Of a stretch of 64,000 bases of DNA, positions 1-64,000 are shown piece after piece. The notes below the pieces were generated by a model. The model was not told where the DNA came from. It worked only from the letters and a program-made list of their open reading frames with translations, and did not search any database. The DNA comes from Watersipora subatra (taxonomy: Eukaryota > Bryozoa > Gymnolaemata > Cheilostomatida > Watersiporidae). Made by a program: the position numbers and the translations under genes. Positions within the stretch are counted from its first letter, which is position 1; each line of letters begins with the position of its first letter. The stretch is from assembly GCF_963576615.1 (NCBI RefSeq), contig NC_088708.1, forward strand, positions 1,984,001 through 2,048,000, written 5' to 3'.

Positions 1-1307
1 CGACAACCGACATAACCTGCGTCAACAATGTAATCAGATCATCAACACCTGATCAGTCAAACGGCCTAACATAAAAGTGGTTCCTAAAAACCTGAATACT
101 TGTATGTTTGAGCACCTGTTAGTTCAATTTCTCTTTACAACCTCAAGTAGTACTCTCTCGGTCCAGCAGTATTAATAGTTATAGAGAGTGGACAAGTATT
201 GAATGTGCTAACTGATGCTCACAGTAAAACGATAGCATAGTTTGTATACATAAGTTTAAATGAGAGCTTAGTTTGATTACGATGGAAATTAAATTCTTGT
301 AGAATTGTCTCGGTTTTGTAAAATTACATAAAATTATTTTGTTTCAGTCCACTTTTGTATCTTAATTGCATGTACCAAACTTATCTCTAACATAGCTTCA
401 CGATGATGGTAATGATGCTGTCTGAATGCCATATCGTTGACAGAAATTAAAACATTTGTGCTTAATAAAACTTTTCTATATTAGTGGGAGGACATGTCAC
501 GGTTAGTCATTGTACTAATAAACAACAGCTGATAGGAAATCCCTGACAGGTGCTGATTACTGCTACTAGCATCTAATAGTCACTCACTGAGTATTGTCAT
601 TTAGGATATCCCTTTGCATTGCTATCTCCTGACTCAGCCATTGGAGCTTGCTATCCGGTCAGGTCAATTTTAGAGCGTGTAATGTGCGCGTGCACGCAAG
701 TAGGCAGTAAGTGCACTTTCTACGTAATTGTGTACAAATTGGAAAAATGCAGAACTCTGTAGTCCTAAGCTGCTAGTATTATAACCTATAACCGAAGTAT
801 CTACAGTTTGAGAACACTGTAGTGGTATAACAAATAGCATGCAGGTTATTAGCTACAAGTTGTCTCCCCCTTCTCACTAATCTTTCTCACTTCCATTTAC
901 CTAAACATGTTGTCCATGTTCACAAAGATAATTATACAGATAAACAGTTTTAAAGAATAGAGAACCTTGTCTCTCTACTTATCACACGCTATTACTGCAG
1001 ACAGGTGTAAGTCACGAAGGTGATAATGGATTGAAAAGTAAGCCTACCGAGCCTGCTAAACCATATAAATGACTTCAACATGTCTCATGATCTCTCTTAG
1101 TTATAACTATTAAACTTGTCATATTTTAATCCTTAGTTTTATATATTATCGGTATCTGTTCCATTTTTAATATTTCCTTGTTCATCTATTCTGGAATACT
1201 AAATTCTGCTTGCGAGTGGTAGCCATTGTCGAGAGGGAATATAATATACTAGTATAATATACTACTATAATATCCTATGATATTCATTATAATATACTAT
1301 AATGAAT

Positions 1308-1680
1308 GCCTGGCGTTGCACGGGTATTAAAAATCCACTTACAAACAGTGACAGGTAATGTAGCTGCTTGCCATATGCCTGGCACATTGCCAATGGGTAA
1401 TTTGAGTTAGCTAGTTAGTAAACTTATTAGTAAACTTACTAATAAGAGCTGTGAGAGCAAGCTTTAATGAATTGCGTTACGCAGAACAGTATGGGTATTT
1501 TCACCTACATAGCGACATATGTCGCTCAAGGAATCCATCAATCTCACATAGCTTAATTGGTAAGAAGTTTGCCTGGCTGATAGAAGGTTCCGAGATCAAA
1601 CCCAGCATTAAATGGATAATTCATTCCAAAATTTTAACAGCTATAGCTGGACAAGCCGAAACACATACACACAAACTATA
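1308..1680 (+). mobile_element. Dispersed repeat with tRNA-like (SINE) promoter segment
   Basis: Begins GCCTGGCGTTGCACGGGTAT, related to the ends of the 22543-23205 element, and continues with blocks shared with it (TTAGTAA, GACATATGTCGCT). At 1540-1600 TAGCTTAATTGG and GAGATCAAACCC resemble the A and B boxes of RNA polymerase III promoters, as in tRNA-derived SINEs. The 76-residue frame over it is not protein-like. Confidence 0.4.
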
Positions 1681-1906
1681 ACAGAAATTAACAGATACAT
1701 ATACAGTACATGTACAAGTATACTATAGACACTCCTACTATTTCCTTACAACCATTCGCTGAGATTCCAGATTACTCAGAATAACTCTTTCCTTGTTTTA
1801 TTTACTCAGAGTATCACTGAAAGTGCTCGTCTTTACGCAGTACCTTTTAAAAAGAAGCAATTTCTTTAGCAATTTACTTTTTCTGTAGCAGGTATTAATT
1901 GTCCAT

Positions 1907-2018
1907 CATAACTGTGACATCATAACTGTGACATCATAACTGTGACATCATAACTGTTACATCATAACTGTGACATCATAACTGTTACATCATAACTGCT
2001 ATATCGTAACTGTTACAT
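1907..2018. repeat. 14 bp minisatellite, 8 copies
   Basis: Unit CATAACTGTGACAT repeated head to tail eight times, with G/T changes at one position. Confidence 0.9.
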
Positions 2019-3994
2019 AAGACTGTCTTTTACCTGGTAATGAGTCTACGCTTGGATATACCTTTTCTAAAATGAGAATAAAGAATTTCTCCGTTGCTAG
2101 GACTGTCGACCTTATCGTCCAATAAAGAGCACAATTCACATTCAAACAGAAAGTTAACAACTACTAAAGGTAAAGGCTATACGTACGTATTTCTTTTCAC
2201 ATTTTTTATAAAATTTTGAAGTTTCTCACAACTGTGCGCTAAAGTAATTGCCGTATATATATTTTTGTGATGTCTACAGCAGATCGTCGCTATCTGATAT
2301 GTGCGTTTTCTAGAGAGACAACTTATACCTGTTTAAGTATATAACTTTGTAAGCTGTTATATAACCTATACCTGCAATACTTGTTTAGTTGAATGGGTCT
2401 CTATAGTCTTTGACCTAATCAAGTCAAAAAGCTGTTAATATGTGAATAACATACTTGTAATACTATGCTTGTATATAGCAATACTTTCTTAAGATGACGT
2501 TGGTATGAACAACATGGAATACATTACACGTTGAGCTCTGGAGTATTGCTACTTGAGCATGGCAACTACACCCTGACATTGATAACTAAAATAAATAAAC
2601 CAGCCAATATTTTTAATTAGTTTATGCACAGACCACTAGTCTAGAGATATGAAGCACGTGATGACCAATAAGGGCTAACAGCACTTCCTTATCTATGCTA
2701 TGTCAGGTGAGATATACTGCATACCAATGCTCATATATAGATATGTGTCATACTTTGCAGCTGTGCTATCTGACGCATAACTACAAATACGATATATAGC
2801 AGGAAAGTGCTATGTTTCTATAATAATTCAACATTTATAATTCGTATATAAATAGGTTTAGATTTTATGTTTACATATCCTCTAGCCCACCAAGAGCTTC
2901 ACTTATGTTATTGCTACTAAAACCATTCAACATGATGAAAAACACATAGAATTCAGACTTTTAAAATAATGACATTATTTTGAAAGTCTGAATAATTATT
3001 CACCATTATTTCTTGTTAAAAATCAAAATTACGGTTTATCAACTATTCTGCTTTGTATAACAGTTAATAATGTGAACAGGTGCGCTGGCAAATATCAGGT
3101 TCACTGTAATTTTGAAGTTGCAGAGCTGAGGCTATCACATGGCATCAAAAAAGATACATTTGTTAAGTAGATGTTCAGCCCGACACATCTCTGATAACAT
3201 AACTAGTAATAATCACACTTTGGTCATACCTCTAACTATATCACTTCATCTCCCTCACTGTTTGTACAACAACTGCTTGCCTATAGTAGCAACACATTCG
3301 TGAAATTTATAAAGAATAATAAAAGTATGATTTATTGTATTTTAATTTTTACTTTCATTTTAATTGATTTAGATTTATTTATAACGCCTTTGTGAGTATT
3401 GTATAAAAGAACATTATTACAAATAGAGAGGGAGTAATGGCCTCTTGATGCTGTGCATTTGTAGATGGTTTCAGTAAAACAGAGGAATGTCTAGTGAAAT
3501 AGCCAAAGAGGAATAGAGTCTGTTTGCGGCTAGACAGAGTTCTAATAAGTGTTAGATATAAATATCATGGTTGTCTTTACTGTCAATCTCTGCATTCAAG
3601 TGAGTCTGATGTATGGACATAGACCATATCAGCTACATTTGTGCAACCCATGGTAATGCCGAATATAAAAGGCTGCCACACAGTAAGATTGGGTGACTAC
3701 ATTGACAGCTGTGTAAAAATCAATGCTTGATGTCGTTATAAAGATACACTACCCAAACATGCTACATCCAAGCCGAATTATCCTTATAAATTTTTATCCT
3801 ATGCATGCTTTGTCATAATTTTGGCATAATTTTCCTTAGTTTATGAACTCACCATTAAAAATAAGGATACTTACATGTGACAGCTGTGCCATTCCCATGA
3901 ATTCCTGTGCTGACGAGGTCTAAAGTCGCTAGTGCCGATGTTAGCTATGCTGCTTGAAAATCTTAAAAGACGACGTGACATGTAATTCCAGTCT
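2019..3994. other. No gene seen; one hairpin
   Basis: AT-rich sequence downstream of the last visible LOXL exon. I looked on the minus strand for the remaining lysyl oxidase exons and found none. The only structure is a hairpin at 2951-2993 (arms ATTCAGACTTT and AAAGTCTGAAT). Region 1-1307 is likewise featureless apart from a small AT-rich inverted motif near 1240-1300. Confidence 0.5.
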
Positions 3995-6168
3995 ACAAAC
4001 ATTGTCAGTACAATTGACAAACATTGTCAGTTCAATTGACAAACATTGTGAGTACAATTGACAAACATTGTCAGTACAATTGACAAATATTGTCAGTGCG
4101 ATTGACAAGCATTGTCAGTACAATTGACAAGCCTTGTCAGTACAATTGACAAGCATTGTCAGTACAATTGACAAGCATTGTCAGTGCAATTGACAAACGT
4201 TGTCAGTACAATTGACAAACGTTGTCAGTACAATTGACAAACGTTGTCAGTACAATTGACAAGCATTGTCAGTACAATTGACAAGCATTGTCAGTACAAT
4301 TGACAAGCATTGTCAGTACAATTGACAAACATTGTCAGTACAATTGACAAACATTGTCAGTACAATTGACAAGCATTGTCAGTACAATTGACAAACATTG
4401 TCAGTACAATTGACAAATATTGTCAGTACAATTGACAAGCATTGTCAGTACAATTGACAAGCATTGTCAGTGCAATTGACAAACGTTGTCAGTACAATTG
4501 ACAAACGTTGTCAGTACAATTGACAAACGTTGTCAGTACAATTGACAAGCATTGTCAGTGCAATTGACAAACGTTGTCAGTACAATTGACAAACGTTGTC
4601 AGTACAATTGACAAACGTTGTCAGTACAATTGACAAACATTGTCAGTACAATTGACAAGCATTGTCAGTACAATTGACAAACATTGTCAGTACAATTGAC
4701 AAATATTGTCAGTACAATTGACAAGCATTGTCAGTACAATTGACAAGCATTGTCAGTACAATTGACAAACGTTGTCAGTACAATTGACAAACGTTGTCAG
4801 TACAATTGACAAACGTTGTCAGTACAATTGACAAGCATTGCCAGTGCAATTGACAAACGTTGTCAGTACAATTGACAAACGTTGTCAGTACAATTGACAA
4901 ACGTTGTCAGTACAATTGACAAACATTGTCAGTACAATTGACAAGCATTGTCAGTACAATTGACAAACATTGTCAGTACAATTGACAAATATTGTCAGTA
5001 CAATTGACAAGCATTGTCAGTACAATTGACAAGCATTGTCAGTACAATTGACAAACGTTGTCAGTACAATTGACAAACGTTGTCAGTACAATTGACAAGC
5101 GTTGTCAGTACAATTGACAAGCATTGTCAGTACAATTGACAAGCAATGTCAGTACAATTGACAAGCATTATCAGTACAATTGACAAGCACTGTCAGTGCA
5201 ATTGACAAACATTGTCAGTACAATTGACAAGCATTGTCAGTACAATTGACAAGCATTGTCAGTACAATTGACAAGCATTATCAGTACAATTGACAAGCAC
5301 TGTCAGTGCAATTGACAAACATTGTCAGTACAATTGACAAGCATTGTCAGTACAATTGACAAGCCTTGTCAGTACAATTGACAAGCATTGTCAGTACAAT
5401 TGACAAGCATTGTCAGTGCAATTGACAAACGTTGTCAGTACAATTGACAAACGTTGTCAGTACAATTGACAAGCATTGTCAGTACAATTGACAAGCATTG
5501 TCAGTACAATTGACAAGCGTTGTCAGTATAATTGACAAGCGTTGTCAGTACAATTGACAAACATTGTCAGTACAATTGACAAGCATTGTCAGTACAATTG
5601 ACAAACATTGTCAGTACAATTGACAAATATTGTCAGTACAATTGACAAGCATTGTCAGTACAATTGACAAGCATTGTCAGTACAATTGACAAGCGTTGTC
5701 AGTACAATTGACAAGCATTGTCAGTACAATTGACAAGCATTGTCAGTATAATTGACAAGCATTGTCAGTACAATTGACAAACATTGTCAGTACAATTGAC
5801 AAACATTGTCAGTACAATTGACAAGCATTGTCAGTACAATTGACAAACATTGTCAGTACAATTAACAAGAATTTTCAGTGCAATTGACAAACGTTGTCAG
5901 TACAATTGACAAGCATTGTCAGTGCAATTGACAAACGTTGTCAGTACAATTGACAAACGTTGTCAGTACAATTGACAAACATTGTCAGTACAATTAACAA
6001 GAATTTTCAGTGCAATTGACAAACATTGTCAGTCCAATTGACAAGCATTATCAGTACAATTGACAAGCACTGTCAGTGCAATTGACAAACATTGTCAGTA
6101 CAATTGACAAGCATTGTCAGTACAATTGACAAACATTGTCAGTACAATTGACAAACATTGTCGGTACA
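3995..6168. repeat. 22 bp satellite array, about 98 copies
   Basis: A 2.17 kb head-to-tail array of a 22 bp unit built from CAATTGACAA, a variable triplet and TTGTCAGTA. TGACAA and TTGTCA in each unit are reverse complements, and CAATTG is itself palindromic. Variants (ACG, GCA, ACA, ATA triplets; GTGCAATTG) recur in blocks of about 13 units (286 bp, e.g. 4554-4840 and 4842 onward). Confidence 0.95.
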
Positions 6169-6888
6169 ACAGAGCGGTCAAATTCTATTAGGACACCAGT
6201 ACCTGTCACCATATAAACCAGGATTGTACTTAACGAACAAGAAGCGCCAATTTTGCTCATTCCATCATGCAGCACAGTCAAACTTTTGCATACAGCTTTA
6301 AAGGACTCTGACATTTGTTTCATATGTTAAAACAATTGTATGTTGGAACGAATGTTCTTATAAGAAGAAACTGTAGTTTGTTTAATTTGTTACATAGCCC
6401 AAGCACCTGCAATAAATCTTCAATAAACACTACAGATGACTTCACATAACACTCAAGTAAACTCCCAATATAAAAATATGCAAAAGTTGGATTGTGGGTA
6501 CTAAACTAAATTAATAAATTAATAACCAGTAAAAAGATGTTTTTAATGTTATTTTACCTGCGCGACATGAGAACAGACAGGTAGGAGGTAGGGGTGGATG
6601 GCAATAGGGGGATCTAAGGCGTAACTCGCTCTAGATTAGATTAATGTAGTCCACACCAACTTACCTCATATGTTTTATGACTTATTTTTTTATATTCTTT
6701 ATTTTAACCTAAAAGCCTGGACTACTTCAGAAAACTTCAGATGTTGTATTTAGGAGTTTATCTGAGATACAGTCCGATACTTGCTGCTGTATCAATTCGT
6801 ATTTAAGACAATTTATGTTTATGCGATGATAAGCAGAGGTTTAACTGTGTACCAAATACGGATGACTTTATCAGATAGGAAGAGTTAC
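6169..6888. other. Non-coding 3' flank of LOXL exon 7
   Basis: Mostly AT-rich. A 68-residue minus frame at 6117-6323 runs out of the satellite and shows no lysyl oxidase motif. No further LOXL exon was recognised. Confidence 0.5.
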
Positions 6889-7046
6889 ATTAGAATACAA
6901 ACTTCTTGGATGGGTCTCCTTGATCGAGTAGGCGGATGATGAAAGACAATTTTCTTCAAGGGCACAGGTAAGGTAGGCGAGGTAACGGTCTTGCACGTAG
7001 ACAGAATTGACTAGAGCAGTGACATTGGGTAGAAGGTCGGACAGCA
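6889..7046 (-). CDS. LOXL: LOXL exon 7: start of lysyl oxidase domain
   Basis: It starts after TATGTTGACAG and encodes VLSDLLPN, then [20 protein letters not shown] and SAYS, the conserved entry to the lysyl oxidase domain (compare SDLL and AAEENCLAS in family members). The start lies where, by my recollection of the human LOX exon lengths, exon 2 begins, and the phase agrees. The 3' end is the weak point: the best donor is AAT before GTAACT (6888-6883), but the frame stays open to 6871. Confidence 0.8.
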
Positions 7047-10000
7047 CTGTCAACATAAATCAGAGATTACCAGGTATAGAAAATTGCTTGAATTCATGAA
7101 AAGACAAATCCTACAAGGTGATCAGTTTTACAATATCAAATGACGCTCTATTAAACTTTCAAATGTGAACAATACAGATCGCCAGGTTTTTAGTGATTAC
7201 AATCTTCTTGTTAGCATTACCATTTTCTCTGCACAAATATTTGCTCGCTAACGATTAGTTTTTAAAAGAACACACATGAGAAGAATATAATATTTCATTA
7301 CCTTTGGTTCATGTATAATTTATTTCATTGGTCAGGGACAACAGTAAAGTAATTGCATTTTAAAAGTTGTGTAAATGAATGTAAACTTGTATTTTTTAAT
7401 TATTTCATAAAATTTCTCTAGAAAATTGCATCTCCAAACAGGTTAGCGTAAGTTTATTTGAATTAGCTCTCATCTTTTTAATTTTGTTTTAATGCTGTCA
7501 TCAGCACTGTAATCTCAACCAGTATGAAATATAAGCAGCTCCAACCAATGTGTACATACTGTGAAATACCCTAGTTGAGCCATTTGAATTACTGCTTTTC
7601 CATTTCTTCATAGTATTAATTTGCTTCTAGCATTACCCTGTTCTTAACCTGTTCTTAACCTGTTCTTACCCTGATCTCACCCTGTTCTTAACCTGTTCTT
7701 ACCCTGGTCTCACCCTGCTCTTACCCTGTTCTCACCCTGTTCTCACCTTGTTCTCACTCTGGTCTCACCCTGGTCTCACCCTGGTCTCACCCTGGTCTCA
7801 CCCTGGTCTCACCCTGGTCTCACCCTGGTCTCACCCTGGTCTCACCCTGGTCTCACCCTGGTCTCACCCTGGTCTCACCCTGGTCTCACCCTAGTCTCAC
7901 TCTGTTCTCACCCTGTTCTCACCCTGTTCTCACCCTGTTCTTACCCTGTTCTCACCCTGGTCTCACCCTGTTCTCACCCTGGTCTAACTCTGGCCTTACT
8001 CTGGCCTTCCGGTATCATACAGGTACCCATTCCTTATGCTAGTAACACCCTTTTAGCATTTCAATGTTGACCGGGTCAAGTCAGGAAACAGGCCTATAAC
8101 AGGGTAATATTGCAACTTGCAGCCGCAGCTTGTCAGGAGTTTTTTAAGTCAAAGGTCAAATCGCCTTACTGTCATGCAGGCTGATCGAGTAATTTGGCCT
8201 ACCGGAAAGAGAGGACATTTGACTCATTTCTTCGTTGCAGACATTTTGTCCTTTTGACACCAATGGCTATGAGTATGAATCACAAAATAATTATGGCGCT
8301 AAATGGGAGGTCAGAGGAAAAAGCATTATGTACTGGGACAATTAATGTCTGAACCGAATTATGGAACAATGCTAACTCTTTACACTACTCTGCGTGGGAG
8401 CCGGCAGCGAGGCGGCAGCGCTCAGCAGGATATTAAAAACCATACTCATACTCATACTCAAAGAACTCATACTAAGAACCACGATAGGGTCTAGCTGGTT
8501 ATACCTTATCTATTTATATACAGGCACGGGCACGTGTGCAACAGGTGTTCTACTTGTTTACTGAATTCAGGAGTACAACATTAACACTAGTTGGGCAAAC
8601 CACGGCTGATAATATAATGGCACAATAAGCAGGTACTCTAAGGCCTAGTTGTGCCCTGCTATTATTGCAGGATCTCCCTTCAACTATGACTCTATGGGTT
8701 GACAACTATTACTAGGGTAGGGCTGCTTGCTGTTCTGAAAGCTTCAGCGAAATTTGTTACAACTTATTAGCTAAATATGCATTTTTAAAATTTAGGTTCT
8801 TTTAACCTAGCTATTGGCTGCCACCCGACTGCTAGAGGTAGAGTACATCTTATGTTTTTTGTTTTCCTAAACCTTATATTCTATAGAAGAAAACTTATTA
8901 GAGCTATTACTGTGGGTCACATTAAAATGCGTATGTAAATATTTGCGTTTTTCAAGCTTCTGCCTCATCATACTACAATCTGTTAATAAAAAATCTTGTT
9001 ATTACTTTTTCTAAAATCAATTAGAAGTATTTAGAAGTTGTTAGTCAGCTAGCAGCACTATTAGTAGTTTCACATTACTAAGTTCCTGCTCAGTAAGCTG
9101 TTCAGCTGCGCAGTCAGTAAATTCTGATATCAACTCGCTGACAGTTGTCAGTTCTGTCTGTACTTACTTTACCGTATTTACCATACGGCTTGTGAAAAAT
9201 CTTTCAAACTAACAGAGATGTTAGCGATGCAAGCATTGTGGTGAGTTAGAAATACTCACCGTCGGTGCAGATAACTCCTGCAACCTTGCGCTCTGGCATG
9301 CACGGGCCTGTCAGGGTGCTGCTCTGGCAATCAGCTAGGCGTAGTTCATCACCTTCACAATGAACTCGTTGTAAGACCATGGTCTCATCTCCGCCCCGGA
9401 AGAAGTCAGCCTTAAACAAGCAGTTGTTTCAGCAGACGAACATTTAATGAATTAGCTCAGCCATCCAATACTCAGGCTAAGTACAAATATGTTTCTCAAA
9501 GGAAGACCAAATAAGAAAATTATATTATATAGGCCTACGTGTACCTAAAAGTTCAGAGCTGTAGGTGGAATTATATGAGGTATATATTGCTACTTAGCTG
9601 CATGTTGCTGCTATACCCTGTATTTAGTTAAGAAAGTAAGTTATATATTAGCCTTTATCTCACCAAGTAGCTATTCAACCACCTGCATGGCCCTACATAT
9701 AGATAGCAGAGACTAGTACCACATGCTAGACAGGAGTCCGGTAATAGGTATTAGAGCTTCACGATTGCCAAAAATCACCAAACAATTCGATTTGATATGG
9801 CAGATAGACGATTTGGGATATACTGTGATATTATTATTATGTAAAAAATTTAGTTTGTGAATATTTTTTTATATATCGTATATTATATTGTATATTTTGG
9901 CTTAAAAAGAAACTGTTTTATGCTCGTGATAAGTAAAAGCATTTATTACATGAATACTTGTGTGAGTGGAAGGCCATTGAATGAGCTTATGATAAGACTA

Positions 10001-10586
10001 AAAGGCCCGTGCATTTTAGTTCCAGTAACATTTATTAGGAGAATTGTCAGGCGTGAGATAAATCATCATTACATGATTATATCCTTTATATGATTGGCGA
10101 TATATCTGATATTGGTGAGTGGCGATTTTTAAATCGGCTACTTTAAAAATTACTACCAAACAATGAAATCCCCATATCGTGAAGCATTAACCACGATCCT
10201 ATTGCGGCTGCAACAGCTGGTTTGTCATGCATATATACTCTTATTGACCTAACTTGTGCCGCAACAGCTGTCGACCTACCATGTGCAGCGGCAACTATTG
10301 ACCTAGTTTGCCCATCTACAACAGTTGGCTGAGCTTGTACAGCCACAACTGTTTACCTAAAGTGTACAGCTGCAACAACTGGTCTAGCAGTAACAGCTAC
10401 AAATTTACTATCCTATAACAGCTGTCAATCAAATGGTTGAATGGCAGTAAAGGAAAACTTAAATTATTGATAATCCTAGACCCTGTATGAGCAGCGTAAC
10501 ATGTGTAATAGTGCTTTATATATACACATGTATATATGGCAGGAAAGCATATATATATGACAGGTTAGCATATATATGACAGGGTA

Positions 10587-10684
<98 letters not shown>

Positions 10685-11391
10685 TCTCAAAGTTTGTCCG
10701 TATGTGTATTTGTAGGATTGATTGTCTGGCTATAGCAATTATTAGAATACTTGTAGCTGGACAACAATGCAGACGCAAAGTCATAGCTTACCGCCATTTG
10801 AAGCCTACATGTATCTTATTCAGCAGCTTACTAGAATTTTCCATATGCAATGTGCCTGGCTAACAGTTTGAAAGTTACAGTTGTTTGACAAAGTTTTAAA
10901 ACCTTTACAGTTGTTTTTATTTTTCTCTCAATTTATTTCAACTACACGAAACACTTTTCTCATGATATGTAATTTGAAAGTTAGAATGGGAAATGTTGTT
11001 ATATGTTAAATAAAAATCAATTTTCTGTCCAAAGACTTTTTTATTACCTGAGCAACGCCGGGTAGCGCAGCTAGTATATATACATATATATATATATATA
11101 TATACATATATATATTTGAAAAATTATTTCGAAAAAAGTAAACTTTTAGTATTTGCGTTACAAATTTGTTTCGTGCGAAGCACTCCTCAGACGCGATTGT
11201 ACTAAAATCCTCAGACGCGATTTTAGTACAATCGCGTCTGAGGAGTGCTTCGCACGAAACAAATTTGTAACGCAAATACTAAAAGTTTACTTTTTTCGAA
11301 ATAATTTTTCAAATATTTCATACTCCACTAATAATCTTTTAGGTTTTTAGTGTAGAGTTCTCTTTTTATATGCTTTTGCACTTGCTTTCAG

Positions 11392-11446
<55 letters not shown>

Positions 11447-14400
11447 CAGGTTAGCGTATAATATAAGACAGTATATTGGCTTTTTAAGGTTTTTGAAGCC
11501 CCATTCAACTGCAAAGTTTAGTCGTGTAAATGGTCACGTCCTATCAGTGCACCTGTAAGGGCCATCAATCAGCTGTCACTACAGTTATTACAGAGGGTTA
11601 TCTAACAGGCATACAAGGTATAAGAGGTCAATGCTGCATATATCCTCTACATCATCATTTAAAGAAAAATATTTAGCGTGTCTTCCTCTCGGAGACAAAA
11701 ATGACAAAGGCTGCAGGTGATAAAATAATTGATTCCAGAGAAGAGATAGCCTTTCGTAAACTGCTCTCTCTCTCTAATACAAATTCTTCAACATTCATAA
11801 GATATCAGCTATCGGTGAGACGCTTGATAATTGATATCTCAGATTTCTTCCGGATGGATTGCTAACTAATGATTACATGTTCCAAATCCTTTAGCTGCAA
11901 CCTTAAAGGTGTGAGATGACATCCAGATCTCCTAAACCGAGGCTGCACTTGTGTGCATGCTTTCGCCTTAGCCTTAGCCTTAGCTTTAGCCTTAGCCTTA
12001 GCTTTAGCCTTAGTTCTATTTATATAGCCTGAAGATGTGCGACAGCTTCAGACAGAGACTTTTCATGGTGTGCGATTTGGAGCAATAAAGTGCTTGCGCT
12101 AGGGCTCCGTATCCGGGCATATGTTACAGAGGTGATGGTGCTATTAGATTTGGAAAGCAGCCGTATGTAAAATTTGATAAATACTCGAGGCTCGATAGAT
12201 GTTCTTCTAGCTGTAACTGCCTTGCCTGAATCCAAAATTTACTAAGAATCAAGTGTCTGTGAACGGTAATAGAGAGATCAATGTCACCAAGACATTCTTG
12301 GTGACATTGAATCTTCTCTGTCCGCAGACTTGGAACACACCACATATATATATATATATATATACTGTATATATATATATGCTGTATATATACTGTATAT
12401 ATATACTGTATATATATATATATGCTGTATATATACTGTATATATATACTGTATATATATACTGTATATATACTGTATATATATATACTGTATATATACT
12501 GTATATATACTGTATATATACTGTATATATATATATATACAGTCAAACATGGATAACTCGTCCACGGATAGCTCGAAAAAATGGTTAATTCGAACATTTC
12601 CTTTGGTCCGTTCCCACGTAATGATAAATTGCTATAGATAACTCGAATTCAACACTGTTAATTCGAACTGTTTTTTTGCCCAACAGCTACCGAAACGGTT
12701 GTTTTCGCTTTAGAAAATCACTTTATTCAAAGCCATAGAGGTAAACTTCATCTTTTCGTAATTCATAAGCGTCGTTATTACCACCATCGGTAAAATATTT
12801 TTGTCAACGACTTTTCTAAAAGTTTGGTGAAATTTGATTTATACAGCGATACGATGAATAGCACGGGTTAGCCGGGTCATGCGCGCAAGAATTTTCGCCA
12901 CGCACATACAAAACAAAAATCGAATGTTGTTTTGTATGTGCGTGGCGAAAATCCTTGAGTGCGTGACTCGGCTAACCCGTGATGAATAGTTTTCCGACGT
13001 TGATTCCGTGTTGAATCAACGTCGGAATGTTGAATGTTTAAAACGTCTTAAAAAATGTTGTAATTAAACGTATACGTTGTCTGAGCTACAAAAAACTATT
13101 CATCGTTTGACCTAAACACAGAATACGTGTGTACATTCAATAAGTATCTATTAAAAAAGCGTGAGTGATATAGAATGTACCGTAAAACCTCGTAAAACTT
13201 CTAATTGAACTGCCTCGGAGTGTTGCTCTTAACGAATCCCAGGTAAAGTAAAGTAATCTGCATAAACTTCAAGAAAAAACGGCAAAATTGATGGTGGGTA
13301 AAACCCCAAAAGAAAAAAATGTCTTTTCTTTTGAGCATTTCAACAACGATCAAGTTTTGCCAATGTCAATCTGAAAAACGTCCTGGCAATAACATCACCT
13401 CAAACAACAAACCAATCTCAAGTGATAGAAAAATCTCTATACTTTTTCATGAAAACGTTTTAAACTTTACATTAGAAGCATTTAATTTGAAACAAGCCAT
13501 TTGTGCTTTTGATTTATATTATAGTTTGTATATGTACATGTATCTACTAATAAATAAGTAAATATATGGACTTGTGACAGTGCTCTGATAACTTGAATGC
13601 TCTGATAATTCGAACACTTTTGCTCGGTCCCTTGAAGTTCGAGTTATCCATGTTTGACTGTATATATATATATGTATGGTGTATACCGAATATACAGATA
13701 ATGAATATGAATGAATGCTACATCAAGATACGCTAATCTCTCTTAAGCGTGCTTTTTACATGATAAAGTAAAAAATATAAAATATAAAAATAAATCTACG
13801 CCATATTGGAATACATGATATGTATTCGTTAAGATGTATCCATAAATGTGGAGTTATCATCTGCATTCCACATTCAACGATATGCGACCAACACGTTATA
13901 ACTCTATTGATGAATCCCGTAGAATATTCTTAGCACACACTAAATGTGTTTGTTATTTAACAAGAATCCGATTATCGCAACCTAAAAACATTAAATTAGC
14001 TTTAGGCCTAAAGGTCTCAGGCTATGACCTCAAATCATGCATCAACACGCGGGTGCTTCTCCGCTGTCAATGCACCCTTCCCGACTCGGTTATCAGACAC
14101 TCTGATGTACTCCTAACATTGCAAAAACTATCATACTTCCCCTGCAGTTCTGAGAGGTACCGGTATACAATTGTACCCATATTTGTACTCTAGCATGTAC
14201 TCCCTATATGGAGGAATACCGAATGCACTCTCACACGGCCCAGTCGTGGACAACATCGGGAGAAACGTAATTACTTGAGTTGCTCCCAATATGACACGTA
14301 AACTCGATGCCCTGTTCTACTAGCATAATTTGTAGGCAGTCGTCTGGTTGTTGTTGTTCTTTCAGTTATGCTTCTCTCATGTTGTATTCGAAAAAGGTAA

Positions 14401-17400
14401 AAGGTTGGATGCTGCCGGGCACTTGTTACGATTTGACAGACAACAGTATAAACCATAGATATAGTAAACCCTAGATTGGCGAATAGCTATCACTATAATG
14501 GAGCAAAAGTGAGGCCTATAATTGGCTGTTGTTTTCACGACGTTACGTCGTAGTGATGTGCATCACAGCATCAAAGCCTTCAATTGAGCAATGAGTTTAG
14601 TAGTGGGAGCATACTTGTCATGCTAGTTTTTAAGTCATAAACATTACAATAAGACCGAATTCTTAGTGAAATGTCATCAGAAGAGACCACAACACCCCAG
14701 GTATATCCTGAATTGCCCATAACAAAACAGAACTTCAACTCAAAACAAGAAGTTCTCAACAATATCATAAGCTATCTATGCCGATTAAAGACACCAAGCT
14801 GAAAGCTGCTAGTGGAAAATAATAGGAAAATCATCATCATTTCATCATTGGTTTTGAGTCAGCAGCCAAATCTGTACATGGCATTGCTCAATATCTTTTC
14901 AGCAACTACCCTTACATCAACTACTTCCTAACCTTTAAGATCAACCAGGATGACATTGAGATTCTGTTTTCCACAATACGATCTAAGGGTGGCTATAACA
15001 ATAACCCGGATGTGCAGTGTTTTAGATCTGCAATTCGAGCACTGTTCATAAAAGCAGATATCACACCACATCCCAATGTTAACTGTATTGATCTGGATGT
15101 GAGCAGGGCTGAAAAAACTGGCCAACTCCTGCTACATTCTCTGGCTAGAAAGAAAAAGAAAGAAGCGACAAAAGCTGAGAAAGGTGAAGATGAGGGGTTC
15201 GGTGACGAGGATTGTTTTTTAACTCAAATGTGATGAGTGTATCAAGTTCTTGACCGATGTAGAAGTAGTGGGAACTAGGAATAGTGATGACATAACCCTA
15301 ATCTCAGTTAAAAACAGAGGAGGATTGGTGACCAGATTGATAGGCCGAATATGTATTGCTGCAGAAAAGTGCCTACGTTCACACATGGAGAGCTATTGTA
15401 TCACACAGAGAGCTTTTAAACAAGTAACATCACAGACAATAACATATATGTCTTATTACATAACCTCAATCAAGGTTTTACATGTACAGTGCATGCCAAC
15501 AGTCTACTCAAAACTATAGTAAATCGCTATACTAAAATCAGAATACACTATGCCGCTTCAAAGCAGGAATCTAGTTCAACCAACCTTAGACAAAAACTAT
15601 CTTGTCTAGTTATTTTCAGTCATGTCTAATGGGTGTTTAATACAGTGGTCCAGCGTAACTGCTTCTAAATCTCATTTGACTCATTAGTTTGTTATTAGTT
15701 TAATTTCTATTCGGTCACTCTTTGTATTATCAATGATATAGAACAGGGGTGTCAAACTCATTTTCACCGAGGGCCACATCAGCGTAATGGCTGTCCTCAA
15801 AGGGCCAGATGTAACTTATAATTGTAATGAAATGTAATCAATTAATATAAAATAACTTAAACAGTTTTTAATATTAAATAACTCTGACTTTATTACTTAA
15901 AGTTGCAAACAGAACAGTTGCACAGCAAAACATGCAGAACACTTGTTTTTGGAAAAAAATCAGAAAAGTTACACAATACCCATCAACATGGGCATACTTT
16001 CAGTAAAATCAAAAATTGTGAGCTGCTAAGAACATGAATTTGTTGGCATACACACATTAAATCTGCAAACACTAAATAATTGCAACAGCAGCAACACAAA
16101 ATCAATATGTAAGCAGCAAAAAATCAAAAAATTATTTGCTATTTGCTGAAACAAAGTTAGACTTGCACCAAAGAAATTACAAAATATACAGTGTTTGACT
16201 AAAATTAGTAATTTATTACATACAATACAAAGTTATGAATAATATTTATACATGTACAGTTAGTCATGAACATGAAAATCACGAAACTATAATTTCGAAT
16301 TTTTCCTCGCGAGTATTATCTTCAAAGCATAGCAAATCTACATCCCAATATAACTCAAATAAACTGTCATAAACATGTTTCAAACAATAAAATTATGTTC
16401 AGTAACTCTGTTCTTGACTTTTCAGACTTCAGGGGCCGCTCTAAGAATGAATATGATCCTATCGAGATTGAATGATAACTTTTGTCTGACTACGGTTGAC
16501 AGCCTAAAAAGTGCATTTTTATTCGAGTGTAACGATTCAAATTGACAAAATTAAAAGTTAGAAAAAGCTTTGAAACATTAAAAATAATGTTTCAAATTGA
16601 TTGATGCAGTCTTTCACTGTCTTACCCCTTCTCAATCTGCATATTTACTTCTGGAGTTGAAAAAAATCGATCGCGAACGATAAATTTTAAAGTGACAGCG
16701 ATGATTTTCGGTTCAGTTGGATGTCGCAATGGGCGTAGTAATTTAGTTATAACTTTTGCCAGAGAGATCATTGAGGTATATATGTACGTTTGTTTGGTTG
16801 GCCAGAAATTTTTTTCTGACTAATCAAAATTATTCTTATGTAATGTAAAAATAACAACACAAGGAATAGATAAATTTCAGAGGCAAGATAACTCGCGTTG
16901 GTGTGCCTAGCAGCGTTATAAATACAGGAGAATGAGTCTCGTGCGAATGAGTAATTAAGCCCTCGCGGGCCACATAAAATGAGGTGGCGGGCCAGATGTG
17001 GCCCGCGGGCCATATGTTTGACACCTGTGATATAGAAGCTTCTAAATCATTGGTATTATTCATTACCACGTGTGTAAAATTCTTGCCTTTCTCATCCAAA
17101 GTCATTACAGTCATAATTCGACTTACGAGCTTAATGCGTTCAGAGAATGAGCTTGCATGTCAACTTACTCGCATGTTGGTGCAATTTATTTATATATAGA
17201 ACAATTAAATATATATTGATTGGTTTCCATACTCTAAAAATGCAAATAAAACACTCAAAACAAGATATTGTAACAGAAAGAACATGTTGGTTATTGTCCT
17301 AACTTACCACATGCTTTCAAAAAGCAACAAATAAAAAATAATGCAAGGAAATGTGATTAATTAAAATGTAAAATTAAATACATACAATAGCAGCTAACGC

Positions 17401-20400
17401 TAGCATTTGCCAGAGAGGGAGAGATAAATTATCCTTCATTACAACAGCTGACATTGACCAATTTGGATTTTATCCAAGTCTTAAAAGACAAACTTAAAAG
17501 CAAACCTAAAAGCAAACTTTAATCTTTAACTTAACGTAATTAAAATTTCTTCGGCGTTCATAGTTTTAAGTTTCTCGCTGGTTAGCTAATTTTGTTTCGC
17601 TCTCACGACCAGCCGGCTGTTTTAAGAGAAACCTATCTAAGGACGTTTGCCTTTGTTGCCCTTTCAACGTGTTGCGATCAGGACGAACACAAGTGTCGTC
17701 ACCAAGGATTAATGCACGACCACTAGCCAACTTGTCCGAATGTCTATTTTTTATAGTCTTGATAGATAGCACCGGCCTTTTTACGTAGCATCGTTTCAGT
17801 TACACCGTCACCGGCCAATTGTTTGTCTTTTATCTAAAGCCTGAGCAGTCTCTCTATCAGCGGTCATGAAGATCGCTGCGTCGTTTAGAAACTATGGTTA
17901 GTCCTTTTGCAAACTAAATGCATTGAATATAATCCTTGTGTTTGATAATTGTGGATGTATTTCTGTCATATTGCTGAGCTAGCTCAATCACGCATACATA
18001 TTTTGCGTATTTTTCAATAATTTTTCGTTTAATATCAATTGTTATCATTCACTTTTTCTTTGCATTATCTATCCTTTTACTGGCAAACTTTCGGTCTACG
18101 CACGGTACTTTTAATTAACACAATTCAGCACTGAAAATCGCACACAAAAAACATGGTACAAAAGTATAATCTGAGCAGTTGAAAAATACAGAGTGATGCT
18201 GTTCTCATAAAACACCTCCGACATACTTGGCAACTGACTCATGTGCTTGTATCTCAAACATGGCTCGTATGTTAGTGCTAAAACTTGCTTGAAAGCTGGC
18301 TCATATCTCAAAATTCCCATACGTTAGGGCACGCGTAAGTTGAAGTATTACTGTATAAAAGTTTTACATATTTTCAATAAAATATGCAGTCTCAGATGCA
18401 CAAACTATGGAAAAATTGAGCAGTCTTTAGTGCTAAGTCAATAGGAGTTAATAGATCAGCTGATTCGCTTTGCACATCACCATGACGTTGCGTCATGCTA
18501 ATTATAGGCCTCACTTGTTTTGATTATTCGCATATCTAGGGTTTACTATATCTATGGTATAAACTATAACAGATACAGCATTACTAGACAGTTCCGGAGA
18601 CGTGTTTGCACTATTAGTCTGCCCAAAAACATTAGTTACATGAAATAAGCTGAAATGGTTATAAACCCTCCCATCTTTTTGCCTCTCTCTTTGTTATTTG
18701 TACGTAGTTTTGTACACAGTTTCAACTATTCTGGTGTTTGTAATATGACCTATTTATTCTCAAATTGTGAGATGGAATGGAGAAAGAATGTGAAATTCGC
18801 TCAAAATAGGCTGAACTTAATGAATTGTTTGACCTCACCTGTTTAGTCTTGCCTGACAAAGTTGTTACTACCTATGAAGACAAGTACTGGCAGGTGAGAC
18901 TAAATCCTCAACAGTAAATACAGCCACTGTCTTTGAGGTTTTTAATATCACTTACCGATGTGCCTCTGTCCGCAAACTTTAACCCGAGTTCTCTACATAC
19001 GACCATAGCCTCAGGTAGCCCCCAGCCAGTTGGACAGATGGTTCCAGCTGCAGAATTACTGAGATGAACATTGACATAGCCTTCTGAAGGGTTTCTTCCG
19101 CCTAATAGCTCTATTGATTTTATTCTCTGCAAATCACAGACGAGATGTACTTTAACAGTGACACCCGTTAGCCTCAGTGTTTATTCTGTTGACACATTAC
19201 TATTTAGAATCGCTCTAATACTGGAGCCCTGCTTATCTGTGAACCCGAGGTCTGCTTGGCTCTTAAGCCTGAGCCCTGTATATTTGTAAGGCTCAGCTAT
19301 ACATAAAGCTGGAGTAAACGCCGGATGAAAAAAAAAAGAAGAGAAATATCAATGCTCTGGTTTATACTTATGATGAGCAATAACAATCACGCATTCATGT
19401 GAAATAGAAATGCTTGACATTCAGTTTTTGTGCTTTGTCATGATTGGCTGGCTGGTTATTAATGAGCCAGTTTTAAAATAAAATTCAAAATGCATTGACA
19501 GAGGCAAATTGCATACATTTAATGTATCAAAAAATGAGTTGTTGTAAAATAATATGACGTCATTTAGAATAAAATATTATTCTGTTATTTTTTTGTTATT
19601 CAGAATAACATTTTTGCATTTGGAACATCATACTAAAACTAAACAGTTTGTATTACGTGACACCTTTCACACCACACCTGTATACTTTTTACAAGTGGGT
19701 AATCCAAAAGCATCCTTACTATAAATCAATTGTACACATAGCTACACAAATGCAATATGACATATTTAAATTCATATCGAAAGCTCAAGAGTGCTATTAC
19801 ACTATATAATAGCTTTCTAAATGCTGGAAATGATCTACTGTTTCATTATGTAAGTCTAATCTTTTACATCGACTTTCTAAAAACATTTGTGGATTTGCCA
19901 GACTGACATGCATAAAGACGATAAAAATATTTCATACCGCTTGGTCTCTGTTAGTTGGGGCCTCCGGGTTTATTGGGCGAGGAGCAGTAGAAGGAGATTC
20001 TCTTGGATTGACAGCTTCATCACTTATGACGGCCATTTTAATGCGTGTGTTGTTAGTGCTGAGGCTATGTATTGACTTTCGTGGAGCATAAGCAGGTCTA
20101 ATAGTCCTTTGTGGATCTTCTCCTAAAAAATTAAGCTAATTTGCTCAAATATACTCTGATGATGAAATTATGCTTACAAAGTACCTCATGGAGAGCAACT
20201 CTATTAGATAAGGGCAACTCTATTAAATAAGGGCAACTCTATTAGATAAGGGCAACTCTATTAAATAAGGGCAACTCTATTAGATAAGGGCACGGATGCT
20301 ACTTACTCTCAAAAAGCTGTTCTACAGGAGGTGCAGGGCTGGCTGTTGTAGAGAACACAAGAGGTGACCTTGCAGGAGTAGAAACCGGTGCTGGTGCGGT

Positions 20401-21566
20401 CACATTGGGCTTGCAAATGACACCTGCGGCTTCTTTTAGTTCACAATTATGCCGCTTCCATGGAGCATGTCGACATGCGCCTAGGTTCTGCTCGAAGCCC
20501 CGGCACTTGACATCATCCAAGAATATCATACCTAAAAAGGAGGTCAGAAGGCTAGTCGCTACGCTACGCATTTACTTTTGCTATTCCATTTTCTTTTGCT
20601 AGTCTATCTCACGCGTCTCAACTGCTAGTAGCAAATAATTTGCTACTAGCAGTTGAAGTTGAAAGATGAAAATTACATCCGTACTGATCGCCGAGCAAAA
20701 GCGAGTAAACTACGCCTGATCAGCGACAATTAAATGGCTACATAATTGCTTACAGCATTGACGCTGCCAAATTGTGACTTGAGGAAGTCATCAGTATTCA
20801 ATAGCTTGCCAACTGCTACCCTGTAGCCAAGGTTTACTATACTAGAATTATGCTGCCAGCTAAGGAAGGCTGACGGTTAATTGATACGCTTTACAACTCA
20901 TAGATTAAAAAAGTGGACAGTATTTAGGTAAACAAACAGAGCGTCAGAAACATTCTAAATATGGGGTTAAATATATACTTAGATATGTACAATGGAGGCA
21001 GTTACAGTGTTGTTGATATATTGAGCAATTATCAGACTTATTCAACTTTTACAAGAAATGTGCTCTGAATAAAACAACAGTCAACTCTCTGTCGCTGCTG
21101 ATAAGGTCACAAGTATCTCACAGGTTTCTTACCATTTCTAGAAGCGTTGAAGTAGTTAAACTTGGTTACTCTTTGCAGCCCGGGAAACCCAAGCTGTCTA
21201 CAGATGACGTTGCCAGCCCGTGCGTTCCAACCATCGTCGCAGACGAGGCCCCAGTGGGTTCCACGCTTGACATTCACATTTCCTTCATGTTGCCCTCTAA
21301 AAGCGTAAAGATGATTTCTGTGTGTGTTAAATAATAATAACTGAGTCATGATTATTCTTGTTTTCATGCAGCCTGAACTTTTAAAAAAATAATCATTAAA
21401 ATGCCATTACATAAAATCCTCCATCAAGCCTCATACCTGATTTGTCAATGTTGAAAGAACATAATTTAACCAACCTTCCTCCAACGAGTCTCACGGTAAC
21501 CTGCTCAGCTAGACAAGCGGAGACAGCTAGTGAGTGGACAAGCCAAAGGACTCCACACCTCGTCAT
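6889..21566 (-). CDS. LOXL: Lysyl oxidase-like protein, two SRCR domains, 3'-incomplete in window
   Basis: Seven exons with matching phases give 382 residues: 21475-21566, 21133-21296, 20307-20531, 19938-20122, 18956-19126, 9260-9410, 6889-7046. In order: hydrophobic signal peptide (about 1-22); SRCR1 (about 25-125) with six cysteines (50, 63, 95, 105, 115, 125), the group A pattern; Ser/Thr/Pro-rich linker (126-222) with NVT and NNT sequons; SRCR2 (about 225-327) with cysteines 253, 266, 297, 307, 316, 327; then the start of the lysyl oxidase domain (331-382) with [12 protein letters not shown], the counterpart of the family's AAEENCLAS motif. LOXL proteins are secreted copper amine oxidases that oxidise lysines of collagen and elastin. 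The His-rich copper site and the lysine that forms the quinone cofactor are not in the seen exons, so the gene should continue past the left edge. Vertebrate LOXL2-4 have four SRCRs; two resembles insect LOXL2. Family assignment is firm; orthology to LOXL2, 3 or 4 is not resolved. Confidence 0.85.
7635..8008. repeat. 11 bp minisatellite (CCCTGGTCTCA), about 34 copies
   Basis: The array begins with TTCTTAACCTG variants and becomes homogeneous CCCTGGTCTCA in the middle (7760-7890). Lies in LOXL intron 6. Confidence 0.95.
9260..9410 (-). CDS. LOXL: LOXL exon 6: second half of SRCR2
   Basis: The minus strand encodes [20 protein letters not shown], then [11 protein letters not shown] and KVAGVICTD, the C-terminal half of an SRCR domain with four cysteines (297, 307, 316, 327). 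Acceptor TTGTTTAAG, strong donor GTGAGT. Phase 0 in matches exon 5; phase 1 out matches exon 7. It has no ATG of its own. Confidence 0.9.
10589..10682. repeat. (TA)n microsatellite
   Basis: About 94 bp of uninterrupted AT dinucleotide. It creates a spurious poly(Ile-Tyr) frame on the minus strand. Confidence 0.95.
10936..11074 (-). mobile_element. Fragment of the 22.5 kb inverted-repeat element family
   Basis: Reads inverted as a copy of 22543-22670: CTGCGCTACCCGGCGTTGCT, then the shared stretch about a TTTGGACAGAAAATTGATTT block, ATAACAACATTT and ATATCATGAGAAAAGTGTT. Truncated; (TA)n follows its end. Confidence 0.65.
11114..11314. mobile_element. 201 bp near-perfect palindrome (foldback MITE)
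   Basis: The arms begin ATTTGAAAAATTATTTCGAA and mirror each other out to the last base, around a 9 bp spacer near 11214. Both strands therefore encode almost the same peptide, which explains the twin open frames here. No clear TSD: the left flank is TA repeat. Probably a hairpin MITE in LOXL intron 5. Confidence 0.75.
11394..11444. repeat. (TA)n microsatellite
   Basis: About 50 bp of AT dinucleotide; a shorter interrupted tract is at 11072-11116, next to the palindrome. Confidence 0.9.
11966..12013. repeat. Hexamer repeat CCTTAG/CTTTAG
   Basis: About eight copies of CCTTAG with CTTTAG variants. Close to, but not, the telomeric hexamer. Confidence 0.85.
12278..12310. repeat. Perfect 15 bp hairpin
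   Basis: TCAATGTCACCAAGA, a 3 base loop, then its exact reverse complement. Confidence 0.85.
12341..12539. repeat. TATACTGTATA compound microsatellite
   Basis: TA repeat interrupted by CTG at irregular spacing; gives Ile-Tyr-Cys-rich artefact frames on both strands. MITE copy 1 is inserted at its right end. Confidence 0.9.
12540..13660. mobile_element. TA-flanked MITE, copy 1
   Basis: Inverted ends CAGTCAAACATGGATAACTC, flanked by TA inside TATA-rich microsatellite on both sides. The length is 1121 bp. It shares its ends and internal blocks (ATAACTTG, GTGACAGTGCTCTGATAA, CGGTTGTT, GCCCAACAGC) with 42566-43275 and 48534-49428. TA duplication and CAGT ends fit the Tc1/mariner-pogo group. No transposase is seen; the 80-residue frame at 13319-13561 is not protein-like. 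Sits in LOXL intron 5. Confidence 0.8.
12862..12981. mobile_element. 120 bp palindromic hAT-like MITE nested in MITE copy 1
   Basis: A near-perfect hairpin: CACGGGTTAGCCGGGTCA at the left pairs with TGACTCGGCTAACCCGTG at the right, and the inner arms TTTTCGCCACGCACATACAA pair across a short loop. ATGAATAG flanks both ends (12854-12861, 12982-12989), an 8 bp duplication as made by hAT transposases. Just to the right, 12993-13027 holds a second short hairpin (TTCCGACGTTGATTC arms). Confidence 0.8.
14780..15420 (+). pseudogene. P element (THAP9-like) transposase C-terminal remnant
   Basis: Open from 14826 to 15233: [20 protein letters not shown] is followed by [20 protein letters not shown] and [11 protein letters not shown]. 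These match the P-type transposase C-terminal core (FxxGF, LTYKxSQDHxELxFxxxRxxGGWNNNP). Just upstream, [13 protein letters not shown] and two stop codons (TAA TAG) precede this stretch in the same frame. Near a T run at about 15215-15225 the frame shifts, and homology resumes as [11 protein letters not shown] and [10 protein letters not shown] to IAAEKCLRS. Stops, the frameshift and the missing N-terminus (THAP domain and most of the RNase H-like part) mark it as dead. Confidence 0.75.
15744..17029. mobile_element. hAT-type non-autonomous element nested in the P element
   Basis: The ends are CAGGGGTGTCAAACTCAT and, inverted, CACAGGTGTCAAACATAT, followed by the GGGCCAC/GGCCCGC stretches common in hAT elements with this terminus. 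ATATAGAA is duplicated on both sides (15736-15743, 17030-17037), the 8 bp TSD of hAT. No transposase was recognised in the 1286 bp. Confidence 0.85.
17108..18353 (-). mobile_element. Tigger/pogo-like element nested in the P element
   Basis: The ends are CAGTCATAATTCGACTTACG and, inverted, CAGTAATACTTCAACTTACG, with partial similarity continuing inward. TA flanks both sides. The element is 1246 bp. On the minus strand at 17566-17772 is a frame ending [16 protein letters not shown] plus a short basic tail, which looks like the extreme C-terminus of Tigger/pogo transposases. It is probably an internally deleted copy. Confidence 0.6.
17566..17772 (-). pseudogene. Possible Tigger/pogo transposase C-terminal scrap
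   Basis: It is a 68-residue frame with [19 protein letters not shown] near the end. A QTSLDxFF-like motif often closes Tigger/pogo transposases. No DDE residues or CENP-B DNA-binding domain are seen in the 1.2 kb element. Its place inside a TA-flanked element with CAGT ends supports the reading, but the match is short. Confidence 0.35.
18956..19126 (-). CDS. LOXL: LOXL exon 5: first half of SRCR2
   Basis: It encodes [20 protein letters not shown], then [20 protein letters not shown] and [12 protein letters not shown], an N-terminal SRCR half with its two cysteines (253, 266). Acceptor TTTGCAG, donor TCG before GTAAGT, phase 0 at both ends. The other half of the domain lies 9.5 kb away, across an intron loaded with transposons. 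Confidence 0.9.
19938..20122 (-). CDS. LOXL: LOXL exon 4: Ser/Pro/Thr-rich linker
   Basis: It is an open 185 bp stretch between a TTTTTTAG acceptor and a GTATGA donor. Phase 1 in and phase 0 out fit exons 3 and 5 exactly. The peptide is low complexity with basic and proline-rich parts (for example [16 protein letters not shown]) and an NNT sequon. No domain is recognised; support comes from phase and position between the two SRCR domains. Confidence 0.65.
20194..20290. repeat. 19 bp minisatellite, 5 copies (LOXL intron 3)
   Basis: Unit GCAACTCTATTAGATAAGG alternating with an AAATAAGG variant, so the true period may be 38 bp. Confidence 0.9.
20307..20531 (-). CDS. LOXL: LOXL exon 3: second half of SRCR1 and start of linker
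   Basis: It starts after CCTTTTTAG and encodes [20 protein letters not shown], then a basic stretch and AAGVIC, the C-terminal half of SRCR1. It runs on into a Ser/Thr/Pro-rich stalk with an NVT sequon. It ends before GTAAGT with phase 1 at both ends. The 19 bp tandem repeat at 20194-20290 begins 17 bp past the donor. Confidence 0.9.
20619..20655. repeat. Perfect 17 bp hairpin (LOXL intron 2)
   Basis: CAACTGCTAGTAGCAAA, loop TAA, then the exact reverse complement. Confidence 0.9.
21133..21296 (-). CDS. LOXL: LOXL exon 2: first half of SRCR1
   Basis: It encodes [20 protein letters not shown] and continues [17 protein letters not shown], the N-terminal half of a group A SRCR domain (WGxVCDDGW and VxCRQLG motifs). 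Acceptor CGCTTTTAG, donor ATG before GTAAGA. Phase 2 in, phase 1 out, matching both neighbours. Confidence 0.9.
21475..21566 (-). CDS. LOXL: LOXL exon 1: signal peptide
   Basis: The ATG at 21566-21564 opens [20 protein letters not shown], a short N-region, hydrophobic core and small residues typical of a signal peptide, followed by [10 protein letters not shown], the first strand of an SRCR domain. The exon ends GGAGGAAG before GTTGGT, phase 2, and AG plus the A of exon 2 makes the expected arginine. It is too short to show as an open frame on its own and was found by reading upstream of the SRCR exon. Confidence 0.8.
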
Positions 21567-22542
21567 TATGTAGCTGAGAGTTTACTTTATGATGAAAATA
21601 ACTGGCTCTACTTTTGATGCTGCCCCTGCTGCCGCTTGGGGCTGTTATTAGATAACGAGTGCTGCAGTTTACACGTTACCTATTATTATATAGCCAATAG
21701 TTGGCAGGCTAGCTATATTAGATACATGTGTTGGATATTACCTGACTACATCAAGGTACTTAGTTGACATCAGCTGCCGCGACGCTGGCAAATAGTGAAT
21801 GTACTTTTCTTAGAAATCATTTTTAAAGAATGAGATAAGACTCGTGAACATCCTGAGAAAGTTATGAAGTCTGAAATGTTAACAGAAACAGTTGGGGTTC
21901 AGGAGAGTGGAACTGGCTGAATACTAATTCAAAGCACACCTAAGCACCTGTTTAGCAGACGACGCCCGTGTCGGTCTTTGGGGGCCCTCTTTAGAGTCGA
22001 CTTGTGATAACCTCAACAAAGCTGCATAGTAGTGAGAAAAAGAGAGAGATGGCTTACGTAATAAATGATTAACATCTGTTTCTGCAAATAAAAGCCTTTT
22101 TTTTCTTCTGAATTGCTAATTACTATAAGCAATGTAGAGACGATACACATAAGAATAGCTGATGTCTGTTGAAAACACGTCTGTAAAGTTCGACACAATT
22201 GCTAGTTGTTAAGATGTTATTGCAGAGTTATCAATACTAAAGAATTCAGTGTTTCTTGTTTAGTATTTCCTGTATGAGCGATAACCTTTCGTACTTTCTT
22301 ATCAATGATATCCAACTAGAAAAAAGTAAAATCTATCTTAACGCAAAAGCCTTATCAGCAAGCCCTGGGAACACAGTACGGCTTTTGTCAAGTTGCGCTG
22401 ACTGTTCTTATACATGTATGTATTTTTAGCTTCGCTATTATTGGTTGCACAAGCGAGTTGGAAAAATTTTTTTCAGTTAAATTTTGTGGCTGCTGGTTTT
22501 AGCTATTCAAAGCTGTGACTGTTTGTTTTAATTATATAAAAC
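21567..22542. other. 5' flank of the LOXL gene
   Basis: No TATA box or other promoter element can be assigned with confidence. Minus frames here are short and unrecognised. Confidence 0.4.
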
Positions 22543-23205
22543 ACTAGCTGTGCTACCCGGCGTTGCCCAGGTAATAGAAAAATCTTTGGACAGAAAATTA
22601 ATTTGTTTTTAACATATAACAACATTTGCCATTCTAACTTTCAAACTACATATCATGAGAAAAGTGTTCCGTCTTATAAACAATGAGAAGTAAAGAGAGT
22701 TGCTCGCTATTAGCCTGCTCGCTATCAGCCAGTACGTTTAATAATGTGAGCGAACATACCCTTGAGGGTATGTGGGTATGCGGGTATGCGGGTATGTGGG
22801 CATGTGGGCATGTGGGTACATGGGTACGTGTGTAGTTCCAGCTATAGCTATTAAAATCTTGAAATAAAAAATCTGATTTGAATTTTATCTCGGATCCTCC
22901 GCTTCGCCAGTCCAACACCTACCAATCCAGCACCTACCGATTCAGCCACATGAAGTCAATGTATTCATTATATGATATATGTCGATATATGTCGCTATAT
23001 GGGAGCAAATGCGCTACCGCTCTCCCTTATGACGCAAAGTGATGGCGTAACATCATGAGAAGCGGTAGCTCTTATTAGTAAGCTCACTCAAATTATCTAT
23101 TAGCAGTGTACCTGGCTAATAGCAAATGGCGGGCAACTCTCATTACCTCTCATTGTTTATAAGCTGATTTTTAATACCCGGGTAATGCCGGGTAGCACAG
23201 TTAGT
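22543..23205. mobile_element. 663 bp element with CTACCCGGCGTTGCC inverted ends
   Basis: Left end ACTAGCTGTGCTACCCGGCG; right end, inverted, ACTAACTGTGCTACCCGGCA. About 36 bp of terminal inverted repeat, plus inner inverted blocks (TTATAAACAATGAGA near 22675 and TCTCATTGTTTATAA near 23150). Another fragment lies at 10936-11074 and a related end near 1308-1335. It holds an 8 bp array (22767-22830). No coding capacity; TSD not clear. Confidence 0.65.
22767..22830. repeat. 8 bp microsatellite (GGTATGTG), 8 copies
   Basis: GGTATGTG/GGTATGCG/GGCATGTG units within the 663 bp element. Confidence 0.85.
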
Positions 23206-23321
23206 GCTCTATATAACTCAAGAGATCTATAGTGGTGAGAAGAAGCTCACTAAGGATAACATGACCAGTATTTAAATTTCAAATCATAACCTAAATAAGA
23301 TATGTGTTATTAATAACAGCT

Positions 23322-23490
23322 TAACGCCACAGTGTCACTTAGCAACACAGTGTCCCTTAGCAACACAGTGTCGCTTAACAACACAGTGTCACTTTACAAC
23401 ATACTGTCACTTAACAACACGGTGTCACCTAGCACCACAGTGTCACCTAGCACCACAGTGTCTCTTAGCACCACAGTGTCTAGCAACGCT
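23322..23490. repeat. 18 bp minisatellite, about 9 copies
   Basis: Unit CTTAGCAACACAGTGTCA with diverged copies. Confidence 0.9.
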
Positions 23491-23994
23491 AACTATCATT
23501 TTTGTTACAAACTTGTCTCATTTATAATCAGCCTTGATCAAGTAGCACCAGACAGGCACCTGCCTCTGACAGCAAAAAAATGTGATGTAATTAATGAATC
23601 AATGATTAACAGTTATAATGCAGAATACTCTCGAAGTACTTACCGAGCTGTGCCTCAGATATGTTAATAAATACTATGGCTAGACATTGAGATATGAAGG
23701 AGGCTGTGCAGAAATTGGTTAGTTTTTCTCTAATAAGCTTGCAATAAAACAAACTACAAAGTAAATATTTAAAAAACTCGATTACTTTACTTCAACAAAG
23801 AAGTATTTGCAAAAAATAACAAATGTGCTCAGGTTATATATAAACAGTTTGAATAGAGTGTTAATAATAGGAGTGGTATGGTAAAAATCAGCACCTGCAT
23901 TGTGTTATCAACTAATGTGACTTTGACAAAACATCTTAAACAAACAAGGGACATTTTGAACTGAGAGAACCTTGATGAGAGTCTTGCAGAAAAT

Positions 23995-24240
23995 GTCACC
24001 TGCGTGAGACTGTGACACCTGCGTGAGACTGTGACAACTGCGTGAGACTGTGACAACTGCGTGAGACTGTGACACCTGTGTGGGACTGTGACACTTGCGT
24101 GAAACTGTGACACCTGCATGAGACTGTGACAACTGCGTGAGACTGTGACAACTGCGTGAGACTGTGACAACTACGTGAGACTGTGACAACTGCGTGAGAC
24201 TGTGACACTTGCGTGAGACTGTGACACCTGCGTGAGACTG
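23995..24240. repeat. 19 bp minisatellite, about 13 copies
   Basis: Unit TGCGTGAGACTGTGACACC; CC/AA variation near the junction. Spurious SQSHAVVTVSR-type frames on the minus strand. Confidence 0.95.
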
Positions 24241-24482
24241 ATCATTGACTATCGACAGCGTTAATGACCGGAAAGCCGTATTAAAGCCTTCGAGGCATAG
24301 AGGATTTTAGCAAACCTATGGTAATTTAAAGAGGAAATCGGTGGGTTGAATTAGAAGAGAACTGATAAAATGAACTAAATAAAGTGTCAGATCAGAGCAA
24401 ATCACGACCTGATTATCGAGCATGTTTTCGGACAGTGAGAAAATTTTGTACACAGGGAATGAAAGACAAAACAGTATGATAA

Positions 24483-25066
24483 TCATTGATCCAATAAACC
24501 CTGGTGATCCAGCCATGCCATGATCCAATGAACCCTGGTGATCCAGCCATACCTTGATCCAACAAACTCTGGTGATCCAGCCATACCATGATCCAACATA
24601 CCCTGGGGATCCAGCCATACCATGATCCAACAAACCCTGGTGATCCAGCCATACCATGATCCAACAAACCCTGGTGATCCAGCCATACCTTGATCCAACA
24701 AACCCTGGTGATCCAGCCATACCATGATCCAATAAACCCTGGTGATCCAGCCATACCTTGATCCAACAAACCCTAGTGATCCAGCCATACTATGATCCAA
24801 TAAACTCTGGTGATCCAGCCATACTTTGATCCAACAAACCCTGGCGATCCAGCCATACCATGATCCAACAAACCTTGGTGATCCAGCCATACCATAATCC
24901 AACAAACCCTGGTGATCCAGCCATACCATTATCCAGCACACCCTGGTGATCCAGCCATACCATGATCCAACAAACCCTGGTGATCCAGCCATACCTTGAT
25001 CCAACAAACCCTGGTGATCCAGCCATACCTTGATCCAACAAACCCTGGTGATCCAGCCATACCTTC
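24483..25066. repeat. 34 bp minisatellite, about 17 copies
   Basis: Unit contains GATCCAGCCATACC, then TGATCCAACAAACCCTGGT. Long minus frames across it (WITRVCWI, HQGLLDQGMAGSPGF) are read-through of the repeat. Confidence 0.95.
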
Positions 25067-25729
25067 GTATATGCCATAAATTAGGGATCAATAGAACGGA
25101 TTAGAAATAAGATAAACACACAATTACCTTTGCACCCAGTTTATCATTTACTCAGAAGATGAAATTCTAGAAAATTCTTTTTCATAGGATTTGTGAGAAA
25201 CATAGTTCAATTTACTTGCCAAAAGGTTCAATAGCTTTAGGGCCTTAGGCTATGCCTGTTTTAGGGCAGATGCACTGTTTTGGAAGGTTTTAAGTCACCA
25301 AAAATTAATTTTTTTTCTTGCTTCGTCATGGCATTACGTGCTACAATTACGAACATAATAGAAAGCAGGGTAGAGTTAGACCAACTTTTTAGGGAGGAGA
25401 GAAAGATTTTAACCAGAAAAATAAAATATTGGTGAGCTTTCTAACAGATATACATATAACCATATTCCAAGTTTTATCGGTTGCTGGCTTCCTTGCCCAT
25501 AGCAAATGCAGAAAGTTTCAAAACCTTTCCCTCTACCTCTAGCAGATACAGTGAACAAATACGCCTATCGTGGTGCTTACATCATACAAACTAAACACTT
25601 GCAGCTATTACTGCACTTGAAGTGTATACTGTAAAAATCTACGCCTATTTATGACACTTACAGCAAGTACAGTAAACACCACCTATCAATCTTCCTTCAG
25701 CATGTGCACCAGGTATTTACAGCTATCAT

Positions 25730-26385
25730 TACACTCTCAGCACATACTGTACACTAGACACTTGCACCTCTCACGACACCTCTAGCACATACAGTAGACA
25801 CTTGCGCCTCTCACGACACCTCTAGCACATACAGTAGACACCTGCACCTCTCATGACACCTCTAGCACATACAGTAGACACTTGCGCCTCTCACGACACC
25901 TCTAGCACATACAATAGACACCTGCGCCTCTAACTACACTTCTAGCACATACAGTTGACACCTGCAGCCATCACGACACCTCTAGCACATACAATAGACA
26001 CCTGCACCTCTCACGACACCTCTAGCACATACAGTAGACACCTGCACCCATCACGACACCTCTAGCACATACAGTAGACACCTGCACCTCTCACGACACC
26101 TCTAGCACATACAATAGACACCTGCCCCTCTCACGACACTTCTAGCAGATACAGTAGACACCTGCACCCATCACGACAGCTCTAGCACATACAGTAGACA
26201 CCCGCACCTCTCACGACACCTCTAGCACATACTGTACACACTTGCACATATCACGACACCTCTAGCACATACAGCAGACACCCGCGCCTGTCATGACCCA
26301 TAGAATAGACACCCGCACCTGTCCGAACACTTTTAGTACATACAGTAGACACCTGCACCCATCACGACACCTCTAGCGCATACAG
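25730..26385. repeat. 40 bp minisatellite, about 16 copies
   Basis: Unit contains CTCTAGCACATACAGTAGAC, then ACCTGCACCTCTCACGACAC. Copies are more diverged than in the neighbouring arrays, and two are shortened near 26300. Confidence 0.95.
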
Positions 26386-26389
26386 AAAG

Positions 26390-28790
26390 ATAGCACCAAC
26401 AATACTTGAAGCGCCTACCCAGTGTTTACATTAATTGTAGCACTCCAGCTAAATGTAGCCCACAAATAATGACACTAAGCAAATTAATATAAGATGTTGC
26501 ACTTTTCTTGGAATGAGAGAGTGCCTTTGCCATGAGTAACAACCAATTTCTATGAAATGAAAAATTCGAAGAAAACGATACCAATAGATATTTATGTTCT
26601 ATTGATTGGTGAGAAATAAGCCCTGGTTTCAAGATGATTAAACAGTACAACACACGCATCTGGTTCTAGTTAAGGCTGACCGAGTTATTTTTTGCTTTTT
26701 GAGGCAGCATAACGGAATTTAGTCAGAGTTTTGCAGCAAGCGTATGAAAGCAGACGTGTGAAAGTCTTCTTATGAGATTCATTGATGAGCTCTCATTGGC
26801 ACAGTTTAGCTTGAAAGCATAAAATAGTTTATTCTAATATATTATATTTTATAATATAATATCATAATCTATCACATCTTATCATATCATTTTTATTGTA
26901 TTATATTAATATATTGCAATAAAACATGGGCATAATTTAATTCAATTTAAGCATAATGAACTAAATCATGATGATAACATGAATAATTAAAATTCATTCA
27001 GCTGTCCAGGCGGCAAACAATATCTAGCAGGCCTTCCATTTCTAGTTAAGTTTAAGTATATTCCTGTTCTTCATATTTTGTTCTGTATTCATACAGAAAA
27101 CTATCTTTATAGTTTAGCTATTCAGAAAAACAACTATTATATATAGTATATTAAAGTGATAACATAAATATAACATATTCTGTTACAATGCTACATATAA
27201 TTATGTACTATAGTAATATAACAGATCCTAGTTTAATCTGTTATGTAATGTATTATTTTGTTTTGTGCTATATGTAAATACTTATCTGGGGTATTTATCA
27301 TTATTTTGCTCAGCTGTTGGATGAATTACAGTAAAACCAATATGTTTTTATAAGAACATTTGCTTCAACATACAATGCAAATATCGGAGCAGATTAATTC
27401 ATATCTGGAGATTTAATTATTCTGCACTGTCCACAATATGGTACGGTAGTATACACGCAGATGACCAACTGGTATCGTGCTGCGAGTACAGCTAATTGTC
27501 TGGGGAGTGATTCTGATGGGCAACATGTCCACATCACTCACCAATCATGTAAACGAGTATCTAAGGGAGGTTGTCCTCTCTTAGATACTGATTAGATCAC
27601 AAATGCGTATGCAGCATCAAATCAACAAAATTAAAACAAAAACAATGTTTTACCAAAATAGAGTTTTACATCATGCATATTTATAATGATTTCACATCAT
27701 TAATTGTTCGCTTATTATATAACAGTAATATTTTTCAGCACTACCAGAAGATCCTGTATACATAGTTCTTTTTATAGATATAATATAATAGGCTAAACAT
27801 TTATTACATATATAGGCCTATATATAACAAATATATATAGATATTTATTATATCTATATTATAATTATAATAAATATATTATAATAGATATAATAAATGT
27901 AGGTTTATTATATCTATGGGTCTTTTAAATGATGAAATGTCTATAGAACTCTGTGACAATTGTTTTTTTGGAAAGATACCGCTTCATATCTCTAGGAAAT
28001 CAGAATTTGGGTACAAAATACAGATTTGAACAAAGTCTACGTTAATCAAAGAATTTGAAAAGGAATAAATGAAGTTTCCAATTTTTGTTCATTATGTGTC
28101 CTTATTTGATGTTTCCCGCTTTAGTAGCAGTCAAAAACAAAATAGCAACGGTACCCAAGGTTGCTTGTGTACCTGTGTTAGCACTTGAAAACTGACAGAG
28201 TATCAGTGAAAGTTGGCTGGCTATATAGACCAGACTAGAACTAATTTCTATTTCCTTTTGCACTTACCTCGCCATTCCAGCAAGCCCTAATTCCTTTCTT
28301 AATTTTTACAAATAAGAGTATGACCTAATTTTATGTTTTAATCATATTTTAATTACCTCTGTAGTCCAGTCAATCATACTTTATCTATATAAAGTGTTTC
28401 TCCATTTCGATTCCACAAATACCTGTTCAGTCTAATCTGTTTAAAGAGTCATTGTACCTTTGCTAATAATAAGCATTTGACGTACAGTACCTGTTCCACG
28501 CATTACCTCTAATAGACATTCCTTAAGGCTGAACGACAGGCCATCAATCAGCTGTTAAAACGGTGACACTAACGTTGAGACTTCGTAATCTCCATCCTTT
28601 TCTCTGTATTAGCTCCATATTACTCTTGCTTCTGGGAAAAGCATTAATTTGTTTTTTGTAAGTTATTTTAAGCCTAATTGGCAACTTTAAAAGAAAAATG
28701 GCTGAATTACATGTATCTCTCATTAAAATAGCGATGTGACAAATTTTTCGAAAAATTGTTCTGTTGCGGCTTATGGTAAAACAATGCCGT
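26390..28790. other. AT-rich intergenic DNA, nothing recognised
   Basis: Contains AT-only stretches at about 26820-26940 and 27780-27920 with short inverted TATTATAAT motifs. No coding frame or known element seen. Confidence 0.5.
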
Positions 28791-28794
28791 ATAA

Positions 28795-29945
28795 GATGAC
28801 AACATCTCTTATGGTGAAACTACACTGTATAAGATGATAATATATCTTATGGTAAAGCTACACTGTATAAGATGATAATATATCTTATGGTAAAGCTACA
28901 CTGTATAAGATGATAATATATCTTATGGTAAAGCTACAATGTATAAGATGATAATATATCTTATGCTAAAGCTACACTGTATAAGATGATAATATATCTT
29001 ATGGTAAAGCTACACTGTATAAGATGATAATATATCTCATGGTGAAGCTACACTGTATAAGATGATAATATATCTTATGGTGAAGCTACACTGTATAAGA
29101 TGATAATATATCTTATGGTAAAGCTACACTGTATAAGATGATAATATATCTTATGGTGAAGCTACACTGTATAAGATGATAATATATCTTATGGCAAAGC
29201 TACACTGTATAAGATGATAATATATCTTATGGTAAAGCTACACTGTATAAGATGATAATATATCTTATGGTAAAGCTACACTGTATAAGATGATAATATA
29301 TCTTATGGTAAAGCTACACTGTATAAGATGATAATATATCTTATGGTAAAGCTACACTGTATAAGATGATAATATATCTTATGGTGAAGCTACACTGTAT
29401 AAGATGATAATATATCTTATGGTAAAGCTACACTGTATAAGATGATAATATATCTTATGGTAAAGCTACACTGTATAAGATGATAATATATCTTATGGTG
29501 AAACTACACTGTATAAGATGATAATATATCTTATGGTAAAGCTACACTGTATAAGATGATAATATATCTTATGGTAAAGCTACTCTGTATAAGATGATAA
29601 TATATCTTATGGTAAAGCTACACTGTATAAGATGATAATATATCTTATGGTAAAGCTACACTGTATAAGATGATAATATATCTTATGGTAAAGCTACACT
29701 GTATAAGATGATAATATATCTTATGGTAAAGCTACACTGTATAAGATGATAATATATCTTATGGTAAAGCTACACTGTATAAGATGATAATATATCTTAT
29801 GGTAAAGCTACTCTGTATAAGATGATAATATATCTCATGGTGAAGCTACACTGTATAAGATGATAATATATCTTATGGTAAAGCTACACTGTATAAGATG
29901 ATAATATATCTTATGCTAAAGCTACACTGTATAAGGTGATAATAT
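28795..29945. repeat. 38 bp minisatellite, about 30 copies
   Basis: Unit contains AAGATGATAATATATCTT (imperfect palindrome), then ATGGTAAAGCTACACTGTAT. Highly uniform, with few substitutions. Confidence 0.95.
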
Positions 29946-32732
29946 ATATTTTGCTAAATGTTAGGTATTAGGATTATAATACAAATTATTTTTACTGGAT
30001 TTGATATCCTGGATACAAAAAACAATGTAAAACTGCAGACATATTTTAATCATAAACCCAAACAATTGTTGGAAGGTCTACAAAATTGTCAAAACTTAAT
30101 CATGGGTCGGCTGCTGACATTGGAGTTGTCTTTTCTATTTCTGTCCAAACCAGGAAACTATTGTTTTATGAAAACAGGTATAAAACACTTTATTTTAATG
30201 CGTGATAAGCCCATGGATTGACCTGCTACGGTATTGTTTTGTGGCTAACAACAAGATGTCAGTCATCCCGTGCTCTAAAGAGCTTCCGCAGAAACAACCG
30301 CCATTTTCACACGAGCAGCGCTGTAAATTTCGGGTAACATGGTGATGCCTTTATCAGGCTCAAAGTTGTGCTGTACGCTCAACCAGGTCTAAATATCAAT
30401 TAATCGATTCACTATTTTGGGAGGAAGTACAATATGAGCCTCACCTTCAAAAGGTATTTTTGTTGTTTGGAAGAACACTGTTTAATTGAAAGTGAGAAAC
30501 TGGAAATTTCCAGGTTTTACTTAAAATTTCATGAGTTGATCTGCATTCTACATTTGTTAATTGCTGAGATAGGCACAAAGTCAGTTACGTCTCAGTAGCT
30601 TGCCTTGCTTCAAAAGAAGCCATAGTTCTTATAAAGGTATTACGAAGTGTATGTAGAGCAACCCTTACTTACGGTTTAACCTTTCAGCTCACTCTCTCGC
30701 TAGCGCAAAGCGCCTTATCCAGAGCGGTGAACAAATATTGTCACCTCCGAGTGACAAACCATGTGCTCAAGGTATGAATAGGCTGGGTGCTATAGGTTTT
30801 TACTTACATTTACAGGAAGTGTATTAGTCCTACTATTTCTTCCACAGCGTCAGCTCTAGTCGGTCGCCTGTAAATGACGAACAGAAAAGGTCATCCTATC
30901 CATATTAACAATGCAAACAAACAGTATCCACACTTCATCACTTCTTGCAAGAATTGCAGCTCGTAGCAATTATTGTTAAAGGTCAGCTACTCATTCTTTT
31001 TTCACATCTCTGTATCTTAGACCTTCGCTCCTTCCAACTCTAGCCAAATAATCGCATCTTTTCTAACCAAACTTAGGTAATTGACTGAAGATGAGCACAC
31101 GACTTCAACTTGATACTACCTGAAAGCAAAGATTTTGTATCTTTGTTCAATGCCAGCCATTCATCGACTTACAGTTTATAAGTTCTAGTCAAAGTTATGA
31201 CAGAGATACTCGCTTGAACTTTGTACGATGTAGTCACTTTCTGTCTGTGTTCTAAGTGTCACAGAAAGGGTAGAGAGGTGGGTAAGTGTGACCAATGCGT
31301 CACTTAGAGATATCATTACAATAACAAGAGATAGACATACATTGTAAGTAGGGCATTGTAAGTAGATGCCAAGTTAAATATGTAAAAAGATAAAGCTCAT
31401 GATAACAGTTTTTCTATTCACATAAAATGAGACCTTTTCCTATATATGTTTACAAACTTTACACTAAACACCCATTCGTGCGCTCTTGTAAATGCAAGAA
31501 ATAGAGGTGGAATCGGTGTTGCGTCTTGCCTCACATCCTGCGACAGCCTCTCTCCTCTGCAACTTCATTTGGGGTAAAATGAAGGTGAACTGAGTGCAGT
31601 TTATGCAGCTTCTAACAAATGACCGTAGTCTTGTGCAATGTGATGATAGATGACATGGAAAACAAAGCTGGAATTATTGGAAAATCAGTTGCTATTTTTA
31701 CTCTTTAAAATGTGCCAAAATATTTTGGCAAGTAACATACGGAGAGTTGTGGATGGCATGAGCTAAGGTCTTTCTATCATAATGGCATTTTAAAGTGTTA
31801 GCTGGTCAAATCTTCTCTCCTTTTAGCAGGAGATTATTATCAAATATACTACTGGCAGCTTTGTCTCCTGCTGCCAAAACTTTAAAATTAAGCTGGAACA
31901 TGAAGACATTAAGTTATTATTTAGTAAACAACTGGCAGCTGCTGCCAACCCGTGTGCTTCTATCAATTCTTACATCATCTTCAACAGAAAATAATTTATG
32001 TTCATGGTTGAGCACAGAAATATCTTGGAGTTTCTGTTGTCCATTAAACTCATTAATTAGATTTTATAAGAAGAAACCTTTTCTCGTCTTTCTATCGCTG
32101 CTAAGGAGAGCTTGTGTCAAGGTTAGTAATATAGATGTACACATAGAAATACAAAATAAGACGTGGATCTTCCATGAGATTATGGATCGTATGTAAAGAT
32201 GGAGTCTTAAACTACTTCTTGAACATAAGCGAACAAGGGAAATGCAAACAAGCTTCCTTTAGAGGGAGATGATCATATTATTCGCATATAAATCGAAACG
32301 GCAATGACAGCGCATGAGCTGTCATGCAGGTGCACTGCTGGAATACCGGCACATCAATATGTCACTTTTTAAATGATGATTCAAAATTCTTGTGTTATAC
32401 AATCAGTGTAATTGTAACTATAAGGATGTTGAATCTTTAGATAAATTATACGAGTAATAGATTTATTTTCACTCTGATAACCCTGAATCCTCTTCAGGCA
32501 GACCAGACTGCATTCAATCATTATCCTTATCCCGACCATTCAGGTCATAATCCAGAGATGCGTGTCTAACAGTACATGCATCTTAATACCGACTATAAAA
32601 TCAACTAATAATGAAGGTTGAAGATAAATAATTTAACTTAATATAACTATTATGTTATATTGTTTGCGTCATAATCACACTTATATATAGCAATTAAATT
32701 TATTTATATTTGTCGGAAGAGGACACAGCCTA
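29946..32732. other. Intergenic DNA, no supported gene
   Basis: Open frames at 29958-30221 (87 residues) and 31795-32196 (133 residues, plus strand) show no recognisable domain. The latter has two alternative frames with partial openness and could be old transposon debris. Confidence 0.4.
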
Positions 32733-33281
32733 ACCTCTTTGGTAAGACCTGGCTCTTTGGTAAGACCTGGCTCTTTGGTAAGACCTGGCTCTTTGGTAAG
32801 ACCTGGCTCTTTGGTAAGACCTGGCTCTTTGGTAAGACCTGGCTCTTTGGTAAGACCTGGCTCTTTGGTAAGACCTGGCTCTTTGGTAAGACCTGGCTCT
32901 TTGGTAAGACCTGGCTCTTTGGTAAGACCTGGCTCTTTGGTAAGACCTGGCTCTTTGGTAAGACCTGGCTCTTTGGTAAGACCTGGCTCTTTGGTAAGAC
33001 CTGGCTCTTTGGTAAGACCTGGCTCTTTGGTAAGACCTGGCTCTTTGGTAAGACCTGGCTCTTTGGTAAGACCTGGCTCTTTGGTAAGACCTGGCTCTTT
33101 GGTAAGACCTGGCTCTTTGGTAAGACCTGGCTCTTTGGTAAGACCTGGCTCTTTGGTAAGACCTGGCTCTTTGGTAAGACCTGGCTCTTTGGTAAGACCT
33201 GGCTCTTTGGTAAGACCTGGCTCTTTGGTAAGACCTGGCTCATTGGTAAGACCTGGCTCTTTGGTAAGACCTGGCTCATTG
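32733..33281. repeat. 18 bp minisatellite, about 30 near-identical copies
   Basis: Unit CTCTTTGGTAAGACCTGG, almost without substitution; two copies near the right end have CTCATTGG. An 18 bp unit keeps frames open on both strands (LVRPGS and SQVLPK peptides), which are artefacts. Confidence 0.97.
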
Positions 33282-33289
33282 TCGCAAAC

Positions 33290-35340
33290 GTAACAACTTG
33301 CTTTTACTAGAATTTACAAAATATCAGGGTTGATGGGAGTTTCTCCAGCAACTAGTTTTTTCAACGCTCTATGCTAATAACTCGTAGGCCTACTGGTCAG
33401 CATTCAAAATAGGCATGACTTGATTGTAAACAGACATAGGCCTACACATGTTGTATTATACAAACAGGTGTATGTCTTAGTCAATATGAACCTTGATGGC
33501 ATTAGAAAACATCTCAGCCGATGAAGTTATAACGTATTTGCCAAGTTTGCCAAGCTACAGTGATTTAAAACATTCCAACTGGTTACAATATATATATTTA
33601 TACTCTTATATTTATATAAGAGTCTAAGAGTCGGTGTTTTACATATTTAAAAGTTTTTTATGTTTTACATTTCATTAAAATTTAGCAGAAGATGAAAACA
33701 GTTTAAAAACAGTGTTTCTGATTAATCATTATTACATAGACATGATATAAATACCTGCTGTTGAATTTTTACAGATTATTATGGTTCATGCAGTTAGCCA
33801 ATTTGCTATAAAGGCTGTACCTATCACCTTTATAATACAGCAATATGTTCTGGTTGCAAAAAAAATAAGCAATCGTAAAAACTAAGTTTTTTGTCAACGT
33901 TCAACTCTCCGGATGGTGTCAAGAACTCATAAACATCACAACTAGGAAGTCATAAGAAACCTCTTGATGCCTGTATAGGGACATAACCTTTCAATGTTAT
34001 ACAGTCGTGTAACTTGAGTGAAGCGAAGAATCCGGTGTGAATCAGACTTGAGGAGTTTGTCTCAAACTACCCCACAGATATCAACATCCTTTCAACGCTT
34101 TAAAAACATGGTCAAAGCTTTTCTCAGCGGGTCGGAGGATGCTTATCATAACTGTGATGCGGATAGTTGGTACCCATCAGTTGTACAGGTTTGAGTTTAG
34201 CAAAGGTGCAAATAACTAGTAAGGAAGGACATATTTAAGGAAGCCAATAAAAATAGCTTGAAGATATTTTGGATGCACTTTCTCATGAAATCCAGACTAA
34301 AGCAGTCTAAGAATATTCTATGAATGTCATCAAATTTGGTATAATAATGTGGTATATCGATAGGATGATAGGATACATTGAGTAAAATAGAGAAATACAT
34401 TGAGTAAGATACACTAACTGTATCTGTAACTAGGCACGCCTGTGATCAGCTGAAATATAATGCTTACTGGTAGACTGACAGTTCGGTGCGTCGCAGAGAC
34501 TAGCGGGTGGAATAATTATCTGCACAAATATTCTGAAGTGCATTAAGGCGGTTGATTGGTGCAGGTATTCAAGTGTTGATCAATGTTACGAGTTCGAAAC
34601 CTGCATGGCACAATATTTTTTTTCACAGCATCTAACCGTGGCTTCGAACAGGTGGCCGGAAATGGCCCTTGTTACCTATTACCTAGTTATTATAGAAAAG
34701 ATTGTGACGAACATCTTTATCTTTAATCCATTTTATTCATTTCCAATGCTTGTTTATCTCAAGTTTGCTTTCGAATGACCATGATGTGCGACACCAACAA
34801 GTATTTATATATGGTCAACGAAGTTCTTATTTGTAAAAGATATGATTATGAGGGTCACTAGATTAAAACTACTCAAGAAACCATTCAGGCAATACTGTAG
34901 ATAACCAAGTTGTCAAAAACCCAGTTTTTTATCAATTATAACGTATAACTATTGTATAAAACTAAAGCATCTGTATTTGACTGTTTACAATTAACGGGTA
35001 AAACTTTTCTTTATTTCTTTAGCACGAACAACAAAGCAAGTACGGACAAGCGTTATTATTGTCATCAGAATTTTTTCCATATTAGATAATACATGTGATG
35101 ACATTATATGTCTTTTGTTGCCATTCGAACTACTGAGGGCAACCCTCATTGGTCGATGTATCTGTGAGCTCATCAATTCACAGCGGCGACGTGTGCGGCC
35201 ACAGCCAACAAGTGTACACTATGTGTCTACAGGGTATTTCACTGGTGCGTATCTCAGTTTTGAGCTCCTTTTCCAAAAGATATTTAACTATTCCTAAAAA
35301 ACATCAAACAATTTAGTTCTACTTGATATAAAGTCCGTGA
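33290..35340. other. Intergenic DNA with one possible tRNA-like repeat
   Basis: Near 34545-34620 GAGTTCGAAACC resembles a polymerase III B box, preceded by GGCGGTTGATTGG, a weak A box; possibly a SINE head. The rest is AT-rich without supported genes. Confidence 0.35.
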
Positions 35341-35344
35341 TGAA

Positions 35345-35770
35345 ACTGGTACAGCTGACTGTTGCCTATACTATAGCTACAACTGACTGTAGCTAATGCT
35401 ATAGCTACAACTGACTGTAGCCTATGCTATAGCTACAACTGACTGTAGCTAATGCTATAGCCACAACTGACTGTAGCTAATGCTATAGCCACAACTGACT
35501 GTAGCTAATGCTATAGCTACAACTGACTGTAGCCTATGCTATAGCTACAACTGACTGTAGCTAATGCTATAGCCACAACTGACTGTAGCTAATGCTATAG
35601 CTACAACTGACTGTAGTCTGTGCTATAGCTAAAGCTGATTGTAGTCTATGCTATAGCTACAACTGACTGTAGTCTGTGCTATAGCTACAACTAACTGTAG
35701 CCTATGCTATAGTTAAAGCTGATTGTAATCTATGCTATAGCTACAACTGACTTGTCTATGCTATAGCTAC
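35345..35770. repeat. 28 bp minisatellite, about 15 copies
   Basis: Unit contains GCTATAGCTACAACTGAC, then TGTAGCTAAT. It contains the palindrome CTATAG and decays at the right end. Confidence 0.9.
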
Positions 35771-35779
35771 ATCTGATTA

Positions 35780-38700
35780 TGCAATGTCAACGGAAAATCC
35801 ATCATTTTCAGAAGATCAGCAAATGGACCGCGGTAATCTCAACCAGCTCCTTGTCTGAAGAGATTCAACTCTAAGTTTAACTCTATAGAAATACGTAGCA
35901 AGTGCTATTTTTTGCTACTCCAGGTTTAGACTTGCAAAACAGCAAAAAACAACTGCATTGAAAATGCAAATATTGTATAAATATTAACAGTTCTCGGCTA
36001 ATCTATAGCAGAAAAGACAAGAAAACAGATTTTGTGCTGGGACCGGATTCCTGGGTGAAAGCTCATAAAAAATGTGCGGTCAGTAGGGTGAGAGAGTTAG
36101 AGTAATCCAACTAAATGTGGCCACATTTAACCAAACAACCACCAAAATGGTTTACACCTAGATACTGACTGCAATATCACTCTTCTATTGATGTATTGTG
36201 ATTGATGACACTACAGATACATGAAGATGCTGCCTTATTAAATTGGAAAGCAGCGAATCTAGAGGCGTGGTTTGCTGCACTCTTCCAAACCCAGCATATC
36301 TGCTGCTCTGCTCATCTCGACGGCTTACCATCCGATACACTAATATTTGTGTCTCCACTCATTTTACAAACTTATAGAGAAACGACTCCTTACAAGCCTC
36401 CCCATACATATACCTATTCTTGCACCGAGCCTTTCACCTTGGTCAATGATAGATCAAAGATTAGCTATTTTTCTCATGTCCTTCAAAAGCATAAATGCCA
36501 AGAATGCGTAACCATAAATCCTTGTTGATGGGTTAGTCATAACCATCTCTTTATGCCAATATTGTTGCAACGTGTGAAACAAGAGAGAACAGGCCGTGCT
36601 ACACACTTTCTATATTTCATCTTGCAAGCAGATAGATATAATGACCTTCTCATGCACGAGCTGCCAGAGCTGCACACCGCAATGTAAATAAGGAGAAGCC
36701 AAATTGTCACTCTTACTTGTACTCGGGAGATAACATTTGGAACACAAGGAAGGTCTAAGCTCCACCTCGAGGAAGGTCATGAGTGAGTATGTGATCATAT
36801 CATTGCATTCTAGAATTCAGGCTATGCCAAGGTTGCAAATGTAGATGATTCACGGGCTATAATTTGTCACGTTATTAATGTTCTGTTTAAGTTAAGCAAA
36901 CTTTTAAAAACTAAAAACCCTGAAACATCTCTATTGTGAAACTAAAGGTAGATTTTGCAGCCAATCTTTTTATTAAACTCAGCTATAAAATCCGAGGCTC
37001 GACGATGCTGTTTATTTGAGTGATTAACTTTGGGTTTTTTGCTGGGTCAGCAAAATTCAACGCAGAACAGGAAATGGTAATACAAAATTAATTCTTGGCA
37101 TGCTGTGTCTATTTAAATATTAATCATAAAAGGTTAGACCATCTTAAAGGCTAAAAAACTAGTACCGATGTCAGCCGCTTGCGATGTGCAGCTTCAAACT
37201 AGTGCCTATGGAGTGTTAGCCTACTTGTTATCACAAGTACAGCAAATGCATTTCGTAATTCATATATGAATTTGTTGCAGAAGGATTTCTCTCGAATCAA
37301 AAATGTTTTCATAGAAAGATCCATTTACTCAGCCTAGATAAACCTGTTATCTGACAACAAGTTTCTTTTACGTTCTCACAACTCTACACCATGTATTATA
37401 TTAACCTTCTAAAAAGATAGGGACTTAAGCATGACACTTTCTCTTGCCATGCAAACAGTTAGCGACCTTTAGCTCCGTGACTCCCTATACCAATTATTTT
37501 GATAATAAATGCTCTATTCTTTTATATTACCATTAGTTTCTGTGAGAAGCTACCAACGATGCTCTATTGGGTTCACTAAATAGGTGAAAGCACTGTGAAG
37601 AATGCTGGCGGGCGTTTATGCCAGACAGACAGCGAACTGATGCGCAGCATTTCACAATTGCTCAAACACAATTCAACAAAAGAGCGCCTTATAAACGCTT
37701 TCTCTTAGATTCCATGGAGTCACAGCCACTTGAGTGCTCTACCCGGCTGCAAAAAACGTCACCGCGTGATATGGGTTACGAAACCAAACAAATGCTATTT
37801 CGTCATAGGGAAAATATATCAGATAAGAAGCATACTATTGGCAATTGTTCATTAGTGAGCTCAGTACAGCGTGCTCTCTATAAAGGAACCAAGTTATTTA
37901 TGACTTGGTGCCAATGACAAATAGAGCATTTGACCTAGATAGGCTCATCAGCCATTCACAATCTAAAGATTGCAATAATATGACTTTGTTTTCAGGTGTG
38001 AATATGTATAAAGTGACAAGTATTAAAGATTTGACTTAGATTTGCAAAGAAATTCACTCGATATGGACAAGAGGAGTTGTTACAAAAGAGCGAGTACGGA
38101 AGAGTCACCTACCACCCTCAACGCTCACCAGGACTCAGAGTAATACACTATATTATTTATTCAAGAGTAGCCAAGATTTTTGAAAAGCGTATCATTAGCG
38201 CTAGAAATAAATCAGTTATGCATGCCATAAATAGTAGCTATAATGAAATTAATAATGGAATGATAATAATTATAATATTAAAATTAAGAATAACAATAAA
38301 ATAAACGTAAGAGGGTTTAGGTGACTGACAGATAAAAAGTATATCTGAAGTGAGAACAAGCAGGACTGCATCCTCAGTGTTGAAAAGATGATGAGAGACG
38401 GAGGAGACGTGTGAGAGAAGCAGAGGCCCGAAGAGATTTGCTCACTAACAAGAGTGTTCATATTATTACTAAAGAAAAAACTAGCAAGAAGGAAGCCCGA
38501 AGAAATGGAGGACAAAAAATGAAAACTTGACAATTTAAAGCACGATACTAATAGATTGTGCAAAGAAGCATAACAGAGGAAGGACAAGTTTGACAGACAA
38601 AGGAGGAACAGCAAAAACACACAAATTGATACAAAGACAAATAGATAACAATTGTTTGAAGGTCAAGTATTGAGACTACGAAAGGATCAAATTCTGTTCA

Positions 38701-39656
38701 TAGGTTAAAAGGCATAACAATAGTAACAATAATAATAATGATAATAATAATGATAATAATAATAACTTATCTCGTCTCAAACCTTGCTGAGGTCGGCGCT
38801 GAACTGTCTTTCAAAACAATTAAGAAAACAGCTCTACTCTAAACTGAAAAGTTTTTAAGGAAGACTCTTCAGTAGAAGGAATCATTAAATCTTGGTTGTG
38901 AAGACAGTTTTTAAAATATAACAATAATGATAATTATAAAAATACAAAAAATAATAATAGTTATAATAATAATAGTTATAATAATAGTTATAATAATAAT
39001 TATAATGGTAACAATAATAATAATAATAATAATGGTAATAGCAATAATAGTAACAATAATTTTTGTCGACAAAGAATGCTGAAAGGAGACGATTGATACT
39101 AGAGAAATATGTAGCAGAGATTTCTCACTGGAAGTAAATAACCAAATGCCAAGATCTACTAGGAGTAAACTCAATGTGAGAAATCTGAACAATATAGTAA
39201 TGAGATTGATTGAAACATTATGGGCCATTCATAGCCTGTGGCTAGATGGGGGAATTTTATAAAAGATACCTGAGCAACTTGCCGCCAACTATACTGCTGG
39301 AACCATCATAAGAAGTGCTGCCTAAGTCTATGTTAGAAGGAGTCATAACTGGAGCAAGCTGAAAAATCTCAATGATATAATTGTTACGGTATAATATAAC
39401 AATAAGAATTATCTGCTTATTGCAATAATGATACTTTTGATGATGATGATAATAGTAGTATTAATAATAATAATTGTAGTAAGGATAATAATCATACTCA
39501 TGAAAAAAGAGTAATATCAACTAGTGTACTTAAAAGCATGTTGATGTGTTGTATAACTGCATAGAGTGCATGCAAGCTGACATCTGAAACTCTGACATCT
39601 GAAACTGACATTATGAAGTGGCATTCACAGTGGTTATGGTATTTTCTTCTCCACAG
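35780..39656. other. 5' flank of SDR gene; no supported gene
   Basis: Open frames of 108 residues (36202-36528) and 99 residues (37618-37917) have no recognisable motif. (AAT)n-type microsatellites lie at 38716-38765, 38923-39060 and 39435-39500. A leader exon and promoter for the SDR gene should lie here or further upstream, but I could not place them. Confidence 0.4.
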
Positions 39657-39732
39657 GACTGTTGGAAGGACTGGAGAAATTTCTTCATTCCTCACATTCG
39701 TACGACGGCTGCTGACAGCTCTGCTTACGGCC

Positions 39733-39859
39733 ATGATTTTCTATCTCATCAAGAACATAGGCATGGCTGCTCAATATGTCTCCAGTTGGACAGCACACGT
39801 CTCCAGCAATCGTTTAAACGCGACGACTGACCTTTCCAAGAAATACGTTCTGATCACAG
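39733..39859 (+). CDS. SDR exon 1 (coding part)
   Basis: The exon probably begins at 39657, after the strong acceptor TTTTCTTCTCCACAG. ATG at 39733 opens MIFYLIKNIGMAAQYVSSWT and the exon ends at KKYVLITG before GTATGT, phase 1. An upstream in-frame ATG at 39613 would apply only if that acceptor is not used. Confidence 0.8.
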
Positions 39860-42800
39860 GTATGTCCTTTTGTGTTTGTTTCCCTATGCACTCACCGCTC
39901 TGTACATCCTATAATGAAACTCTATAGCAAAGTGTATTTGTTGTTTGATAAGAAGCGGGCATGGCTGAGGGTTAGCCACAAAAGATATCTAGATGTATTG
40001 TTGATCAGAGAAAAAACAGTAGTCAGTCTGTTAGGCCTCCTGGCGTTTCCAACCACAGAAATTGGTTTATATCAGGCAGACAAGACTATAGGTAAAGCAG
40101 CTGTTTAAAATGTTCATTGAGGGCAGCGGCAGCAACAGCCTGTTGTATGTGAAGTTTTAAAATGCAGATCATTTATGTAAAAGTCAACAAAAAATTTCAG
40201 CTGGGAATCGAAACAAGCTATAGTTATAAATGCTGCTTCCACTGGTACCTAATTGTACATATCATATCACATTATGTAAGTTCCTAAGGTGTCTCTACAT
40301 TAACTTATAAGCGTTTGGACTTTGTCAAAAACTGGATCCATTCATCATTTAGAGAGCGGCTTATAATTATCAGTTGATTAGTTAAAATTCGGTTTGTAGT
40401 CAATTGTTGGATAATTAGTATGGTACGATACAACGATAAGAGAATCCAACAGCCTGGTTTCCTTTAATCACGTACAAATGACCGTTTCAGTAGTATTCTG
40501 AAGTTTAACCTAAAGTGCCCCAGAGCTCACTAAATCTCTCTTGTAACAACAAACTGCTGCTATTCCTTTATTTGCTTAACACTAATAAACACTTTATTAC
40601 ATGTAACCGCCAATAAAACATATTTACAAAAAGCAGTTTTATGTCAATAAGCAAAACACGACAGGAAGTTCTTCATGATTCACGAGTGACAAGCGAGTGA
40701 CAAGTGACACGAGTGACAAGCGAGTGACAAGTGACACGAGTGACAAGTTCTCTCGTCTATCTCGTCTCTCGTCTCTCTCGTCATTGTAATTAAAAATAAC
40801 TATTGCTATTGCTTTTTATTCGGTTATTAATTTTGTTGTTTTCAAGAAACATACGATAAATATAAATATAAATATTAATCTTTAATCTTTATGGCAGCGC
40901 ATGAGAATGTTTTCATATTTCATTAGCCAAATTTTTTACTTTTTTCTTATGGTTTTCATATGAACAACTTCTAGTATCCATAAATTGCTTGTGGCTGCCT
41001 AAACTTATGTTGAAGCAAGCTCTTACAGGACAGTTTGAGACTTTACAAATTCATAAAAACAACTATAATTTTAAAATGGAACCTTCATGCGGAACAACAT
41101 GGAAACACATGGAACAACACGTGTTTCCTGACAATCATCAAATAAAGTGGTACATCCTTGACCTTTTAGTTAGCCTAAAACATTAGTTATAGCAGCGTGC
41201 TTTTGTAACCAATGAAAATGAAGGATAAAATACATATGCATATAATTTGCATTATCAGCTAAAGTGGGACCATTTCAAAATGATTGACACAGAACTAGGT
41301 CAAAATCAAATACACTAGTGGATTAGCTAATGTTCCCACAACTTGAGAGTATCATGCTAAATCAGAGAGCAGATCACAAAGTTTGCCTGAAGAGCTGTGT
41401 TGGTAGTGCAAGGTGGTAGCGCCAGGTGGTAGTACAAGGTGGTAGTGCCAGGTAGTAGTGCCAGGTGGTAGTGCAAGGTGGTAGTGCTAGGTGGTAGGGC
41501 AAGGTGGTAGTGCATTGTGGTTGCGCCAGGTGGTAGTGCCAGGTGGTAGTGCCAGGTGGTAGTGCCAGGTGGTAGTGCCAGGTGGTAGTGCTAGGTGGTA
41601 GGGCAAGGTGGTAGTGCATTGTGGTTGTGCCAGGTGGTAGTGCCAGGTGGTAGTGCCAGGTGGTAGTGCCAGGTGGTAGTGCCAGGTGGTAGTGCAAGGT
41701 GGTAGTGCCAGGTGGTAGGGCAAGGTGGTAGTGCAGTGTGGTAGTGCCAGGTGGTAGGGCAAGGTGGTAGTGCCAGGTGGTAGGGCAAGGTGGTAGTGCA
41801 GTGTGGTAGTGCCAGGTGGTAGTGCTAGGTGGTAGTGCCAGGTGGTAGTGCAAGGTGGTAGTGCCAGGTGGTAGTGCTAGGTGGTAGTGCTAGGTGGTAG
41901 TGCAAGGTGGTAGTGCCAGGTGGTAGTGCTAGATTGTAGTGTCAGGTGGTAGTGCCAGGTGGTAGTGCAGGGTGGTAGTGCCAGGGCTCGCCTACAGGGC
42001 TCGCAAATGATTATGTTTAAATGTTAGTCTATGCAACAGCAGCAAGAGCTGATGACAGCATTGCAACTGTCCAATTCTATAATCAGTCTCACAAACTACT
42101 AATCACAGAGGCAAAGGTAAGACTATGCGCAAGGTGATGGTCAGCCATAAGGTGAAGGTCATATTCTAAGTAAAGCTCAGATTGCTCTACTCTTGAGAAC
42201 ACTATTCCAAGATGCAACCTGCTGACCGCTAATTTGAGGCCTGTGATTCCTTTGTTGCCTATTTATATATTTAGAACAAAATGTAATTATTTTTACCTAA
42301 TTCTGATAGATTATGACTTTTTTTTATAAAAATTTGGAGATCTATCGATAACTCAATTCTACTCTCTTACACTTGCGCGATACAGCAGCGTGATAGATTA
42401 GTGCCGTGATCACGCAGCTAATAACTTAATCTATTCATCAAATGAGTGAGTCAAAGCGAGTGCAGCTCCCACAAACTAGGGGCAACACAAAATGGTTTCT
42501 GACCTGTAAAAACAACAGAAATTTTACAAGTTTCACTCTGCATCTGCTGGTTTATTTTACGTTTACAGTCAAACATGGATAACTCCAAGTTCACGGGACC
42601 GAGTGAAAGTGTCTGAGTTATCAGAGTGTTCAAGTTATCAGAGCAGTGTCACAAGTCCATGTATTTATTAGTAGATACATTTACATATACAAACTATAAT
42701 ATAAATCAAAAGCATAAATGGCTTGTTTCAAATTAAATGCTTCTATGTAAAGTTTGAAAAGATTTTATCAGAAAGTATAGAGATTTTTTATCACTTGAAA

Positions 42801-45800
42801 TTCGTTTGTTGTTTTATGTGATGTAACTGCCAGAACGTTTTTTCAGATTAAAATTGGTAAAATTTGATCGCTGTTTTCTTTCGAGCGTTTTAACCAAGAT
42901 CAATTTTGCTGATTTTTCTTGAAGTTTATGTGAAGGTTACCTCGCTTTTCCTTGCCTTGGAAGGACCGTCACTAAGCGGATGTTTAGTAAAAATCAAATT
43001 TTATCAAACCTTTAGAAAAGCCGTTGACAAAAATATTTGACAATGCCTATGAACTACTAAAAGTTGAAGTTTATCTCTATGGCTTGGAATAAAGTAATAT
43101 TCTAAAGCGATAACAACCATATCGGTAGCCGTTGGGCAAAAAACTGTTCGAGTTAACAAAGTTGAAGTCGAGTTATCTGAAGCAATTTATCATTACAAGA
43201 AAACGGACCAAACAAAACCGCTTGTGTTAACCAAGTGTTTGAGCTATCCGTGGGCGAGTTATTCGTGTTTGACTGTATTTTATTTTACGAATACTCTGAT
43301 CGAGTATTGGCTCTAGACAAGTCTGTTACTGAGACTGTAGACAAGTCTGTTACTGAGACTGTAGACAAGTCTGTTACTGAGACTGTAGACAAGTCTGTTA
43401 CTGAGACTCTAGAGAAGTCTGTTACTGAGACTCTAGACAAGTCTGTTACTGAAACTCTAGGCAAGTTTGTTACTGAGACTCTAGACAAGTTTGTTACTGA
43501 GACTCTAGACGAGTCTGTTACTAAGACTGTAGACAAGTCTGTTACTGAGACTGTAGACAAGTCTGTTACTGAGACTGTAGACAAGTCTGTTACTAAGACT
43601 CTAGACAAGTTTGTTACTGAGACTCTAGACGAGTCTGTTACTAAGACTGTAGACAAGTCTGTTACTGAAACTGTAGACAAGTCTGTTACTGAGACTGTAG
43701 ACAAGTCTGTTACTAAGACTCTAGACAGTCTGTTACTAAGACTCTAGACAAGTCTATTACTGAAACTGTAAAAAAGTCTGTAACTGAGACTCTAGACAAG
43801 TCTGTTACTGAGACTCTAGACAGTCTGTTACTAAGACTCTAGACAAGTCTGTTACTGAGACTCTAGACAGTCTGTTACTGAGACTGTAGACAGTCTGTTA
43901 CTGAGACTCTAGACGAGTCTGTTACTGAGACTCTAGACGAGTCTGTTACTGAGACTCTAGACGAGTCTGTTACTGAGACTCTAGACGAGTCTTTTACTGA
44001 GACTCTAGACGAGTCTGTTACTGAGACTCTAGACGAGTCTGTTACTGAGACTCTAGACAAGTCTGTTACTGAGCCGGCACTGTCTTGCGTGTCGCACCTT
44101 CTTACCTTAAAGATGAACTGGCACAAACTTGAGAAAATTTATCAAAAAGTATCGGTGTTCTTCATTTGCGAATGTTTTTGATGCTTGAGGTGATCTGACT
44201 GCCAGGATGTTTTATGATTAAAATTGATAAAACTTGATCACATTTGAAACATTCAGATCGAGCGAAGGTGTATTTATATTTGCAAAGAGACCGAAAGAAT
44301 ACAGGCCGTAACACAACAACTTGAGCGCAATAGCTGATATCAACTATAGCGATGATAACAGCTAATGGCGTCATTTTGACACGCATACATCTTCTGAGCA
44401 TTTTAACCGCGATGAAGTTTTGTCAATTTTAATCTTGACACATCCTAGCGGTCAGATCGATACGATAATTTTATATAAAATCTACTAAGATTTTGTGCAA
44501 AATCAATATTATATGATAATTCCAACAATTGATGCCGGACTTACAGTATTAAAAAGAGTCTAATGAGCCATAATAGTTTATATTCTGATTTATGACAAAA
44601 ATAAATTTCAACTTGTCTTTCTTTACCTACCCTTTTACTCTACATCTTTACGGAAATGCTTCACCTGAGCTTATATAACAGTAATAACTGACATGTTGTC
44701 ATCCTCGCAGTGCAACAAATATTAAAGGTTTTTCATCAATTGTTCTGATTAAATTTTAATAAAAACCAAATTTAAAATTGAACTTCATGTAACAAATGTT
44801 GCTGACATTTGAGATGACAGACCCAATCCCTTCCTCGCAGTTTATTGCGTTCAATTCTTAGCACCGCATACCTGATAACAATGGGTGAATGAATAACTGA
44901 ATAAATAAATGAATGAACGAGTGAATGAATGAGTGAATGAATGAATGAATGAATGAGTGAATGAATGAGTGAATGAATGAGTGAATGAATGAGTGAATGA
45001 ATGAATGAATGAATGAATGAGTGAATGAATGAATGAGTGAATGAATGAGTGAATGAATGAGTGAATGAATGAATGAGTGAATGAATGAGTGAATGAATGA
45101 GTGAATGAATGAATGAGTGAATGAATGAGTGAATGAATGAGTGAATGAATGAATGAATGAATGAGTGAATGAATGAATGAGTGAATGAATGAATGAATGA
45201 GTGAATGAATGAATGAGTGAATGAATGAATGAACATCAACAATATACCACACTTGATAAGTATTAGTTTTATTCTAGACAAGGTTCCCAAAAACCCGGAC
45301 TATTCACATAGCCTGCTGCTAGCCTAGATATACATGTACATAGAAATAATCATTGTCATCGACTTATGCTACTGTGAAAAGATCTATAGGTCTAGTTGCT
45401 TGTTAGGTAAATATTTACTCCTTTTATCAACTGTTGAATTTCGCCTCCCACCCCCCCTCTTCATCTACCCCTGGCCCCCCATCTACCCCTGCCTACCTTC
45501 TACCTACCTACAAACCCCCCCCCCCCCCGTCTGCTCTGATTATTATGTAAGTAGAAAAGTTCAGGACCTTCAAGAATATACTTTAGTTTCTCACCAGGTT
45601 GGAAGACTAACTTTGGGAAAGTACTAATATTACGGATTTTTGAACTTGTGATAATTAGCCTCCTTCTATTTCTTATTCAAATATTGTCGGAATAATTCTC
45701 AGGAACTTTTACAATTGATTTATAGACTGTTGCTCGACATTTTTCAAGGAGTGTAGCAAATCAGTAGCCTTAGTTAGTTAGTAAACTGAAATGCTGTGAA

Positions 45801-48800
45801 ATCTTCTATTAGTCATAGGTATATGCACAACTATTTTACTCTTCTGATAGAAAAGGATTTCAAATAATTGCATATGTGTGACCGTTGAAGGGATTAGCTC
45901 TCTCTCTCTCTCTCTCATTACAGAAATGAGGAGTCTTTGCTTATCTATGACCAGTTTTGGTAACATTATTAAAAGTGAAAAGTTTGGTGAAAGGAAACAC
46001 AGAAAGTTTTTTATAAGAAATTTCTGAATGACACAAGTAGAGAGCAATCTCGACTCCGTCATTTGTCTGCAGACTCTGAATATGAAACCTATTGTAGCAT
46101 TGATCACATACTGTTATTGATAGCGAATTTCCTAGCTCTACCTTATGTCTATGTATGTTTCCTTGACTGCAATTATCTCGCCTCTGCAGGCTGATTTCTG
46201 CTGCACTTTCAATGCAGTAAAATGTTTGCAAATTTCCAACTTGTCACTTTAATCAATGGGGGGAGGGGTGTTTAAATGCAAATACATTAGAGCTGTTGTG
46301 ATAGGCCAGCCAGCCACCTGTGATGCACTCCATACATTGTGACAACATCCATACGTCTCTAACATTAGGTTGTGACAGAGGTCTTGGATATGAAATCGCC
46401 AAAGCATTGGACCGTCATGGGTTCTCTGTGATAGCTGGCTGCTTGGAAGTGGAGACAGAGAGTCTACGAGAGTTGAAGGATAGAAGTCTAACCAACATGT
46501 CCTTGATGAAAATGGATGTGACCAGTCATGATGACCTTGAGAAGGCTAAGGAATGGGTAGATAAGAATATGCAAGGAGGTAAAGCACACAATAAAGAATT
46601 GAATTCTATTGATAGAGAATAGAGACCAGTGCTCCGAATGGCTTCCTTTATATCAACAATGACTTTAGTTTGACCCCTCGCTGCCAGCTGGTTGGTCACA
46701 CCATTCTTTGCATTGTCAGCGGAACCTCCAGCAACTACAAGCCTAAAAAGCAAGATGAAAAGCACTATGCAAAACACCTTAACAAAAAGCTCTTCTCATA
46801 ACAGTATTATCGTAGTATGTGCTATTTTTAACACAAAACCCGTTGTGTGTTCTACATGGCACTTTGAAAAAGTATTTACCAATTCGCTTTAAATTTATAA
46901 AACGAATTGTGCTGAGTTCTGCCATTGGCCATTGATATTGATTATTGGGTATTTGTTGTGACTGGGCCACAACAAACGATGTTAAACTTTATGCTGATTG
47001 ATTTGGTACCAAAGCCTTTTTATGGGCTTTCTAGTTCAGATGTTATGATTTATATGCCTTAAATGCTAGGGTTTATCAAACATTTAATTATGTCCTAGTA
47101 AAAAACATTTAGTATCATTACCATAGTATCCAACTAAGAATTGACTGTAGAGCCGTGAGACCTCAATGAGTTTCATGAAACGTTGCTCAGCATTCTTATA
47201 TTATTTGACAGAGCTGTGGGGAGTTGTGAACAATGCTGGTGTCTGTTTCTTTGGCACCCCAGAGATAATGGCACAGAGTGATATCACCCGACTGGTTGAA
47301 GTCAACCTGCTTGGTCCCATCAATGTCATAAAGAAGTTTCTACCGCTAATTCGACGGTCTGAAGGCAGAATTATTAACATTGGATCTCTTAATGGTGAGA
47401 AAACACGATATTTATCAGACTGACTAATGCCCTTCTGCTACTCACTAGGCTAGCCTTCAGCCTGCCTCGAGTCGGCTCTGAGCTGAAACATTTTTATGTG
47501 TTCAAAATTCAAGGTCGTCATAGGAAAACACGAGGAGGCGTTGATTAATTTGTAGATAATCCCTCTAAAACATGAATTATGGGTATTCCTAGCGGATAGA
47601 GTATTTACGGAATGTGTGAACCAAGTGTGATATTATTTTTGAAACATGTAAATGTTAACCGCAATCAGAAAACTAATCTGGTAATTGTTGCAGGTGATGT
47701 CTGGTAATTGTTGCAGGTGATGTTCTGGTAATTGTTGCAGGTGATGTTCTGGTAATTGTTGCAGGTGATGTTTTAGTAATTGTTGCAAGAGATGTTTTGG
47801 TAATTGTTGCAGATGATGTTCTGGTAATTGTTGCAGGTGATGTTCTGGTAATTGTTGCAGGTGATGTTCTGGTGATTGTTGTAGGTGATGTTCTGGTAAT
47901 TGTTGCAGGTGATGTTCTGGTAATTGTTGCAGGTGATGTTCTGGTAATTGTTGCAGGTGATGTTCTGGTAATTGTTGCAGGTGATAGTCTGGTAATTGTT
48001 GCAGGTGATGTTCCGATGCCATATTTCTCAGTCTACAACAGCACAAAGGCTGGTCTCAAGGTATTCACGGAGAGTCTGTCCCTCGAGCTTAAAGACTGGG
48101 GAGTCAAGATGAGCTTGATAGCGCCGTCAGCATTCAAAACAGGTGCTGCCTGCTGCCTCATGCTCGGCCCTCATCACTTAGGTCACCCAACTGCTACACA
48201 AAGCCTCAGTTCATAATAGTCTGACTCTTTCCTCAATTCTATCTTATCGCTTATGTCCGATCTGTTTAAATTACAGGCTAGAGTAAGCTCTCAACACCAA
48301 AATGATCCGCCCTCCTACATGCCGTTCGATTGTTTTCATAAGGCTGATTTCAAGTAGAACTGTTCCTTCAATGCCTGAAATTTTTGGTATAAAAGCATTT
48401 GAACATTTTTTTAGGTTTTTATTCATAAATTTTGCTACACATTTTACTTTTATTTAAGATTTCCATAACATGTCTTTTTAGATAGTGAATGAACCACGGC
48501 AAGACTGCTACTAGCTTCTTTTGCTTCTTTATACAGTCAAACATGGATAACTCGTCCACGGATAGCTCGTCCACGGATAGCTCGTCCACGGATAACTCGT
48601 CCACGGATAGCTCGAACGCATGGATAACTCGTCCACGGATAACTCGTCCATGGATAACTCGTCCACGGATAGCTCGTCCACGGATAACTCGTCCACGGAT
48701 AGCTTGTCCACGGATAGCTCGTCCACGGATAGCTCGTCCACGGATAACTCGTCCACGGATAGCTCGAACGCATGGTTAACTCGAACGGATATGTTTGGTC

Positions 48801-51724
48801 CGTTCCCACGCAATAATAAATTGCTTTAGATAACTTGAACTTACCATCATTAACTCGAACAGTTTTTGCCCAACGGCTACCGAGACGGTTGTTATCAACT
48901 TAGAATATCACTTTATTCCAAGCCGTAGAGATAAACATCAACTTTTAGTAGTTTTTAGGCGTCATTGTTACCGCCATCGGCAAAATATTTTCATTAACGA
49001 ATTTTCTAAATGTTTGCAAAAGGTCAAACTTTTACCAGACATCCGCTTTGCGATGGCCTCTCAAAAGCAGGGAAAAGCATAGAAACCTTTGAATAAACTT
49101 GAAGCAAAATCGGCAAAATTGATCTTGGTTAAAACGCCACTTTTAATATGAAAACGTTCTGGCAGTCACATCACATAAAACAACAAACAAATCTCAAGTG
49201 ATAGAAAAATATTTATACTTTCTGATGAAAAATTTTTAAACTTTACACGAGAGGCCCTTTAACTAGCAACAAGCAATCTATGCTTTTAATTTATATATAG
49301 TTTGTATATGCACATGTATCTACTGATAAATACATGCACTCGTGACAGTGCTCTGATAACTTGTACGCTCTGAAAACTCGACCAATTCTGCTCGGTCCCG
49401 TGAAGTTAGAGTTATTCGTTTTTGACTGTATATATATATATATATATATATATAGATTTTATTTGTGATTACCTGACACAGAGCTCTTGTTGGCAGTTAA
49501 TAATCTCCTGTTGCTAGTTACTAATTTTGCCAGTGTATACAAACAGACTTAATGTCAATTTACAAACAAAAACATAATATTGTAATATTTGTGAGAGAGT
49601 ACTCTACAAATAAGCACTGTAGTTTATTACTATAGCCAGTTTTCACCTCACACAAATCTTTTTCTGCTAGAATACCTCCTAGTTCATCCACAGCGCTAAC
49701 AAACATTTCCAATTCCCACGAGTTGCAGATTAGGAAAACTAAGAAAAACATGGTTTTCTACTTTGTAAATGTGTCAGAGTGTAACCTTGAAAGCAATGCG
49801 CAAGGGCGATTGATCAACAACCCATTCAACAGATTTATTTGTTTATCTTGTGAGGTTATTTTTCAAATAATGAGAGCTTGTTTGAACAAGAGAGGAATGC
49901 GTCTTGCAGTGACCTTCTTCCTTGGCCGAGTGATGCCATCTTTCATACAACAAACCAAATCAGCAACAATCAACTGCCATCACCTTTTAAATTTGTTTGA
50001 CCTTGATGACTGTGACGTCATAAGACTTGGCTAGAAGTGACTTGCACCACAAAAATGTACCAAACTGGCAGTGTAATATCAACCCCATTAGACCACAGCC
50101 TTTTATTCCTGGTTGCAAATGAGAAGACTTCTGATAGCGAGCAGTTTTTTTGTTTGTTGATAGGAAATGCTTTGTGCCAGTAAACCAACTAAACATTATT
50201 AGATTTGCAAGTCATGTTGTGTTCAGCAAGTATATATATATATATACATATTTATCTCATAAATGATTTCAGATATCATTCAGTATGACAAGACTGCTTG
50301 CTCAAATAAGTGGTGGGCAGAAGCAAGTGTGGAGACAAAGAGAGACCATGGCAAGGACTTTTTCTCTATGCCTATGAGAGGTGAGTTGCTTTCATAAGAT
50401 AACATATACTTTTATATGTCTATGAAAGGGAAGTTGCCTCATCTGGGTAGGGTATATTCATCTCCTGAGAGTTGCGCTCTCTCATTTGAGTACCAGATAA
50501 ACTGAACTTGGTAGTGCTGAAGCTATTTGATATGCAATTATTTACTTAAAGGTTGACTTGCAACAAAATTCACATTACCGTTATTTGATATGAAAAGATT
50601 CACCATGTCTTACTCTGTTGTGTTGTAGGTGCAAAATATGTGAAAATGTGATTACAAACTCTTAAAAGCTCAAAAACGAACAGTTAATCGCAGGCACACG
50701 AGACCGCTGTAGTTTGGATTCCCTTTCCAAAACGGCTCAAATGTGATGTAGTTGTGAGAGATGGTTTCTGTTTACACTTTCTTGCAACCTTATTCGTCGA
50801 AATATTTTCACAAATATACTTCACGCAGTCAATAAAACTATGTCTATTGTTCTTACGCGTCTGTTTTATCGTCATCGTAAGGCTGTCACTTTTAGCAGTG
50901 ATATCTTATAACTTACCGTAAAAATTCGTTTAATTTTTTAGCCTTAGCTTGAAGGAGTACATATCATTGTCTGATAATCATGACGAGCCTGTTAGTCACT
51001 TGTGATAATCGAAAAGTGCTGCAGAAATTATTTGCGAAGTATTGGGTCACATGATCAGATTACGACTTGCCGATTAGACGAGGCCGAAACAAAACTGTAA
51101 AGTAGCGAGCATCTATATTTATACGGCGTCTTCGGTAAAACCCGAAGTGTTTGTCATAAACTAGTGCTACGATAAGTTTGATATTGAGCTTTGATTGGCC
51201 TTTTAACTCACGTGAGAACATCACGTGACAAGACAATAACCAAACTATCATGACTACGTCAGAGAAATAAAGAGATTCCAATCTACGGCGGCTTTTCGTT
51301 TTTGAGCTTTTAAGAGCTTGTAATCACATTTCCACATATTTGGCACTTACAACACAACAAAGTAAGACATGGCGAATCCTTTGATACCAAATAACTGTAA
51401 TGTGAATTTTGTTGCAAGTCAACCTTTAACTTATAACAAAAACAAAGAATAGAGAGATTATATTGGGTAACTCGGCTGTCATTATTGTTATTTCTAGAAA
51501 GCCGAAGAATGAACGTGAGTGATGATTATTCTCCTGTGACTGACTCAGTTTTACACGCGCTCACCTCCAACTCGCCTCGGGACGTCTACAGAGTAGGACA
51601 GATCGCCACGCTGCTGCCAGCCCTTTGCATATACATGCCTAGGCAAATAAAAAACTATATCTGTGGGACCGTGCTTAATTTTGCTGCAACCAGGCCAGTT
51701 GGAGTCAATAACAGACCAGAATAA
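39733..51724 (+). CDS. SDR9C-type short-chain dehydrogenase/reductase (retinol/17-beta-HSD-like)
   Basis: Six exons, all joined in phase 1, give 330 residues: 39733-39859, 46369-46578, 47212-47394, 48005-48142, 50273-50380, 51498-51724. An N-terminal hydrophobic stretch (likely membrane anchor) precedes the Rossmann fold with TGCDRGLG (42-49, NAD(P) binding), MDVTSHDD (the conserved DVT), NNAG (119-122), catalytic Ser171 in INIGSLNG and YNSTK (Tyr184, Lys188). The C-terminal third, with VTDSVLHALTSNSPRDVYRVG and a proline-containing hydrophobic segment, is characteristic of the SDR9C family (RDH5/RDH16, HSD17B6, DHRS9, BDH1), which oxidises retinols or hydroxysteroids at the ER or mitochondrial membrane. 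Length fits the family (about 315-345). The acceptor before 39657 implies at least one upstream leader exon; ATG 39733 is the first in frame after it. Substrate cannot be told from sequence. Confidence 0.88.
40682..40785. repeat. CGAGTGACAAG tandem stretch and CTCGT-rich tail
   Basis: Irregular CGAGTGACAAG/GTGACA units to 40752, then pyrimidine-rich TCTCGTC repeats. SDR intron 1. Confidence 0.8.
41399..41985. repeat. 13 bp minisatellite (GGTGGTAGTGCCA), about 45 copies
   Basis: Uniform GGTGGTAGTGCCA units with CCA/CAA/CTA variants. The minus strand reads as His/Leu/Pro/Thr-rich artefact frames. SDR intron 1. Confidence 0.95.
42566..43275. mobile_element. TA-flanked MITE, copy 2 (SDR intron 1)
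   Basis: Starts CAGTCAAACATGGATAACTC and ends CGTGTTTGACTG, flanked by TA. Its internal blocks lie in inverse orientation to copies 1 and 3. The length is 710 bp. It lies in SDR intron 1. The 24 bp minisatellite at 43313 begins only about 40 bp past its right end. Confidence 0.8.
43313..44072. repeat. 24 bp minisatellite, about 32 copies
   Basis: Unit contains GACAAGTCTGTTACTGAGAC and TGTA or TCTA. The first half keeps the 24 bp period and thus an open 8-residue repeat (VDKSVTET), but 23 bp copies near 43720 and 43825 break it, so it is not a coding repeat. SDR intron 1. Confidence 0.95.
44884..45232. repeat. GAAT/GAGT tetranucleotide array
   Basis: About 350 bp of GAAT with GAGT at 3-6 unit spacing; the minus strand reads HSFIHSF in all frames. 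SDR intron 1. Confidence 0.95.
45441..45530. repeat. C-rich low-complexity tract
   Basis: CCACCCCCCC, CTACCCCTGG and a run of 14-15 C near 45515. SDR intron 1. Confidence 0.8.
46369..46578 (+). CDS. SDR exon 2: Rossmann fold
   Basis: Starts after AACATTAG and encodes GCDRGLGYEIAKALDRHGFS, VIAGC, then MKMDVTSHDDLEKAKEWV, completing the TGxxxGxG dinucleotide-binding motif begun in exon 1. Ends GGAG before GTAAAG. The intron before it is about 6.5 kb. Confidence 0.92.
47212..47394 (+). CDS. SDR exon 3: NNAG and catalytic Ser
   Basis: Starts after TATTTGACAG and encodes LWGVVNNAGVCFFG, then VNLLGPINVIKKFLPLIRRS and GRIINIGSLN, containing the NNAG structural motif and catalytic Ser171. Ends AATG before GTGAGA, phase 1. 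Confidence 0.93.
47678..48012 (+). repeat. 24 bp minisatellite spanning the exon 4 splice acceptor, 14 copies
   Basis: The unit reads CTGGTAATTGTTGCAG then GTGATGTT. Units start at 47678, 47701 (first unit 23 bp), then every 24 bp to 47989. Each normal unit carries TTGTTGCAG, the acceptor used by exon 4, and a donor-like CTGGTAAT. Twenty-four is a multiple of three and the repeat frame is open, so starting the exon at an earlier copy would add GDVLVIVA blocks in frame. One unit (47773) lost the acceptor (GCAAGA). Confidence 0.95.
48005..48142 (+). CDS. SDR exon 4: YxxxK active site
   Basis: Begins after TTGTTGCAG and encodes GDVPMPYFSVYNSTKAGLKV, then SLSLELKDWGVKMSLIAPSA, with Tyr184 and Lys188. 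Ends ACAG before GTGCTG. The acceptor and the first eight exon bases are the last copy of a 24 bp tandem repeat (47678-48012), so the exact start depends on which copy is used; 48005 gives a normal-length protein. Confidence 0.85.
48534..49428. mobile_element. TA-flanked MITE, copy 3 (SDR intron 4)
   Basis: Starts CAGTCAAACATGGATAACTC and ends CGTTTTTGACTG, with TA at both sides and a (TA)n tract to the right. The length is 895 bp, with the same internal blocks as copy 1. Its left end has been expanded into a 15 bp tandem array (48547-48775). Confidence 0.8.
48547..48775. repeat. 15 bp minisatellite inside MITE copy 3
   Basis: Unit GATAACTCGTCCACG, about 15 copies (AGC/AAC variants), directly derived from the MITE end, where copy 1 has it about once. 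Confidence 0.9.
50273..50380 (+). CDS. SDR exon 5
   Basis: Starts after ATGATTTCAG, encodes DIIQYDKTACSNKWWAEASV and DFFSMPMR, and ends AGAG before GTGAGT, phase 1 at both ends. It corresponds to the variable helical region after the active site. Confidence 0.85.
50550..51425. mobile_element. TTAA-flanked MITE, 876 bp (SDR intron 5)
   Basis: Inverted ends AGGTTGACTTGCAACAAAAT run about 135 bp (50550-50690 against 51293-51425), with TTAA on both sides (50546-50549, 51426-51429). TTAA duplication with AGG ends fits Kolobok or piggyBac superfamily elements. No transposase inside. It fills most of SDR intron 5. Confidence 0.8.
51498..51724 (+). CDS. SDR exon 6: C-terminus and stop
   Basis: Starts after ATTTCTAG and encodes VTDSVLHALTSNSPRDVYRV and GQIATLLPALCIYMPRQIKN, ending at TAA 51722-51724. 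The first motif is a hallmark of SDR9C proteins (VTDAxxHALTSxxPRxRY); the second is a hydrophobic segment as in membrane-associated members. Confidence 0.88.
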
Positions 51725-51956
51725 ACTGCAGTGTTTCTTCAGCGCGGGTTAGTTGATGAGGACTTTATGCGAACGCTCATTGATCAATTTCTTTCACATA
51801 TGAAGCTGATATATCTGTTTCATTTCAAGTCCTCTGCATCATATTTTCTTTTTATGTATATCTGTTGTATCAGTGTTTCTGTTGCATATCAAATATAACT
51901 AAGAATATAAAATATACAAAAATGCTTTTTATCTTGTATATACAATTGTCTCATCA

Positions 51957-52012
51957 TAAATAATAATATTAATAATAATATTAATAATAATAATAATAAT
52001 AATATTAATAAT
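51957..52012. repeat. (AAT)n microsatellite
   Basis: Trinucleotide AAT repeat with ATT interruptions in the SDR 3' flank. Confidence 0.9.
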
Positions 52013-52024
52013 GGTGAGGAAGAC

Positions 52025-52030
52025 AATAAA
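52025..52030 (+). promoter_or_regulatory. Candidate poly(A) signal of the SDR gene
   Basis: AATAAA about 300 bases past the stop codon. It lies just after an (AAT)n tract, so a chance match is possible. Confidence 0.35.
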
Positions 52031-52927
52031 GCAGCAAGTAATGTAAGCTGTTAAAACTCGCCCCTACGAGATATACAAAGGGTAAGCGCATGATTTTCTA
52101 GCAGAAAAAGTGTCCGTTCATCTCAGATTGTGAACTTTTGTGACCAGGTAATTTGTGAAGTTCCATATCTTATATTGCGAAGAGACAAGAGTTAAGCCTG
52201 TAGCATGCTAGTGTATCAGCATATACATGTACTTTTTATGGCCCATGGTAATGGTAGTCTGCAGCCACTATGGCCACTAAACGTGATAACTAATTGAAGT
52301 GCTGCAGTATTTACTCTTTGCCAGGAAAGAGACCCAGAGAATATTTGCATTAGTTTGAAAATGACAAGCGCATGGCTAATAGAAAAAGAGTAGACAATTG
52401 CCAAAAATTGGGTGCAGAAATACATACTAGTAACAGTTACATTATGGCAATGTCTCATAATATTCCTACTGAATTTCCAAACAAATCTAATGAGTTGTAA
52501 GAAGGTATTAATCATTATTACAAGGAACTATTCGAAGTGTGCCAACTGGCAGATCTTTGCATGAGCTACCAAACAGGATAATCTTACATTGTAATAGCCA
52601 GTTCTAACTGCTGAGAGAACAAGTTCAATGATACAAGGCTACTTGTTGTTTCGATTTGCTTAGTGATCAGAAATCCTCCATTTCAACAAATAAAATGTAA
52701 ATATTGCTGACAATAGCGTTTTACTGTCTAAAGAGCAAAATGTGCACAACCTTTCTTTCTTGAGATTAGTCCATTTGGGCACTCGCCAGAAAATTGTTCT
52801 GCGTCGTTCTCAGGTAGTACCAGCCATATAACAGAAACTGATAGTGAGTCAGGTTATGCTTTTTCTCAAATAGCGCATGAAGTGGAGCCTCTGTAATCAA
52901 AGTAAATCCCATGTTCTTAGTTCTCTC

Positions 52928-53243
52928 AAGCCTGATTCCCATATGGAACACGGGACCCTGGCGGTAATCTCGCACAGCAAAACACTTGCGGCGCTAGGCT
53001 GATCACATAAAAATGGCCGCTAGTGATACCATCTCAAACGTGCTGATCTTCACCTGTACAGTACATTTTGGGAAGTTTTGCTTGCGGCTTTTCGCGAATG
53101 TTGAACAGCGCTGAACTCATGAGTTGACTACCTGCAGTACTCTGCGATACTAGGCGGTACTCGGCACGTAGGTTCACATTTCACCGCTGATAGCCCTGTG
53201 GTGCTGCCGCTGGTGCTTGCGGCATATATGGGAACCAGGCTTA
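52928..53243. mobile_element. MITE with AGCCTGRTTCCCATAT ends
   Basis: Left end AAGCCTGATTCCCATATGGA; right end, inverted, AAGCCTGGTTCCCATATATG. The body is relatively GC-rich (GCGGCGCTAGG, GGTGCTGCCGCTGG) unlike its surroundings. About 316 bp; no clear TSD. Superfamily not assigned. Confidence 0.6.
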
Positions 53244-53249
53244 AGTAGA

Positions 53250-54630
53250 ACCATGACTCTACAGATGGTATCTAATCTTGCTTTATCCTCCTGCCTAGAA
53301 AATGAGACACTGGAAATGGATGTTGCAACAATTGAGGATAAGAGATTGATTCATGACATGCTCAACCTAGTAGATCTGTACGTGCATCTAGCTATATATA
53401 TAGTTCATATAAATACAATTCAGGGCGATGAATGGTGGAAAGAACAAAGACACATAAAATCCTTTTACACTGAACTCGTGGCATAGACATTCTCTTGGCA
53501 AAGACATTTCCTTGCCGGCAATGTGTAAAAGTACACGTGGCCTGACGGATCGGCAAGTTTCCAGAGTACACATGACCTCATAACACAAAAACAAGGTCGG
53601 GCAGCAACATTGATCAACAACTGCACCGAGTGCCTTTGAACTTTACCTGCACTCTCCAAGTAAAAAACAAGCTGTGATTGCAATAGGGTCGGAATAGCCA
53701 AAGTTTCTAGGTTAGTAATCTTATTTTTAACGAATAGGATGAATGTAGATAAATACCTGTTTCACAGCTACTGCTGGTTATATATTTTATTACATAAAAA
53801 TACCGTAAAGGAAGTTGAAACAAATTCATTCTTAAAGGGAAACCGAACGCAATTGACTGATGAAGGCCAACTTTTACCCTATTTGTTTTCTGCAATTTAC
53901 TGCGTTTAACAAAATATAAATTATTCTTTACAACAGATAAATACTCAGAATAATACTTTAAAAACAAAAAATGCCCCTGCATTCACATATAACTGAGTAC
54001 GGAGTCTTTTTTCAACTGCAAATTTTGCAAAAATCGTATAGATAACGCTATTGCGAAAATGAGTGTAAAACGGACTCGCCACTGGGAACACTGATTCTCA
54101 ATCAATCATCCAATCACGAGATTCGCGATTATCTAATGTGATGGAGACCGCACGTCCCCAGCAAATGTGACAACCCGAAAACAAGTGCACATATAGAACA
54201 CGTTCTATGATCATCATCGCTAATACGTATCGCTAAAAAATTTCAACTATAATTTATTTCTATCATTATTTTATTACGATCACAATGCAAAGGCTAAAAG
54301 ACTCACTGTTAAAACAACTACTCCTTGCTCGTCTATGGGTACCTTGGAAGAAAAACCCGAAAAGTTCTTCCTTCATGCATTTTTCCTACATAATGTTGCC
54401 TGATCCAAATGGGAGTTATGTAGGCTTCAAAAATGTAGAATCAGAAGATGATCAGAATGACTCAGATGAAGCGGAGCTTTTTATTATGGATGAAGGAAAT
54501 TAATGTAAGTTCAGTTGTGAGTTGAGAAAAATATAGTTTTCAGAAATATTTTAACTGAATCTGAGAGCATCTTTACTTAGCTGATGTTCATGTCTTGTAC
54601 AGTGAATAAGTGATTTTAACAAAATAATAC
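53250..54630. other. Intergenic DNA, no supported gene
   Basis: The 72-residue plus frame at 54285-54503 ends in an acidic tail (SEDDQNDSDEAELF) and could be an exon or transposon fragment, but nothing else supports it. Confidence 0.35.
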
Positions 54631-54632
54631 AA

Positions 54633-57600
54633 CTAGAAATTCCCCTGTCATACAGCCCACAACCAAAGTGATAATGGAAAAAAAGTACTGCTGGTTGAGA
54701 AATGCAATATTAGCAGTCAAATGGAACTGCAGTGCAATAGGAGAACTGCAATGGTAGCTGCAATGGTAGCTGTAATGTACTGGGTGTTATTCACAATGTT
54801 TCCATGATACGCAGTGCTTCGGAGTTGCGCCCTCTCCGAATCATGGAAACGGCGTCTTCGCACTGAAATCACTGCGCACTGATCAGTGTGAAGCCAGTAC
54901 AAATTTGCAGCAAGGAAACAGCGATTGCGCAGTGGCTGCGCATAGCTCTCATGCCGTGGAGACGGATTCTTCGAGAGCCATAAACTAGTACAAATGTTAT
55001 CCCGTTCATTTTGTTTTTTCTATTCTTCCGATCTTCTTTCACCTAAATTTAATTATGGTCTGCACCCACGAGGATGATGAGGTGATTACTTTCCTAAACT
55101 TTGTTATTGATGCCAACACTTTTCGAAAAAAAGTGGCAAGTCCTAAATTAACGTTTAAATAATATATTACTTAAAATATACTTATTAAAAATTTAAAATA
55201 TATTACTTAGTAAAAATTGTGTTAAGGTTTGTAAAACCTTGTGAATGTGTATTGTAAATGAAAGTATAATGATGACAGAAGCATAAAAAGACCGTTTCTG
55301 ACGTTCGGTATCCATGATCGATTCAATTTCTCCATCAGGCGATTCGGTTTATACAATTTCTCTTCCCTGGCTAGTTTGCTGAAAACCACTGCGCAGCATG
55401 GAAACGTACAATCCCCTCGACTTCGGAGGAGCTGCATCGCAGTTCTGTGCACCATGGAAACATAGTGAATATGTACAACAAACAGCAATAATGAAAGGAA
55501 AAGATTATATGTTTATATCTCTCCCCTGCAATAGGAGAAATGCAATATTAGAGGTAAAATGGCAAGCTGTTGTGTAATATACACAGGCTGGGGGGCTGTG
55601 TATCATTGGTCATAGCAACCAATATCAAGAAGTGATATTTATCTAGATTTCTGTGTTTATATCTAAAAAATTATGCTGAATTTAAAAATTTAAACAGATT
55701 TCAGCTGGTTGTCATAGAAATAGATGTATATCTATAAAAAAATGTAGGCCTATTACTTAATTTTGCAGATATTAAAAATGGCTTGGCAGTACCGCGACAT
55801 TGGGCACAGCCGCAGTATCATCAACAAAATCTTTAAAAAAATTATAACAGTAATTTATTGCACCCCATCGATCACTATATACTTTGATCTTGTAAATTCG
55901 AATGATTATTCTTATAACTAAATCTCATAATAATCTTATAAAATCGAATGATTATTCTTACAATTAAATATTGTAATAATCTTATAAGAATCGTTAGAAA
56001 AATATCATCGTCATTTCCTTTACTTTCACTGCTTTGGACATCAGTTGGAATACCAAAGTACTCATTATAAGTGTCCAAAATGTCAGAGTCCGGTAGAATC
56101 GGCAAAAAAGAAACGATTACTTTTCAGTACTTCTACGTTAATTACAGAAACCTTCAGCAATTGAACAATGCCATAGACTGGTGAAATGTGCATATTTTTC
56201 TCGTGAAATGCGCACGACTTAATGGTACTACTCTCTGTCGCACGACCTTATCGACATTTTGTTGGCCGGTCTTAATTTTGATTAAAAAAGGCTTGTCAAG
56301 TTTTTATTGCGATTTTAGGCCAAATTAATCTGTCTATTTATGTATAATCTGGTCAGATGGGAAAGATTTAGGATAGTGCCTACAAATTTCAAAGACTTGG
56401 TAACATATTCAAATAGGTTTACATGTGTTTTGTATCGTTATTATACTTAAACGACTCCATTGAAAAATGGTTAATTTTGTTGATGAGATTTCGGTACAAG
56501 GGTTTGCAATGGTGTTAATGAATAATTTTCGTGAGTTGTGTGCACATATGCATTTATCATAAATCTCTCAAACAATCGCTTCGCTTGGGCTTGGTCGTGG
56601 GGTGATAATGTATGGTTTGATGAATAATTATATTTCAATCATTTGACTTGCGCCATAACATAAAAACACCACATCTAACAGCTTACTTTACATAAATCTA
56701 AATCATGTTATACAAAGAACAGTATAATATTTATACTTTGAATAGCCTGTTATATTAATTTTATCAAAAATATACCTCATATAAAACTAAGGATTGGGTA
56801 TAACTTTTATGTCAATCTTGACCTGTGCATTTCTATTGCTTTCTACCATCTGTTGGTGTAAGATGTTTTGAAAGTGGAGCTGCTCTGTCCTACAATTCAT
56901 ATATTCCCACGAGCAAACGAGCGGAGCGAAGTGTGGGAGTTTTTATGATAAATGCATGTGCACACAACTTACGAAAATTATTCATCAACAATGAGACGAA
57001 CCCTCGTCAAGAAATTTCATCAACAAATTTAAGCATCGTTTTGTAAAGTCGTTCAAGAATAATAACGATACAAAACACATTTAAACCAATGTTGAATATG
57101 TTACCGAGTCTTTGTAAACCGTCGGTATTATCTTTAAACTTACCCATCTGATCGGATTATACACAAATAGACAGATTAATTTGGACGAAAATTGCTACAA
57201 AACGCTTGAAAAGCTCGGTTTAATAAAAGTTAAGACCGAAAATTGAAACGCCAATAAAGCCGTGCGACAGATAGTAGAACTATTTAGCAGTGCGCATTTC
57301 ATGAGAAAACCGTGCTCATTTCATCAGTCTATGGCATTTTTTACTTGTAATCGAATTTATTCGAAGGTTTCTGTAATAAACGTAGACTGTTTGAGGCGTA
57401 GACCGATTTACAGGTACGAAATTGTGGTACACAGTTTATCAGCCTGTGTTTTTGTCCAATCACCGAAGGTTTCATTATTTAAAACGTTAACCGAAATTCT
57501 TTACAACTTATGTACAAGCTAGGGCTGAACTACAACGCCCCTTCTTGACGAGAACATTTTTTATTTTGCTACAGTTTTATACGCGTGAATGCTCCTACTC

Positions 57601-58422
57601 GCTTTCTGTTAAAGATCGCTTATCAAAACCATTCTACATTCAACGCAACCAACTTTCAAACTGTGTATAGTACACAGTAGCTTGCCATTTTACTTCTAAT
57701 TTTGCATTTCAGAGTTATAATAAACATATTTCTTTATTGTTGTTGAATTACATACATTACAGTAAATTAGGCCTACAGCTTTATAACACTTTTATAACAG
57801 CTTTTATTTTGCTGCAGTTTGCAGAAATCTTCGAGACGCGTGAACGCTCATAGGTTTTCTATTATTGCTGTATTACTATATTAACAATATTGGTTATTTT
57901 AATAATATCAGTGCATTTTACTTATAATATTGGCCAACATTGCATTTCTCCTATTGCAAGGGAGAGATATAAACATGTAATATTTTCCTTTCATTGTTGT
58001 TGTTTGTCATGACCAAACACTTTTTAAATAAATTTTCTAAAAACCTATATAAATACCATAACTTCTCGATATTGCTACCTATGACGTTTTGAAATGTAAA
58101 GCAAAATTGTGTATTGGTTTTCTAGTATTACTATATTAATAAAATTGATTATTCTAAGAATATCAGTGCATTTTACTTCTAATATTGGCCAATATTGCAT
58201 TTCTCCTATTGCAGGGGGAAAATATAAACATCTTTTCCGTTCATTATTGCTGTTTGTTGTATATAATAACACCCACACCCAGTACATTACAGCTACCATT
58301 GCAGTTATCCTATTGCACTGCAGTGCCATTTGACTGCTAATATTGCATTTCTCAACCATCAGTACCCTTTCTTTTTTCCAATATCACTTTGGTCGTGGGC
58401 TGTATGACAGTGAAATTTCTAG
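54633..58422. mobile_element. 3.8 kb foldback-like element with nested inverted arms
   Basis: Outer arms: 54633-54800 (CTAGAAATTCCCCTGTCATA onward) against 58258-58422. Middle arms: 55487-55600 against 57661-57740 and two diverged direct copies at 57850-58015 and 58115-58263. Inner arms: about 56100-56605 against 56915-57410, around a 310 bp centre. Example pairs: GTATCGTTATTATACTTAAA near 56435 with the inverse of TAATAACGATACAAAACACA near 57059, and GTGTGCACATATGCATTTAT with ATAAATGCATGTGCACACAA. No transposase recognised. Likely a non-autonomous element, perhaps with one element inserted in another. Confidence 0.65.
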
Positions 58423-58680
58423 TTATATTTATTCACAATATAACTATTATCTACATTACATGCAGAGCAACTAAAAGTATACCAAACCGGTTGAAATTTT
58501 TTGTGTGTTACACCATCATCATACGAATTTCAGAATGTCGCACAGTACAGGGTAACTTAAGACTGCATGGTGACTGTATGTTCATGCATTATTCTACAGA
58601 CTGTATGACAGTGACTAATTGAACCAACATCTTGGCGCAAAAATGTGCTTTTATTACATTGCAGTTTAGGTATGACTTAC

Positions 58681-59798
58681 TGCAGGTACTTTTGGAGTTG
58701 ATCCCATAGATTTCTTACAGATAATCTTTAAAAGCTCTCTTCGAAATTCAAACGTCTTTTCAGCATATACATTTCTTGTGCGAAAGCCTTTAGCTTCTTT
58801 AAAGTAATATACCCTCATCTTCAGTTCCCCGTCGCTATCTTTAATAAATAATTTATAATAATTAAAATTTTATGCCAGTTATCAATTTTGTTATGACAAT
58901 TTCTGCCTAAATTTATCTTTAATGTTGTTCAAGCTGTAAAAGTGGTATCCTTGCTGAAGAGTAGTATAATCCATAATTTTACTGTAGATACAGCTTACCA
59001 GTCAGAACTTCTCTTCTCACATTCGAGTCGTAATCTATCACTGCTAGTTTGAATCTCGTAAAATATCCTGGGAGATCAAAGTCTATTCGCTTTGGTGCAT
59101 AACTTAATATCAGGCTGTGGAGGTTTTCTAAAGCACCAGTGTGTTGACCATGGTTCAATGTGTTTAGCAGTCTCGCTTGCCCTAACGCATCGCAAAGGAC
59201 TTTGTGCCCTGCACTTTCTGGAATTAACCATTTCACCTTTCCATTTCTCTGTAAACATATCAAATTATTCATTGTTATTTTTCAATATATTATAAGTCTG
59301 CAAAGTTTTTGTTTATTCAATTATCAACCAGCTGCAGAATATTTATCATTTGTACAATCTCTGTTTAGTATTATGCAATAAATGACTACATCTTCTTATA
59401 TCACAAACCAAAGACACTGTAAGTGAAATATAAAATATTATATTACACATTTGCCTGTGCTTTGTTATTTCTGAATATATTATTAGATTCAACATAGAGC
59501 TTTCGTGCCAACATTGGGTGTAAATAAAATATTTTTTTATCACTCACGGATCAATTGGTTAATGAGAGCAATGGATGAATTTGTCGTGTCCTGGAAAGCT
59601 CCTATGAATATTAGTGACATGGTATCTTAGGCTAAATACCATCTCAACCAATAGCTCAACATTGCCTTTACATTGAACCGCAGAATACCACACATGGTTC
59701 TTTATTTCCTTTATCCAAGGGAGCAACTCTTTGTGATCTTTGCGCATACATGCTCTAGTCAGATTTTTGGCCAGATTCTTGGTCCAATGCCATGCATC
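58681..59798 (-). pseudogene. Kolobok-like transposase C-terminal region, spliced, one internal stop
   Basis: Three exons join in phase on the minus strand: 59548-59798, 58999-59246, 58681-58838. The peptide has DAWHWTKNLAKNLT, LPWIKEIKNHVWYSAVQCKG, a LRYHVTNIH block, HCSH, a KVKWLIPESAGH block, GALENLHSLILSYAPKRI and a short C-terminal basic region. This order (DVWHxxK, WxxxIxNHxW, HxxNxH, CxH, ALExxHxLxxxxxPKR, AxxDxNxN) is that of a transposase-like family abundant in fish and invertebrate genomes, which I place with Kolobok from memory. A TAA at 59561-59559 interrupts after HCSH; otherwise the frame is kept across both introns (donors GTGAGT and GTAAGC, acceptors CAGAG and TTAAAG). The catalytic N-terminal part was not found to the right, and the exon 3 donor (GTAAGT) leads toward the foldback element. 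Confidence 0.6.
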
Positions 59799-59829
59799 CT
59801 ATCAAAAAATTACAAATAAATACCACTAT

Positions 59830-62740
59830 AGTTAATATGTTTGAATTGCTTCTAAACCATTACCTACAGTGTCACCACCACTACCACAAGCACTATCACC
59901 ATAACCGCTATCTACCACCATCACCAACACACTAACACTACACATAGTTAAATAGTTATACCTGATTGTAAGTATAGGCTAATCAAGCGATCTGTAAAGC
60001 CTAGGCCTATATTAGTAATGGTAGCATGAATATAAAATAGTAATGCAATCCAATTTTCATGATTATATTAGTCATGTATTTTATGAACAATTAGGGCATT
60101 TCTGACAATCCAGACCGAACAGAAAATTTAAATTCCCTGACTAACTTTTACTCAGTTAGTCGTTATTTCAAGTGAATCAGGTTAAAATCAAATGTATGAA
60201 ACTCAGCCTGAGTCTCATTGTCACCCAATCATATTAAATCATTGCTTTGTACTCATGTACAGTACTAAATACTTCTAATTATTGTATTTATTAATTTATA
60301 GGATAAAACAAGTATATTTGTTATTAATATTTATTTAAAATTATTTATAAATTAAATAAGTATTACAAGTAAATTAAATAAATTTTTACCCTTAATCTTG
60401 TAGTTGTTCCAAATTTATTTAAATAAAGCTGGCTCTCATGGAAGTGCCTAATGCACGCAACCGCACTAGCAGGTAGTCTGCGAAAAGTTGAATCGGCACA
60501 CACTTTGCCTTAGACAGCCCCCAACCGGTTAAAAACACTCTCTTACAAAATTAGGTTACGATTAGGATCAGGTTAATCACAACATGTTATAAATTGTTTG
60601 CACATGAAAAGCATGGTTAGTGATGATTTTATGATGAGATAAGATTGGCAAAACATTCCTGGCCGAGTGCATAAAGATTTTTTGCTTTACGTTTTAGGAA
60701 TAACAAGCAAGGCCTTGATAGACAAGGCCAGTCCTGCATGCCTAATAGCTATCTAGCTAATAGCTTTACTTGTTTACAGGTAAAGCTTGGGGTGTTTCTC
60801 CCCCCCCCCCCAGTTATTCTGGGAGCCGAACACCATTACACCTAGCATTGACAACAGTGCATGTCAAAATGAGTGGCATATTAATATCAAAATGAGAGTA
60901 TTTCAGTAAATTCAAAATTCGATGGTATGGATGGAAAATTTGTGTATTTTTTGTTATAAATTGCTAAGAAACCTAAAAATGTTGCGGCGTATAATTTTTC
61001 TAACATTGCTCACCTAAATTTGAAACTTGGTACTAACTGCATTTAGTTACTGCCTTACATGATAGCTGGTCTGTTTGCTAGAAACCAGCATGCCTCCGTG
61101 GTTACATTTATAGAAAACAACGAGTTATCAGTTTATCAGAAATGAGACGCCTTACGAGACGAGACGCCATTATGGAACCAATCAATCAGTCAACCATTCA
61201 GGTTCACTCATGTGACACTAATGATGAGAGCATTAGATATATCAGATATTTTCTCAAAACCTTTTTATATTATAATGCGCAAATGCTATTTATTCGTAAA
61301 AAATAAATTGTGTTGACAGATTCCAAACTCTATGCTATACGGTATCAAAAACACATTTATTGTATAGCTAAAAACCCTAAATGCTTGAAAATAATAAAAA
61401 TATGAGCCATTATCATAAAATACCATATTTATTTATACATTGCAAAAAATCAATTAACTATTAATAATTATCATTAATTCATTATCTATTCAAGATTTAA
61501 TCAATTAAATATTCATTCTGTTCAAATGAAATGACTTGTATATTATATTATAGTATAGGCCTATTATATTATAGTATATTACATTATAGTATTGTATATT
61601 ATGGTGTCGTGGTAGAGCTCATTAGCTGCTTTTCATTTAGACTCTTTAAGCTATTAATAATGTCTGTCAAGATGATTCGCTCAAGTCATGTCAAGATGCT
61701 CAAGTACAATAACTGCTCATCTACTCAAATGTGACTTGACTAGAAATAGCACTCAAAAGAAAATGAGCTGTGATGTTAATATTTTGCCAAGTTTTCTCAA
61801 AATCATCGCTCCCTACATGAAACTATACTCGATCTTTTGTCAGCTATGAGTAGCTTATAAAAAATTTAGAGAGGCAACCTTGTTATTGGACATTTTCCCA
61901 TGAATATGGAAAACATTGGCAGGCATGTTAGCTGAAAAGCTATGTGAACTTTTGTCAGATCGTGATGTTATTGGGAAGGAACACAAAACAATTATTAAAA
62001 GATCAAAAAGCACTAAATATAAGGAAATCCTGAGTGACTTAAGGAGAAGGTGTCCCAATCTGTTGATGTACTTGATATCGATGTTGTTCTTGGCAATAGC
62101 TACATACATGGAGCAGCCAAGGTGCATATCGCAGCTTAATCTTTGTGAGCTGCATAAAGATGAGGAAGGGCGACTGTCACACCCGTGACAAAGGAAGGTT
62201 CTCAATTGTCAGTATGTAGCATACCTGTCATTCATGATATATTATCTGCGCCTCAGTTGCTAATAAACTAATTTGTAAAAAATTGCTACATTTTTTATAT
62301 TAGTAGCAAGAGATTGGATGTTTGGCCAATGATGACAGCGATCCGCTTAACGAGTTTAATGAGAGTACGTGACAAGTTATTAGGCTTTGTTTGGACCAAC
62401 CATTAGCCAGGGTCTACAAAATCGGTAAATATGTCAAACGCTTGAAATTAGATTTTTTGCATACTACTGAGTCGTTATCGGGAACTCAGGATCTCAGACA
62501 ATACGAACGAATCGTACAAATCGCTATCCATAGTCGCTCAGCTATTTGCATTAAAATGCAAATAAGTTTACTTAAATTTTGAAAAGTGTCATATGATTTA
62601 AATTTTAAATCATGTGACACTCCAACACTTGATTCCATTTGATGGGTCGCTTTTCGTTGATGCAAAAATTGGCTGCAGCAGTTCAATTGGTCTTCAGAGT
62701 TATGTTCACAACATTTAAATTAAATTGAATAAATTTAAAC
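59830..62740. other. No supported gene
   Basis: Includes a C run at 60800-60812 and AT-rich stretches. The plus frame 61916-62188 (MLAEKLCELLSDRDVIGKEH, then LRRRCPNLLMYL) has a protein-like look and could be an exon of a repeat-family protein, but I cannot name it. The frame at 62391-62582 is unrecognised. Confidence 0.35.
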
Positions 62741-62746
62741 CCGGCA

Positions 62747-63421
62747 TCTTATTTTGCCCTTCTTGATGACACGTGTTGTAGATTTGCCCTTCTTGATGAC
62801 ACGTGTTGTAGATTTGCCCTTCTTGATGACACGTGTTGTAGATTTGCCCTTCTTGATGACACGTGTTGTAGATTTGCCCTTCTTGATGACACGTGTTGTA
62901 GATTTGCCCTTCTTGATGACACGTGTTGTAGATTTGCCCTTCTTGATGACACGTGTTGTAGATTTGCCCTTCTTGATGACATGTGTTATAGATTTGCTCT
63001 TCTTGATGACATGTGTTGTAGATTTGCCCTTCTTGATGACATGTGTTGTAGATTTGCCCTTCTTGATGACATGTGTTGTAGATTTGCTCTTCTTGATGAC
63101 ACGTGTTGTAAATTTGCCCTTCTTGATGACATGTGTTGTAGATTTGCCCTTCTTGATGACATGTGTTGTAGATTTGCCCTTCTTGATGACATGTGTTGTA
63201 GATTTGCTCTTCTTGATGACACGTGTTGTAGATTTGCCCTTCTTGATGACACGTGTTGTAGATTTGCCCTTCTTGATGACATGTGTTGTAGATTTGCTCT
63301 TCTTGATGACATGTGTTGTAGATTTGCCCTTCTTGATGACATGTGTTGGGGATTTGCCCATCTTGATGAAACGTGTTGTAGATTTGCCCTTCTTGATGAC
63401 ATGTGTTGTAGATTTGCTCGC
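62747..63421. repeat. 30 bp minisatellite, about 22 copies, many with an E-box
   Basis: Unit contains CCCTTCTTGATGACACGTGT and TGTAGATTTG. The first eight units carry CACGTG (an E-box) and many later ones CATGTG; a CTC variant of the first triplet recurs. Thirty is a multiple of three, so all six frames are nearly open and the 100-250 residue frames here are artefacts. Confidence 0.97.
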
Positions 63422-64000
63422 TGATTTGGTACTTGTTTACTGTGCAGTAAATTGCTGAAGATGTTATACATTCCAAAAGAATGTATAACGACTTAAAACA
63501 GAATAATTATACATTTAGTAGTTTGATATTAAGAGTTGTTTACTCTTCTTTTTAACATTTTCAACAGTAAACGAGCAAATAATCAATAGTTTAGTATTTT
63601 TTGGTACAACTGTTTTTGATACATTTACTTCTCGTTCACTGAACCAGTTCTGTTAACCCGTTAACAAGAATTCAGTGTAAATATATAGGGTTTAACAGTG
63701 CAATAAAAAGAGTCATCTGGTCTTTTTAGTACATCAATAAAAAAAGAAAAAGAAGATAACATTGTATCTGCTCGAGCGCTTGTTCAAGCCAAAGTTCTAT
63801 AGATTTAACAATTCTAATCTATGGCTGGCAAATTTGCCTAGTAACAAGCCACAAAAACACCTTTATTACCTAAATTCTTTTATAAATTCATTTTTAAAAC
63901 TAAGTCTAAAAACAAATAAGATAATGTTCAATTTAGAGATGTTTTGGTCTTGGCAAAACAGTTCAACTAAATTTGATTTGTCCATCTGCTTACAAATGCA
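63422..64000. other. AT-rich flank, nothing recognised
   Basis: Contains a short hairpin at 63458-63487 (TATACATTC and GAATGTATA) and no supported gene. Confidence 0.5.

Follow-up and report, generated by a model that had tools for sequence, protein, structure and literature searches.

A mirage-like 24-bp minisatellite across the exon 4 acceptor of an SDR gene in Watersipora subatra

In an SDR gene of Watersipora subatra, the acceptor of the active-site exon stands at the end of a tandem array. This raises the question of whether the array is a splice switch whose copy number tunes the amount of active enzyme, as a sequence-only reading had proposed, or a repeat that the gene tolerates. The window, meaning the whole 64,000-nt stretch that was analysed, corresponds to C1:1984001-2048000 of a 783.7-Mb, 239-contig assembly and was found there at one locus. 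On the minus strand of window positions 9249-21581, several ORFs resemble scavenger-receptor cysteine-rich (SRCR) exons by eye.

The gene and its array

Six exons were assigned on the plus strand. Exon 1 (39733..39859), with the first ATG as its probable start, ends in LITG at phase 1; its donor, ACAG|GTATG, was found by motif scan and the joined frame is open. Exon 2 (46369..46578), placed by a protein match (1-74) and bounded by AG/GT and frame, carries the cofactor motif GCDRGLG. Exon 3 (47212..47394), identified by protein match, motif and frame, holds NNAG and the catalytic Ser171 and ends at the donor AATG|GTGAGA. Exon 4 from its canonical start (48005..48142; GDVPMPYFSVYNSTK) contains Tyr184 and the Lys, and was placed by protein match and a Ser-Tyr spacing of 13. 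Exon 5 (50273..50380) was assigned from protein match and joined frame, and exon 6 (51498..51724), with the stop codon, by eye from the reading frame. Joined, the six exons give a single open reading frame of 330 aa, with AG/GT at 5 of 5 introns, all in phase 1. Classical SDRs carry TGxxxGxG, NNAG, Ser and YxxxK, and the corresponding TGCDRGLG, NNAG, Ser171 and Y184NSTK are present here. The joined protein is a full adh_short domain (PF00106, 151.2 bits against a cut-off of 26.6, E 3.2e-44), and the nearest PDB chain was DHRS9 (9b2f, E 3.4e-32; phmmer, with a provisional partial protein as query). We take it to be a classical SDR, DHRS9/SDR9C-like.

When 47394 is joined to 48005, Ser171 and Tyr184 are spaced by 13. 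The Ser-Tyr segment aligns to 2jah without gaps, while 1vl8 has one residue more and DHRS9 one less, and this fit to the aligned SDRs argues that 48004 is almost surely the ancestral acceptor. Intron 3 (47395-48004) measures 610 nt with its donor outside the array. With upstream acceptors, the protein would gain 8 to 96 residues between Ser171 and Tyr184, an insertion point that had been predicted correctly, the residue numbers being exact once the six exons are joined. A protein search of the species' own genome for paralogues, for comparison of intron positions, returned only four exons, all of the SDR gene itself. One paralogue exon (L034, PF00106), ending at a similar profile position, gave no useful boundary and the comparison was dropped.

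The array was delimited with TRF at 47677..48013 on the plus strand (period 24, 14.1 copies, 93% matches, score 597), in agreement with the earlier description of the exon 4 acceptor as the last of 14 copies of a 24-bp repeat. Each unit combines 15 nt of intron end, TGGTAATTGTTGCAG, with 9 nt of exon start, GTGATGTTC. The array extends those 9 nt into exon 4, where unit identity ends, so that the exon boundary itself is amplified. Over the 12 units from 47717 to 48004, 10 of 288 positions depart from the consensus and seven units are perfect. The tandem repetition is far beyond chance: a search for the unit pattern in the 783.7-Mb genome, allowing up to three mismatches, gave 14 places, 13 in the array and one elsewhere with three mismatches.

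Thirteen of the 14 copies keep the acceptor AG, with last bases at 47693, 47716, 47740, 47764, 47812, 47836, 47860, 47884, 47908, 47932, 47956, 47980 and 48004; the copy ending at 47788 reads CAA and has lost it. Copy-by-copy reading on the plus strand gave 11 upstream AGs in frame with 48004 (last bases within 47716..47980), at 11 of 12 steps, and a longest in-frame extension of exon 4 of 288 nt, or 96 aa, in steps of 8n residues. The claim that each usable copy from 47717 onward lengthens the exon in frame, up to 96 residues, therefore stands for these 11 sites, and lapses at the copy without AG. Likewise, the GDVLVIVA blocks it described are present, but are accompanied by RDVLVIVA, DDVLVIVA, GDVLVIVV and GDSLVIVA. 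The AG at 47693 (plus strand) is out of frame because the unit after it has 23 nt, one base short; reading on from it gives GGT GAT GTC TGG TAA, the stop that had been expected from the first copy. Away from the unit junction there are four stray AGs, of which 47776 and 47791 are in frame, and 47789 and 47987 are not. GTGAT follows the AG in 12 of 14 copies, of which ten read CAG|GTGATG, and the same number have at the repeat junction the AGGT of dual-specific splice sites.

Branch points and the choice of acceptor

A candidate branch-point A at 47676 on the plus strand, assigned by motif only, lies in a CTAAT that directly adjoins the array start, at distances of 17 and 40 nt from the first and second AG of the array. 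It is the sole yTNAy match in 47659-48004, which confirms the branch-point-like motif remarked on just before the first copy. In splicing, the first AG past a short exclusion zone is favoured. Were A47676 the branch point, ordinary scanning would lead to 47693, 17 nt away, and to a frameshift, so that the enzyme would need either a branch point inside the array or a strong exon-proximal preference. Because the first AG after A47676 shifts the frame, the motif cuts against a simple switch; it also points to 47693 or 47716, and would in that respect count against a mirage with normal splicing.

Inside the array, a TNAY motif scan gave two putative branch-point As for the last acceptor, A47971 and A47984 on the plus strand, 33 and 20 nt before it. 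Among the 12 units that begin at or after 47717, 10 have a TNAY A 20 nt ahead of their own AG; the other two are the AG-less unit and its successor, where the motif is missing. A second TNAY A falls 9 nt before the unit AG and about 33 nt before the following AG. In the last unit the stray AG at 47987 lies between A47984 and 48004. Eight upstream copies are identical to one another in the 20 nt before the AG, and the corresponding 20 nt before 48004 depart from them at only 2 bases. Nothing intrinsic therefore favours the last acceptor, and the choice would have to be set by position, perhaps together with enhancers in exon 4. RNA structure hiding the early AGs was considered and rejected, as the fold of 47660-48040 does not stand out (z -0.82, matched or bettered by 20 of 100 shuffles).

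Junction arrays and splice motifs in the genome

Splice junctions were surveyed at 81 other exon loci, namely 18 SDR, 50 kinase (from 142 kinase places in the genome listing) and 13 ALDH. Left out were the SDR gene itself (L037) and L039, which duplicates the ORF of L024; L035 and L036, which have a flank in common, both count among the 81. Frame and motif served to place the exon ends by eye. Two of the 81 loci carry an array on a splice donor. At L029, an SDR exon on the minus strand (C2:76362617-76362838), a 29-bp unit made of 21 nt of exon end and 8 nt of intron start is repeated 27 times. The unit carries GG|GTATGTT, with the exon end at ...GTGACTAAGG|GTAAGTTG; a GGGTA-type donor is kept in 18 of the 27 copies, and the 29-bp step would break the frame. 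At L049, a kinase exon (C4:13425722-13426204), an array of seven 45-bp copies has its start on intron base 1, reads GTGAGTATT there and forms tandem donors, GTGAG[T/A]ATTTG being matched by 5 copies. Arrays at L092 and L076 begin 17 and 19 intron bases in, respectively.

Compared with random placement, the two junction arrays were not a significant excess (1.0-1.75 expected, p 0.27-0.52), nor were the four counted when a wider margin was allowed (1.7-2.9 expected, p 0.09-0.33). As boundary arrays are no commoner than random placement would give, seeding of minisatellites at splice junctions is not proven; most simply, minisatellites are numerous in this genome and some of their arrays happen to land on junctions. 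Minisatellites with units of at least 10 bp repeated at least 5 times account for 15.5% of the window. By the same criterion they make up 4.4% of 171 kb in 50 exon loci (including own-gene L037, and with L039 overlapping another), so that the window is richer than the exon-loci sample. TRF also reported two very large minisatellites in the window, 22 bp x 99 at 3995-6169 and 38 bp x 31 at 28770-29958. A 30-bp x 22 array at 62753-63417 has one stop in the single minus-strand frame tried.

Splice motifs within tandem repeats were counted genome-wide. Tandem triples of the 5' splice-site consensus AGGTAAGT numbered 3595 against 265 for the reversed motif (13.6-fold, overlapping hits), compared with 40,052 against 28,856 for single occurrences (1.4-fold). 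A 10-letter version of the donor motif gave 280 against 17 (16-fold), and the acceptor-like TTTGCAGG gave 111 against 10, the latter without a single-motif background. Triples of two unrelated motifs with the composition of AGGTAAGT reached 1026 and 1023, which puts the apparent donor excess at 3.5- to 14-fold by hits. Motif hits overlap within arrays and one array can yield dozens, and few arrays lie behind them: hand counts of the part listed gave three donor arrays in the first 4.24 Mb of C1 and 16 AGATGTAG arrays on 79 Mb of C1. Scored with a donor matrix, 72 repeat units gave 25 at the lowest threshold against 18.5 in dinucleotide shuffles (8 of 200 shuffles reach this), and at higher thresholds 9 against 6.5 (41 of 200) and 3 against 1.9 (62 of 200). 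At C1:3480598-3483097 a 28-bp unit that contains AGGTAAGT is repeated about 90 times, and the 32 copies listed with their sequence read TACAG|GTAAGT, a fused acceptor-donor. In the window, TRF found 30 copies (99% matches) of an 18-bp unit with the donor-like TTTG|GTAAGA at 32735-33281.

Known systems and competing readings

NAGNAG tandem acceptors are in-frame alternative 3' splice sites that add or drop residues; they comprise two sites 3 nt apart, whereas the SDR array offers 13 sites at steps of 24 nt. The ratchet sites of recursive splicing are acceptors fused to donors, and the AG|GT of the array resembles them in that joining exon 3 to an upstream copy would create a donor anew. As judged from the DNA, however, the intron here is only 610 nt long and has many such copies where recursive splicing has one.

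Amphioxus mirages consist of units, many with AG/GT signals, repeated in tandem across an exon-intron boundary or duplicating it. The available text of PMC3087553 and PMC3902484 describes them in Adh3, the globins BflGb6 and BflGb9, and TnC, with similar repeats in PGBD5, and the hosts it names are cephalochordates only. Canestro 2002 is the founding mirage paper (reference 68 of PMC3087553), and the amphioxus microsomal retinol dehydrogenase gene is among the loci with similar structures (reference 69 of the same paper). According to the same portions of both papers, the BflGb6 mirage consists of an intron 3' end and the 5' part of the next exon and occurs in two haplotypes of 6 and 3 units; RT-PCR suggests that amphioxus mirages are regularly spliced, and the authors note that the repeated signals could act as cryptic sites. 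The SDR array likewise spans an intron end and an exon start, with AG/GT in its units, and covers the 48004/48005 junction as placed by frame and SDR alignment. Its 24 bp fall within the 10-160 bp given for mirage units in the available part of PMC3087553, but it comes as one haplotype seen in DNA, where amphioxus offers a range of unit lengths, two BflGb6 haplotypes and RT-PCR.

Other described repeats are more distant. In human UBC, a tandem dual-specific AGGT array yields stochastic isoforms with variable repeat number, according to the accessible part of PMC10809524. The UBC and VCX3A arrays treated there share with the SDR array tandem AGGT at junctions, in principle usable as 5' or 3' site, but in the SDR gene the array takes in the acceptor side only and the normal protein does not contain the repeat. 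Tandem duplication of AGGT has been described as a route to intron gain (PMC4974935), and human internal tandem repeats have been described (PMC2812944); as far as the accessible portions go, the raw material, duplicated AG|GT, is alike, while in the SDR gene an existing intron end is amplified. The accessible part of PMC4039745 describes a C. elegans 24-base minisatellite, CeRep25B, enriched near regions with several alternative-splicing decisions, which in principle would leave room for a regulatory role. A search of the literature on minisatellites, VNTRs and splice sites gave nothing closer by title or abstract.

We consider it probable that the array is a mirage-type minisatellite spliced mainly at the exon-proximal acceptor 48004, giving normal enzyme and possibly a minority of in-frame long transcripts. 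The 24 nt across the intron 3-exon 4 boundary would have been duplicated in tandem, and the duplicate would have grown to about 14 copies through slippage or unequal exchange; under such an origin, the expected copy-free form of the boundary is TGGTAATTGTTGCAG|GTGATGTTCC. Most units hold a complete, weak acceptor module, in which the TNAY As are followed by a few T-rich bases and CAG. Splicing most likely goes mainly to 48004 from a branch point within the final unit or the one before it, with help from exon 4. A minority of transcripts may begin exon 4 at an upstream copy and gain 8n residues, so low-level stochastic long isoforms are possible.

A selected switch, in which the number of repeats determines how much of the enzyme is the active short form, is, by comparison, very improbable, and this part of the sequence-only reading found no support. 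In its favour are the stop-free in-frame extension over 11 upstream AGs, the differing copy numbers of the amphioxus haplotypes and the position of CeRep25B in the sources cited above. The open frame is uninformative, however, since 0 of 72 single changes in the unit make a stop, and it was rejected as evidence. Selection on the in-frame extension was not detected among the 10 substitutions: four are synonymous by hand count against 3.1 expected, a neutral level (fraction 22/72, P 0.37; with transitions only 9/24, P 0.55). Periods in multiples of three are unremarkable, being found in 6 of 16 other window arrays (7 of 17 with the SDR array) in a hand-made list from which four sites of like size, A+T-rich or irregular (12344, 38917, 40683 and 55910), were left out. 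Scanning from the best branch point would meet an out-of-frame AG first, the 29-bp array at L029 would shift the frame at a donor, and amphioxus mirages are reported in the cited text to be regularly spliced.

Unregulated stochastic use of the copies as a dual-specific splice-site array, giving by chance a ladder of 0-12 extra octapeptides as in human UBC, would agree with AG|GTGAT in 12 of 14 copies and with the near-identical acceptor contexts, but we regard it as rather unlikely. The introns so spliced in PMC10809524 have both sites in the repeat and a length that is a multiple of the unit; here the donor at 47395 lies outside and 610 nt is not a multiple of 24. Moreover, longer forms, with 8n residues added between catalytic Ser and Tyr, should in most cases be defective enzymes, so that heavy upstream use should be selected against. 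A separate reading is a self-cleaning ladder of acceptors: splicing exon 3 to an early copy would restore the donor AATG|GTGAT, and further rounds to later copies would trim the repeat down to the last acceptor. This is conceivable because 12 of 14 units read AG|GTGAT (10 of them CAG|GTGATG), yet we hold it to be improbable; if true, minisatellite growth at exon starts would be nearly harmless at any copy number, and residual untrimmed products would form an 8-residue ladder in amounts set by copy number. Slightly less credit is due to an array that harms the gene, with default scanning from A47676 to 47693 and a premature stop making the allele largely non-productive. The 17 nt from CTAAT to the first AG and the immediate stop in that frame fit this outcome, whereas the six exons join in an open frame free of disabling changes, the internal TNAY sites at 20 and 33 nt are alternatives, and amphioxus mirages are reported without mRNA disturbance in the text available. 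That the array is truly exonic, with up to 96 extra residues of GDVLVIVA repeats in the mature protein, seems hardly credible: the frame is open from 47698 to 48216, but the insertion breaks a Ser-Tyr spacing that differs by at most one residue among three aligned SDRs, and the unit has an intron-like CAG ending.

With the tolerated mirage-type minisatellite as the preferred reading, the locus represents a known kind of accident at a splice boundary and no demonstrated switch. It provides a natural test case for how the spliceosome chooses among 13 near-identical acceptors about 24 nt apart, of which only one restores the normal enzyme, with the reading frame as a built-in readout. If junction arrays prove common beyond amphioxus, minisatellites would supply decoy splice sites generally, along with material from which introns could shift or be gained.
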